From NCBI GenBank assembly GCA_964036045.1, contig OZ038378.1, forward strand, positions 169,136,106-169,200,105: a stretch of DNA of 64,000 bases, in the 5' to 3' direction. Numbering within the stretch: position 1 is the stretch's first letter; each line of letters starts with the position of its first letter. The stretch comes from Eutreptiella sp. 'Long Island Sound 2002'. Lineage: Eukaryota; Euglenozoa; Euglenophyceae; Eutreptiales; Eutreptiaceae. The translations under genes were made by a program, and so were the position numbers. The notes below the pieces were generated by a model. The model was not told the DNA's origin and did not search any database. It saw nothing but the letters and a program-made list of their open reading frames with translations. Positions 1 to 64,000 of the stretch are shown here, piece by piece.

Positions 1-428
1 CCACCCCAAGACCCCTATACTCAATTGTTTCTACCACTTATTGTGGTCCTACTTTGTAACTGTTTCTGAATTCAGTTGCTTGGCCAAGTCATTTTCTGTG
101 TGGTCCTGACATCTATGCCCCTCAGTCCTAACCAGCACCATTTCACCCAAAAGAGTGCACAGGAAGTGCCTATTGCAACCTCTGAGGCTAGAGTCTGACC
201 AATTTTCTTATAAAACCTTTTGTATTATCCGTTTGTGATTGAATCTATGTTCATATACCTGCTTTGTCTATCTGCAGCCCTTCTGTGTTACACTGGATTC
301 CAAAACCAATCATTGATTCGATCCATATTCAGTCCTTGCTCTACTTGCTGCTTTGGTTTGGGGTTTTCAACTACAAAACCTGCAGGAATACATCAAAAGA
401 CCTAGGGCATAATTCAAGGACATCTTTC
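1..428 (+). repeat. 3' part of the 5' LTR of chromovirus A-1
   Basis: This segment is repeated almost base for base at 10302-10729 and again, more diverged, at 32655-33080, so it is the shared 3' end of a long terminal repeat whose start lies left of the window. A TATA-like run (cttataaaac) is at about 208-217. The LTR ends near 428, directly before a tRNA-primer site, as expected for an LTR retrotransposon. The small open frames inside it are repeated in every LTR copy and look non-coding. Confidence 0.88.
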
Positions 429-429
429 C

Positions 430-439
430 GGTAGCAGAG
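430..439 (+). other. Primer binding site of A-1 (initiator-Met tRNA type)
   Basis: GGTAGCAGAG directly after the LTR end matches the complement of the eukaryotic initiator-Met tRNA 3' end (TGGTAGCAGAG) except for the leading T, which is C here. The same site occurs in elements B, X and Y in this window. Confidence 0.75.
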
Positions 440-510
440 ACAGTCCCTTGTGATCTTTTGAACCGACCCTGAGAAGAAGTGCAGAACAAAAGCTCAACAA
501 CAAGTCCAAC

Positions 511-2679
511 ATGTTTACGCCAAGCGTCAGGACCTGGCCTATCCGAACTGTCCAAGTACAAATGGGCAGTGTGGTCCACCCAATGAGTGAACCACCACAC
601 CGAGCTCCACATAATCTCAGTGGCGCATCTGGGTCCCAAGGAGATCCAGAACGCAGAAGGGCGGAAGAGAATAAAGGCCTTACCACCGAGGCCTTAGCAG
701 CACACGGTGGAGACAGCTTCAGTCACCTCCACAGATGTGTGGCTGCTTCAGTATCAAAATCCAATTGTCCAGCTTCATCCTCAACTGCCATTGAAGGACC
801 TGAGGAATATGAGAAGCTGAAGATGAAGATGGATGAGTACATCATGCATGAGGAGTACTATAAATCCATCCGTGGGGAAGATGGAGAGGAGCCCTTGGCT
901 GTACATGGATCCAGACCACGTACAGATCTAGGGTCCTATGCACACTCTGGTCCTCCGTCCACTGCATCACTGCCAAGACGACTAAGACCTGAGTATCCAA
1001 CCCCAAGGGCCCCCGAAGTGGGCCCAACACGAGTCGAAGAACATCATCCAAGGCCAACCTACGGTGCCCTGGATCAGACGGCCGAGCTGCTGGCCAAATT
1101 CCTGTCTGGATCAGAAGATCCAGATGTGACGGCCTTATCGGAGGCCATTAAGGCTAAACTGGGTATTGCAGAACCCTTACCCAAGCCTGAGTTCCTCTCT
1201 CTCTCTTCAGGGCTGAGTACCCTGGCCGAAGATCTCAAGAGATCGAGGGTCTCAAGGCTGTTGCCTAAGGTTACCTGCCCCAGCCCCTTTCATCCCCGTG
1301 CCAGGACTGTGCCTATGGCGGATCTACAGGACGTGCCTGTCACAGAGAGTGAGAGAAGAGGGCTGTCAGCCCTGGCCCCTCTTGCCGGCGTGTCGCCTTC
1401 AGGCCTAACTCCGGGGGGTGGGAAGACGGGCAGACCAATTGCCCAGGCGAACATCCAGCTGGAACTGCCGGAGTTCGACCCCAAAAATCTGCCTGAATGG
1501 GCAGAAGAATTTGCGGAGTTCCTTTTGTTGACTGGCCAATCCCATGTGGATGTGGCCACCAAATGTTCACTGCTAAAACGCTCATGCAAAAAGAAATTTT
1601 TGCAAAAACAGGTCAAACAGATTGTGAAAACCTGTTCTACTTGGGCGGAGGTACTCCTGAGGTTAGAGAAAACATTCCCAGTCTATGAGACTGACCTCAG
1701 CGTACGCACACAAATCGAGGAGCTACCTATGCTCCCGGAGTTTCCATCCGCTGCGCGAATTTCTGAGTATGTGTGCGACATGGAGTACTTATTTTCGAGG
1801 ATGAATGTGGGCTCCTACGGAGCCACTGAGCCCCACCTGTGGCTCATGAGTAAGATCCCCCAGCGTACGTGGGATGATTGCCGCTCAACCTCTGAGAGGA
1901 AGAGCAGGACCCACTCGTATGATACACTGGTGGATCTCTTGATTGAACTAGCTCTTGAGAGAGAGAACGACTCCCACATGGAGAAGTTCCTCAAGAAGCA
2001 TTTGGGACGAGGTGGTACCCCTACCCCCGAACGTGGCGAAGGGAAGGGGCATAAAAATCCCACAAACACTAACCAGGGAGGCGGTAAAGGGAGGGGCAAC
2101 CTACGTGCCATGAACGAGGTTCCAACTGATGCAGGCACCCCCCCCCTGTTTGACTGCCGACCTGTCAATGACAAGGGGGGACCTTGTCATGCCTCTGACT
2201 GCGATCTCCGCAGTGGCTGTATGCTGCAGATGAAACGTCAGCAGCATACTAAAGATGGGAAAACTGTGACCCATCAGGACCACTTCAGGTGTACCATCAC
2301 CTGTGGATACTGTGGCAAACGTCGTCACTATGAGGACGAATGCCACATCAAGAAACGCGAGAGTGACAAACTCAAGCGTCAGGAGGCGGAGCGCCAGAAG
2401 ACGCCCGCCCGAAATCCCCCGAATGGGGATAAAGGTAAAGGAGGTGGCAAGGGGGGTGGCAAAACTGGACCCCCTAACCCCCAGAGGCGCTCATCAGCGC
2501 CCGTTGCTACACCTACTCCTGCTGCCACACCCGCTCCTGCCGCAGGTGTCCCCCAGAAGCGCCCCCAAGGGGATAACGCTACCCCTGAGGGGAATAATTC
2601 TAAGAAGAGGCGCTTGGCCTGGATGGCCAAGTCCCTCATGGCTGCAGGAGTGGATGTGAAATTCCCTGATGAGGAATAG
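511..2679 (+). CDS. gag: Gag polyprotein of Ty3/gypsy chromovirus A-1
   Basis: A 722-residue structural protein that should form the virus-like particle and bind the element RNA. The N-terminal 300 residues are poorly conserved and Pro-rich. Residues about 310-500 are a capsid-like helical region, clearly matched by the Gag of element B (shared Ser-Arg-x-His and Leu-x-Glu-Leu-Ala-Leu motifs). A classical zinc knuckle C-X2-C-X4-H-X4-C follows at about residues 595-608, then a Lys/Gly/Pro-rich basic tail. The start is the first ATG after the primer site. The frame ends in TAG, and pol continues in the same frame with no other stop. Family is clear; exact processing sites are unknown. Confidence 0.87.
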   Translation: MFTPSVRTWPIRTVQVQMGSVVHPMSEPPHRAPHNLSGASGSQGDPERRRAEENKGLTTEALAAHGGDSFSHLHRCVAASVSKSNCPASSSTAIEGPEEYEKLKMKMDEYIMHEEYYKSIRGEDGEEPLAVHGSRPRTDLGSYAHSGPPSTASLPRRLRPEYPTPRAPEVGPTRVEEHHPRPTYGALDQTAELLAKFLSGSEDPDVTALSEAIKAKLGIAEPLPKPEFLSLSSGLSTLAEDLKRSRVSRLLPKVTCPSPFHPRARTVPMADLQDVPVTESERRGLSALAPLAGVSPSGLTPGGGKTGRPIAQANIQLELPEFDPKNLPEWAEEFAEFLLLTGQSHVDVATKCSLLKRSCKKKFLQKQVKQIVKTCSTWAEVLLRLEKTFPVYETDLSVRTQIEELPMLPEFPSAARISEYVCDMEYLFSRMNVGSYGATEPHLWLMSKIPQRTWDDCRSTSERKSRTHSYDTLVDLLIELALERENDSHMEKFLKKHLGRGGTPTPERGEGKGHKNPTNTNQGGGKGRGNLRAMNEVPTDAGTPPLFDCRPVNDKGGPCHASDCDLRSGCMLQMKRQQHTKDGKTVTHQDHFRCTITCGYCGKRRHYEDECHIKKRESDKLKRQEAERQKTPARNPPNGDKGKGGGKGGGKTGPPNPQRRSSAPVATPTPAATPAPAAGVPQKRPQGDNATPEGNNSKKRRLAWMAKSLMAAGVDVKFPDEE
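2677..2679 (+). other. In-frame TAG between gag and pol, probable readthrough stop
   Basis: Gag (511) and pol are in the same reading frame, separated only by this TAG. The following bases are GGG GGC GGC, a G-rich 3' context that recalls the readthrough stop of murine-leukaemia-type gammaretroviruses (TAG then GGA GG). The decayed sister copy A-2 keeps the same TAG and the same following bases at 34043-34054. No ATG near the pol start would allow independent initiation. Confidence 0.7.
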
Positions 2680-5600
2680 GGGGGCGGCTCCGAAGAGGAG
2701 GACTTGGTTTTCTGGATCCTCGTGAAAATCGGGGATCAGGTTTTTCGAGCGGTGCTTGATACCGGTGCAACACTTTCCATAGTGGCCCGGCGCCTGCTTA
2801 AAACTTTCAGGAAAACTAAGACCGTGGCCATAAGAGTAGGGGATGGGCGTACCATCCATTCCTTGGGGGGGGTCGATGTGACCATATGTCTGGGCGACAA
2901 AACCGTGACCCAACACTGCAGTGTGTTGGACACTGACGCCTTTGACATCGTCATTGGCACTGACTTTCTAAGAAGAAACCCCCAGGTTAAAATGCTGTCC
3001 TTACAGCGTCCTTACTCTTTGCACTGCGACTTTGGCAGTGGGCTATTCTCCGTTCCTTTGGAGCTGTCAGGACGAAAAGACTCTGGGCTGCGCTACGCAG
3101 GCAAGACGAACTATCGTACTGAAAATTACCAACTGGCCCGTCATGTTCTCGAAAATGGACTGGCGGCCCTTCAGGTAAACCTGGATGAGATCCAGGTGGA
3201 ATTGTTTGCGAGTCAACAACAGCACATCATGCAGTTGTACTGCTCGAAACAAATGAACAATGCTTTCCGTTTCTTCTGGAAAGCAATGGGCCTAGCGTAT
3301 GCTAACCCTCCCTTCTCCCTGCTCGCGAAGGTTCTAACCAAGATCGCTTATGAGGGAGGAAGGGTTGTTATGTGCACCCCTGACTGGGGTTGCTCTGGTG
3401 AACATGCCTACTGGCGCCGTATGCTTGACCGAATGACCGTGGGAAGAGTGCAACTCCCCGACGGCCCCATCTATGTGCCTGAGGACTCAGACACAGCTAT
3501 GCAGGCCCCTGAGTGGGCCAGTTTCCTGTCCATCATCGATGGATCTCTCAATCCTGTACCCCTGTGTGACCTGGACCAGGTGCTACTAAAAGAGGTCATG
3601 GCCGAAAATCGTGGCCTGACCCTTTATGATCTCAAAAATCGATATCCTGAGCACCTATCTGCCACACTTACAGGGTGTGAGTCCCCTGATGACTATCTGG
3701 AACCTGCAGCTGTAAAAGAGGATGCTGACGACCAACTGTCTGAGATTGCCAGCACTATTCCCTCTGTTGATCCCAGCTGTGTTGACCTAAAACATAGTGC
3801 TTTCCTGGCCCAGCTGTTGCTAGAGGAGGTAGATCTAGAGTCGACCTCTGAACCCGCTTCCTCTGTTGGGAAACCAGTGCTACACATGCAGCCTGTGCAC
3901 ACAGGTGAACCCGTGGCCCGGAGTGCTGATGCTCTGGCACGACCTGCTGCTAATAACATGCCATTGTCTGAGCATGACACTCAAGAACTCCGACGGCTGT
4001 TGTACCTGAAGGCCGAAGGTATTGAGCGCCAAGAGCGGCTGCAATACCTCAGACAGACCTGGAAATACTCCATCTGGTCTGAGGAGGACGATGAGTCCTA
4101 TACGCTTCCTGATCCTGAGATACCTCTAGTGTATTCTCTACACTATGGGCAGCAATGTCCCCCTGAGTGGGACGATGGTACTGTACCTGCCGAAACTGCT
4201 GATCGGCATAAAAAGAAAGAACATGGAAAAAGCAACCTCCATGCTGAGGAGGATTTCCTTCAGAAAGTCGAGAGTCTTAACCTTGACCCCCGCCTGAAGA
4301 AACTGCTTATAACCTATGAGGAGGTGTTCGGCGCCTTGCCGCCTCCCCTATCTTGTAAAAAACTGGTCCAGATGGACCTGAAATTGAAACCAGAATTTGA
4401 AAAGACGCGAGTGAGGCGTCGTCCCTATCCCGCTCCACAGGAACAGGTTGAAGAAATCGAGCGCCAGATCCAAGAATGCATTGATGCTGGCCTCGTTGAA
4501 GAGTACAAACATGGGGACTATCCCCATCACTGCAGCCCCTGTTTCCTTGTTGCTAAACCAGGGTCGACTGCTCTACGTCTTGTTGTAGACTATGGTGAGG
4601 TCAACAAGAAAACCCAGAACCACTCAGGGAGTATTCCTAACATGGAAAACACCCTGGAGCGTATTGCCAAATGCAGGTATAAGACCAAAATGGACAAACG
4701 CTCTGGTTTCTGGCAGGTTGACTTAACCGCCGCAGCTCAGGAGCTGCTTGCCTTAATAACCCCTAAGGGTCGTGTCTTCAAGTGGAAGGTTATGCCTTTC
4801 GGGGTGGCTAACGCCCCAGCGCTCTTCCAGGAGCTTATGAACAAAATTTTGTACATACTGAGGCGCAGGCCTCTACTACAAGAGTTGATTTCTCGGGGTG
4901 CAGAAATGGAGGCTCCCATCGACGATGTGAGTTTGGGTACTAATACCAAAGAGGACCATGTCCTTCTCCTCCGTGAATTCTTCACTGTCTGTCAAGAAAA
5001 CCATCTCCGAATCAAACTCGAAAAATGCGAGTTTATGAAAGAGGAGATGGAGTATATGGGTTTCGACGTGGGGTATGGCTGGTGGAAACCAGCTGCGTCT
5101 AAGATGCAGCCCCTACAGGACATGCAGATTCGCGATGACCCTAAGAAGGGTCTACACGATGTGAGGAGTTTTGTGGGCTCCTGTAATTTCTATCGGCGTC
5201 ACATCCACAATTTTACTTACTCCTCTGCACCCCTCACTGACCTAATCAAGAAAACTACTCCCTGGAGGTGGACCTCCAGAGAGGAAGAGTGTTTCCAGGA
5301 GTTGAAGAAGAAGATTGCCTCCTCCAACTGCCTGGGAGTGCCCCGCCCTGAGGGCGAGATAGTCCTGATCACTGATGCCAGTGATGTAGGGGGGGGAGGT
5401 ACGATCTATCAATGGCAGGAGCTTAACCCCGCTGAACTAACCCACTGCCATTATCGTACTACTGGACTGAACCGTGATGGTTCGTTGAAACATGACTATC
5501 CTACCAGTGAGTGGCGACTGGTGCCACTGGGACACTGGAATTGGAAGTGGAACCAAGCGCGTTCCAACTACAGCACCTATGACCAGGAACTCCTGGCCGG

Positions 5601-7482
5601 TATGTTGGTGCTATCTTCACAATCCCGACTCCTGGGGTCTAACCCTATTGTCTGGCTGTGTGACCAGGAGCCTGTGAAGTCTTTTCAGAAGGGCCCACCA
5701 CCAGAAAAAGCGAAGCTAAAACGGTGGTGGACTTACCTGAGCCAGTTCAGGCTGACAGTGCATCATATCCCCGGGATTAAGAATGAACTGTCTGACTATA
5801 TATCGCGCAACAACTTCGATGCGCTTATTGGTGAGAGCTCTGAGGCGCTCGCCAAAGAGGCTTTCCAGCGTATGGATGTCCAGCTTGACCTGTCCATGCG
5901 CACTACTGGAATCCTGGAGGGTTGGAGTCTAACCGACTATCAGTCAGAGTATGAAGAAATTCTCCAAACCCTCAGCACTGGTCTCGAACCCCGTGTCATT
6001 GACGGGCACCAGTGGTATAAAAACAATCAGTACCTCTTCTACGAGGACCGAATTGTGGTGCCTGAGGCACTACCGGATGGGTGCCTACAGTGGTCCCATC
6101 TCAGTTCTGGTCACACTGGCGCCAATCGCTCAGTGGACTTCTTCCGTGAGTGTTTCTACTCTAGTCTAACCCTGACTGAACTGAGGTTGCGTATGCAGAC
6201 CATTGTGGATGCTTGTGGCCGTCATGCCAGCAAGCAGAGCGACAGTAGGGATAGGGGTCTGATCTCCAGCTTACTCATACCCTATTGTGCTAACTCTCTT
6301 CTCTACGTGGATTACATCCACGGCTTACCACGCTTTGGCGGCTATGATAGTTGCCTCGTGGTCACCTGTGGTCTATCTCGCTTCACCCGTGTGTTCCCTT
6401 GCAATAAGAAAATCACAGGTGAGCAGACTGTAAAAATGTTGGTCGAACAATGGTTCGAACCCTATGGAGCACCTAAACAGGTGCACTCTGATGAAGATGT
6501 ACGCATCCGCAGTGACACTGGGTGGTACAAACGAGTGCTAAATGCCCCCAACGTGGAGGTAACCACAGGTGTGCCCTACACTCACACGTCTAACCCTCTC
6601 TGTGAGAGACAGAACCGTGTGGTGGAGCAAAACTTAAGAATCCTGATGAAACAGGAGCGCACCAAGGACTGGGTACGCCTAGTGCCCTGGGCAGTTCTGT
6701 CCATGAACTCACAGCGGAGCTCTTCTACGGGTTTCAACCCCCACGAACTATTCCATGGAGGACGACCTGCTTGGTTCTTCAAAACCCCCTTTCCTGAGGA
6801 CTTCAAGAGCCCTGTGGGAGATTGGCTAGAACACAAGCAGTCTCTGGCTAACCAGGCTGGGACCAACCTGAGGCACATTCGTGACCGTGAACAGAGCCGA
6901 CGGAACCGCCTACGGCGACCTGCCAGCTTCAAGGTTGGTGACCTTGTTTTGGTACACCATTCACGCCTACCCTCCTGGCCACGTAACTGCCTACAGGACC
7001 CTTACTTTGGACCCTATCGTATCATCAGGATAGATGGATCCAGGATCCATGTCAGGTGCAGTCCACGTCTAGGTGGTGAACTGCCATGTGCTCCTAAGCA
7101 GTTGAGGCACTATCACTCCCCTGACGACTTGTCTTGGGATGAGTGGCGCCTCAGCGACAGTGAGATTGAACGTATAGACCTAGAGAACGCCGCCAGTCCA
7201 GAGGAGGCAGACGAACTCGAAGAGATGACTGCCGATGAGATGGCAGTCGATGGTTACTACGTGGTTGCAGGAATTGCTCGCCACGAGTATAAACAGGGCT
7301 GGAAATTCCTTACCCTGTGGGATGGCTATGGTTTGTCTGAGGCAACCTGGGAACCTATGTCAGCCTTCATACAACCAGATGGGAATATCAACCCCATCTT
7401 CCGCACTTACCTCGTTGAGAACAACGAGGGTCAGCTCCTAACCCGTGCTGAGACTATGTCCCAGCGTAAGAAGCGAAGCTAA
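2680..7482 (+). CDS. pol: Pol polyprotein (protease, NPPF module, RT, RNase H, integrase, chromodomain), A-1
   Basis: About 1,600 residues, intact. Counting from 2704: aspartic protease with DTGA at 19-22; a module at about 165-255 with a V-E-L-F-A-S start and an N-P-P-F motif at 201-204; an acidic linker; RT from about 553, whose catalytic motif reads P-I-D-D (738-741) instead of Y-x-D-D; RNase H with I-T-D-A-S near 889; integrase with an H-X4-H zinc-binding start, acidic residues near 1203, 1263 and 1300 (spacing DD37E), and a GPY-like tail; chromodomain at about 1517-1572 ending in a T-W-E-P motif. This order is that of chromoviruses (Ty3/gypsy). Integrase acts in the nucleus, and the chromodomain should guide it to particular chromatin. 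Expressed after readthrough of the TAG at 2677. Confidence 0.92.
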   Translation, partial: GGGSEEEDLVFWILVKIGDQVFRAVLDTGATLSIVARRLLKTFRKTKTVAIRVGDGRTIHSLGGVDVTICLGDKTVTQHCSVLDTDAFDIVIGTDFLRRNPQVKMLSLQRPYSLHCDFGSGLFSVPLELSGRKDSGLRYAGKTNYRTENYQLARHVLENGLAALQVNLDEIQVELFASQQQHIMQLYCSKQMNNAFRFFWKAMGLAYANPPFSLLAKVLTKIAYEGGRVVMCTPDWGCSGEHAYWRRMLDRMTVGRVQLPDGPIYVPEDSDTAMQAPEWASFLSIIDGSLNPVPLCDLDQVLLKEVMAENRGLTLYDLKNRYPEHLSATLTGCESPDDYLEPAAVKEDADDQLSEIASTIPSVDPSCVDLKHSAFLAQLLLEEVDLESTSEPASSVGKPVLHMQPVHTGEPVARSADALARPAANNMPLSEHDTQELRRLLYLKAEGIERQERLQYLRQTWKYSIWSEEDDESYTLPDPEIPLVYSLHYGQQCPPEWDDGTVPAETADRHKKKEHGKSNLHAEEDFLQKVESLNLDPRLKKLLITYEEVFGALPPPLSCKKLVQMDLKLKPEFEKTRVRRRPYPAPQEQVEEIERQIQECIDAGLVEEYKHGDYPHHCSPCFLVAKPGSTALRLVVDYGEVNKKTQNHSGSIPNMENTLERIAKCRYKTKMDKRSGFWQVDLTAAAQELLALITPKGRVFKWKVMPFGVANAPALFQELMNKILYILRRRPLLQELISRGAEMEAPIDDVSLGTNTKEDHVLLLREFFTVCQENHLRIKLEKCEFMKEEMEYMGFDVGYGWWKPAASKMQPLQDMQIRDDPKKGLHDVRSFVGSCNFYRRHIHNFTYSSAPLTDLIKKTTPWRWTSREEECFQELKKKIASSNCLGVPRPEGEIVLITDASDVGGGGTIYQWQELNPAELTHCHYRTTGLNRDGSLKHDYPTSEWRLVPLGHWNWKWNQARSNYSTYDQELLAGMLVLSSQSRLLGSNPIVWLCDQEPVKSFQKGPPPEKAKLKRWWTYLSQFRLTVHHIPGIKNELSDYISRNNFDALIGESSEALAKEAFQRMDVQLDLSMRTTGILEGWSLTDYQSEYEEILQTLSTGLEPRVIDGHQWYKNNQYLFYEDRIVVPEALPDGCLQWSHLSSGHTGANRSVDFFRECFYSSLTLTELRLRMQTIVDACGRHASKQSDSRDRGLISSLLIPYCANSLLYVDYIHGLPRFGGYDSCLVVTCGLSRFTRVFPCNKKITGEQTVKMLVEQWFEPYGAPKQVHSDEDVRIRSDTGWYKRVLNAPNVEVTTGVPYTHTSNPLCERQNRVVEQNLRILMKQERTKDWVRLVPWAVLSMNSQRSSSTGFNPHELFHGGRPAWFFKTPFPEDFKSPVGDWLEHKQSLANQAGTNLRHIRDREQSRRNRLRRPASFKVGDLVLVHHSRLPSWPRNCLQDPYFGPYRIIRIDGSRIHVRCSPRLGGELPCAPKQLRHYHSPDDLSWDEWRLSDSEIERIDLENAASPEEADELEEMTADEMAVDGYYVVAGIARHEYKQGWKFLTLWDGYGLSEATWEPMSAFIQPDGNINPIFRTYLVENNEGQLLTRAETMSQRKKRS

Positions 7483-7700
7483 TTTCCCTGTGTCAGTCTA
7501 CTGACAGGTGCAGTGAGCACTCTGTCTGTGCCCTGCAGACCCATGCCTATGGTTTCCAGCGTGAGCCAGGTGGCCGCTTATCAAGATTGCAGCCACCCAG
7601 CGAGTGTTTGCCTTGTTGACCATGTGTTGCATGGGTACTGCCCTAATGTAATGACCTTGGTGAGCCAACGAGAACGGTGGCTTACTACACCAGGGGGGGA
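7483..7700 (+). other. 3' non-coding region of A-1 with polypurine tract
   Basis: No convincing coding. The G-run AGGGGGGGA at 7692-7700 is the best candidate polypurine tract for plus-strand priming. It resembles the GGGGGG block just before the 3' LTR of element B. The LTR start next to it is inferred. Confidence 0.5.
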
Positions 7701-10700
7701 ATGACAAGCAAGGTGTTATGAGGCAAGGTGTGTCTTCCCTCCTTGGGGACAAGCGAGCCCACAGTTAGGACCCCTGACTGGTCCAGACCCATGGGGTTCT
7801 ACCCTTCCTTACAGGGTTTACCATACCCCTAAGTGTGCTACGTATGTCTGTATGTGTCTCACTTCACTCCCCAGCGTGGCTCCCGGAGACCGGGCTTCGC
7901 TGACGTCGGACCGAAGGTCCTAATCAGGTACTATTACCACTCCTATGGCGCCCAATTTCTGTGCTGGCGCCTATCCTTGGGGTTTGACGGCAAAAGCCCT
8001 ACCTACTAAGAGGGGAGGGGTGGCCAAGTGTGCTGAGGGCATACAAAACGCCCACTTTTGCTACAGGCCAAAAGCTAACGCACTCCTCTGCCCACGAGGA
8101 AAAGCACGCGGGACAGGAGACACCACTACACTACACTCACTAACGCCAGCACCGGCCTTCGAAGGCAGGGTGAGCACTCAGCACTTGCACTCACCTCCTG
8201 CCAGGCCTGCTGACCCTAACCCCTACACACGCTACTTGGGGCTGCTGTCCAGGAAGACTCAGGCCCTAGTGGCCCTCCTGTGAAAAGGACAAGAAAACAC
8301 AGCGCTCCTAAGCAGCGGGGGCCTAACAGGGGACGCCACAACGCGTTTCCCCTGCTAGGGCTTGGAGGGAAGGGGTGCTCTCGTTGCGTGCACAGCGCAG
8401 ATGTCGTTGAGGTCGAACTGCCCTCGCCAGTACTGGCTGAGGCACAGTGATTTGATTTGTGATCAGCGCCCCTGTTTTGCTGGGGCAGAAAAATGGTAGC
8501 CGCCGAAGGCAGCTGCTGCGTGCACCAATCACCCTTAACCTCTCCCACCTGTACAAAAGAGGCAGATGAAGGGGCGTTTGCGACTGAGGAACCAAGCCAC
8601 ACTCCAGGTATTATACCCTTCTCAGTGTGACCTATAATACACTGTTTGCAAACACGCTGCAGATGCAGCTACCCCTGTCAAGCAAGCAAGCTTTAAGAAA
8701 CTCCTCGGGTTCTCTTAAAGAACGTACCGAGGAGCCTCTGGGTAACCTAAACAAGGTTTACCGTGCGCAATTCGCGTGGCCTACCCTTTAATGCATCATG
8801 TGCACGCAGGGAAGGGAGGCTGAACCACAGACTCAACCAGGAGGTGAGCTCGTCCTTGGCTAACCTACCTTACTCACCATGCATCGTGTGAATGCCGCAT
8901 TGAGACGAACACAAAACAAACCTAAGCGTTTTAAGCAACTCAACTTGAACGCCACGGCCGCACACGAACAAACGCTTACCTGTGAAGAAGGAAACAAGGG
9001 TGAATTAGGGATACAGGTGAAGCGACACAGCGTGTGGATGCCTAGATTAGGCACAGGCATCGCGAGCACAGCGCATATACTAACCCTACGTGCGCGCTGC
9101 GCGCTCCATTCGCATCACATACCTTTCATTCCTGCTTTTACCTGTGCAGAGCAGGAGAGGAGAACACCCGACCCCCCAACGAGGACAGCGTTGACAACCC
9201 TAACGTTTTGACGGAACAACCAACACGAACGCAATGCGTGAGTGTGAGGTGACACAGACATACCTGAGAGACGGGTTGTTGAACTGCTCGGTGGTGTAAG
9301 CTGAATTTGAATGCTTTACTCTGAAGTTTATAAAAATTTTGATGCAACTGTGCAAAAATTTTCTTTAAAACTTTAAAAACTACGGCTCATACCTTCTTTT
9401 CCAAAAGCCGTTTTCGCTTGCGCAACCCTTTTCTTGGCGTCCGCTTCCTTTGCGCTTGTCTGCGACTTTAAGTTATGTGTAAAAATGACGATTTCCCGCG
9501 TGGTTTCGTCGATTTTCAACGATTTCACTTGCTAAATCGCAACCCATTCCGCAAAACCGCAGGAGTCACTCCCTGCTGGTTCCATTTTCTACTTGTTCCA
9601 GCTCCTGGGGGTTTGTGTCCTCCATTGGGAGTATTGCTCCGCCCTGGCCCTTGGTCAGGACGTATACTAAAACGCTGTTTATACGGCGATAGCCGTCCGC
9701 ATTAGAGCGTTCGACTGTACCCTAGTAGGCAAGCACATTGGCTCTAGGGAGGGAGTCCTGGGTTCAATTCCCACTGCCCCCACACTTTTTCCAAAAGTTT
9801 TCGCCGCACGCCGGCGACTTTTGAGGAATGCCCCTTCGTAGGGACATCATTCACGGTATATTACACTGTTTTTCAAGGGTCCCTACAGTGTGATAGGCTT
9901 CTATGAAGTGATGAGGATGTTTTTGGTAAGTTTAATGCATTTTTTTGAGGTAATTTTGGGAATATTTGAGCCTTTTTCCTTGGTCCTACTAGCTTAGCTA
10001 ACTAGTACTCCAGGGGGGAGTAAGAAAAAGTCACTGCCATGTCTTTCTTGGAGGGCTTGATCCAGGCTAAGCCCCCCTTAAAACCCTTTGTTGATGCTGA
10101 GACAAACTTAAGTGTTTTTATCTCTCTTTTGTAGCCTAAAGTACACTTTCTCAAAGTAACTAGGGTTGTGACCCTAGCCCCCCCATGAAGTTCAGCCCTA
10201 CCACTCAACTGAGCGGAGGTACCTTCCTTCATGGAGGACATACCACAATAAATCAGGCATTACACGCTTGTAGGCCTTGGAGGTTAAGCCTAAGTGGTCT
10301 CCCACCCCAAGACCCCTATACTCAATTGTTTCTACCACTTATTGTGGTCCTACTTTGTAACTGTTTCTGAATTCAGTTGCTTGGCCAAGTCATTTTCTGT
10401 GTGGTCCTGACATCTATGCCCCTCAGTCCTAACCAGCACCATTTCACCCAAAAGAGTGCACATGAAGTGCCTATTGCAACCTCTGAGGCTAGAGTCTGAC
10501 CAATTTTCTTATAAAACCTTTTGTATTATCCATTTGTGATTGAATCTATGTTCATATACCTGCTTTGTCTATCTGCAGCCCTTCTGTGTTACACTGGATT
10601 CCAAAACCAATCATTGATTCGATCCATATTCAGTCCTTGCTCTACTTGCTGCTTTGGTTTGGGGTTTTCAACTACAAAACCTGCAGGAATACATCAAAAG

Positions 10701-10729
10701 ACCTAGGGCATAATTCAAGGACATCTTTC
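7701..10729 (+). repeat. 3' LTR of A-1 (about 2.4-3.0 kb)
   Basis: The right end is fixed by identity to 1-428 and to the A-2 LTR ending at 33080. From about 8325 it aligns with 30654-33080. Its left end is uncertain: the 8325 limit exists only because element X splits the A-2 LTR there, and the nearest polypurine tract is at 7692-7700. The LTR is unusually long and contains no credible gene. It holds a tRNA-like B-box near 9766-9778 and TATA-like runs near 10508. It abuts sequence of the X gag (minus strand) at 10730, so A-1 is inserted in X. Confidence 0.75.
9690..9784 (+). other. tRNA-like segment with B-box inside the family A LTR
   Basis: GGGTTCAATTCCC followed by a short CCCCC run looks like a tRNA T-arm and 3' acceptor strand; the same position in the A-2 LTR (about 32110-32138) has GGGTTCAAACCCC. 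The T-stem pairs at four of five positions, but I find no matching 5' acceptor half, so this is not a functional tRNA gene. It may be a relic or an internal polymerase III box. Confidence 0.35.
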
Positions 10730-11027
10730 TCGTCATGTACTTGTTCTTCGTCAACCCATTCTTCTCCTGCTTCGACAGCATTCACTCCTTTTCCACGTGC
10801 ACGACCACCAAATGATTTTCCACCACCACCTTTCTTGCCACCTTGACCTTTGTTGTTGGGGGTGTTGGAATTGGGGTTGGATTCGTTGGATCTGCCCTTG
10901 CCTCGACCTCCAGTATCCTTGTTGTTGCCGAAGGTCTTGTTCGCTGGCGTCTCCGCGTACAGGGGGTTGCCATTCACCTTGGAATCATCGTGATTCCCGG
11001 ACTTTCCCTTGCCATTTCCACCTTTTT
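10730..11027 (-). pseudogene. gag: Gag of element X, 3' fragment
   Basis: On the minus strand this continues the X gag frame after the DIRS insertion: a Lys/Gly/Asn-rich basic tail (repeated G-K-G and K-G-G motifs), then an acidic stretch, cut off at 10730 by the A-1 LTR. The tail resembles the nucleic-acid-binding tails of the Y and B Gags. Joining 16004 to 11027 keeps the same kind of residues (K-N-G-G repeats on both sides), which supports a single disrupted gene. Confidence 0.7.
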
Positions 11028-11064
11028 TCGGATTTACCCGAATAGGTGAGGAGGAAAGAAGAGA

Positions 11065-11414
11065 TGGCGAAGCAATAGCACTACACAAGACACATATATG
11101 GGCCAACTCCTTAAAACCGGTTTGTTTTCTCTGTTTTCTGCTCTTTTGGTGCCCTTTGCTACCTTTCATTGAAACGGGCACCCTCAAAATATACACAAAA
11201 ATGGTATTATACATGAAAAATGAAATTTTTGACCTCAAATACCCCCTCCATGGGGTTTGAACCCACACTCTACCAACCTTAGAGTTGTGTTTTTCCTCTA
11301 AGCTACGACCTGTCGTCGACGATCTCAGAGAAAACCGTAGTATAATAAAAAATTGGAAAATCAGTACTCCTTACATGCTCCAACCACTATTAACCTCCCA
11401 TGCTCTTAAAACCG
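11065..11414 (+). repeat. Left inverted terminal repeat of the DIRS element
   Basis: Reverse complement of 15654-16003 with near identity apart from the outermost 40 bases. It carries, in inverse orientation, the tRNA-like box A/box B pair described for the right repeat. Confidence 0.88.
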
Positions 11415-11485
11415 TGGCAACCGACGACCCAAGTGTCAACTGCTTTTCACGGTGAGCGAAGAACTTAAGGGAGGGACAGGGTGGG

Positions 11486-11597
11486 CATATATGTGTCTTG
11501 TGTAGTGCTATTGCTTCGCCATCTCTTCTTTCCTCCTCACCTATTCGGGTAAATCCGAGCTGGCTCAGCTAGCACTACACAATCCCCATATATGGGC
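11486..11597 (+). repeat. Internal complementary region of the DIRS element
   Basis: The first part (11486-11557) is the complement of the left element end 11028-11100 and the second part (about 11558-11597) is the complement of the right end 15963-16003. The two element termini are therefore joined head to tail here, the template arrangement that DIRS elements use to regenerate their ends in a circular intermediate. The junction defines the element ends at about 11028 and 16003. Confidence 0.85.
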
Positions 11598-11644
11598 AAC
11601 AGAACGGAAGACTGAGCTCCCGTGAACTGAACCCTTTATAAGAA

Positions 11645-12640
11645 TTAATTAATCGCCAGGCGCGAAGCGCGCGCCGCTTCTCCAGCCGCCAGATCAGGAG
11701 GGACCAGAACTTGCGCGATGCGCAACAGAGCTCTGGTCCTGTCGTAAAACTTTCTGAATGTATCGTAACAGGACCAATCACCCAATGCTGCTACCACATG
11801 CGGATCCACGCCAAGATAGATTAGTGCAGTTGCTGCTGCTCCTCGTGTAGAATGCGCGGAAAACGAATCCGTCTCCAGTTCCCCCAATTCCAGTAGGTGT
11901 TTCCTTAACCAGCGAGTAGTGAGACCGTTGATGGTATCAGATGATAAAGGCTTCCGTGGCTTTCGTAGGGACACAAAAATCTCAGAACCCTCGTAATCAG
12001 CAGTAGCCTCCAAATAACGCGCTAAGCAGCGCTGCGGATCAATTGACGGTGGCGTAACATTGTGAATAGGATAACGTGCATAGTATCTCCTCCCTTTGCG
12101 CTTAGCAGAAATGAACCAAGGATGAGCAGCGCGTTGGATATCCCTACGTGATCGCGCCAGATCAACGCCTCGGAACAAGGCAAAGAATCTCAAGGACAAA
12201 ATGGCTTGCAAGCGCAGCTGAGCTTCCGTCTCCACAGGTTGCTGATGCATGACTTGTATAAGACGCCGTACATCATAGAAACGATGATAATGAGGAACAC
12301 TGACGAACTAGTCACGTTTCAAGTTGCGTAGCATACCCTCGAAACGTAGTTGCGAAAAGCACGGGAATAAACACACTGCTGAATACGCCATACGCCCAGC
12401 ACTTAAAGAATGCGTGCGTGAAAACTTTAAAAGTTGCACCGCCACCGTCATCAGTGGGATTTGACCAAAGCGCTCCACCTTTAACAGTGGAGCAAGCGCC
12501 GCGTCTTGTAACAAGAACGTACCAAACATGTGCCACGCAGAATTGTAACGTTTCAAGGTGTCCTTCCCGATTTCATTGATGATAAGCGTCGCCTCTTCGT
12601 TGGTAGCTCCTCGCAATTGATAGTATTCACGCAAACATAC
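11645..12640 (-). CDS. Tyrosine recombinase of the DIRS element (one in-frame TAG)
   Basis: The catalytic half (12250-11645, about 200 residues) has the family residues in order: Arg in an L-F-R-G motif, H-S-T-R-G (H-x-x-R), then G-D-W and a C-terminal F-Y-D-R carrying the tyrosine nucleophile. Upstream in the same frame (about 12640-12310) is a helical stretch fitting the N-terminal core-binding domain. A TAG at 12308-12310 interrupts the two halves, and no obvious ATG opens the first. The N-terminal part overlaps the end of the RT/RNase H gene in another frame. The enzyme would insert the circular DNA copy. Decay or readthrough are both possible. Confidence 0.8.
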
Positions 12641-14586
12641 GCCAAGGTCAACACGAAACGTGGTTGTGTCTCCGTGCCGTCTGGCATTTGCAAACGGAAC
12701 TCCGACGTGTTCACTGCGAACTTCACGTGTTTCATCAATAGGTTCCACCAAACCTCGCGCGGCCTGTACGGCAGAGCCATGAGAACCTTCACCCCTGGTG
12801 CCTCCAACACTTTGTTGACCAACTGAGGTATGTGCTTGAACGGCGGGAAGACCCACCCCGGTGAAAGTAAAGTTAGATTCTGGGAGAAGACATCGATGGC
12901 GTAAGCCCCCGGCTGAGGACACGGACTGACGAACTTGCTGCACACCGCATTGGAACTCCTTGACATCCAATCGATTTCCGGCTGAATCCAACTTTTGAAC
13001 TCCTCCAGGATCCAAGTCAACACGTCCGACGGGAAGGTAGCCTCCGACGGTGTCCAACGAAGCCGAGACCAAATGTCCGCCGGATATACCGAGGTGTGCA
13101 CGTAAAACGGTTGAATCTCGATGCGATTGGCTTGTGTAAAATTCCACAGTTGGAGAATCAATGCGTTGAACCGCGGCTTGCGACCTCCCCACTTGCGGAG
13201 ATACCAGTAAAGGACCATTGAGTCGGTGAAAAATCGCAGCGTGGTGTCCCTCAGCGCATACGCTTGAATAGTCAGTAGGGCTCCCCTGAACTCTTTGACG
13301 TTTATGTGTTCCTCTCGATTCAGGAACCAACCGAACGCTGCTTGGGCATTCCCTTGAAGGACTCCGCCCCACGCCAGATCTGACGCGTCCGAGTACATGT
13401 CCCTGACGTGACCCATGGAAACTACGAAGGTGCGTCCCTTCCACTGGTGTAACTCGTCCGCCAGATCCATCAACTGACGTGACACGCGCTCCGGGAGCGC
13501 CACGTCTGCCTCCCAGCCAGCCTGGACTGCCACCGCCACGTGCACCGCCAGGGCGTCGCTGAGGAGTCGGATATGGGGCATGGCGAACAACAAGGAACGG
13601 ATTCTTCCAAGAACGGAGGCGCATCGCCTCACTGATGGTGTGTGACTGTGTGCCAGTCTGTTCACGTCCCGAAAAATTGCTTGTAGGCGCTTTGGAGGTA
13701 CCGCGACGAATCCTTCCCTGAAGTTTAGCATAAAACCAAGCATTATAATTTCTTGAGACGGCTCCAAACATGATTTTGGGACATTGACCAATATACCCAA
13801 CCGATGCAAAAGTTGTACCAAAAAACGTGTGTGTTCCAGACATTCACGGTAAGTATTGCCAATGATGAGCCAATCGTCCAAGTAGACCCAAACGAGTGCT
13901 CCGCGTTCGCGCACGGCATTTAAAATTGGTTGCATGAGGCGTTGCCATTCCCGTGGTGCAACATTTAATCCAAACGGCAAAACGCACCACCTGTAAAATT
14001 CACCGTCGACGTAGACCCCCAAATAAGGTCGATCCCGCGGATGGATACCCATGTGAAAATAAGCACTTTTCAAGTCAATTTTGCAAGCATACTGACCGGG
14101 TCTCAAGAACGGTAAAATGCCCCACAGAGTGACCAAACGAAAATAGGTGGTCTGTACAAACTAGTTCACGTTCTTCAAATTGGTGATAGGTCGACGGCCT
14201 CCCTCAGGATGTGCCTCGTCTGACGCTTTGTCCACTGCGAACATACTTGCACAACACTTAATGTCTTTTCCCTCGACGCGTTCCATGCAACCCTGTTGCA
14301 CTGCATCCAACACGTGTTTTACCAATTCAGGGTCGGTTACCTCTGCGTGGGAAGAACGAGGACGGAAGTCGTCGGTTGGCCGATCCGGATCAAAACCGTC
14401 AACCCAATCAAGCTGCAGCCCATTGCGAATCACTGACGCCGCGTATGTGTCCTTCAACGCTTCCCATTCATGCAATTGTGCACGACAGCGCAAATAGAGT
14501 GGCATGTGGGGATGGATCGGCGGTGGCACGCACACGGCTGGCGCCAATAAATCCTCTACAGTCAAGCTACTGCTGTGGTCGTTCAT
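12553..14586 (-). CDS. Reverse transcriptase-RNase H of the DIRS element (one in-frame TAG)
   Basis: Two in-frame segments, 14586-14164 and 14160-12553, are separated by TAG at 14161-14163. The first ends in the RT fingers (R-R-P-I-T-N-L motif). The second has D-L-K-S-A-Y, L-P-F-G-L and the catalytic Y-L-D-D at about 13884, then an RNase H with Asp in Y-S-D-A-S and F-T-D-S. The last 130 residues contain D-V-F, F-P-P-F and L-P-Y-R-P-x-x-V-W-W motifs, reminiscent of the N-P-P-F module of the A and B Pol proteins. RT copies the element RNA. The TAG falls in a conserved position of the RT, so it is either a CAG-type mutation or read through. Confidence 0.86.
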
Positions 14587-14713
14587 CTAACTTGTCGTTA
14601 CGTGGCACAAATCTTTGGGTGAAACCCTTACCTTTGCCTTTGCCTCCTTTGCCAGATCTCCGTGGATCAAAACGACCTCGTGTTGAAAACGAACGGAAAG
14701 AACTACGATGCGA

Positions 14714-15553
14714 CTAAGGGGAGAAACGCGTGCCTCTCAGGTCTTTTTGTAATTTGTTGCGCGACTGAAGTAGTGACATGTCATCCTTCGAGAGTAACTC
14801 TGGTGCAATCGCAGGTTGTTCAAACCGTTTATCTACTGCCACTCGCCGGGAGCTTTGGATGCTGTAGTCCAACGCACCCAACATTGCAAACAAATGTTCA
14901 CATAGTACCAATGAAACAGGTGCTTCCGGAGCTACCGTTGTGTCATCTTCGCGTGCTAAGACTACTCCCAGGACTCGCATGGCGTCTTTTACCTGTTGTT
15001 CCCAACGACGCTTCTCCGCGTCCGCTGGATGTTTGTGCGTTGGCGCGTTATTAACAGCTGCCCTATGGAACTCGTCGAACACTGGAAGGTGCTTCAACAT
15101 CTTTTTTCTGCGAAACTCGTCTTGCAAAACCTTTCGCTCTTCCAGGAGTGCAGACAAGCGTGAAGGAAGCGACAGAACCTCATCGCGCCACACGAACGTG
15201 GACTCCTTGTCCGACGCGGGGCCAGCGTGGTCCTTGGGACCGCTCAAAGTTTCGCATGCCAAGAAGACGTCTTCGCGATGCGACGACGTTCCTGTTCTGC
15301 CAATGTCGTCGCCCTTTAAGGTGAGTAAGGCATCACGAACCAAGGCCATCGTGTCTTTGACAGTGGCCAGTGTTTTATTTCCTGTAAGTTTGGAATACAG
15401 TGACGCTGCCTGCCAAGGACTGAGACCACTCATTGCGCCTTCCTTTGCCAACTGTGCTGCATGTTCCAACGACTCAGAACTTAGGTTCCACGCCGAATCC
15501 GGCAATCTCAGCACGAACTCGTGAAAATCCAGTGTCTCATTTCCTTCTGTCAT
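14714..15553 (-). CDS. DIRS ORF1 (Gag-like protein)
   Basis: A 279-residue open frame upstream of the RT gene, in the position of the DIRS ORF1/Gag. Largely helical and charged, with no zinc knuckle seen. It starts with ATG at 15553, about 100 bases inside the right inverted repeat, and ends 128 bases before the RT frame. Homology is inferred from position and size only. Confidence 0.6.
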   Translation of the reverse strand: MTEGNETLDFHEFVLRLPDSAWNLSSESLEHAAQLAKEGAMSGLSPWQAASLYSKLTGNKTLATVKDTMALVRDALLTLKGDDIGRTGTSSHREDVFLACETLSGPKDHAGPASDKESTFVWRDEVLSLPSRLSALLEERKVLQDEFRRKKMLKHLPVFDEFHRAAVNNAPTHKHPADAEKRRWEQQVKDAMRVLGVVLAREDDTTVAPEAPVSLVLCEHLFAMLGALDYSIQSSRRVAVDKRFEQPAIAPELLSKDDMSLLQSRNKLQKDLRGTRFSP

Positions 15554-15653
15554 TTTGTTAAAATTTATATCCTTAAAACATTTTGGATTGCATCAGAAAT
15601 CAAAGCTCTGGGTACAGCAAATCACTAGTTGAACAACTCAGTGAGCGCGTGAC

Positions 15654-16003
15654 CGGTTTTAAGAGCATGGGAGGTTAATAGTGGTTGGAGCATGTAAGGA
15701 GTACTGATTTTCCAATTTTTTATTATACTACGGTTTTCTCTGAGATCGTCGACGACAGGTCGTAGCTTAGAGGAAAAACACAACTCTAAGGTTGGTAGAG
15801 TGTGGGTTCAAACCCCATGGAGGGGGTATTTGAGGTCAAAAATTTCATTTTTCATGTATAATACCATTTTTGTGTATATTTTGAGGGTGCCCGTTTCAAT
15901 GAAAGGTAGCAAAGGGCACCAAAAGAGCAGAAAACAGAGAAAACAAACCGGTTTTAAGGAGTTGGCCCATATATGGGGATTGTGTAGTGCTAGCTGAGCC
16001 AGC
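15654..16003 (+). repeat. Right inverted terminal repeat of the DIRS element, with tRNA-like boxes
   Basis: Inverted copy of 11065-11414. Within it, TAGCTTAGAGG at about 15763-15773 fits a polymerase III box A, and GGGTTCAAACCCC at about 15806-15818 is a box B with a five-pair T-stem. The acceptor strands do not pair, so it is a tRNA-like relic or internal promoter rather than a tRNA gene. Confidence 0.82.
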
Positions 16004-17963
16004 GGCCATTTTTTCCACCATTTTTTCCAGCAGCATCGGTCCATCTTGAGTCGCTTGGATCTCTGCCTTGCTGCGAGTAATCTTTTGGTGTCCAGTCTCT
16101 GTTCTTCCCTTTGGACTGCCCTTTACCCTTTCCCCGTCCATGCCGGTCAGCATCACGTGCTCCATCCTGCTGGGGAATTTTGGGAGAATTTCCCTTTCCA
16201 TCCATTTTGGACTGAATTGTTTTGAGATCTGAGGGCGTCCACCTGTGATCTGCGGTCGTGTGAGTCGCCGCTCGACCTTCCTTTCCAAGGGCAATGCACA
16301 CAGAGCATCCCTTCTCACCAACGGCGTTGACCTTGCCTCCGAAGCCATGTGCATCCTGGGACTTCTGACGTTCTAAGTTTGCATACTTTTCAAGTTGGTC
16401 CCAGATCTGCTCGACTCCATAACTGAAGATCCACGGTCGTACCTTCAAAACTGTTCCCTTATACTTCACTTTTCCATCCACCATGCTGCAGAAAAACTCC
16501 GACTGTTCAGAATCGTGGAAACCAACTCTCCATCTGCCCTCACGAATAGTGATATCCTTCAATCCAGTAGCACTGATAGAGTGTAGCAACTCACGAACAG
16601 CCATTTTTCCCATAGTTTCTGGTAATCCTCGGACTTCAACCCAGTTGCCCAGGACTTTTTGGTCCGCCTGAGAGTCTCTGATCTTCTGCTTGGTCTCTGG
16701 CGTGAGCTTGCTCAGGAGGATCTTTTTCATTTCGCCTTCAGAAAGTCCTTCTCCAGAGTTCTCCGCCTCTTGCACCAAAAACTCCCAATCTTGCCTTGCA
16801 ATTTGGATCTCTTCCAGAAATAATTTCTTGATCGCCCTGAAGTTCTCCAGACGGTTCCTGTAATGATCTTCAGGTAGTCGAGACCCTTTCTTCTTGAGGC
16901 TTCGGTACAGCTCCTCATACGTCAGGGGATTCCCCTGATTTTGCCTCTCCACATACAGATTGTATGTGCTTTCTCGGAGCTTGCCCGTCAAGCAGTCCAT
17001 CAGCCCAAGGATCCAGAGCTCCTTGTCCAGCTTCTCCGTCTGCAGCCACACCATGAACTGCCTCTCGAAGGACGCCCAGTAAATGGGGTGCCCCGAGAAC
17101 TTCGGCTGCTTCATTACTGAACCTCAAAGCCTCATGTGCAACGGGTTCAGCAGGTGGTTCAGGTTGAAATTTGTGGCTGTTCCAACCGGATTGACGAAGA
17201 CTGGGTTCACTGCGGCGCCTCCCATGGCCTGTGCCTGCGCAATTGCGGCCGCCAGCAACGCCTGGTCCACAGTAGGCTGCACGAACGGCGTTGGTTGAGC
17301 TTGATGCATCCTCATCTCCTGCAATTTCTTCTGCTTTTCTTTGATTTTTGCCTCGTTTTCTTTCTGCTGCCGGTCCTTCTTCTTCAAGGCCATGGATCGC
17401 TCCTTCACAGTGGTCCTTGCTTCTCCATCAATATCTCCGACAGTACCCACGGACAGTACAGACTTCCCTGACGAAGATTCTCCTCCTTCAGTAGCCAGAT
17501 TGAACCCAATAGGACTTGTAAAGCCAGTAGGGGGGATACCAGAAATTCCAGTGTAAGCTGGATGGTGGCCAGTAAAAGCTGGGGGTGCTGGAGAATGTGG
17601 AACGCCGTAAGGCGTGGATGTGGGTGCAGCTGAGGAGGTAGGTGCTGGGTGGCTTGCCATCGTAGGCGCTGGTCCAGTGAGCCCAGTAGTGCTCAGATTT
17701 TGTATCAGATTTGTAAGCGTCTCCAACTTCTGTTCCATCTCCTTCCACTTGCTGTCATCATCCCTCTTTTTCTCCTTGGCGGCCTTCTTCAGCTCCTTCA
17801 CCCTGTTCTCCAGCGACGAAATCTGTCTTCGACAGGAGCAGTCCTTGGCGCACTCGCCACAGGAAGGGCATCTCGTCCCCTTTCCTTTGCTTCTGACTTC
17901 ATCAACCCAGCTGTCAACACTGGAGTTCGAGTCAGGAAGCTTGGACAGTTGCTCCGTGGAGAG
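16004..17963 (-). pseudogene. gag: Gag of element X, central part (one in-frame TGA)
   Basis: About 650 codons on the minus strand. The first part has a Cys cluster (C-P-S-C, then C-S-C), a coiled coil (K-E-L-K-K, K-E-K-K-R) and Ala/Pro-rich linkers. After a TGA at 17124-17126 the same frame continues into a capsid-like region (W-x-x-F-x-x-Q-F, L-P-E-D-H-Y-R-N) that aligns with the Gag of element Y, then a C-X2-C...H...H zinc motif and a Gly/Lys tail. It is cut at 17963 by element B and at 16004 by the DIRS element. The single TGA may be a mutation. Confidence 0.78.
17959..17963. other. Target-site duplication of element B, left copy
   Basis: GAGAG here and again at 29457-29461 flank element B. 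Removing the element and one copy restores an uninterrupted X gag frame, which confirms both the boundaries and the target. Confidence 0.88.
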
Positions 17964-18771
17964 AGTGAGATTGAGCCCCATGGAGTATATATTTTGAACT
18001 CAGAGTGTACTTTATTTGAACTCAGAGCAGATTCAGATCAATCATCATCATTCATCATCATTCATCATTCATCATGCATCATGTGTCATGTGTCATGCAT
18101 CATGTGTCATGACATGCTGGCGCCCTAGCATGTGTTTTTCACATTCCAACCCAAAACTTCACTTTCGCTCAGAACTAACACAACCACAACCCCACTCTTA
18201 TGGGTTCCTAAGAAGGTTATACTATTCATTTTTCATAACTCTTTGAATTTGGATGATCACATTTTTGACATCATGGATTGTCATGCATGTCATGCATGAT
18301 CGACTCATTTTGTGAGTGATACCACACATACTACCTTCGAAGGAGTCTAAGGCCGCTAAGGGACCTTTATATACACTACAACCCTTTTCCATGGTTGTCC
18401 CTACTTCTACATGTAGTTTAATGCCTATTTGGTGGGTCCCAAGTATTTTTCATGTATTGGGGGATCCCAAGAATACACCTAGGCCTAAGCCAAACCCCAA
18501 ACACAAGAGGAGAGAAGAGAGATAGATAGAGGAGAGGCGCCTGGCGGCGACACCAGGGAGCACGTGGTGCTTCCTAGGTAAGTCCTAACTAGGTGTATTT
18601 TACAACAAGAGGCATATTTGTATGGTGAGAGTGGAAGAGAGGTAAGGAGTGAACATGAGTGTAAATAATGATTGTGTTTCATAGTCCCTTTTTTGCTATG
18701 GACTAAGCTGGAAGACCAAATACTATGAGCCCATTACTTTGCTGTTGTTGAGGAGGGTGCCAAATCTAACT
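17964..18771 (+). repeat. 5' LTR of element B
   Basis: 808 bases, AGT...ACT termini. TATA-like motifs at about 17986-17993 (tatatatt) and 18366-18373. A degenerate CATCATT/CATGTGT microsatellite fills about 18036-18118. Confidence 0.92.
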
Positions 18772-18780
18772 GGTAGCAGA
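18771..18780 (+). other. Primer binding site of element B
   Basis: TGGTAGCAGA, the complement of the initiator-Met tRNA 3' end, overlaps the last T of the LTR. Confidence 0.82.
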
Positions 18781-18904
18781 AAAAACCTGCTCTGCCTAAA
18801 TCCAGTATCCCTTGGATTTAATTTCGATTCAATTCCAGCCTGGAAATTTAGTAAGGGACGGAGAAGAATTCCTGAACTCAGAAAATCGAGTCTGAAAAAT
18901 TGAG

Positions 18905-20992
18905 ATGGACCCTGTGAGAACTCCAAGCAGCCTAGAAGCTACGGGCGCTTCTGAAAACGACGCGCAAGTCGTGATACCGGTCTCCGATGAGGAACTAGTC
19001 GCGCCTACCATGGCCGGGTTTGGAACCCCAGAAGTACCTCTAGACGGATCTCGATTCGAAGCCTATCGTTTTCCTGCGCCTACATGTCCTGAGTAAGCTG
19101 AAGCTGTAGCTCCACGCCCAGTGCCTTCAGCGAATAACATGACGACAGCTGAGCTAGCGAATGCTATGGAGGTCCTATCGTTGCTCAACCAGAGTGGTCG
19201 GTTGCAACAAATGGTTCAACAAGTCGAACACCATGAAGGTTCATTCACTAATGCCCCACAGACTCATGAGTCGGGGACCACATCGTCTTCGACTAATCCT
19301 TTCCAATCTGTGCCATGGCGTTCTAATGTGACTTACGCCACTATGCCTCAACCCCCTATCCGTGGAGAACCTATTGTTCATGGAGTGCCTACCGGAGTTC
19401 CTGAGCCTAAGTTTTTCTCTAAGCCTCAAGCTCCCAAAGGGACTCATGTTTTCGAGGCCTCTCCTTCTTCGGAAGAGAGTACTATCCTTTTGTCGACCTT
19501 GCAACAACTCAAGGGTCGTCTTGAAAACTTAGAAAATAGGACTAATGCTAACTTAACCACTAACCCTTGTGTACCTTACCACCCCTCGCCTCTAACCCGA
19601 GTGTGCACCGGGCTTGCCGGTGTGCCTCCTGGAGTCAAGTCGCCCTTTGTACCCCGTACCAAAGCACCCAAACCCGTGGCGTGCTTTACCACTACCTACG
19701 AAGTATACACCCTCGACCAAGCCCTCGCCCTAGGACTCGGTCCACTAGCGCCTATGGCGCTACTCCCCGACCCCACACAACCGGTGCCACATACTGGTAG
19801 AGGAACCAAAGCTTTTTTCAAACCCCAAACCGAAACCAAACTACCCAAGTTTTCGGGTAGAGACCTCGACGTTTACGCCGAAGATTTTTTGAGGTTCTTG
19901 AGGTCGACGCGACAAGAAGAGCTCAACGAAAGAGCTAAGGCGGACCTTGTTATCAACGGTTGTGATAACAAGGACGTAAAAGAAGTGGTTTCGGGGGCAC
20001 TCAAGAAAAGTGACTCTTGGGTAAGGTTCCTTATTACGCTCGAAAAGCTCTACCCTACTTACGTTACCGACCTAGAGCTTATTCAAGAGATAGAGCGTAT
20101 CCCTCGGTTGAAGGAATACCCTACAACCGCGGACATAGCCCAATATGTCCAAAAGTTTACTACGCTTACGGACCAATTGGCTACGTCCTACTACGACGAC
20201 TCCAAAGCCCTCCTACACCTCCTACCTCGTGTTCCGCCCAAAACCATGGACGAAATACGTGCTACTCCCGAGAGGTTGTCTAGAATACACACTTTCAACT
20301 CTCTCGTTGACCTCCTCTACGAGTTGGCCCTCCAAAGGAAGTGTGACGCTACTTTGAAAAACTTGCACTCGATGGCGCAACTCAAGTGGCTAGACGGCAA
20401 CACCAACGCCGACTCCAACGCCCCTATGAATCAAGAAGAGGCCTTTGCCCACTCGCTATGTGAGGAGTGCTTTGTGTCGTTTCAACAAGCACGAGGACAA
20501 GGCAACGGCAACCGTGGTGGTGGCGGTCGTGGCCGTGGAAAAGGTGGACGAGGCAAAGGACAAGGCCAAGGGCAATTGTATTGGCGAAGGGGAGTCGAGG
20601 AGGACAACTCCACCGCGCCCAAGTTCTTCGCCACCGTGTTTTGCCCCAATTGTGGGACAAAACACAACGTAAGAGACAAGGCGTGGCAAGACAGCCTTGA
20701 TGCGAGGAAAGAAGAGCAAAAGCAAACGAAGAAAGGTCAAGGCAAAGGGGGAAAGGACCAAGCGAAAGGAGGAGAAAAAGGAAGTGAAGGAAAAGCGAAC
20801 GGAGGAAAGGCGAACGAAGGAAAAGGAGGCAAAGGAAAAGACGATGACAAAGGAAAGCCTCAAGAGAAGAAACGCTTGGAAGAGTTGACGGAAGGAGAGC
20901 GAGAAAAGAAGCGAAAAAGAGTTCTCAAGCTGGAAAGGCAAGCTAAGAACCTCAAGGACTTTCTCGCAGGTCAAACGCCGGGGGAAGCCTAG
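18905..20992 (+). CDS. gag: Gag polyprotein of element B (one in-frame TAA near the N-terminus)
   Basis: The first ATG after the primer site is at 18905. The frame has one TAA at 19094-19096 and is then open to 20992, so translation starts either at 18905 with readthrough or at the ATG at 19139. A Pro-rich N-terminal third precedes a capsid-like region (about 19850-20400) matching the Gag of family A (K-L-P-K-F-S-G, a LEKLYP motif, L-A-L-Q). A C-P-N-C-x3-H half zinc motif follows near 20645, then a long Lys/Gly/Glu tail. It forms the particle and binds RNA. The residue N-terminal to the TAA may be a leader peptide. Confidence 0.82.
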
Positions 20993-21030
20993 GTGGACAC
21001 CGAGACGACGCACCGAGGTATTGCTACCTA

Positions 21031-24000
21031 TTGAGGGTCGCTATCAATGGTGTATGGGTGGACGCATACCTTGATACCGGCGCTACAATCTCCCTAGTCT
21101 CCTCTAGGTTCGTCAACTACGAGGACCTAGTTCCCAAAAATATTTGTGGGGTAAAAACGGGAGAAGGGGGAGTCACTCTCACCGAAGGCGAGATAGAAGG
21201 AGAAGTACAAGTGGGGGACCAAAAGGTACTTCAAAAGTTTCAAGCGTTCGACACCGACGCCTTTGAAGCCGTATTGGGGACGGACTTCTTTGCGCAAAAC
21301 GAGTGGATAAAATATTTATCCCTTCAAGAGCCCACTCACTTGTTGGTGGTGAACGAAGAGCAAGAATGGGAAGCAATACCCCTCAAGGAGACAAAGTGTC
21401 CAAGACCTACGCTCAAGACTCTCAAGAGTTTTCGGTTGGCACTCAATAGCGAGGTGAAGCAAGAGAGTATCCTCGCTACCTTGAGCCTACACCGAATGGA
21501 GAACTACACTCTCGACTCCGCCGCCAAGCGTGACGCGTTTCGAGAACTTGGCCTTAACCCGAACACGTGTAACGGCGACTTTGTCGAACTCTTTGCGTCC
21601 AAAGAGAACGCCGACGCGGAGTACTTTTGTACTCCCAAAACCAACAACACGTGGTGGTATGACTGGGGAAAGTTGGGAGCTTGGAAGATGCTCTACGCCA
21701 ACCCCCATTTCTCAAAAATACTCCACACGTTGGTAAAAGTTTATGTGGACATAGCTACGGTCGCGTTGGTTATTCCCGAAGGGAAGAAGTGGGAAGAAAA
21801 AGAAAAGCTATGGGGGCCTATACTCGAAAAGTTGACGGTGACAAAGTTGCTCTTACCTGACGTTCCTCTTTACCGACTTAACCCAAAAGAACAGGTTTTG
21901 CCAAAGCCCCGTTCGCGAACCGCTATGTACCTAGTCTCGGGGAAAAACGTGTCCTCTAACCCCATGGAAAACGTGTCTGAGGAGATAAAGAAGTTCGTGC
22001 TAAAGCACCACCGCGGGTACGGAAAAGAAGAGATGATGAAAAAGTTTCCGGACGTGGACGAGAGCAAGGAAGAGTACAGGCTCGAGACGCCTAAGTTTCA
22101 AGTCGAAGAAGTGGTTCAAGAAAGTCCGAAAGAGGCAAGAGAAACTCAAGAAGAGGGCGAAGAAACCTCCGACGAAGGCGGTAGTATATCCGAAGCTCCT
22201 TCCGAGTCGACTATACCCTTTTCGAACGACTCCTACACCACTATGGACTACGACGACTTGGTCGCCAACCTGTTCTTGGAAGAAGTAGAACCTCTAGAGG
22301 CTCCTTCGACCCCTTCCGAAACTCCTAACCCCGAAAAACTTCTTTCACACGTTTCCGTCCCACTTGAAACGATGACGAGCGAAGGAGACGAACGTGAACT
22401 CCGTCTCCTACACGCACGCCCGAGTAAAAATTCGTTCCCTTCTTCAAAAGAAGATTTGGAAGAAACTCGTCTCCTTCTACTAAATCAAATTGACAGACTC
22501 CAAAAACTCGAGCTAAAAGAAAAATGGAAAAGCATGGTCTACCTAGAAGAGTACGACGGAGAAGATGGGACGTATTTTGATGTCGGCGAAGAATTGGTCA
22601 TGCTTCACGAACTACACGAAGCATTGGAACAAGAAATTGAAGGAGAAGAAGAAAAGAAAGAAGAAAGAAAAGATCAATTACGCCGGAAAGACATCAAGAG
22701 ACTAAGAAAGAAAGTCAAAGAAAAGAAGAAAATTGATCACCAAGAGAATCAGATGATTTTGGACCCCGAACAAGTCCTAGCCCTCAAGAAATTGACGGAG
22801 CAAGATGAAAAATCTAAGAAACAAGAATTAGGTGCGTCCAATCTACACGCATCTGAAGACCTCAAGATTTCGCTCGACAAAATGGATGTTGATGAGAGGA
22901 TCAAGAAAATCATCCTGCATTTCTCTGACATTTTTGGTCCGTTACCTCCACCCGGATCGGTGAAGAAACTCGTGACCATGGACCTAGAACTAAGAGAAGA
23001 ATTTCTCAAAGATCGAGTTCGATGTCGACCGTACCCAGCATCAAAAGATGACATGGCTGAGATTACTCGCCAAATCAAAGAATGCGTGGAGGCCGGTTTG
23101 GTTTACGAGTACAAAAAGACGGACTATCCTAAGCATTGCAGTCCATGCTTACTGGTAGCTAAACCAGGGAGCACTGCAAAAAGATTGGTGGTCGACTACA
23201 AAAAGGTCAACCAGAAAATAAAACTGCACAGCGGTTCGTTGCCCCTGATGGAGAACACCGTGGAAACCGCTGCTGGATGCAGATACAAAACTAAAATGGA
23301 CAAGCGGTCCGGTTTCTGGCAAATTGACCTAACGGAGCGTGCCCAAGACCTAACGGCATTCATTGCTCCGGATGGACGGGTCTACAAATGGCGGGTAATG
23401 CCATTTGGTATTGCTAACGCCCCGGCGTTGTTCCAGGAGCTGATGAATCAAATCATCGCCCTGTGTAAACGACGACCGGCCGTCCAAGAGCTCCTACAGC
23501 GTGGTGCTGTCCTGGAGGCTCACATCGACGATGTCATCCTAGGGACGAACACCATCGATGACCATCTCCTACTACTCCGAGAATTCTACACCGTCTGTCA
23601 AGAAAATCACCTCCGCATCAAGCTGGAGAAATGCGAATTTCTCAAGACGGAAACAGACTACCTCGGATTCCACATCGGAGATGGATGGTGGAAACCGCAG
23701 GATCAAAAGATGAAGCCCCTGATGGACTTCGACCTAACGGATTCTATGTCTAAAGCTGAAGGAGTTCAGAAAATCCGACAATTCATCGGATCCTGTAATT
23801 TTTACAGGCGGCATCTCCGAAATTTCACGGAAGCCAGCGCGCCACTAACGGATCTCATCAAGAAGGAGACTCCGTGGCGCTGGGGACCTATTGAAAAGCA
23901 AGCAATCGAAGATGTCAAGAAGAAAATCCGAGAATACCTAGTACTTGGAGTACCCCAACGCTACGGCGAGATGATTCTAATCACGGATGCCAGTAACGTT

Positions 24001-26211
24001 GGAGGAGGAGGGACATTATTACAGTGGCAAAAGCTAACTACGGATCAATGTAAAGACATTGATTATCGCCTAAGAGTTCAAGGTGTCACAAGAGAAGGAT
24101 TCATGAAATCTGACTATGACTCCCAAGAATGGCGCCTAGTTCCACTTGGCCACTGGAATTGGAAGTGGAATGCAGCCCGCTCACACTATCACACCTACGA
24201 GCAGGAGCTGTTAGCTGGAGTTCTAGTGTTGGCTAGTCAACACAGGATCCTGGGTACCAATCCCATCACGTGGCTATGTGATCAGGATTCCGTGAAGTAC
24301 TTTATGGAAAGACCACCGCCGGATGGAAAACGTCTACGACGGTGGTGGGTCTACCTGAGCCAACTACGACTCGCTACATTCCACATCCGGGGAATTAAAA
24401 ACGAACTCTGTGATTATCTATCACGGAATTGTTTTGATTCCCTGGTGGGGGCAGACACCGAGATGATGGCCCAAGAAGCTTTCGCCAAGATGGATCAACA
24501 TCTCGATCTCTTTACGAGGAAAGAAAAACTCATGTCCTGGAGTATGAAAGACCTGACGGCCGATTACTCGGACATCTTGGACCAGTTGACGATTGGGAGC
24601 TCAAAGATCCTGGATGGAGTACAATGGTCCCGCACGTCAACTCACCTATACAGGGAAGACCTCATTTGTGTCCCCAAAGACTACGAAGAAACTATGTTGG
24701 AATGGGCACACAAAACGGATGGTCACCCTGGGGTGGAGAGAACTCTTTGGTTCTTCCAGAAGTATTTCTTCGCTAAGAGTAGCGATGCATCTCTCAAGAA
24801 GATTTTATCTAAGATCATCGCTGAGTGTCCCTGCACTAAGGCTAAAGCTAACACTGCAGCGGATCGTGGTGAGGTAAGGAATCTCCCGATTCCGAACCAA
24901 ATGAACTCCATCCTCTACGTGGATTTTATGGGGTTACCTAAATTTGCTGGCCATGACTTCGCCCTCCTGGTGACGGATGGACTCAGTCGCTACAGCCGAG
25001 TGTTTCCCCTTACTAAGAAGGTGGATGGTGAAGGAGTATTGAAAGAGATTTTCGAAGGATGGGTACAAGTCTACGGATTACCCAAGATTATCCATAGCGA
25101 TCAAGACATCCGGTTTACCAGCCCTACTGGTTGGTACCGAAGCGTCATGAGAGCCATGGGTACGGAAGTCCAGTTCGGAACTCCTTACCTACGAACAAAG
25201 AATCCTCTATGCGAACGCCAAATCGGCTGTTTCAAAACAGTCATGAGGATTCTGATGCTGGCCGAGAAGAGCCGAAACTGGCTAAAACTAGTCTCTTATG
25301 CTATCTACTTGATGAATAATCAAGTGAGTAGCAGGACTGGTTTCACCCCTACGGAACTGTTCCTAGGGAGGCCAGGTTTCAACTTCGAATTCCCCTGCGC
25401 GAGCGAAGGAAATCCTAAAGTTGATGAATGGCTCACCGAGCAAAAACGGATCGCCGATCTATGCCGATCACTACTGGAAAAGAAAAGAAGTAAGGAGAAT
25501 CGTACCAAGAACCGCAAAAGAAAAGAAGCTATCTACCAAATTGGTGACTGGGTTCTGGTACATCATACAAGATTCAAGGCATGGCCGCGTAACACGCTGG
25601 ACAGCCCTTACTTCGGACCATTTCTGGTCACGGATGTAGCTGAAGGATCCGTGTGGATCAAAACTCATCCTAAGTACGGAGGTCTGGTTGAAGTGGGTTA
25701 CCCACAGCTTAAGCACTATGACGTGCTAGACGACCTCTACGACTGGGAAGAAGATCTACAAGAAAGCCTGGAAGCTGCAGCCGAAGATTTGGCCGCGGAT
25801 CCTATGGATGAGGATGAAGAACTGCCGCCTATGGAGGACGACGGTTCACTACGGATGCCCGAAAGGGACATCTCTCTCTCTAGACCTACTGTACCTACAC
25901 CTACGGCCGTAGAGGCTAGACCCAAAAGAATAAGCGCTAGTGAACCCATTACGTTTACTGAATCAGAGATGAAAAAGCAAGACTACTACTTTGTTGAAAG
26001 AATCCTCCGCCACACCTACAAACGTGGTTGGAGATTCTATACAAAGTGGTCTGGCTATTCTATCTCTGACTGTACCTGGGAGCCAGTGACGGCTTTCATA
26101 CTCGATGACGGTAACGTCAACGAGGTTTTTGCTGATTACTGCAAATCTCAGGATTTGCGTGACATTCTGCAGTCAGCCGAAAATCAGGCCCGCAAGCGTG
26201 CTGGGAGGTGA
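21031..26211 (+). CDS. pol: Pol polyprotein of element B (protease, NPHF module, RT, RNase H, integrase, chromodomain)
   Basis: 1,726 residues, intact, in the -1 frame relative to gag; the frame is open upstream into the gag end, so a -1 frameshift before 20990 could make Gag-Pol, though I see no strong slippery site. There is no ATG at the start. Protease DTGA is at residue 15. A methyltransferase-like module has V-E-L-F-A-S and N-P-H-F (about 224-227), where family A has N-P-P-F. A very acidic/basic linker follows at about 330-640. RT reads H-I-D-D (831-834) instead of Y-x-D-D; RNase H I-T-D-A-S is near 984; integrase has H-X4-H, C-P-C and a DD37E spacing; the chromodomain is at about 1651-1707. 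Confidence 0.91.
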   Translation: MRVAINGVWVDAYLDTGATISLVSSRFVNYEDLVPKNICGVKTGEGGVTLTEGEIEGEVQVGDQKVLQKFQAFDTDAFEAVLGTDFFAQNEWIKYLSLQEPTHLLVVNEEQEWEAIPLKETKCPRPTLKTLKSFRLALNSEVKQESILATLSLHRMENYTLDSAAKRDAFRELGLNPNTCNGDFVELFASKENADAEYFCTPKTNNTWWYDWGKLGAWKMLYANPHFSKILHTLVKVYVDIATVALVIPEGKKWEEKEKLWGPILEKLTVTKLLLPDVPLYRLNPKEQVLPKPRSRTAMYLVSGKNVSSNPMENVSEEIKKFVLKHHRGYGKEEMMKKFPDVDESKEEYRLETPKFQVEEVVQESPKEARETQEEGEETSDEGGSISEAPSESTIPFSNDSYTTMDYDDLVANLFLEEVEPLEAPSTPSETPNPEKLLSHVSVPLETMTSEGDERELRLLHARPSKNSFPSSKEDLEETRLLLLNQIDRLQKLELKEKWKSMVYLEEYDGEDGTYFDVGEELVMLHELHEALEQEIEGEEEKKEERKDQLRRKDIKRLRKKVKEKKKIDHQENQMILDPEQVLALKKLTEQDEKSKKQELGASNLHASEDLKISLDKMDVDERIKKIILHFSDIFGPLPPPGSVKKLVTMDLELREEFLKDRVRCRPYPASKDDMAEITRQIKECVEAGLVYEYKKTDYPKHCSPCLLVAKPGSTAKRLVVDYKKVNQKIKLHSGSLPLMENTVETAAGCRYKTKMDKRSGFWQIDLTERAQDLTAFIAPDGRVYKWRVMPFGIANAPALFQELMNQIIALCKRRPAVQELLQRGAVLEAHIDDVILGTNTIDDHLLLLREFYTVCQENHLRIKLEKCEFLKTETDYLGFHIGDGWWKPQDQKMKPLMDFDLTDSMSKAEGVQKIRQFIGSCNFYRRHLRNFTEASAPLTDLIKKETPWRWGPIEKQAIEDVKKKIREYLVLGVPQRYGEMILITDASNVGGGGTLLQWQKLTTDQCKDIDYRLRVQGVTREGFMKSDYDSQEWRLVPLGHWNWKWNAARSHYHTYEQELLAGVLVLASQHRILGTNPITWLCDQDSVKYFMERPPPDGKRLRRWWVYLSQLRLATFHIRGIKNELCDYLSRNCFDSLVGADTEMMAQEAFAKMDQHLDLFTRKEKLMSWSMKDLTADYSDILDQLTIGSSKILDGVQWSRTSTHLYREDLICVPKDYEETMLEWAHKTDGHPGVERTLWFFQKYFFAKSSDASLKKILSKIIAECPCTKAKANTAADRGEVRNLPIPNQMNSILYVDFMGLPKFAGHDFALLVTDGLSRYSRVFPLTKKVDGEGVLKEIFEGWVQVYGLPKIIHSDQDIRFTSPTGWYRSVMRAMGTEVQFGTPYLRTKNPLCERQIGCFKTVMRILMLAEKSRNWLKLVSYAIYLMNNQVSSRTGFTPTELFLGRPGFNFEFPCASEGNPKVDEWLTEQKRIADLCRSLLEKKRSKENRTKNRKRKEAIYQIGDWVLVHHTRFKAWPRNTLDSPYFGPFLVTDVAEGSVWIKTHPKYGGLVEVGYPQLKHYDVLDDLYDWEEDLQESLEAAAEDLAADPMDEDEELPPMEDDGSLRMPERDISLSRPTVPTPTAVEARPKRISASEPITFTESEMKKQDYYFVERILRHTYKRGWRFYTKWSGYSISDCTWEPVTAFILDDGNVNEVFADYCKSQDLRDILQSAENQARKRAGR

Positions 26212-28649
26212 GACTACTCCCTCCTGTTTCATAGCACCTGTGAAAACGGTGCATCTATGGTCCTAAGGCCCTGTTTCACTGAGCAGTGAGTTCACACTCA
26301 CTAGCCTGGGAGTTGTCGTGGATTTCCAAGGGAACTCCCAGGCTGGGGGACAGGTTTCACCAATCTAGGGAGGGAGAGAGATGAGCGGTGTGTAACTGGC
26401 GCGCGTGTGAGTGTCAACAGCCCCAACTGAAGTGTGTTGCCTAGGAGAGAAGTGAAACACTACTGCTAAGCAAGCCGATTCTTACGGGTGGTGAACACCT
26501 GGTTCCATTTTGGAACAGTCCAGCATCCACCACCGGAGGGGCAGGGTTGGTGTTCCCCAGGGAGGGGACCTCCCCCAGGAACTGGGTGGGCTGCAGGACG
26601 AGCAGAGTTTGCAAGGGCTGCCCAACCACGACCAGGGCTACCCCCTTGGCTGCAAACCTCCCCGCCTTGGGCACCCACCGTCAAAGACGCTAACGCCTGA
26701 TCCTACACCGCAAGACACCCTGATCCTACAACTTCCCACACACACGCCCACGCCAAGGTAAGTCAAGTTGTAGCTAACACCAAGCATCCCTGAACAAACA
26801 GTGAACGCTTTGGGTGCATCTCGCCTCCGGTCCGATGACACCCGTGCAAGTGTGGACACGGAACCGAAGCTCAACGTGATCCGTGCAGAGTGAGTGAATG
26901 GCGCGCAAAAGTGTGTTGTGTTGAGTATGTGTGTGCAGTGCTGTGCGTGGATGTGCGCTGCAGGGCGAGCATGTGTGTGAATCTACCTCAGGGTGTCTAC
27001 CTTGGGGCTACCCATAAGAAAAAGAGAGAGGGTCACACACGGGGAGACCAGGAAAAAACCGTCAGGGATCAGAATGGGAGTGGGAACAAGGGCCAGCGTA
27101 CGCTGACCAACGCGAACGCCCTTGCCCATTCCAATCCCCTGCCTTCCCAGTCTCCCGGACGCTGAACTTAACGCTCTACAAAGGAGTAGCCCTTTGCAGG
27201 AGCGCCCCTTGCTAACGCCTCCAACCCAGATCCCACTCTCCACTCCACACTCCTCCCACACTCGGAGAACTCAAACCGCGCAACTTGCAAGTCGGGAATC
27301 TCACCCCAGAGTTTCATTGGGCTTTTTGAGTTCCCACGGTCCTACACTCTCTAACACACGCTGCATGTGTGAGCGGCACGGTGAGACATATGAGTGTTTT
27401 AGGTGCCTGCGAATGAGCATATGCATGCACTGAACGATTCAACAGGCATTCCGCCACAAAACCAGACAGAGGACACTGACGCATATAGCGGCGCCTCCGC
27501 TGTGCATGCAAGCTGTCCTGCAGAGCGAGCAAGGAAGGTTCTCCCTACCTCCCGAACCTTGAATGTTTCCCTTATGAAGGTTTTACCCTCTATCCTACTT
27601 GGATTCGGAGTTTTTACGTGTGCACGACGCGGCGTACGCTGCTATTTTGCAGGCGTGACGGCCTGTTTCCCTCCTGAATCCTGCCTGAATGCCAGCCCAA
27701 GCCAGACCTTGCGAGGCACCAAGAGTGTGCAAAAGACGGCAAAGCAAGGTAAAAACACGCTACGCGTGTTGTGCAAGCTCTAACCAACACGTATGTTTCA
27801 TTTCTGTTGTGCTATGTGTGGCTGATGTTCAAACTCGCCTATTGAACGCACAGTGGTGAATTGATGCGCGCAAAACGTACAGTTACCCTATGGCTGTACT
27901 GTGCACCCTCCCCGCGCAAAAATGTTTCCCTGTCTGTAAGCCTGACTTTATAAAATCGCGTTTTTCGCTGCTCGTTGTTTTCCAAATTCTTTGTTTTACA
28001 AAACTGCGGTTTTTGCAGCTTCAGAAGCGCTTTTTTACAAAAGTTCAAAAGTTTTTGGACTTTGGAGGCTTCGCCCCCAGTCCCGCACGGCGGACGCGCG
28101 CAGTTACGGGAGTCGCCAGAACTCCCAGCGCTACACTTTGCGCTTTTCAGGTGTCCAAATACTTTTTCAAGTTTTCGTTCCTGGCGAGTGAGAAGCTCAG
28201 CTACGGTTCATTTTGGATTGCATTTCAAGCGTTATTCATTGCCGATTTCAAATTGATTTCAAAAATCGGTATCTGCATTTGTTATGTAAGGCTTCCCTAA
28301 GGATTCCTACGCCTTGTCCATGCTTTATATATCACTTTCAGCACAATCTTTCTGGAACTTCTGGTATTTGCATTTTTGGCTCCAAACTAATCACATATTG
28401 TGCTGTGGTAAGAGTGGTATAGTAAGAAAGGTAACTCACATGTATGCTTTCCGAAGTCATTCCACTCATTCTTTACTGTGGTACTGAGGTGCAGTGATCA
28501 TACTTGGTATTGAAGTAGTCCAGTTCTGGACTGAATAGTAAATGCTAAGAGATTTCACAGGGCTGCATATGATTATGGCCACAATATCATTTTTCAGCCT
28601 ATTTTTCTGAGTATTTACTCCTGAATTCCAGGGCTCCAGTCGGGGGGTG
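26212..28649 (+). other. Long 3' non-coding region of element B
   Basis: No coding region I can support in 2.4 kb between pol and the 3' LTR; the small frames are of chance size. The GGGGGG at 28642-28647 just before the LTR is the likely polypurine tract. A C/G-rich first half gives way to an AT-rich second half (from about 27900), with TATA-like and CAAAATTC-like runs. Function unknown; it could hold RNA packaging or regulatory signals. Confidence 0.5.
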
Positions 28650-29456
28650 AGTGAGATTGAGCCCCATGGAGTATATATTTTGATCTCAGAGTGTACTTTA
28701 TTTGAACTCAGAGCAGATTCAGATCAATCATCATCATTCATCATCGTCATCATTCATCATGCATCATGTGTCATGTGTCATGCATCATGTGTCATGACAT
28801 GCTGGCGCCCTAGCATGTGTTTTTCACATTCCAACCCAAAACTTCACTTTCGCTCAGAACTAACACAACCACAACCCCACTCTTATGGGTTCCTAAGAAG
28901 GTTATACTATTCATTTTTCATAACTCTTTGAATTTGGATGATCACATTTTTGACATCATGGATTGTCATGCATGTCATGCATGATCGACTCATTTTGTGA
29001 GTGATACCACACATACTACCTTCGAAGGAGTCTAAGGCCCCTAAGGGACCTTTATATACACTACAACCCTTTTCCATGGTTGTCCCTACTTCTACATGTA
29101 GTTTAATGCCTATTTGGCGGGTCCCAAGTATTTTTCATGTATTGGGGGATCCCAAGAATATACCTAGGCCTAAGCCAAACCCCAAACACAAGAGGAGAGA
29201 AGAGAGATAGATAGAGGAGAGGCGTCTGGCGGCGACACCAGGGAGCACGTGGTGCTTCCTAGGTAAGTCCTAACTAGGTGTATTTTACAACAAGAGGCAT
29301 ATTTGTATGGTGAGAGTGGAAGAGAGGTAAGGAGTGAACATGAGTGTAAATAATGATTGTGTTTCATAGTCCCTTTTTTGCTATGGACTAAGCTGGAAGA
29401 CCAAATACTATGAGCCCATTACTTTGCTGTTGTTGAGGAGGGTGCCAAATCTAACT
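28650..29456 (+). repeat. 3' LTR of element B
   Basis: About 807 bases and nearly identical to 17964-18771; differences include one short indel in the CATCATT microsatellite and a few substitutions. It is followed by the GAGAG duplication and the X gag sequence. Confidence 0.93.
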
Positions 29457-30355
29457 GAGAGGTGAGAATGTGTCGAATCACACCTCATTTCGTCGACCTC
29501 TTCGTCGTGTCGACCCCAGGCGCCCGACGGACCAGCGTGCTGACGCACATTCTGGCGTCGTTCCTCGGCGATGATGGCCATCTGCACAATCACGGCGGCC
29601 TGGTGGTCGAACTGGTCCATCAGCTCCACCCAGTCCTCTTGCTCCTGCAATTGGGCGTCAAATCGCAACCGGCCGCTGTCCCTGATGAACTGGCACGACG
29701 CCCTGAACCAGTCCCTCAGGCGGCCACGGTAGCTCGCCTCAGCCAGAAGCCAATTCTGGCGCTGCAGAAATTCTTGGTTCCAGATATCCTGGAATTGGTG
29801 TTCCCAGTAATCACCAGAAATCTCATTCATTCCAGTATTGGATGTCTCTCCTTCGCTGCTGCTGTCTTCCAGATCAGGCAAAGCGTGAGAGGAGGAACCA
29901 GATTCACTCGAGGAGGGAGATTCTCGACCGGGTTTAAGGTTGGGTGGGGTGTTCATGCAACACTCAGCACAAGTGTGAACACCAGGCCAATGTTTATGGC
30001 CACAGTAAGGGCACTCTGATGGTTGATCTTCGGTTCGCTGGGGAGATGCTACGAATGTAACCTCAGGGGGAACACGCAGTGACCCAGAACGAGTAATAGC
30101 CCCGCTAAAGTCCGACGATCTCAGAGTATCAGTGGAGATTCCAGAAGCAGAGTCATGATTTCCTCTGCTACCATGTAACCGCTGCATAGTGGTTGATCTT
30201 TGTTGTGACTGCGAAGCCTGTAGCCTTGATGCCCCAGGGGTCGTAACGCCCGACACTGCCCCTGATATCTCCGAACCCACATAACCCTCTTCGGACCCAT
30301 ATCCAGCCTCTGGGAGCGACATATGCGAAGCACTTGTAAGTCCAGTGAACTCCAT
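29457..30355 (-). pseudogene. gag: Gag of element X, 5' part (starts inside the LTR)
   Basis: Minus strand, ATG at 30355 in a strong initiation context (CCACCATGG). The first 60 codons lie in the LTR and the frame runs straight through the primer site (30173-30162). Further on is a C-P-Y-C...C-A-E-C zinc-ribbon-like cluster, a Ser-rich acidic stretch and an aromatic-rich helical region. It is cut by element B at 29457; the frame resumes correctly at 17963. Related to the N-terminal half of the Y Gag. Confidence 0.75.
30162..30173 (-). other. Primer binding site of element X
   Basis: On the minus strand TGGTAGCAGAGG, a 12-base perfect match to the initiator-Met tRNA 3' complement, begins one base after the LTR end (GTTACA). 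Confidence 0.82.
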
Positions 30356-30653
30356 GGTGGAATATGAAAGGTACGAAAACCCGGTCTACAAAAATAGAGC
30401 AGACATAGAATCTCAATGCGCATTCATCGCAATTAATGACGCATCGTGAAATCATTCGAAATAATTTAAATAAATCCGATTGGGAAATCACGAAAGACAA
30501 ATGCGACTCGACGCGCGCTCACAGGCGACATCTGGCGGCGAACGGAAAACATGAAACTGAACGGAAAATTTACTGCACTAATGTACATCTGAGAATCATT
30601 GGAATTCTGATCACATCAGTGTATAATTGAGTGCTGTCACTGCTGCCGTTACA
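30174..30653 (-). repeat. 5' LTR of element X
   Basis: 480 bases with TGTAACGGCAGC at the start and GCAGCGGTTACA at the end (imperfect 12-base inverted termini), ending against the primer site. To the right, family A LTR sequence starts abruptly (ggacgtcacaac), which marks the insertion point of X. Confidence 0.8.
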
Positions 30654-33080
30654 GGACGTCACAACACGTTTCCCTGCTAGGGCTTGGATGGAAGGGGTGC
30701 TCTTGTTGCGTGCACAGCGCGGATGTCGATGGAGTTGAACTGCCCTCGCCACTCCTGGCTGAGGCCCAGTCAATTGATTGTGTGATCAGCGCCCCTGTTT
30801 AGCTGGGGCAGAAAAATGGGATAGCCGCCGAAGGCAGCTGCAGCGTGCACCAATCACCCTGAACCTCTCCCACCTGTACAACAGAGGCCAATGAACTGGG
30901 TTCAAGACGGAGGAACCAAGACACACTCCACGTATTATACGCTTCTTACTGTGCCCTATAATACACTGTTCCTGAACCCAGTTGCAAGCAAGCAAGCTTA
31001 AGGACTTCGCCCGTTCCCTTATGGAACGTAGGGCGAAGCCCTGGGTAACCTGGCAAGGGTTCATACCGCGTGCACAGCGCGTGGCCTACTGTCAAATCGC
31101 TTTAATGCATCGTGTGCACGCATGCAGGGAAGGGAGGCGGAACCATAACCACACTGACTCAACCAGGAGGTGAGGTCCTCCTGGGCTTACCTACCTTACT
31201 CACCACGCATTGTGTGAATGCCGAAGTGAAGCGAACGTAAAAGGACCCTATTGCGAGTTATAAACAAGCCTAAGCGTTTTAAGCAACCCTACTTTAATGC
31301 TACGGCTACACACGAGCAAACACTTTCTTTTCTCCCCTGTGAAGAGAGAACAAGGATGAATTGGGGTACAGGGAAAGCGTCACAGCGTGTGAATGCCTCA
31401 ATTAGGCACATGCATCGCGAGCACAGCGCATATTCTAACCCTACGTGCGCGCTGCGCGCTCCATTCGCATCGCATACCTTTCATTCCTGTTTTGACCTGT
31501 GCAGAGCAAAGGAGATGAGCGCCGGAACCCCCAACGAACACAGCGTTGACAACCCTAACGTTTTAACGAAGCAACCAACACGAACGCACTGCATGCGTGT
31601 GAGATGACACTGGCATACCTGAGAGGTGGGTTGTCCACCTGGTCTGTGGTGTGGGTTGAGTTTGAATACTTTTCCCTACAGTTTATAAAAATTTTGATGC
31701 AACTGTGCAAAAATTTCCTTTAGAACTTTAAAAACTACAGCTCATACCTTCTTTTTCAAAAGCCGTTTATGCTTGCGCAACCTTGTTTTTGAAGTCCGCT
31801 TCCGTTGCGCTTGTCTGCGACTTTGAGTTTGGTGTAAAAATGACGATTTCTCGCGTAATTTCGTCAATTTTTAGCGATGTGACTTGTTAAATCGCTACCC
31901 CTTTCGCTACACCGCAGGAATCACTCCCTGTTGGTTACAATTTCTATTTTTTTCAGCTCCTGGAGGTTTGTGTCTTCCATTGGGAGTATTGCTCCGCCCT
32001 GGCCCTTGGTCAGGACGTTTACTAAAACGCTCTTTGTACAGCGATCGCCGTCCGCAGTAGGGCGTTTGACTGTACCCTAGTGGGCAAGCACATGTGCTCT
32101 AGGGAGGGAGTCCTGGGTTCAAACCCCACTACCCCCAAATTTTTACCAAAAGCTTTCGTCGCACGCCGGCAACTTTTGAGGAATGCCCCATCAAAGGGAC
32201 ATCATTCACGGTACATTACACTGTTTTTCGAGGTTACCTACAGTGTGATAGGCTTCTATGAACTAGTGAGGATGTTCTTGGTGAGTTTAATGCATTTTCT
32301 GAGGTAATTTTGGGAATATTTGAGCCTTTTTCCTTGGTCCTACTAGCTTAGCTAACTAGTACTCCAGGGGGGAGTAAGAAAAAGTCACTGCCATGTCTTT
32401 CTTGGAGGGCTTGATCCAGGCCAAGCCCCCTTTAAAACCCTTTTGTTGATGCTAAGACTAACTTAAGTATTTTTATCTCTCTTTTGAAGCCTAAAGTACA
32501 CTTTCTCAAAGTAACTAGGGTTGTAACCCAACCCCCCCCATGAAGTTCAACCCTACCACTCAACTGAGCGGACGTACCTTCCTTCATGGAGGATATACCG
32601 AAATAAATTAGGCATTTCATGCTTTAGGCCTTGGAGGTTAAGCCTAGTGGTCTCCCACCCCAAGACCCCTATACAACATTGTTTCTACCACTTATTGTGG
32701 TTCTACTTTTTAACTGTTTCTGAATTCAGTTGCTTGGCCAAGTCATTTTCTGTGTTGGCCTGACATCTATGCCCCACGTTCCCAACCAGCACCATTTCAC
32801 CCAAAAGAGTGCACACGAAGTGCTTGATGCTATCTTGGAGGCTAGAGTCAGACCAGCTTTCATATAAAATCTTTTGTATGATCCATTTGTGATTGAATCT
32901 TTGTGTTTATACCTGCTTTGTCTATCTGCAGCCCTTCTGTGTTACACTGGATTCCAAAACTATTCATTGATTCGATCTACATCCTGTTCTTGCTCTACTT
33001 GCTGCTTTGGTTTGGGTTTTCAACTTCAAAACCTGCAGGATTTCATCAAAATATCTAGGGCACTAATCAAGGACATGTTT
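30654..33080 (+). repeat. LTR of A-2 (right part, split by element X)
   Basis: Aligns along its length with 8325-10729 of A-1 with scattered substitutions and small indels. The left part of this LTR is missing because X inserted at 30654. The right end is fused directly to the middle of gag. Confidence 0.85.
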
Positions 33081-34045
33081 CTCCTATGCTCCCTGAGTTT
33101 CCTTCCGCTGCGCGAATCTCTGAATACGTGTGCGACCTGGAGTATCTGTTTTCCCGGATGAAAGTGGGCTCCTACGGAGCCACTGAGCCCCACCTGTGGC
33201 TCATGAGTAAGATCCCCCAACGTACGTGGGATGATTGCCGCTCTACCTCTGAGAGGAAGAGTCGGACCCACTGGTACGATGAACTGGTGGACCTTCTGAT
33301 TGAGCTAGCTCTTGAGAGGGAGAATGATTCCCACATGGAGAAATTCCTCAAGAAGCACTTGGATCGAGGGGGTAACCCTACCCCCAAACATGGCGAAGGT
33401 AAAGGGCTTAAAACTCCCACTAACCCCAACCAGGGAGGTGGTAAAGGAAGGGGTAACCTACGTGCCATGAATGAGGTTACACCTGATGCAGGTACACCCC
33501 CTTTGTTTTACTGCCAACCTGTCAATGACAAGGGGGGGCCTTGTCATGCCCCTGACTGCGATCAACGCAGTAGCTGTATGCTGCAGATGAAGCGACAGCA
33601 GCATACGAAAGATGGAAAACCTGTGACCCATCAGGCTCATTTCACGTGTACCATCACCTGTGGCTATTGTGGCAAACGTCGTCACTACGAAGACGAATGT
33701 CACATAAAGAAACGCGAGAGTGATAAACTCAAGCGGCAGGAGGCTGAACGCCAGAAGACCCAAACACCCACCAAACACCCACAGAATGGGCACAAAGGTG
33801 GTAAAGGAGGTTGCAAAGGGGGTGGCAAAAATGGACCCCCTAACCCCCAGAGGCGCTCATCAGCGCCCGTTGCTACACCCCCTCCTGCTGCTACACCCCC
33901 TCCTGCCGCAGGTGATCCCAAGAAGCGCCCCCAGGGGGATAACGCTACCCCTGAAGGGAATAACTCCAAGAAGAGGCGATTGGCCTGGACGGCCAGGTCC
34001 CTCATAGCTGCAGAGGTGGATGTCAAGTTCCCTGATGAAGAGTAG
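33081..34045 (+). pseudogene. gag: Truncated Gag of A-2
   Basis: Corresponds to A-1 gag from about 1728 to its stop. The primer site, the gag start and the first 400 codons are deleted, with the LTR joined to the capsid region at a cc/tatgctcc junction. The remainder (319 residues) is uninterrupted and keeps the C-X2-C-X4-H-X4-C zinc knuckle, the Lys/Gly tail and the TAG stop in the G-rich readthrough context. Confidence 0.87.
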
Positions 34046-34368
34046 GGGGGCGGCTCCGAAGAGGAGGACTTGGTTTTCTGGATCCTCGTGAAAATTGGGG
34101 ATCAAGTTTTTTCGAGCAGTGCTTGACACCGGTGCAACACTTTCCATAGTGGCCCGGCGCCTGCTAAAGACTTTCAAGAAAACTAAGACCGTGGCCATAA
34201 GAGTAGGGGATGGGCGTACCATCCATTCCTTGGGGGGGGTCGATGTGACTATATGCCTGGGCGACGAAACCGTGACCCAACACTGCAGAGTGCTGGACAC
34301 CGACGCCTTTGACATCGTCATTGGCACTGACTTTCTAAGAAGAAACCCCCAGGTTAAAATGCTGTCCT
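34046..34368 (+). pseudogene. pol: Start of A-2 pol (protease), cut by Ins1
   Basis: Identical or nearly so to A-1 2680-3005 except for one inserted T in a T-run near 34107, which breaks the readthrough frame before the DTGA motif. Ends at 34368 where foreign sequence begins. Confidence 0.82.
34293..34368. repeat. Left copy of the 75-base duplication flanking Ins1
   Basis: Pol sequence starting ctggacaccgacgc is present on both sides of Ins1 (again at 39163-39237). The two copies differ at about one base in ten; the left one is identical to A-1 and the right one is not. Confidence 0.7.
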
Positions 34369-34764
34369 GCAAAGAAAAACGCGTCGCGAGCAGCGCGTAA
34401 AACTCGAAAATTTTTCATAACTCGCCACGACCCCTCACGTCGCGCCCTGCCGCCTTTTTCTTCTTATTCTTCATGCACCTCCCTCCCCACCCTCGTGCCC
34501 ATCACTCCCCTTGCCCTGCAGCTCAGGCGGCGGCCCTGGGGGAACACGGTAAACCCTTAGCAATGGACACCAACACGCTCCACGACGCCACGCACAAGAA
34601 CGAGACCAGGAACATCAAGAACAACGGGTAACACGTAAGGCACAGCAGCGAACATGGTCTTGCTGCACGCGAGTGTGTTGGGTCGTGTATAATTTTATTT
34701 TATTTTCAAAAGCAAAAAAAAAAAAAAGAGTTTTGAAAGGCACGGAAAAACGGCAGGGGTTTTT

Positions 34765-36253
34765 AGCAAAAGAAAAGAGGACAAAAGAAACACCAGCAGC
34801 GCAGACAACCGCACAGCACAGCCAACCAGCACAGCACCGCAGGACAGCACGGCACCGCAGGACACGGCACAGAGCGCAGGACACCACAGGACAACGCACA
34901 GCACAGCAAGACACCACGACACACCAGAGCAGCACCACCACACCGCAGAACGCCCAGGGAGACACCACAACGCACAGGGACACGCCACAGCACGAGGCAC
35001 CAACAACAGCGCAGACCACACGGGCGCCGCACGACAGGCCGCAGGAGGGCAAAGCAAACACAAACAGCACCGCAAAACGACAGCAGAGCACGACAGCACA
35101 GCACCACACGACAGCACAGCGCCACAGCACACGACACAGGGAAGCAGGGCACCACAGCCAGCACAACAAGGCACCGCAGCGCACAGAGCGGAGAAGACAG
35201 GGAACGCACAGCGCGAGGAAAAGAGCACCACAGCACGCAGACACCACCACCGGGCCAAAAACAGCACAGCCAACCAACAGCACAACACAGCACAGCACGA
35301 CGGCCCACAGGAGGGCAAAGCAAGCCCCAACAGCACCGCAACACGACAGCAGAGCACAACAGCACAGCACCACGCGACAGCACAGCACCACAGAACACAA
35401 CACAGGAAAGCAGGGCACCACAGCAAACCACACCAACCACAGGGAAGCAGACCACGCGGCCAGACAGGGACACCGACACCGAAACACGCCACCAGCAGAC
35501 AACCACGGGCCACCAGACCCAGCACCGCACCACGGCACACCACAGGAAACAGCACAACACACAGCAGCGCACCACAGCACCAGGCGCCAGCAACAGCACG
35601 CACCACACGAACAGCACAACGCGAGCGCACCAGCACAGCGAAGCACAGCACCGCACAGAACGGAGAGCACAGGGAACACACAGCACAGCACCCCGAGACA
35701 CACACAGCACAAGGCAGAGCGGCGAACAACAGCACGCACCACCACGCCACGGCAAAACACACACAGCACAGAGCACACAGCGCGGGGGAACACCGCAAAA
35801 CACAGCGCCGCAGAGCACAGGGCCCCAGGGCGACGGGCAGCGCCAGAGGGCACGGCGCAACAAGCAGCGGCACCAAACGAGCGCAACACAGCACACGACA
35901 GCACAACACCGGGCGACACAACACGCAGCAGCGCGGCGCAGCACCGCACCCAGGGACGCACAGCACAACACGGCACACAGCACCGAGCGGCAGGAACGAA
36001 AACCGCGAGACACAAGGGGGGGGGGGGGGGCAGCAACCACGCGGGAGCAGCCAACAGCCAGGCGGAAAGCACGAAAGAGGGACAAGCGCACGGAGAGCCG
36101 AGAAGCGGCAGGCCAACAAAACAAACAACGCAAGCGCCGAGGCCCAGGGCACCCGGGGCCGGAAACCAGAGAAAGCCGGAGACAACGGGGGCGCACGGAG
36201 GAAGAAGAAGAGGGAAAAAACAAACAAAAACACAAAGGCCACAAGCAGGAGCG
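34765..36253 (+). repeat. Low-complexity tract with no T on the top strand (about 1,489 bases)
   Basis: I read every line: not one T between 34765 and 36253. The tract is an irregular mosaic of words such as GCACA, GCAGG, CCACA and GGGAAGCAG, not a clean tandem repeat. Long open frames on both strands here are a by-product, because every stop codon needs a T (or an A on the other strand). A run of G is at about 36016-36030. Confidence 0.9.
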
Positions 36254-36540
36254 CTGAAAACCGCCAGACACAAAGGTGGGGGGGGGCGGGGGAGCAACCA
36301 CCAAAGAGCAGCCAACGGCCAAGCGGGAGACACAAACGAGGCGCCAGCCAGGCAGCGGGAGGCCGAGAAAAACAACCAACGAGGAACGGCAACAGCAGCG
36401 AAAGAGAGAGGGGCAACCCCAGCCCTGAGGGAACCAAGCAAAGCAGAAAGACAAAGCGGCCAAAGGAAAAGGTGAGGCGCACCAGAACGCGCCCGGGAGG
36501 CCGGCCCGCCCGACCCGGCCAAGCAAAGCACGCACACCAC

Positions 36541-37985
36541 CGCCGCCAGCGGACCCCAGCCAGGAGTGGCGGGGACCGCCCACCACCACCGGCAGCGAAA
36601 CCCAGCCAGGAGTGGCGGGGAGTAGCACACAGGAACCTCCGCCAGGAGTGGCGAGGAACCCCAACAACACACCACACACCACACCACACACCACACACCA
36701 CCGCCGCCAGCGGACCCCAGCCAGGAGTGGCGGGGACCGCCCACCACCACCGGCAACGAAACCCAGCCAGGAGTGGCGGGGAGTAGCACACAGGGACCTC
36801 CGCCAGGAGTGGCGAGGGACCAACCACACCACACACCAACCACAACCCCAACAACACACAACCGCCACACACCACAAACCGACGCCGCCAGCGGACCCCA
36901 GCCAGGAGTGGCGGGGACCGCCCACCACCAGCGGCAGCGAAACCCAGCCAGGAGTGGCGGGGAGTAGCACACAGGAACCTCCGCCAGGAGTGGCGAGGGA
37001 CCAACCACACCACACACCAGCCACAACCCCACCAACACACCACCGCCACACACCACACACCACACACCACCGCCGCAAGCGGACCCCAGCCAGGAGTGGC
37101 GGGGACCGCCCACCACCGACGGCAGCGAAACCCAGCCAGGAGTGGCGGGGAGTAGCACACAGGAACCTCCGCCAGGAGTGGCGAGGGACCAACCACACCA
37201 CACACCAGAACAACCCCACCAACACACCACCGCCACACACCACACACCACACACCACACACCACACACCACACACCACCGCCGCAAGCGGACCCCAGCCA
37301 GGAGTGGCGGGGACCGCCCACCACCACCGGCAGCGAAACCCAGCCAGGAGTGGCGGAGAGTAGCACACAGGAACCTCCGCCAGGAGTGGCGAGGGACCAA
37401 CCACACCACACACCAGAACAACCCCACCAACACACCACCGCCACACACCACACACCACACACCACACACCACACACCACACACCACCGCCGCAAGCGGAC
37501 CCCAGCCAGGAGTGGCGGGGACCGCCCACCACCACCGGCAGCGAAACCCAGCCAGGAGTGGCGGAGAGTAGCACACAGGAACCTCCGCCAGGAGTGGCGA
37601 GGGACCAACCACACCACACACCAGCCACAACCCCACCAACACACCACCGCCACACACCACACACCACAGCCGCAAGCAGACCCCAGCCAGGAGTGGCGGG
37701 GACCGCCCACCACCAGCGGCAGCGAAACCCAGCCAGGAGTGGCGGGGAGTAGCACACAGGAACCTCCGCCAGGAGTGGCGAGGGACCAACCACAACACAC
37801 ACCAGCCACAACCCCACCAACACACCACCGCCACACACCACCGCCGCCGGCAGACCCCAGCCAGGAGTGGCGGGGACCGCCCACCACCACCGGCAGCCAA
37901 ACCCAGCCAGGAGTGGCGGGGAGTAGCACACAGGAACCTCCGCCAGGAGTGGCGAGGGACCAACCACACCACACACCAGCCACAG
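36541..37985 (+). repeat. Minisatellite, eight units of about 160-208 bases
   Basis: Units begin near 36558, 36719, 36900, 37088, 37296, 37504, 37685 and 37859. Each contains the word CCAGGAGTGGCGRGG three times, then a CACACCA-type microsatellite of variable length that explains the differing unit sizes. On the minus strand it translates to repeated P-A-T-P-G-W and R-H-S-W peptides, which I regard as non-coding. Confidence 0.88.
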
Positions 37986-39144
37986 AGCAAGCGCCAGCCG
38001 AGGAAAGGCAAAGGGAGGAACAGCCAGGCGCCCCCCCCCCCAAAAAAAAAAAGAGGGGGGGGGGCGCGCAAAAACAGCCCACAGCCACCAAACCGCCGCC
38101 AACAACACAGAAGGGGGCCAAACCCCCCACCCAGAGGGCACCGAAGACAGGACCCCCAAACAGGTACAGGGGGACGACCCAGCCAAAACCGGCAACACCA
38201 AGCCAGGAACAGCGGCCCAGCGGGAAAAGGAGCACCGAAACAAGGAGAAAAAAAAAAAAAAAGCCAGCAGCCCAGCCCGAAAGAAAGGAGACGGGGGGAG
38301 AGACCACAAGGCCCGGGACAGGGACACCCAGCAACCGGAAAAAAAAAAAAACAAAAAAGCGCAAAAAACACAACCCGACAACCCAGCCAAGAAGGGCGGG
38401 GCACAGCCGAGACCCGGGCCCAGCACGCACGCCCACACCGCACACCGAAACCGGAAACGGCGGGGGGCAAGGGGAACGCGCACGAAACCACACAGGTCCC
38501 GAAAGCAGGCCGACACCAAAGCCCAACCACGAACACCACAAACAGCCGGCAAAAGAGGGACAACACCACAAACCGAGCCCAAACACACCCACCCAAGACC
38601 CCAGCCACAACGGGCAGGGGTAAACAAAACCCACCACCCAACGCAACCCGGACCCAACCACAAACGCAAGCCAACAGTAGGGAACCCAGTGCCCACAGCC
38701 CGGGCACTGAGGCAGCCCGTGCCATGCAGGTGACCCGGCCAAACGAGATCCGGAGCCCGGGGGTAAGGCTGCATCCTAAGGCCTGCGCTGCTTTGGGACT
38801 CGAGGCGGAGCGTGCGACACCCAAGCGCCTCGGAACCCTAGTACCAAGAACATGCATGCATGCCTTGGGAACGGAATACGCCAGGAAGTCCGGTGAACCC
38901 CTAGGGTTCCGCCCAAAGGAGGGGACGTGCGCAAGCACGGGGGCCCACCCTCCTGGCGAGACAAGCACGTCACGCTGGCGGCGATCAGCCCTCCCGGTGT
39001 AGCCCGGGGCCGCTTTGTTGGGGGCCAAAAGTCAGGTCTAGCGGGATGTAAGCCGCCTCCCCTCTTCACGCGCGGAGCCTCTTCCTGTACGTCACAGGGG
39101 CGACGCCAGGGGGAACCATGGGGCGCCTCTCCACGACCGAGTGC

Positions 39145-39164
39145 ACCTACCTACCTACCTACCT
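39145..39164 (+). repeat. (ACCT)5 tail of Ins1
   Basis: Five ACCT units immediately before the repeated target sequence. Ins2 ends in four such units at 53546-53561. Confidence 0.85.
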
Positions 39165-42100
39165 GGACACCGACGCTTTTGACATCGTCATTGGTACAGA
39201 CTTCCTGCGAAGAAACCCCCAGGTAAAAATGCTGTCTCTCCAGCGCCCCTATTTTTTGCACTGCGACTTTGGCAGTGGGCTGTTCTCCTCACCTTTGGAG
39301 CATCAGGACGAAAAGAGTCTGGACTGCGCTACGCATCCAAGACTAACTATCGTACTGAAAACTACCAATTTGCCCGTCACGTTCTTGAAAATGGACTGGC
39401 GGCCCTTCAGGTAAACCTGGATGAGATCCAGGTGGAATTGTTTGCGAGCCAACAACAGCACATCATGCAGTTGTACTGCTCGAAACAATTGAACAATGCT
39501 TTCCGTTTCTTCTGGAAAGCAATGGGCCTAGCGTATGCTAACCCTCCCTTCTCCCTGCTCGCGAAGGTTCTAACCAAAATCGCTTATGAGGGAGGAAGGG
39601 TTGTCATGTGCACCCCTGACTGGGGCTGCTCTGGTGAACATGCTTACTGGCGCCGTATGCTAGATCGAATGACTGTGGGAAGAGTGCAACTCCCCGACGG
39701 CCCCATCTATGTGCCTGAGGACTCAGACACAGCTATGCAGGCCCCTGAGTGGGCCAGTTTCCTGTCCATCGTCCATGGATCTCTCAATCCTGTACCCCTG
39801 TGTGACATAGACCAGGTGCTACTGAAAGAGGTCATGGCCGAAAATCGTGGCCTGACCCTTTCTGATCTCAAAAATCGATCTCCTGAGCACCTATCTGCCA
39901 CACTTACAGGGTGTGAGTCTCCCGATGGCTATCTGGAACCTGCAGCTGTAAAAGAGGATGCTGACGACCAGCTGTCTGAGATCGCCAGCACTATCCCTCC
40001 TGTTGATCCCAGCTGTGTTGACCTAAAACACAGTGCCTTCCTAGCCCAGCTGTTGCTAGAGGAGGTGGATCTAGAGTCAACCTCTGAGCCCGCTCCCCCT
40101 GTTGGGAAACCAGTGCTACACATGCAGCCTATGCACACAGGTGAACCCGTGGCCCGGAGTGCTGATGCTCCGGAGCGACCTGCTTCTAATCACATGCCAT
40201 TGTCTGAGCATGACACTCAGGAACTCCGGCGGCTGTTGTACCTGAAGGCGGAAGGTATTGAGCGCCAAGAGCGGCTGCAATACCTCAGACAGACCCCGAA
40301 ATCCTCCATCTGGTCTGAGGAGGACGATGATTCCTATACGCTGCCTGATCCTGAGATACCGCTAATGTATTCTCTGCACTATGGGCAGCAATGTCCCCCT
40401 GAGTGGGACGATGGTTCTGTGCCTGCCGAAACTGCTGATCGGCAGAAAAAGAAAGAACATGGAAAGAGCAACCTCCATGCTGAGGAGGATTTCCTGCAGA
40501 AACTCGAGAGTTGTAACCTTGACCCCCGACTGAAGAAACTGCTGATATCCTATGAGGAGGTGTTCGGCGCCTTGCCGCCCCCCCTCTCTTGTAAAAAACT
40601 GGTCCAGATGGACCTGAAACTGAAACTTGAATTTGAAAAGACGCGAGTGAGGCGTCGTTCCTATCCTGCTCCACAGGAACAGGTTGAAGATATCGAGCGC
40701 CAGATCCAGGAATGTACAGATGCTGGCCTCGTTGAAGAATATAAGAAGGGAGACTACCCCCATCACTGCAGTCCCTGTTTCCTGGTTGCCAAACCAGGGT
40801 CGACTGCCCTACGACTGGTTGTAGACTATGGTGAGGTCAACAAGAAAACCCAGAACCACTCAGGGAGTATTCCTAACATAGAAAATACCCTGGAGCGTAT
40901 TGCCAAATGCCGGTACAAGACCAAAATGGACAAACGCTCTGGTTTCTGGCAGGTGGACCTAACCGCCACAGCTCAGGAGCTGCTGGCTTTTATAACCCCT
41001 AAGGGCCGTGTCTTTAAGTGGAGGGTTATGCCTTTTGGGGTGGCTAATGCCCCAGCGCTCTTCCAGGAGCTAATGAACAAAATTTTGTACATACTGAGGC
41101 GCAGGCCTCTAGTACAAGAGTTGATTTCTTGGGGTGCAGAAATGGAGGCTCCCATCGACGACGTGAGTTTGGGTACTAATACCCAAGAGGACCATGTCCT
41201 TCTCCTCCGTGAATGTTTCATTGTTTGTCAAGGAAACCATCTCCGAATCAAACTCGAAAAATGTGAGTTTATGAAAGAGGAGATGGAATATTTGGGTTTC
41301 GACGTGGGGTATGGTTGTTGGAAACCAGCCGCGTCTAAGATGCAGCCCCTACAGGACATGCAGATTCGCGATGACCCTAAGAAGGGTCTACACGACGTGA
41401 GGAGTTTTGTGGGCGCCTGTAATTTCTATCGGCGCCACATCCACAATTTTACTTACTCCTCTGCCCCCCTCACTGACCTAATCAAGAAAACTACTCCCTG
41501 GAGGTGGACCGCCAGAGAGGAAGAGAGTTTCCAGGAGTTGAAGAAGAAGATTGCCTCCTCCAACTGCCTGGGAGTACCCTCTCTAAGGGTGAGATAGTCC
41601 TGATCACTGATGCCAGTGATGTAGGGGGGGGTGGTACGATCTACCAATGGCAGGAGCTCAACCCCGCTGAACTAACCCACTGCCATTTTCGTACTACTGG
41701 ATTGAACCGTGATGGTTCGTTGAAACATGACTATCCTACCAGTGAGTGGCGACTGGTGCCACTGGGACACTGGAATTGGAAATGGAACCAAGCGCGTTCC
41801 AATTACAGCACCTATGACCAGGAACTCCTGGCCGGTATGTTGGTGCTTTCGTCAAAATTTCGACTCCTGGGATCTATCCCTATTGTCTGGCTGTGTGACC
41901 AGGAACCTGTGAAGTCTTTTCAGAAGGGCCCACCACCAGAGCAAGCAAACCTAAAGCGGTGGTGGACTTACCTGAGCTAGTTCAGGCTGACAGTGCATCA
42001 TATCCCCGGAATAAAGAATGAACTGTCTGACTATATATCGCGCAACAACTTCGATGCGCTTATAGGTGAGAGCTCTGAGGCGCTCGCCAGAGAGGCTTTC

Positions 42101-43299
42101 CAGCGTATGGATGTCCAGCTTGACCTGTCCATGCGCACTGCTGGTATCCTGGAGGGTTGGAGTCTAACTGACTATCAGTCAGAGTATAAAGAAATACTCC
42201 AAACCCTCAGCACTGGTCCCGAAGCCCGTGTCATGGACGGGCACCAGTGGTATAAAAACAATCAGTACCTCTTCTACGAGGACCGAATTGTGGTCCCTGA
42301 GGTACGACTGGATGGGTGCCTACAGTGCTCCCATCTCAGTTCTGGTCACACTGGCGCTAATCGCTCAGTGGACTTCTTCTGTGAGTGTTTCTACTCTAGT
42401 CCGACCGTGACTGAACTGAGGTTGCGTATGCAGACCATTGTGGATGCTTGTGGCCGTCATGCCAGCAAGCAGAGCGACAGTAGGGATAGGGGCCTGATCT
42501 CCAGCTTACCAATACCCTATTGTGCTAACTCTCTTCTCTATGTGGATTTCATCCACGGCCTACCAAGCTTCGGCGGCTATGATAGTTGCCTGGTGGTCAC
42601 GTGTGGCCTATCTCGCTTCACCCGTGTGTTCCCTTGCAATAAGAAAATCACAGGTGAGCAGACTGTGAAAATGTTGGTCGAACAATGGTTCGAACCCTAT
42701 GGGGCACCTAAGCAGGTGCACTCTGATGAGGATGTACGCATCCGCAGTGACACTGGGTGGTACAAACGAGTGCTAAATGCCCTCAACGTGGAGGTAAACA
42801 CAGGTGTGCCCTATACCCACACATCTAACTCTCTCTGTGAGAGACAGAACCACGTGGTGGAGCAAAACTTAAGAATCCTGATGAAACAGAAGCGTACCAA
42901 GGACTGGGTACGCCTAGTGCCCTGCACAGTGCTGACCATGAACTCACAGCGGAGCTCGTCTACGGGTTTCACCCCCCACGAACTGTTCCATGGAGGACGA
43001 CCTGCTTGGTTCTTCAAAACCCCCTTTCCTGAGGACTTCAAGAGCCCTGTGGGAGATTGGCTGGAACACAAGCAGTGTCTGGCTAACCAGGCTGGGACCA
43101 ACCTGAGACACATTCGTGACCGTGAACTGAGCCGACGGAACCGCCTACGGTGACCTGCCAGCTTCAAGGTTGGTGACGTTGTTTTGGTTCACCATTCACG
43201 CCTACCTTCGTGGCCACGTAACTGCCTACAGGACCCTTATTTTGGACCTTATCGTATCATCAGGATAGATGGATCCAGGATCCATGTCAGGTGCAGTTT
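39163..43299 (+). pseudogene. pol: Remainder of A-2 pol, decayed
   Basis: Collinear with A-1 pol from 2943 to about 7056: end of protease, N-P-P-F module, P-I-D-D RT, RNase H, integrase. Damage relative to A-1: a one-base deletion near 39302, a one-base deletion near 41578, CAG to TAG at 41978-41980 and CGA to TGA at 43151-43153. The integrase D, D and E are still present. The end of integrase, the chromodomain and the 3' LTR are missing because Y inserted at 43300. Not functional. Confidence 0.9.
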
Positions 43300-43849
43300 T
43301 GTAAGTGCGGCTACCCTCCATTCGCGCAGATCTGAGGTCAATTCAGGTCAATGCACCCCCATTCAGTCAGATTCAGCTCATTTCCGGACATTTACATTTG
43401 GGAAGGCTACCAAATTGTTACCCGAACAGTTCCTGTATATTATGGACACGCCAGATTCAATTCTGGTGTCCGTTGCGGCTGAGATGGTCGCGTTCCGATG
43501 ATTTAATCGAATCGCCGGCGCGCGTACGCAAATCAAAACAGCCAAATATTTTTTCACAATCGGATTTTTTATAAATTATACAGGAAGATTGTTCCGGAAT
43601 TATATGTATCATATTATCCGCCTATATTTTTTTGTAGCCTGGGATTTTTTGCAAGTTTGTATCTTCATCTTCATTGTCTTCACTGTCGTGCTTGTACCTC
43701 ATGGACCCCAAGGGCAAGACCCCAGCACCGACCCCTCCATACCACCGGGACGCACAGAAGGGATACCTGCCCTCTGTTCCCTTTCCCCATGCCGGCCCTG
43801 AGCCCTCCGGCCATGCTCCGCGGAGCTTTCTCAAAGGGAATAGCTTAGA
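43300..43849 (+). repeat. 5' LTR of element Y
   Basis: Starts TGTAAG, resembling the TGTAAC start of the X LTR, and ends GCTTAGA directly before a perfect primer site. About 550 bases, AT-rich in its second quarter. The left flank is A-2 pol (identical to A-1 up to gtgcagt, then a probable CC to TT change). It contains the first 49 codons of the Y gag. Confidence 0.72.
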
Positions 43850-46654
43850 TGGTAGCAGAGCAGCCTTCAGCCTCGAGGTTATAGGTATGGAGTACGAGTC
43901 CGACCAACCGGACAGTGATGACGAGAGCATCTGTGATCTAGATGATCCAGATGGCTCACAGGACGGCGTAGAATGTTGCATAGTTGCGACATTCTCCGAA
44001 GAGTTAGGGATTCCTTGCCAGAATCCTGACTGCCCCAGGTACATACCCATTCCTCACCCCAGCTCAGTCCCCGATCCCAGTCGAGAAGCCGGGCCCCCAA
44101 CCGGCCCTTCACCGGGCGCTGGTCCCAGCGGAGTGTACGGCTCCTTGGGTGAAGGATCATCGAGTCAGGAGGACGACATTTGTCTCCCATCCAAGGAAAG
44201 CATGCAGGTACATCAAGATCCGCCGATCGCAAGTGGTCCAGGAGAGATGCCCACCAGAATGACACCTACGCCTGCGGAAATCGACCTGCTGCTCCAGAAC
44301 ATCATCAAGCAGGCCGTCTCCGCCAAGTTGGACACTCAAATCCAGGAGTCCCAGGAACGCTTGAGGATCAAACTCCAGAGGATCAAAAGCCTACAGCGAC
44401 TGGATTTGTATGATCAATGGTGCCTGCAAATTCACCATTGCTGCTGCAGGTTTCACCGAGAACATCCGCCGGTGCCAGTCAAGTCCACCGCCAAGACGAT
44501 GGAGGTCCATGTGGTGTCGCTGGAGTCGGCGTAGGAACATTCCTTTCTCAAGGTGGCGCAGGAAGAATCTCAAGAACTGCCTGCCGCGAACACCATCGAG
44601 AGTTGGCTGAACGAGCAAGAAGACGTGGTAAGGAAGCCAGAATCAATTGGATCGCGGTCCGAAACTGCCTCTCATGTGTCCTGTGCCCACCACTGCTCGT
44701 GTCGGAAAGAAATCGCCACCCTAGCTGCTGAGAATCAGGCGATTAAATTTAATCAGGAAAAACTCTTCCACTTTTTTTCGATGGGAAGATCTTTCGCTCA
44801 CCCCTCCTCTCATTTGCCAGATCCACCAGTCGGATCTACCTGTTCGGTAGCCGATGAAGCGACTGAAGTTTTTTCACTCGCGCCCACCACAGATTCCAGA
44901 GCGGAAGAACAAAACAAAAAACCCTGAAGAACTAAAAGAAAGAGTTTTTGAGAGTAAAAATCCTCAGCGTGTTTCAGAAGCGAGGACCAAAAAGAAAACC
45001 GAAGTTTTGGCCGAGAAAAGATCCACTGATCCCATGATTGCGGCTCAGGTTTTGCTCGCCCAGAGTCTTCTGGGCGCCGCCGGCGTCTCAGGTGCTGCCC
45101 AGGTCAATCCCATCCTGGCGGGTGGTGGCGGCATTGAAGACATTATTAACCCTGTGAGGGCTAAACTGAGAGCCATTGCAAAACAACCAAAATACAATGG
45201 CAACCCTCGCCGGTGGGCTGTTTTTAAAAGAGAATTTTCTCTGTGGGTTGGGAAGAACAAGCTTCGAGACGACGAGAAGCTTGATGCTCTTCTCCAGTGT
45301 TTGGAGGGTCCCATTCGTGATACGTGGATTAAATCCTACACTGATAGGGCTGATGCCTCTAACCCACTCACCTACAGTGAATTGTTTGCTCTGCTTGAGG
45401 GACAAGGAAATAGGTTGCCTGAAGACCATTACCGAACCCTCCTCACCTCTTTCCCGAACAGTCCCAAACTCATTCTCCACGGGGTTCAGAATAAGCGACT
45501 CCGCTTTAGAAAATCTGGTGAACGAGGCTGAGAGTGCTGGGGAACATCTGTCAGATGGCGAATTAAAGGCCATCATCTTCCCGAAAATGCCTGCCGACAC
45601 GGCTGCATCGCTGAGGCAGGAGCAGTCCAACGAGAAGATGAAATCCTGGTGGACTGAAGTCACAGGATTCCCTAAGGGCTCAGGTCGTTTTCAGGTCGGA
45701 GATGCCCTTAAAAAGTGCTCGCCCACTAACTTTTCCAAGTGTAAGGAAAAGGACGGTGCTTGGAGATTGAAAATTGCGGAGAAGGAGGACAGAGATATTT
45801 TCAATGAAGTGTTGAACCGAGGCGTCTCCTTTGGAGGAACTCGGCTCGTGGCAAAGCCGTGGGTTTTCAGCTTCACGCCCACTGAACTGTCGGAGGAGTT
45901 GGAAACATTGGCGGATGCCAATCATCAGCAATTCCATGAAGGATTGAGCCGAACTCCCCCCTCTAAAGGTGGAAATCAGAAGAATGTAAATAACACGCAG
46001 TCGAAAGACTGTGCCATTTGTTTGTCCTTCGGTCACACCAACCGTGCCAAGTGGCATTCCATTGAGAATCATTGGTGGAATAAGACCGATGCGGAAAGAG
46101 TGGCACAAGAAGCCAGCAAGGATCCGCCCAAAGCCCCTGTAAAGAAGGTGGATGAAAATCGCCAATCGACGCCCAGCGGAAAAGGTAGAGGCAGTAAAGG
46201 CCAGCAGACTTCTGGAGGCAAGGGAAACCAGGGCCAATCCAGCCAAGGACGCTCTCCAGAAAATTTTAAAAATGGAAATGGTAAGTCCAATTCTGCCAAG
46301 GGTAATGGTGGAAAAGGCAATTTTTCCAAGGGAAAAGGCCAATCCAGTGGCCAATTCTCGGGACATTCCAAGGGAATGAGCGCTGGTAAGGGCAAGGAAA
46401 CCTCCCAGGGCACGAAAGGTGGACGAGGGAAAGGATCATCTGGTCAGCGGAACTCTCATTCAGGTCGTGGTGCATCAGTGCACCAAGTTGCTGGTTCCGA
46501 CGAGGATTATTATAATAATGTGACGACGGAGGACCAGGATGCCCCCGATGAAGAAGGGAATCTTGGCGAAGAAGGTCTGGGAGACCAGTGGGAGGACGAG
46601 GACGGTTCCTGGGAAACCCTGCAGCAGGAGTACGAGGGAGATCATCAAGAATAA
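43703..46654 (+). pseudogene. gag: Gag of element Y, with two stops and two frameshifts
   Basis: ATG at 43703 lies in the LTR. The frame crosses the primer site and runs to a TAG at 44532-44534, continues in the same frame to a TGA at 44925, moves to another frame for 44854-45531, then to a third for about 45490-46654. The coding order matches the X Gag: zinc-ribbon-like cysteines, a C-S-C coiled-coil region, a capsid-like segment (L-P-E-D-H-Y-R), a C-A-I-C...H...H zinc motif and a long Gly/Lys/Ser tail with an acidic end. Family clear, copy inactive. Introns instead of frameshifts are possible but I see no GT-AG pair that repairs both. Confidence 0.78.
43850..43860 (+). other. Primer binding site of element Y
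   Basis: TGGTAGCAGAG, an 11-base perfect initiator-Met tRNA primer site, located inside the open gag frame. Confidence 0.8.
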
Positions 46655-47047
46655 AGGCGCCAAGTTTGTGTGGCCACCCCACACACAATCAGGCGTTTTC
46701 CTGAATGTCTGATCGTGGACATTGGAGCGTTGTCTGTAGGACCACCGCCAGTTCAGGCGGATGGAGATAGGAATGTTGTGGAAATCGGTGTTCCCAACAA
46801 ATACCAAGCTCGTCAATTCATTCGTCGTCTGTGGGTTACTGACAAGAAGGGGAAGAAACACCTTGCTACGTGTCTTTGTGACAATGGAAGGGAAGTGAAT
46901 CTTCAGTCAGAAAGTCTTTTACCAGACGAATGTGTGGACACTTCGCCGCACCCCGTTAACCTGGAAGGTGTTTCAGGTCATGCTCTTCCAGGAGGGAATA
47001 CTGAAGCGGTACCCAGAATATATGGCCCATGGCCCGGAGGCCTGTGA
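46655..47047 (+). pseudogene. Protease-like start of Y pol, truncated
   Basis: In the same frame as the Gag end, separated by TAA at 46652-46654. A C-D-N-G-R-E-V-N motif (D-N-G-S in the second copy at about 54790) sits where a retroviral-type aspartic protease has D-T/S-G. RT, RNase H and integrase do not follow; the frame ends in a 41-base tandem repeat. The D-N-G variant may mean a dead protease or a different fold. Confidence 0.5.
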
Positions 47048-47102
47048 GCGGTCACACCCGTTATGGCCCATGGCCCGGAGGCCTGTGAGCCGTCACACCC
47101 GT
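47021..47102 (+). repeat. Two tandem 41-base units
   Basis: A unit beginning tatggcccatggcccggagg occurs twice in a row, and again as a pair at about 54929-55009 in the duplicated copy. Confidence 0.85.
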
Positions 47103-47225
47103 GCGGAAGCCGTTGACACCGGCTGTCAGCGGGATATCCCTGTTCTCTAACCCGCGAAATCTGGAATCCGATTTCTAACCTTTAAATCGATGTGGAATTA
47201 CCATAGTTTTACTGTCTTGGTCGAT

Positions 47226-47266
47226 TTGCGGTTAGAAATCGGTGAAATACCCGATTTCTACCGCAA
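47226..47266. other. Strong hairpin with 8-base loop
   Basis: GCGGTTAGAAATCGG pairs with CCGATTTCTACCGC around the loop tgaaatac, with one bulged T. A second copy of the left arm's complement lies just upstream (about 47169-47180). Conserved in the duplicate at about 55132-55172. Confidence 0.7.
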
Positions 47267-47636
47267 TTTCTAATTGTCGTGAAATCGCCGCAAGACGTCG
47301 CCCGTTCCTTGCTCTTCATTAGATGATTCTGTAGAATGATCTTTCTTGAAGTTAAGACTGAAACACTCTTCGAGTGATCCGCAATTTTTTCCTTGATAGA
47401 ACGCATCGCGTCCCAGATTTTTCCCAGAAAATCTGGGCGGCGGAAGGCGCTTTGAACCCCCAAGTGAAATAACAAAGGTTACGAGCATTCAAGCGCCCAA
47501 GGACGAATTAACGTGCCTCATAGGCACTGTGTATGAGGTTTTGCCCCCCACAGTCATAGGGTGAGGCCAAAGGATCCCAACTCCATAGGCCCAAAGGGTT
47601 ATTCATTTTGAGTGTTCTTCAAGAAGTGCGCTTTTT

Positions 47637-47661
47637 CACGTACTTGGCGTCCAAGTACGTG
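47637..47661. other. Perfect 11-bp inverted repeat with 3-base spacer
   Basis: CACGTACTTGG, CGT, CCAAGTACGTG. Unchanged in the duplicate at 55543-55567. Could be a protein-binding palindrome or a hairpin; role unknown. Confidence 0.78.
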
Positions 47662-49669
47662 TAGAAGTATGTTGAGTTGGCGTTTTCTCCCTCTTTGCTT
47701 GCCTCTACATCCGGGGCATATCACTTGTCTTCCCCGGATAGTACATATATGATCTCCATATATATATTGGCAATATATTTTGCGTGCATGCTAAAATTCG
47801 GCTTTCCGAAAGGAGGTCGATTTTCGACCAAAGCACTTGAATGCGTGTTAAGGGACCAAAGTTACTTTAGAATATAGGCATACTTTGATTCTAGCCCACT
47901 GGGTTGGGTGTAGAAGGCGAGGGTAGGGTTGTATGCCATATTTGGTGTCATATCACGTGCCCATTTGGCGGGTGCACCATTCCAGGACTAACCCGCCAAT
48001 GGACCTCATATCGCACGAAGCCCTTGATTGTACTCCCAACCAACACTGGCAAGCCTAACCTTTGTGAAGGGACGCTTGTGGAGCGCTCCCGAAGCGATGC
48101 GTTCCGAGCAACGTGTGTTTTTTGCAATATTCCATTTTTGCATGTGCCCACTTGTGAGGCAGCGCGCGCGGCCTTCCAAAGCGCCCCAAGTGGAGCACAT
48201 ATGTGGAATCTAAGGTCATTGGTGTTGAGTCATTGTGTTTAGAAGGATTGGTCGATTACTCAATCCAAGCCAAAGTTATTATAATATATTTGTGGAGTTT
48301 TCAGGGCACTTTTGCGTGTTTTTCCGCCAACATTGCCGTTTTTTGCCCGTCATGATGTCAAGTGGCGACAGTGTATCTCAACGTTGCGCTCAATTGACAT
48401 CATGACCCAAGTATTTTTTGAGGGTACATACTTCGGTGCCCAGCATATCTTGGACCCGGCGAATAACTCCTCTTGGGCTTGGCATACCGTGGCCGCCATG
48501 TTGGCAATTTGGGACGATCCCAAATCATGGGCTCACCTGGCTACCCTGCCATTCCCAAAACCGGACCCCGTCCCTCCCAACCCCTACCCCCTAATGCCCC
48601 CATGCTACAGCGACCCCCACCAGCTACATCCCCACCACGCCCCAGCACAACCAGGCCCCGCGAACCACCCACCCCACATAGCGCACATCACCGCACCACA
48701 CCATCACGTATTCCACCACCACCAGCCCCTGCCACCACACCCACCAACGCCGGGGTACCACACACAACCGGCACCCCCTCCACACCACCACCACGCGGTC
48801 CAGCACCACCCGCCGCCCCCGCTACACGGGCACACGACATACGAGCCAGGGTACACCCCCATGGACCCGCGAGGAGCCGCGCACGCACACCAGCAACACC
48901 AATGCCCAGTAGGAGCGCCCCACCACCACCAACAGCCCCCCAACCCACACCCCATACCAGCGAGCACCATCCACCAGCAGCCACCCATCACATACGGACC
49001 ACAGCCCCACCCGGGGGCTCATGCGGCCGCCTCCCACCCGCACCCCGGCACCACAACCAGTCAAGAACCGCAAAGGCCACACGACGCACACACACAACAC
49101 CCACACGACCCACAGGGACGCCCAGACCCCCAGCCAGCACAACACCCACCCCCGCCCCCCCCCACCCCACCACCACCAGCAGCCCCCCCATCCACACCCC
49201 ATACCAGCGAGCACCATCCACCAGCAGCCACCCATTACATACGGACCACAGCCCCACCCGGACGCTCATGCGGCCGCCTCCCACCCACACCCCGGCACCA
49301 CAACCAGTCAAGAACCGCAAGGGCCGCACGGCGTACACACGCAACACCCACAAGACCCACAGGGACGCCCAGACCCCCAGCCAGCACAACACCCACCCCC
49401 GCCCCCCCCACCACCAACAGCGCCACCCCCACACCACCCCCCCCCCGCCCCCCCCCCGAGACCAGGCCACGGACACAACACGCGGCAGCCAGCACCGGAC
49501 AATTGACGTCGATACCCCCGCCGATACACGCCACCGCGAATCCCCCCTCCCGCGACCGCCACAAGAGACCCCATCACCGGACCCCACGCGCGACAACGAC
49601 GACCACCCCCCCCAAACCCACACCACCCCCCCCATCACACCCCGCACCACCAGCCGCCGCACCGGCCGA

Positions 49670-50763
49670 AACCTACGCCCTACACAACCCCGCAGCGGTA
49701 CGGCAGCACCTCCGGGGCCTCGGGGAACAGGACGTCGTGCTGTACCTCCGCACCTCCGGCACCAGCACCCCCGTCCGGGCGGCCACCCTGGTCCAGGCGG
49801 CCACCCTGGGGGAAGGCGTCAGAGACTTCCTCTTCGACGCCTTCCTCCACGTCGCCCGACAAGAGCGCCCCCCACGCGCCACCCCAGACGGCGAGAGCCC
49901 GCCCCCCACGGGGAGCCGGATCTGGGTGCCCCCCATCGACTGGGGGCGACACCTGGTCCCACACCCCGTGCCGGGGCGGGTGGACACCAAGGGCCGCACC
50001 CGCTACCACGAGCCCGACATGGCCCACCCCCCACCCGACGGCACCCCCGACAGCACCAAAGAGTGGGAGCGGGAAACATGGGTAGCCCAGACGGCCTCCC
50101 TGAGCAACTTCCGGCACCACGTCCCGGGGGACATCCCCACCCCCGACAAGCAGCAGCCAGCCCCCTCCACGTACATGACCCTCATGTACAATCTGCACTA
50201 CACCCTCTCCACCACCAACTACCACGCACCCACAGACCACTGGGTGGCACAAGGCCCCGACTCCCTCCTCCCCGCCAACTACACCCCCCCCCCACACAAC
50301 CCAGGCCCCGACACGTACGCCAGGGGGGACGACCCGGATGACCCCCACATCTGGGGCACGTGGGAACCCAAATTCCTGGACACGCTGCTCTCCATCCGCA
50401 GCGGCTACCAGGGCCTTGGTAGGGCGATGTATTGCCTCGCCAAGTGGACCCAACGGACCTGGGGGATCCCCACGGACCGATGGGTGTGGGTGGTCACGCT
50501 GCGCCCCCAGCAGAAGGGAAGCCCCCCCAAACCGCAGGGGACCCACCCCCCCACGCCCCACCACCCTACAACTATGCCCGTACATGGTGGCAGCCCGCCT
50601 CATGACGCTGCTGTGGCCGGGCCCAGACACCCCCACCCAAGACTACCCCCACCTCACAGAGGAGGACATGCCCGGCATCCAGCGATGCTTCTTCCAGACC
50701 CTCGACTACCTCCAGCAAACACACCCGCACGTCCTGGAGCAGATATGGCCACCCCCCGGGTAA
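49670..50763 (+). CDS. Unrecognised protein-like frame in Ins2 (one frameshift)
   Basis: From about 49670 the C-rich frame acquires a normal mix of residues, including many Trp, Tyr, Asp and Glu, e.g. R-I-W-V-P-P-I-D-W-G and W-E-P-K-F-L-D-T-L-L. Near 50530-50580 the protein-like character shifts to the next frame (M-V-A-A-R-L-M, then D-Y-P-H-L-T-E-E-D-M) and ends at a TAA at 50761-50763. I do not recognise the family. It may be the relic of an element-encoded protein. The longer open frame from 48312 is chimeric: its first 83 codons come from the flanking duplication. Confidence 0.4.
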
Positions 50764-51645
50764 CCCACGTGCCCGCGCAGCCGAGACAACGCCGCCACGC
50801 CAGCACCAGCACGCACGGATCACCAGGCAAAACGCGCGCACACGCCCGGTGCCCGAACCTGCACCCTCGTTCTCGCTACTTACAGGACCCAGCATCATAC
50901 GCCCGCCCCCGAGGCCCAGGACCCTCCGCCGTCTCCCACAGCCCTCTCCTGCGCCTCCGACTCCACAACCTCCACCACCACGACCACCTCATCCACCACC
51001 ACCACCACGTCCTCATCCAGCACTCCACCCCCCAGGCCGCGGGGGACACCTCCCAAACGGGCCTCCAAACCCGCCCCCACCGCGAGCAGCCCCGCCGCCG
51101 CCAAGGCCCACGCCCCCACGAAGCCCACACCCACGACCCGGCCGAAATCCAAGACCGCCGCCAAACAGCCACCCAAGCCCGCAGCCAAGCCCAAACCCAA
51201 GTCCAAACCCGGCGCCACGACGGCAGCGCGAGCCCGGCCCCCCGAGGACGTCCTCTATGACATCCGGCCCCAGCCGTCCCAGGCCCGAAGGCAGCAGCGC
51301 CCAGCGCGGCGCCCCCCCACCGTCACCGACGCCACCGCCACCACCTTCATGGCGGAGCGCGCCGCGGCCGAAGCGCGACGCACCTCGTCCCGCCACCTCT
51401 GAAAGCCCGCACCCCAGGCCCACGGACCGCTCACGACCAAGCCAGAACGACGCCAGGGTCCGCCAGCAGCGTCCCCGCCCCCCTACCAACCCTCGATGAC
51501 AGCCCACATACAACGCATGCCCCACTACCGCCGCCGCCGCGAGTCCCCGACCAACCCCGAGGCGGAGACCGTACGCGCACACCCGCGGGTCCACATCCGC
51601 GTGCGCCCCCACTCCCCACGCACCCCCACGGAACAGGACTAAGAG

Positions 51646-52194
51646 GAATCCCCCAGGCCCGCCACCGCCACAGGTCCCCACGACCCCGTCACACCCACCC
51701 ACGCCCACTGCTCAACCCAAGACCGCAGGCCCGCCCAGGAACAGTGGTGGCAGCGCTGGACCCACACGCAGCTCTGGGAGCTGCGAAAGTGGGCCCGGGG
51801 AGAGCCCTCCCTCGAGGGCCTGGTCCATCAACCCCGCAAGGGGTCGGTGGAAAACTGCCGCCTCCGGCCGGCGGGGGGCTGGATGCCGCAGGCCGCATGG
51901 GAACCCATGCTGGCCGATGCGCTCCGCCCCCTGGGAGTCCACCCCCGCAACCTCCCCGCGCCCCAGGACCACCCGTATGTCCTCAGGCGCCTGCGGGAGA
52001 CCCTCCAGGAAACGCAGCGAGACGGCATCCGCCTGTGGGACATCACGCAAAGCCCAGCCCCGCACAAACACACCCCCTCACCACCCCACAAGCGTCGGCG
52101 CACCGACAGCGGCGACACCCACAGCACCCCAGGAGCCCTGCGCGCCACACAACACGACGCGCCTGACCCCCCGGCCAGCGGCGCCGCCATCTAA
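51646..52194 (+). CDS. Second unrecognised protein-like frame in Ins2
   Basis: Open from just after a TAA at 51640-51642, with a Trp-rich start (Q-E-Q-W-W-Q-R-W) and a helical, basic middle (L-R-R-L-R-E-T-L-Q-E-T-Q), ending in TAA at 52192. First ATG is late (about 51883; a GTG is at 51847), so the true start is unclear. No family recognised. Confidence 0.35.
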   Translation, partial: ESPRPATATGPHDPVTPTHAHCSTQDRRPAQEQWWQRWTHTQLWELRKWARGEPSLEGLVHQPRKGSVENCRLRPAGGWMPQAAWEPMLADALRPLGVHPRNLPAPQDHPYVLRRLRETLQETQRDGIRLWDITQSPAPHKHTPSPPHKRRRTDSGDTHSTPGALRATQHDAPDPPASGAAI

Positions 52195-52811
52195 CCCCTT
52201 TACCCAGCAAACCACCACCACGGGGCGCCACGCCAGGCCCCGCCCAGAAGTTACCAAACGAACCGGACGCCGAAGGAAGCCAACGCACACGACAACGAGC
52301 GCCACTACGCCCAAAGGCACCGAACCCAGGCTCGCTACCGTCGCAACCGCCTAACCGAGCCAGAACCCAAGCACAAATCAAACCCGAGCCACACCCCAAA
52401 ACCGCTAACCCTTGACTCCTGACCAAGCCCGCCGAGGGAACACCGTAACCACAACCCACACCCACAGCCCACACAGACGCCTAACCAGCCAGCGCCAGAA
52501 GCAAAGAGACACCTCACCAAACCCACCCTGACCCAAGCCCGTGTACATCAGGACGCGCGAGCCGCACCCCTGGGGCGCGACCGCCGCCACAGCACCGACG
52601 ACACACGCCAGAGGACACAACGCTATTGCACCGCCGCACCAGCTGCCCATGCCTGTGCCTGCAGTGTACGCGCGCCCCTGTTTTTCTCTTTTTTGTTTTT
52701 TCTTTTTTTTTCCAAAAAAAAAAAAAACAAGTAAATAAAAAAAAACGAAAATTAGGGGGGGAGGAAGAGGGACACAACCACCCATGGCACACGCGCACCG
52801 CACACAGCACG

Positions 52812-52990
52812 CACACCGGTGAACAGGAGCCCAGTGGCCCAGGACACCGCACATGCAACACAACACACAGAGCGAGGACACCGGTGAACAGGAGCCAGCC
52901 GGCCCAGGACACCGCAGATGCACCACAGCAAACCGCGCGGGCACACCGGTGAACAGGAGCCCAGCGGCCCAGGACACTGCACACACGTAG
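52812..52990 (+). repeat. Three tandem units of about 65 bases
   Basis: Units starting ACACCGGTGAACAGGAGCC near 52812, 52878 and 52943, each followed by a GGCCCAGGACACYGCA word. Confidence 0.85.
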
Positions 52991-53545
52991 GGCGGACGAG
53001 GGACAGGAAAGAACCAATACCCCATGGATCGGACGCACTGGGGCGACCCAGCCGACCCACCGGGCCAGTGGCAGGAGCGGTACTCCAAGGCCACTGGTCC
53101 TAGCCCGGCCAGGCTGCATCGGGGACCATGGCAAACGTCACCCGGAGCCATGGAAGCAACCGGTGAATGGCGAGCCGGTACACAGTCCAGGAGGGGGTCA
53201 CCTGCCAAGCAGAGTGGCCCCGCAACTCAAGCCACAAGGGTGAGGCGGTCGTACCGTAGACTCGCGGGAGCAATACCCCTTGTGGTGAGAGATACTCCAC
53301 ACGGCTGGGCAGCCCCCCAGAGCTGCCGCCCAAAGGAGGGGGCATGTAGCCCTACCCATGGACACATGTGGGGACACCCTCCCACCTGGGACACATGGAC
53401 CGCGTGGCCGCGACAATGCCTTCCCAAGCACATGCGGGAGCGGCTCAAGAGGCACCTGACATAGGGCAGTGGGAGGGACAGGACGTCCTCTTGGTAAGAC
53501 CTTCTTCCTGCAATGTCAAAGGAGGCATCCCGAGCTCCCGAAGAT

Positions 53546-53561
53546 ACCTACCTACCTACCT
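53546..53561 (+). repeat. (ACCT)4 tail of Ins2
   Basis: Four ACCT units directly before the second copy of the target duplication. Confidence 0.85.
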
Positions 53562-54560
53562 GAAGTCACAGGATTCCCTAAGGGCTCAGGTCGTTTTCAG
53601 GTCGGAGATGCCCTTAAAAAGTGCTCGCCCACTAACTTTTCCAAGTGTAAGGAAAAGGACGGTGCTTGGAGATTGAAATTTGCGGAGAAGGAGGACAGAG
53701 ATATTTTCAATGAAGTGGTGAACCGAGGCGTCTCCTTTGGAGGAACTCGGCTCGTGGCAAAGCCGTGGGTTTTCAGCTTCACGCCCACTGAACTGTCAGA
53801 GGAGTTGGAAACATTTGCGGATGCCAATCATCAGCAATTCCATGAATGATTGAGCCGAAATCCCCCCTCTAAAGGTGGAAATCAGAAGAATGTAAATAAC
53901 ACGCAGTCGAAAGACTGTGCCATTTGTTTGTCCTTCGGTCACACCAACCGTGCCAAGTGGCATTCCACTGAGAATCATTGGTGGAATAAGACCGATGCGG
54001 AAAGAGTGGCACCAGAAGCCAGCAAGGATCCGCCCAAAGCCCCTGTAAAGAAGGTGGATGAAAATCGCCACTCGACGCCCAGCGGAAAAGGTAAAGGCAG
54101 TAAAGGCCAGCAGACTTCTGGAGGCAAGGGAAACCAGGGCCAATCCAGCCAAGGACGCTCTCCAGAAAATTTTAAAAATGGAAATGGTAAGTCCAATTCT
54201 GCCAAGGGTAATGGTGGAAAAGGCAATTTTTCCAAGGGAAAAGGCCAATCCAGTGGCCAATTCTCGGGACATTCCAAGGGAATGAGCGCTGGTAAGGGCA
54301 AGGAAACCTCCCAGGGCACGAAAGGTGGACGAGGGAAAGGATCATCTGGTCAGCGGAACTCTCATTCAGGTCGTGGTGCATCAGTGCACCAAGTTGCTGG
54401 TTCCGACGAGGATTATTATAATAATGTGACGACGGAGGACCAGGATGCCCCCGATGAAGAAGGGAATCTTGGCGAAGAAGGTCTGGGAGACCAGTGGGAG
54501 GACGAGGACGGTTCCTGGGAAACCCTGCAGCAGGAGTACGAGGGAGGTTATCAAGAATAA
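53560..54560 (+). pseudogene. gag: Second copy of the Y Gag C-terminal half
   Basis: Same frame and content as 45654-46654 (C-A-I-C zinc motif, Gly/Lys/Ser tail, acidic end). One extra nonsense change: GGA to TGA at 53847-53849. It lacks any start of its own. Confidence 0.85.
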
Positions 54561-54953
54561 AGGCGCCAAGATTGTGTGGCTACCCCACACACAATCAGGC
54601 GTTTTCCTGAATGTCCGATCGTGGACAATGGAGCGTTGTCTGTAGGACCACCGCCAGTTGAGGCGGATGGAGATAGGAATGTTGTGGAAATCGGTGTTCC
54701 CAACAAATACCAAGCTCGTCAATTCATTCGTCGTCTGTGGGTTACTGACAAGAAGGGGAACAAACACCTTGCTACCTGTCTTTGTGACAATGGAAGTGAA
54801 GTGAATCTTCTGTCAGAAAATTTTTTACCAGACGAATGTGTGGACACTTCGCCGCACCCCGTTAACCTGGAAGGTGTTTCAGGTCATGCTCTTCTAGGAG
54901 GGAATACTGAAGCGGTACCCAGAACCTATGGCCCATGGCCCGGAGGCCTGTGA
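54561..54953 (+). pseudogene. Second copy of the Y protease-like fragment
   Basis: In frame after a TAA, with the D-N-G-S-E-V-N motif. It differs from the first copy at about ten residues, including Ser for Arg after D-N-G, so this copy looks closer to an ancestral protease. Confidence 0.5.
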
Positions 54954-57900
54954 GCCGTCACATCCGTTATGGCCCATGGCCCGGAGGCCTGTGAGCCGTC
55001 ACACCCGTGCGGAAGCCGTTGACACCGGCTGTCAGCGGGATATCCCTGTTCTCTAACCCGCGAAATCTGGAATCCGATTTCTAACCATTAAATCGATGTG
55101 GAATTAGCATAGTTTTACTGTCTTGGTCGATTTGCGGTTAGAAATCGGTGAAATACCCGATTTCTACCGCAATTTACAATTGTCGTGAAATCGCCGCAAG
55201 ACGTCGCCCGTTCCTTGCTCTGCATTAGATGATTCTGTAGAATGATCTTTCTTGAAGTTAAGACTGAAACACTCTTCGAGTGATCCGCAATTTTTTCCTT
55301 GATAGAACGCATCGCGTCCCAGACTTTTCCCAGGAAATCTGGGCGGCCGAAGGCGCTTTGAACCCCCAAGTGAAATAACAAGGGTTACGAGCATTCAAGC
55401 GCCCAAGGACGAATTAACGTGCCTCATAGGCACTGTGCATGAGGTTTTGCCCCCCATAGTCATAGGGTGAGGCCAAAGGATCCCAACTCCATAGGCCCAA
55501 AGGGTTATTCATTTTGAGTGTTCTCCAAGAAGTGCGCTTTTTCACGTACTTGGCGTCCAAGTACGTGTAGAAGTATGTTGAGTTGGCGTTTTCTCCCTCT
55601 TTGCTTGCCTCTACATCCGGGGCATATCACTTGTCTTCCCCGGATAGTACATATATGATCTCCATATATATATTGGCAATATATTTTGCGTGCATGCTAA
55701 AATTCGGCTTTCCGAAAGGAGGTCGATTTTCGACCAAAGCACTTGAATGCGTGTTAAGGGACCAAAGTTACTTTAGAATATAGGCATACTTTGATTCTAG
55801 CCCACTGGGTTGGGTGTAGAAGGCGAGGGTAGGGTTGTGTGCCATATTTGGTGCCATATCACGTGCCCATTTGGCGGGTGCACCATTCCAGGACTAACCC
55901 GCCAATGGACCTCATATCGCACGAAGCCCTTGATTGTACTCCCAACCAACACTCGCAAGCCTAACCTTTGTGAAGGGACGCTTGTGGAGCGCTCCCGAAG
56001 CGATGCGTTCCGAGCAAGGTGTGTTTTTTGCAATATTCCATTTTTGCATGTGCCCACTTGTGAGGCAGCGCGCGCGGCCTTCCAAAGCGCCCCAAGTGGA
56101 GCACATATGCCAAATCTAAGGTCATTGGTGTGGAGGCATTGTGTTTAGAAGGATTGGTCGATTACTCAATCCAAGCCGAAGTTATTATAATATATTTGTG
56201 GAGTTTTCAGGGCACTTTTGCGTGTTTTTCCGCCAACATTGCCGTTTTTTGCCCGTCATGATGTCAAGTGGCGACAGTGTATCTCAACGTTGCGCTCAAT
56301 TGACATCATGACCCAAGTATGTTATGAGGGTACATACTTCGGTGCCCAGCATATCTTGGACCCGGCGACATTCCTCTTGGGCTTGGCATACCGTGGCCGC
56401 CATGTTGGCAATTTGGGACGATCCCAAATCATGGGCTCACTTGGCTACCCTGCCATTCCCAAAACGGGAGGGGTTTGGGAGACGCCCAAAAGATATGTTG
56501 GACGCACATGACTTGATACCAATCCTATGGCACACTCCGGTCCAAGTCGGGCATGTGCCTCATTTGCCCCACCCATGAGTGTGCCCATTTTCGGCCATTT
56601 TGAGCAATTTTCCACATTTTCTGCCCACCGTGCACCATGTTCAGCCCCCTCGTGCACGCCAGACGCATGGATTAATGGACCATGTATGACATGGGTGTTA
56701 TGGATATTGGTCACCATGGTTCGCACACCACGTCGGCGAAGCGGAGCAACCTTCGTCAAGGTGCTAGCCCAAAGTGAGTGTGGACGATTTTGCCATTTTG
56801 GCAATTGTGGACCCAATTTGGATTGTCACCACGCCGAGTGGCACGGAGATCTTTGAAGGCCAAGGGCATGGGAGTCTCAGTTGGACTCCTGGTGGATCGC
56901 ATATGGAATGGCGGATCCGATCTCCAAGCCGGCGTGGAGATATACCATTGGGAGTACCCCGCATTTTGGCTCATTTTGAGCAGCCAAAATGACCCCCTTT
57001 TGGGACCCCAATTTCACCCCCTCGTGTGGTCAATTGGCGGCCCCATATCTCTATGCCCACAAGGAGCCCGGACCTAATTTCAAGTTGTACACTCAGATAG
57101 AGGTCCTAGGTCCTGCCTCCTATCCTGTGAGCCATTGGCCTTGCCCTGGCCGGGCGAGCCACGCGTGGGAATGACGCAAATTTTGGTGATTTTGGCATCA
57201 TGACCCCACTTGATGAACCCGTGGTGCCCTGATGCCGGGACTTCAGAGGGAACCAGGTTGGGTGAGGGCTCCAGAGAGTTCGTACTCGAAGGGCATAGGG
57301 TCAGTTGCCTCGTCCCTACCTCTGGCGGGTCCGGACGAGGGGTCAATTTGGAGTTTTTCGAGCTAATATCAGTTTAGGCTGAAACAGCCCATTTTCAGCT
57401 ACCAACTCCTAGGGGATAATGGCGGGGCCTTATCTCCGGCTCAAAGAGGAGTTGGGACCTGCTGTTAAGGGAGCATGGGGAACCACTGTCGGTTGGCCTT
57501 GGAGCCCCTTGTTTCTCAGGAACTCGCCTGTGGCTGGGCGGGACACCCCCCCTATTGGCAGGGTTTCAGGGTCCGGACTGAGCAGGGCATGGGTTGTGTT
57601 TGAGCCCCCGCCCCTGCCAGCCACTGAGAGGGTCGGACCTGGGATTGGGATATGAGTTGGGACTGAGTGTCTATTGTCCTGTGATGCTCTTACCCCAGTC
57701 CACTGTTAACCCCATGTGTACATATCATGATGTGTTGCTGTACATACTTTTGTTCCCTTGTTTCAGAGTGGCAAGGATCCTGAAACGCTTTGTCACATGA
57801 CATGTCACATGACATCAGCGTAATGATGCCCCTGTGAGCGCAGTGCTTTGCCTGCCTGCTTGCTTGCGCGTGTCCACCGCAGCGTCTGGTGGCCAGGCCC

Positions 57901-58153
57901 CCCACGGGAACGCGTTAAAAGCGTTTTACCGCCGCGGGGTTACCCATCCCTCGCGTGTCACTCGGGGCCACCCAAACCCCGAGCAACACGGGCTTTGCAG
58001 CGCCACCCGGCAACAGCGCCGAGTCCGTGAGGGAGTTGTACTGACCAGAACTCCGACATCAGCGAGTTCCTCCGGCCGACCAGCAAGGCCGCACTCCCAG
58101 CTACAGCAACCGCCTCAACAACCACCCCCAGGACTAGTTCATCGAGGGGAACG
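54954..58153. other. Non-coding stretch
   Basis: Up to 56465 this is the duplicated non-coding DNA. From 56466 it is unique here and shows no convincing gene. It contains several CCATTTTGG-type words (56792-56802, 56962-56973) and a 9-bp inverted repeat ATTTTGGCT/AGCCAAAAT around 56963-56990. The 300 bases before 58154 may be the leader of element Z, but I find no primer site. Confidence 0.4.
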
Positions 58154-61100
58154 ATGGTGAACTGGCAGGAGGCGGGCAAGACGTGGCCGCGGCCCCACCC
58201 CCATGCGGTGCGCCTACTGCGTGGGTTGGTGTGGAACGAGCACTATCGCCACAGCAATCCCCAGTGCGAAGGCGGCATGCCCGGGAGCTTTGAGCTCCGC
58301 GAGGATATGGGCGCTGACCGCCTGCAGGCAGTGGAAGACTGGCTGCGGCTGGAAGGGTATGCCTACTGCTTCCGCACGAGGCACTGGAGGGTCTGGACCC
58401 GGCCAGACAGGCCCGGCGAAGGGCTGCGCCCCGACGGGATTGAGGAGGACAAGAACCCCAACGAGTACCCGTCGGGCGCCACGATCAACGTCTCCATGTG
58501 GGACATGATCGAGAAGGAGTTCCCGGAGCTGAGGAACGAGCGCACGCTGCAGGGCAGCAGCAGCAGCGCGTCTCCTGGGAAGGAGAAGCGTTCCGCCGGG
58601 GACAGGAAGCGGGACAGGAAATGGCGGGAGTATCAGGAATCCCTGGCTGCCGAAGCCGCCCAAGGCGCCAAGGGCGGAACCCCAGCCCCCAGCCCCCAAC
58701 GGGCCAGTGGCGGTCACCACCCCGGCCACACCACCCTTGGCGACTTCCTCGAAGTCGCCAAGCAGGCCAAGGCCAAGCCCCGTCAGCTGCACCTGAGGAA
58801 TTCAGGCCCCAGCAGCGACGTGGAGTCGGCCCACCGGGGAAGGAGGCCGGCCGGCCAGGACAGCTCCAGCAGCAGCGTCGCTCCCGACCAAAGGGACGTG
58901 GCGCGCGCCTGCGAGCGCGCCTGTGGGGTGCCCTGCAACCTTCGGGTTGCCCGGCAACGGGCCACGCAGCAGAATGCTGCCGTGGAGGGCGCCGTCGGCA
59001 TCGCCCAGGAGGAGGCCACAGATTGGGGCAGAGGCATGGCCTTCCACGCCTCGACCGTCGCGGCCATCGCGGCCGGTCTCACGGCTGCAGCCGCCCATGA
59101 GGCAGCGACTGCCCGGGTCAGGGGTGACGTGGTGGCAGCCGCCCAGGAAACCCGCCTGGCCCAGCAGGCCATTGTCTGCAAGGAGGCCGAGGTGAAGGCG
59201 CTGGAGGAGGCGCTTGCCCAAGAGAGGGCAAAGAAGGAGGCGGAGGAAAGGGCCCACGCCGAGGCGACGGCCAAGGCCATGGCGGACGCCGCCAGGAAGG
59301 ATGCCATCGAGGCCGCGCGACGGAAGGTCGCTGAGGAGAGGGCCAAGACGGAGGCGGAGCTGGCAGCGTTGGAGGCTGAGAAGGCTCGGCTGCAGCAGGC
59401 CCGGAAAGCCGAGGCTGCTCACGCCCGGGAGGAGGCCGAACGGCGAGCTGCCGCTGCCACGGCCCCCGCAATGGAGCTGGCGGAAGCCAAGCTCCAGCGC
59501 GAGACTCCCCCGGGAGGATCCCGAGTGGAGACCCTTCGAAAGCTTTTCGAAGGGGACGCCTCCTCCAAGATGGCGCTGGATCCGGAGGAGGTCGACACGG
59601 GCAGCAGTGGGGACAGTGACCCCGACGCCTACCGACGGAGGAAGGGTAAGGGGAAGACCCCCGACAGGTCACGGAGGCCAGCGGGCGGACACCCCCACGA
59701 CTCCGACCCCTTCTTCACCGCCAGCGACGGGGATGAACGAGGCCGCCGACATCGCCGAGGAATGGCTGGCGGAGGAGGCCGAGACGTCCCCATGGAGCCG
59801 GAAGGTGAGGGTGAGGATCTCCCTCCTCCCTACCGGAGCTCGGAGTCTTCCGCGTGCGAGACCGAGACGCCTAGGTGGGGCAACATGGACGAGGATGAGG
59901 ACATGGACTTCGACTACACGAAGAAGCCCCCATCCTCGGACGCACCGAGGCGACCCGGCGGAGACCAACCGGGACCCCCTGGCGGAGGACCATCAGGACC
60001 CCCTGGAGGACTCCCACCAGGTGGACCCCCCGGAGGCGGACCTCCGGGAGGGGGAGGACCCCCTGGACCGGGCGGACCCGGCGGAGGCCCTCCTGGAGGA
60101 CCCCCTGGGGACCCCGACGACCCACCAGGGAACGGTGACCCGGATGCCACCTGGCGGTGCATTGTCCACCTCCGCAGGAGGGTCCAGTCCCTCGAGCGCG
60201 AGGTAGACACGGGCAAGGGCGAGATGATCCGCATCGCCAGGGTGGCCGCGGGTGCACAGAGGGAGCTGGACATCGCCAAGACAGAGATGATCAAGATCGC
60301 CAAGGTCGCCACTGCCGCCCAGAGGGAGCTGGACATCGCCAGGGGCGAGACCAGGCTGCTGAACAAGGTCATCAACGGCCTGCAGCAGCGGTTGGACGAG
60401 CTGGAAGGCCGTGGGAGCGTCGGCAGCGACCACCCACCCCTGCAGTCTGGCTCGTCGGACGACGGCTGGGGACCTGGACCAGGTCCAGGCAGAGCCCACG
60501 CCCCCGGCGGAGCCCCCAGGAGTCGCCCCAGCGCCAGTGCCCCCTCTCTCAGCGCCCCCTCTCACCACAGCGCGGGCCGCCGTAACGAGCGCGTGCCGCC
60601 CGGCAGTGGCAGTGAGGAGTGGCGTGATGAGTGGCTCAGTGCGGAGTACCACAACCGCCGTGCTCCAGCGCGGACACTGGTACGCCCCCGACGCCCCGCA
60701 CCAGCCCCGGAGCCAATCCCAATGGCTGGCGGACGTTATGGTGGACTCAGGGATGAGGTCCCCGGAGGAGACGTGCAGTGGGATATCGGGGGAGGTGAGG
60801 AAGACCCGGAGGAGTTCGGCATTACCCCGCCGCGTGGTGTACGACGGGAGGCCGCTGAACGCAGCCGCGGGCGCCGTGATGAGGAGGCATACATGGAGGG
60901 AGTACGGCGTGAACATCTAGGTTCAGCGTACATGGAGGAACCACGGCGTAGCCACACGGATACCGTGGAGGAGATGGAAGTGGTGGCTGTGGGAGTCCGT
61001 GGGGGATGCCGATTGGAACCTCGGTCGACCTCGCGGCCGGCGTTCATGGTCTCTAAGGCCGCGGATGCCGCCGTGTGGGAAGACCTGAAGGACATCAAGC

Positions 61101-61681
61101 CCCGCATGTACGATGGCAACCCCCTCAACCTCGACCGCTTCTTGGAGAAGCTGGGCGATTGGGGGGTGACCGTCACTGAAGACACGGATCCCGCAGATGC
61201 GGAGAGATATGTCTTCAAACGGTTCAGGTACCGCCTGCCGGAAGTGCTCCAAGAGCTATACTTCATGGCGACCAAGGAGGGGAAGATCAAGACCCTCAAG
61301 GAAGCCAAGAAGTGGCTCAACGAGCAGGAGCGGGTGGACGCTCCGCAGGTGGCTGCCAAGCGGTGGAAGTCCATCAAGCTTCAGCATGATGGTCGGGAGT
61401 TCCGCCTACGGGATTGGCGGGACTTCCGGGGGCAATACACCCTCTTCCGCCGCAACGTGGAGGACTGGAATGAGGGTGACGAGCAGGCTCGCCTGCTCTC
61501 CATGCTGCCGGGAGCATGGATCAAAAGAGTCACCAAGGAGGAAGCCAAGAGGGCGAATGTAACTGCGGTCGCCCACCAAAGCCAGACACCCGATCCAACA
61601 ACAAGTGCTGATCTTATATACACCTACAATTCATTCCACGCATATTTTTTGCCTTCACCCCAAGGCAGTACGAGGACTTAA
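58154..61681 (+). CDS. gag: Gag-like protein of element Z, 3' truncated
   Basis: 1,175 residues from ATG 58154. A compact N-terminal region (about 1-130, W/R-rich), then a Ser-rich linker, an Ala/Glu/Lys coiled coil (about 310-450), a Pro-Gly-Gly low-complexity block (about 595-660), tandem 20-residue heptad-like repeats (A-Q-R-E-L-D-I-A units, about 680-740), and at about 970-1135 a capsid-like domain (M-Y-D-G-N-P-L-N-L-D-R-F, W-L-N-E-Q-E-R) as in fungal and algal LTR-element Gags. The capsid homology stops at about 61560; the last 38 residues are flanking DNA, so the gene is broken there and pol is missing. Confidence 0.65.
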   Translation: MVNWQEAGKTWPRPHPHAVRLLRGLVWNEHYRHSNPQCEGGMPGSFELREDMGADRLQAVEDWLRLEGYAYCFRTRHWRVWTRPDRPGEGLRPDGIEEDKNPNEYPSGATINVSMWDMIEKEFPELRNERTLQGSSSSASPGKEKRSAGDRKRDRKWREYQESLAAEAAQGAKGGTPAPSPQRASGGHHPGHTTLGDFLEVAKQAKAKPRQLHLRNSGPSSDVESAHRGRRPAGQDSSSSSVAPDQRDVARACERACGVPCNLRVARQRATQQNAAVEGAVGIAQEEATDWGRGMAFHASTVAAIAAGLTAAAAHEAATARVRGDVVAAAQETRLAQQAIVCKEAEVKALEEALAQERAKKEAEERAHAEATAKAMADAARKDAIEAARRKVAEERAKTEAELAALEAEKARLQQARKAEAAHAREEAERRAAAATAPAMELAEAKLQRETPPGGSRVETLRKLFEGDASSKMALDPEEVDTGSSGDSDPDAYRRRKGKGKTPDRSRRPAGGHPHDSDPFFTASDGDERGRRHRRGMAGGGGRDVPMEPEGEGEDLPPPYRSSESSACETETPRWGNMDEDEDMDFDYTKKPPSSDAPRRPGGDQPGPPGGGPSGPPGGLPPGGPPGGGPPGGGGPPGPGGPGGGPPGGPPGDPDDPPGNGDPDATWRCIVHLRRRVQSLEREVDTGKGEMIRIARVAAGAQRELDIAKTEMIKIAKVATAAQRELDIARGETRLLNKVINGLQQRLDELEGRGSVGSDHPPLQSGSSDDGWGPGPGPGRAHAPGGAPRSRPSASAPSLSAPSHHSAGRRNERVPPGSGSEEWRDEWLSAEYHNRRAPARTLVRPRRPAPAPEPIPMAGGRYGGLRDEVPGGDVQWDIGGGEEDPEEFGITPPRGVRREAAERSRGRRDEEAYMEGVRREHLGSAYMEEPRRSHTDTVEEMEVVAVGVRGGCRLEPRSTSRPAFMVSKAADAAVWEDLKDIKPRMYDGNPLNLDRFLEKLGDWGVTVTEDTDPADAERYVFKRFRYRLPEVLQELYFMATKEGKIKTLKEAKKWLNEQERVDAPQVAAKRWKSIKLQHDGREFRLRDWRDFRGQYTLFRRNVEDWNEGDEQARLLSMLPGAWIKRVTKEEAKRANVTAVAHQSQTPDPTTSADLIYTYNSFHAYFLPSPQGSTRT

Positions 61682-62050
61682 TTGAAGCGCGATGCCTTTG
61701 ACAGACGCGCACACGTGCTATTCCTACGCATGTACAGTATCATGAAATGATGAGAATGCTCGGCAGGATAGCCAGGACAGCACACCAAGAGTGCTACGCA
61801 ATGTTTCTGCTTGTGGGGACTTTATTGCAAAGTTTGTATCTGACAGAGATGTACATATTTGCCTGTTTGTGTTGCTCAGGGGTGTTGTAAGCCCATGTAT
61901 TGTCTCTGGCGTTGTGGACCTACGTGATAACCGAAATAACAAATCAGTACAAGTACTGCAGCTTTGGTCTTTGCCGTCGCTTCCCTTGTTCCTCCAAACT
62001 ATTTTCTCAAACTGTGATTTTGTCTCAGCCGGAGACCCAGCAGGAGAATC
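61561..62050 (+). other. Leader region before the CCCH gene
   Basis: AT-richer than the Z gag and of different character, so the junction at about 61560 is sharp. It holds an 87-codon open frame (61791-62054) whose TGA overlaps the ATG of the next gene. Two motifs just upstream of that ATG, attttctcaa (62000-62009) and attttgtctcag (62017-62028), weakly resemble the dinoflagellate spliced leader core. Confidence 0.35.
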
Positions 62051-63667
62051 ATGACATGGTCTTCAAACAATAAGTGGGGCAGCAAACTACGGCAGAAGCA
62101 AGCACATCAAAATAGGTCCACTCCACGCCTGTTGCCACCTACATGGGCAAGCGCCGCAGAGTCGCCGGGCCCCAAGCACCAGGGCCAGGAAGCACCCCAA
62201 AGTTCCCCTTCACTGCCGCTCGGACTACCCAAGGGTCCAGAACACGGAGCTACCGCCAGACAATGGCCATGTGAACCGAGCGCACCACAAAGGGTGAACT
62301 TACAAGACAATACATGCTCTATGTCTGCTGCGCTTGTTGATGGTGCTACAGAGCAGAAGCAGAGCTGCGGCGAATGCAGACGCTGCTTGATTGGCTGGTC
62401 GTGCGTCAATGCAAGGCTACACAGCCCGCGCACAACAGAATCATGTTCCTGGGATGACATCGTTGCCCGTCTTGTGAAAGAACGTGCTCAGTTTGAAAAG
62501 GAGGCAGCCGAAGTCCGAGCTCGCGGGCTCGCCACGAGTGTCACATGTGACTGTTGCTTCTTTGGTTGCCCTTTCTGTATTGTGTGGGACGAGATCGACG
62601 AAGAGAGGAACACTTCTGACGAAGAGCCAAACCACGATGGAGAAGAGACGCGCGAAGTGTTTCATATTGCAGGGCTGAGAGCGCCAGACGCCGTCCACGT
62701 GGTTTTGGAGGATTTCTGGGGAAGTCTACTGGATGTCGCCTGGAAATCTGGATCCGAGGTTGTGGAGAATCTCTGGGAAGTAACAGTACAACAGCTGCAA
62801 GATATGTTCGGACACGTCGACTCACTGTCTGCTGCGAGGCTACTACCGAGCCCAGTCAGGTGCTGGGCTAGGATTTGTTGCAAGGTTCTTTGCGGCGAGT
62901 GCGAGCCGTGGCATGATTCTCAGGCGCTGTACGATTTTGTTTATCTTGTTCTGTATAATGTGTGGATGCAAAGTGAAGGAAACACTATGGTCTTGGGTCG
63001 TTTGGACAACGAGTTTCAGACCGCCTACCGCTATGAAGAAGACGACGGAGAAGAGGCTTCTGACGGTAGCGAGCACATTGAACTGGACGCTGACGACTAC
63101 TGGGACTCCTTCATTATGGGTGAGAAAGAACAGTTAGAGTGGTGGTACCTAAAGAACAGTGGCCCTCAGTTGCAGCTGTACTACACAAATGAGGACTACT
63201 ACCAAGACCAAGTCGAAGACGAAGAGGCAGAATCAGACGTCGATGCCGAAGAGGAAGAGGCAGAAGCAGACGTCGAGGCTGATCAGGATGAGGCACAACC
63301 CAATGAATACTACTATCAAGACCACGTCGAAGAGGAAGAGGCAGAAGCAGGAGAAGATTTTTCTGAAGAAATTGACGACAACTCGGAGAACAAGGAGAGC
63401 TCAGAACACGAGCCTGAAGAGTCTTTTTCTGGAGGAGCTGACGACCCTGCAGAGAGCAAGGAAAATCGGTCCTATGGGTCTGAACTGTCCTCTCCTTTGC
63501 AGGATGTAGGACCTCTAGAGAGCCCTGATGCGTTTTCGTTTACAACACCAGTCCCTGTGACAGCTCATTCTCTGTCTGTCACCACTCACTCTCAAAGTCG
63601 GTGGTGCAGGTACGGCACACGGTGCTGGCGTCACAAGGAAGGACAGTGTCATTTCCGCCACAAGTAG
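62051..63667 (+). CDS. Probable host gene: acidic protein with C-terminal CCCH zinc finger
   Basis: 538 residues, single exon. The N-terminal third is basic and Pro-rich, with a C-G-E-C-R-R-C cysteine cluster (about residue 105). The middle is helical with aromatic residues. The region at about 375-450 has an internal repeat, N-E-x-Y-Y-Q-D-x-V-E-x-E-E-A-E, occurring twice in a strongly acidic context. The C-terminus carries C-X5-C-X7-C-X3-H (last 20 residues), a CCCH finger of the RNA-binding kind. This suggests a role with mRNA, but no exact orthologue is recognised. It lacks element features, so I take it as a host gene or retrogene; the start is the first ATG of the open frame. Confidence 0.62.
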   Translation: MTWSSNNKWGSKLRQKQAHQNRSTPRLLPPTWASAAESPGPKHQGQEAPQSSPSLPLGLPKGPEHGATARQWPCEPSAPQRVNLQDNTCSMSAALVDGATEQKQSCGECRRCLIGWSCVNARLHSPRTTESCSWDDIVARLVKERAQFEKEAAEVRARGLATSVTCDCCFFGCPFCIVWDEIDEERNTSDEEPNHDGEETREVFHIAGLRAPDAVHVVLEDFWGSLLDVAWKSGSEVVENLWEVTVQQLQDMFGHVDSLSAARLLPSPVRCWARICCKVLCGECEPWHDSQALYDFVYLVLYNVWMQSEGNTMVLGRLDNEFQTAYRYEEDDGEEASDGSEHIELDADDYWDSFIMGEKEQLEWWYLKNSGPQLQLYYTNEDYYQDQVEDEEAESDVDAEEEEAEADVEADQDEAQPNEYYYQDHVEEEEAEAGEDFSEEIDDNSENKESSEHEPEESFSGGADDPAESKENRSYGSELSSPLQDVGPLESPDAFSFTTPVPVTAHSLSVTTHSQSRWCRYGTRCWRHKEGQCHFRHK

Positions 63668-64000
63668 AGTTTGTTGACTTCTGTACAGTGCATTATTGCT
63701 TCGACGACCCTTAGTACCCCTTCGCCACGACAGCTGCTCACTTCCTCCGCTCGCCATTGGACCCCTGTGCGAGCGAGGGGCAGTGCTTGCTAGTGCTGGG
63801 CCAAGCGTTCGAAGGCCGTCCAACTCTTACTAAAACTCACGGAGTGGGAAGTATTGCTGTTGACGGATGATTCCCCCTTCCTTTTTGTTTTTCCTCTTCA
63901 ACTAGTGGTGCTGGGCTTGCCACGGCGCTGTCCAGGTACCAGCTCAATGGCCTGGGGGTGGCGACCAGATAGCCTTGGTTGAGTTGAACTTGAGTCCACA
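63668..64000. other. Downstream flank of the CCCH gene
   Basis: I see no coding region or repeat shared with the rest of the window; probably 3' UTR and intergenic DNA. Confidence 0.4.

What the first reader, a model, noticed from the sequence alone, without database searches (positions are those of the whole stretch)
34765..36253. About 1,489 consecutive bases without a single T on one strand
The tract is irregular, not a clean repeat, yet contains only A, C and G on the top strand. Ordinary decay of a microsatellite would add T through C-to-T changes. So either the tract is very young, or the process that made its irregularity avoids T (no A in the other strand). Candidates are untemplated or slippage-driven synthesis from a T-less seed, complete A-to-G editing of an RNA followed by reverse transcription, or selection against T. 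Bounded by T at 34764 and 36254.
Basis: seen in the sequence. Interest (0 to 1): 0.88.

Follow-up and report, generated by a model that had tools for sequence, protein, structure and literature searches.

The report
Jumping element with a thymine-free core
The stretch without any T is the core of a recently copied mobile element found again at dozens of other places in this genome, and changes that have spread through its copies almost never bring in a T there, as if the element has to keep that part of its RNA free of uracil.

Summary
In detail: 34765-36254 is 1,490 b without T; the closing T is at 36255, not 36254. The tract is an inherited part of a young retroposon inserted at about 34369-39162 in an LTR retrotransposon. 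Forty other sampled copies carry it at 95.8-99.1% identity; 19 of 41 keep a T-free run of 1,000 b or more. Variable 5' truncation, an (ACCT)n tail and direct repeats of 13-348 b beside 11 of 20 copies point to target-primed reverse transcription. A-to-G editing and fresh untemplated synthesis are not supported. Differences strictly fixed between two subfamilies involve T in 0 of 36 cases in the tract but 67 of 125 in the adjoining 5' domain (a looser rule gives one T in the tract). Changes to T are 57 of 339 private and 7 of 98 shared; a second T-poor tract shows no clear private/shared difference. Best reading: selection keeps this RNA segment free of U, perhaps because U-free RNA folds weakly. 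A T-poor, strand-biased mutation process is the main rival. Host unidentified; function inferred.

The parts
34293..34368 (+). Left copy of the flanking direct repeat (target-site-duplication-like, 76 b) in the protease region of the host LTR retrotransposon
   Evidence: blastn and direct comparison, 90.5% to the right copy over 74 b
34369..39162 (+). Inserted non-autonomous retroposon, 5'-truncated copy (full-length copies of the same subfamily about 4.86 kb)
   Evidence: Junction comparison; 5' and 3' pieces found at many other sites; four fetched copies extend about 255 b further 5' to a common start
34369..34764 (+). Remaining part of the 5' domain, ordinary composition (80 T in 396), with an oligo-T/oligo-A stretch at about 34690-34764
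34765..36254 (+). T-free tract of this copy; in most aligned copies it continues to a T at 36277
34777..35676 (+). Diverged repeats of about 267 b built mainly of CAGCA-like words, inside the T-free tract
   Evidence: self-alignment at 71% identity with no T
36255..36532 (+). T-poor G- and A-rich segment
36533..37984 (+). Minisatellite, 8 units spaced 161-208 b, 5 T per unit; 24 variable columns, none involving T
37985..38620 (+). Second irregular T-poor tract (331 and 214 b T-free runs in or across it)
38621..39144 (+). Conserved 3' module; a 20-base motif at 38910-38929 (derived from the two insertions) recurs at 53327-53346
   Evidence: 98.2-98.9% identity in 6 other copies, 99% for the last 302 b in the 39 other scored hits
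39145..39164 (+). (ACCT)5 3' tail; the last CT is shared with the target
39163..39238 (+). Right copy of the flanking direct repeat
48566..53559 (+). Second insertion, a diverged relative: shares the 3' motif and the (ACCT)4 tail, and has an oligo-T/oligo-A stretch followed by a T-poor repeat tract before its 3' end

Best explanation
The T-free stretch is an inherited domain of a young, high-copy retroposon without recognised genes that moves by target-primed reverse transcription, presumably with a LINE's enzymes (inferred; no such LINE was found). T appears in it as scattered changes of single copies. Changes that separate the two subfamilies do not create T in this domain, although they do so freely in the adjoining 5' domain of the same element. 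The most likely cause is purifying selection, through success at copying, for a U-free sense RNA. Without U the RNA has no A-U or G-U pairs, so this GC-rich segment folds only weakly; that may help the reverse transcriptase run through it or keep it open for a protein. Shown: the tract, the family, the TPRT marks, the region-specific lack of T among spread changes, weak predicted folding. Inferred: that selection is the cause, and what it acts on.
For: Young copies: the 40 scored 3'-module hits are 99-100% identical, of 1,851 first-look candidates; the 40 scored 5'-piece hits 95-100%, of 1,850. Tract 95.8-99.1% identical to the window's in 40 other copies. TPRT: uninterrupted (ACCT)3 or longer at the 3' end of 19 of 20 fetched copies, L028 having one altered base; lengths from 375 b to over 4.8 kb; direct repeats of 13-348 b beside 11 of 20 copies, L016's lying 17 b off the computed start (no chance control was run). 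Strict subfamily I/II differences: T-involving 0 of 36 in the tract, 67 of 125 in the 5' domain, Fisher P 1.5e-10. Changes to T: private 57 of 339, in two copies 5 of 66, in three or more 2 of 32; private versus shared P 0.015. Minisatellite: 0 of 24 variable columns involve T. Second tract against the first part of the 3' module, 18 copies: shared changes involving T 6 of 79 against 5 of 11, P 0.003. Mean folding energy per nt in 200-nt pieces: tract sense -0.180, antisense -0.307, LTR-element pol -0.333. No period-3 signal.
Against: T is not absolutely barred: T is the majority state among 7 copies at 36277, 36473, 38165, 38497 and a column near 38061, and occurs 5 times per minisatellite unit; G>T at 35022 is in 4 subfamily-I copies and 2 of 3 subfamily-II copies. 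In the second tract private changes are T-poor as well (to T 10 of 97, shared 4 of 79, P 0.27), so there the private/shared contrast is not repeated. Private changes are strand-biased (G>A 0.0050 per G, C>T 0.0016 per C, P 1e-8), which selection alone does not predict for changes made after insertion. The fit of non-T on T differences per copy has a bootstrap slope interval of -0.35 to 3.26 and carries no weight. Folding is weak through composition, not order (mean z 0.23). Subfamily II rests on 2-3 copies, and the two regions were scored on different copy sets (5 and 2 copies for the 5' domain, 41 and 3 for the tract).
Confidence: 0.52

Rival explanations
1. Copying-stage or locus-specific mutation bias: errors are mainly A/G and A/C changes on the sense strand and rarely create T, so the active lineage stays T-free without selection.
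Against: The adjoining 5' domain is copied in the same RNA, yet its fixed subfamily differences include C/T 39 and A/G 27. The bias would have to be confined to the T-poor part.
Confidence: 0.28
2. Passive inheritance: the tract grew from T-free seeds such as (CAGCA)n, and its variation comes from slippage and conversion between T-free repeats, which can only bring in A, C or G.
For: CAGCA words and 267-b repeats; non-T variants at repeat-divergent sites match a partner repeat 102 times of 148, 85.5 expected.
Against: Variants are not clearly enriched where repeat units differ (173 at 580 sites against 161 at 618, P 0.16; I/II fixed differences 13 of 580 against 11 of 618, P 0.68). Clean isolated substitutions between repeat units are plain A/G (10) and A/C (2) changes.
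Confidence: 0.11
3. RNA editing or hypermutation (A-to-I on the antisense strand, read as T to C) wiped out T before reverse transcription.
For: It would be strand-specific.
Against: T->C, T->A, T->G or T-deletion matching of the rest of the window gave only short matches; reversed controls gave matches too, though for deletion, T->C and T->A the true orientation gave at least as many, and the best T->C match (80 b, E 1e-9) falls in a tandem-repeat array and on the minisatellite, not on the T-free tract (rows cut at 12). The rest of the genome was not searched this way. C is not inflated. Differences are not one-way.
Confidence: 0.03
4. Selection for open reading frames: a T-free strand has no stop codon in any of six frames.
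For: Long open frames on both strands.
Against: No three-base periodicity (chi-square 6.2, P 0.18); the diverged repeats differ by indels that are not multiples of three; no Pfam match in six frames of the T-poor block; T outside stop codons would be allowed.
Confidence: 0.03
5. Assembly or base-calling artefact.
For: None found.
Against: The tract recurs in 41 sampled copies on many contigs, with private changes and, where fetched, different flanks.
Confidence: 0.01

Closest known systems
VNTR-composite retrotransposons SVA and LAVA of hominoid primates (PMC4432496, abstract and section list seen)
   Same: Non-autonomous, non-LTR, composite, with a central GC-rich repeat domain; in LAVA that domain determines mobilisation efficiency (abstract).
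   Different: Different sequence; tail is (ACCT)n, not poly(A) (poly(A) tail recalled); the core is long, irregular and T-free on the sense strand; no Alu-like part was recognised.
LINE-1 and retroviral RNAs with an A-rich sense strand (PMC8770142, passages seen)
   Same: Strand-biased composition in retroelement RNA; [quoted passage not shown]
   Different: L1 ORF2 has A 41% and T 20% in the sense strand by that paper; here T is 0 over 1.5 kb and C is nearly as high as A.
Pan-edited cryptogenes of kinetoplastid mitochondria (recalled)
   Same: T-poor DNA on one strand.
   Different: Here a dispersed retroposon with repeats. Membership was not tested.

Membership tests
Non-LTR (TPRT) retroposon | Variable 5' truncation with a constant 3' end | tested here: met
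   20 fetched copies, lengths from 375 b to over 4.8 kb, common 3' end; copies were chosen by their 3' end
Non-LTR (TPRT) retroposon | Target-site duplications of variable length | tested here: met
   Direct repeats of 13-348 b beside 11 of 20 copies; 2 more have 9 b; L017 has 10 b not adjoining; 6 unresolved, of which two lie in repeats
Non-LTR (TPRT) retroposon | Simple-sequence or poly(A) 3' tail | tested here: met
   (ACCT)n tail
Non-LTR (TPRT) retroposon | Autonomous copies encode a reverse transcriptase | tested here: not met
   No Pfam match in six long frames of the window's T-poor block; sense frames of 150 aa or more in L017, L021, L033 read by eye only. Filed as non-autonomous
SINE with a tRNA or known small-RNA head | Head derived from tRNA, 5S, 7SL or snRNA | tested here: not met
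   No Rfam match at gathering score in 6 loci or the window; no tRNA in 8 loci
SVA/LAVA VNTR-composite | Alu-like 5' part | tested here: not met
   No Rfam match in 6 loci, four of them full-length or nearly so
Dinoflagellate genome element | Host carries the dinoflagellate spliced leader (21-mer recalled) | tested here: not met
   0 exact matches in the 2.28-Gb genome

The most novel reading that the evidence does not exclude
A retroposon has evolved a long RNA domain that must contain no uracil: each U lowers the chance that the RNA is copied, because U gives a host RNA-surveillance or modification system something to recognise, or lets the template fold and stop the reverse transcriptase. 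Base exclusion itself would be the selected trait, and related (ACCT)n-tailed families would share it.
Probability: 0.28. Interest if true: 0.86.

Novelty: new variant of a known kind. Interest (0 to 1): 0.73.

Why it matters
Selection is usually discussed for particular motifs. Here a whole base seems to be excluded from a long RNA domain over many rounds of copying, while the neighbouring domain of the same RNA is free to use it. If confirmed, it gives a natural, many-copy test of how base composition governs retroposition, RNA folding during reverse transcription, or recognition by host surveillance. My literature searches for thymine-free or U-poor tracts (listings only, cut at 25, 12 and 8 rows) showed no earlier description; the library holds open-licence papers only.

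Tried and rejected
Conversion search: I rewrote the rest of the window with T deleted or turned into C, A or G and compared it with the T-poor block; only short matches appeared (12 rows shown per case); reversed controls gave 5, 7, 12 and 4 matches. Coding: no period-3, no Pfam match. RNA fold of the 3' end: no stronger than shuffles (z 0.08 and 0.40). Known RNA families and tRNAs: none. Elsewhere: no match among phages; five viral contigs with the CAGCA pattern, all simple repeats as read by eye; the 3' motif and the LTR protein had no relative in viral contigs; L006, found by a minisatellite word, was not followed. The dinoflagellate idea was dropped; the Euglena gracilis assembly in PMC11252322 (passages seen: chromosomes 22.7-121.4 Mb) does not fit a 201-Mb contig. 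Copy number by pattern, copies of the second insertion and a host marker family were asked for but did not complete. One search was discarded because two minus-strand loci had not been turned; one search repeats it correctly. One search included truncated copies; one search repeats it without L016, L018 and L022.

Rows dropped: tract counts use 41 copies, namely 39 of the 40 best 5'-piece hits (the one on C208 was not fetched) plus L015 and L032; of the 20 copies fetched, eleven start downstream of the 5' piece and were not used for the tract, and three (L020, L025, L030) form subfamily II. Copies were picked as best matches to the 5' piece or 3' module, which favours young ones. Variants within 3 columns of a gap were left out. 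In one search, 5 of the 6 T differences are a misregistered TTTTT from the tract's left border.

Full report
Observation. The window holds one T-free run of 1,490 b at 34765-36254. T is 22.1% outside the block, so chance is about 10^-161, and the next longest T-free run outside the block is 168 b. The T-poor block extends to about 38.6 kb. It contains an irregular CAGCA-rich tract with a diverged 267-b repeat, a minisatellite of 8 units and a second irregular tract.

What it lies in. The block is part of an insertion that interrupts an LTR retrotransposon in its protease region. The element's pieces match another copy at 1-7062, whose long frame gives Pfam matches to reverse transcriptase, RNase H and aspartyl protease and a sub-threshold integrase match. 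Left and right flanks share 76 b. The insertion ends in (ACCT)n, and the target begins with CT, as at a second insertion ending at 53559 that shares the motif CGCCCAAAGGAGGGG and the tail.

A mobile family. The window lies in a genome of 2.28 Gb in 2,205 contigs. The 3' module has 1,851 first-look candidates and the 40 scored are 99-100% identical; the 5' piece has 1,850 candidates and the 40 scored are 95-100% (counts are lower bounds by the tool's note, and candidates are not confirmed copies). Twenty copies of 10 kb were fetched. They share the 3' end and tail but start at different points; L017, L021, L024 and L032 share a 5' end about 255 b beyond the window copy's start. Eleven of 20 carry a direct repeat of 13-348 b at the ends (no chance control). 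These are marks of target-primed reverse transcription. No Pfam match was found in six frames of the T-poor block and no tRNA or Rfam head in the loci examined, so the element is taken as non-autonomous and mobilised by something else (inferred).

The tract is inherited. In 40 other copies the tract is 95.8-99.1% identical to the window's. Ten of the 41 have no T in the columns scored, and 19 of 41 keep a T-free run of 1,000 b or more. So the irregularity was not made at this locus, and an assembly artefact is very unlikely.

How T behaves. Against the majority base, changes found in one copy go to T 57 times in 339, in two copies 5 in 66, and in three or more 2 in 32. Private against shared gives P 0.015; adding the subfamily differences gives P 0.0005. 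Between subfamilies I and II, strictly fixed differences are A/G 23, A/C 9, C/G 4 and none with T in the tract, while in the adjoining 5' domain 67 of 125 involve T, with C/T 39 and A/G 27 (P 1.5e-10). Restricted to isolated differences the counts are 0 of 16 and 10 of 23 (P 0.002). A looser count gives one real T difference, at 35022. Four pairs of repeated segments in the window give 56% T-involving clean substitutions. In the second tract (18 copies) shared changes involve T in 6 of 79 against 5 of 11 in the first part of the 3' module (P 0.003), but private changes there are T-poor too (to T 10 of 97 against 4 of 79 shared, P 0.27). Thus the lack of T is specific to the T-poor part of the element; whether T is mainly sifted out or mainly not made is only partly settled.

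Mechanism. A region-specific lack of T among spread changes fits selection on the sense RNA. Predicted folding in 200-nt pieces is weak for the sense tract (-0.180 kcal/mol per nt) against -0.307 for its antisense and -0.333 for coding sequence of the LTR element, though no weaker than shuffles, so composition alone accounts for it. The HUSH paper (PMC8770142, passages) mentions 'structurally poor' A-rich RNA as a support of cDNA synthesis; in LAVA the central repeat domain determines mobilisation efficiency (PMC4432496, abstract). By analogy a U-free, weakly folded core may aid copying. Against a simple story: a few T are majority states, one T variant has spread, and private changes are themselves strand-biased, G>A three times C>T per site, so a biased mutation process may contribute or even suffice. 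Conversion between T-free repeats is not shown to be the main source of variation.

Relatives. The second insertion at 48566-53559 has, before its 3' end, an oligo-T/oligo-A stretch and then a repeat tract with 4% T in the 200-b bin at 52801. Locus L034 holds a further (ACCT)3 end on its minus strand, with a stretch at 6% T upstream; whether that stretch belongs to the same element was not established. T-poverty may therefore be common in this group; only these cases were seen.

Limits. Subfamily II is 2-3 copies. No RNA data were available.

Noticed in passing
45654-48565 and 53560-56469: Direct repeat of 2.9 kb, 98.0% identical, bounding the second insertion. In the gag-like frame the differences are 11 non-synonymous and 1 synonymous, so it decayed without coding constraint: either a very long target duplication or a tandem duplication.
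   Followed up: partly
34293-34368 and 39163-39238: The two flank copies of the window insertion differ at positions that look synonymous by eye, and the right flank's first 150 b differ from the other LTR copy by 16 synonymous and 4 non-synonymous changes: the interrupted LTR element looks like a mosaic of two lineages.
   Followed up: partly
17963-18772 and 28649-29457: Direct repeats 99.1% identical flanking long frames at 19121-26211 that look gag- and pol-like by eye: perhaps a young second LTR retrotransposon.
   Followed up: no
11028-15992: Inverted repeats around a reverse-transcriptase frame on the minus strand (12553-14136, Pfam RVT_1); the frame at 11645-12250 looks by eye like a tyrosine recombinase, so perhaps a DIRS-type element.
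   Followed up: no
L034, minus strand about 1-2300: A further (ACCT)3-tailed end into which a copy of the T-free family seems to have inserted in opposite orientation; a stretch upstream has about 6% T.
   Followed up: partly
48600-52600: C-rich, T-poor frames in the second insertion with stretches that look protein-coding but match nothing in Pfam at E 1.
   Followed up: partly
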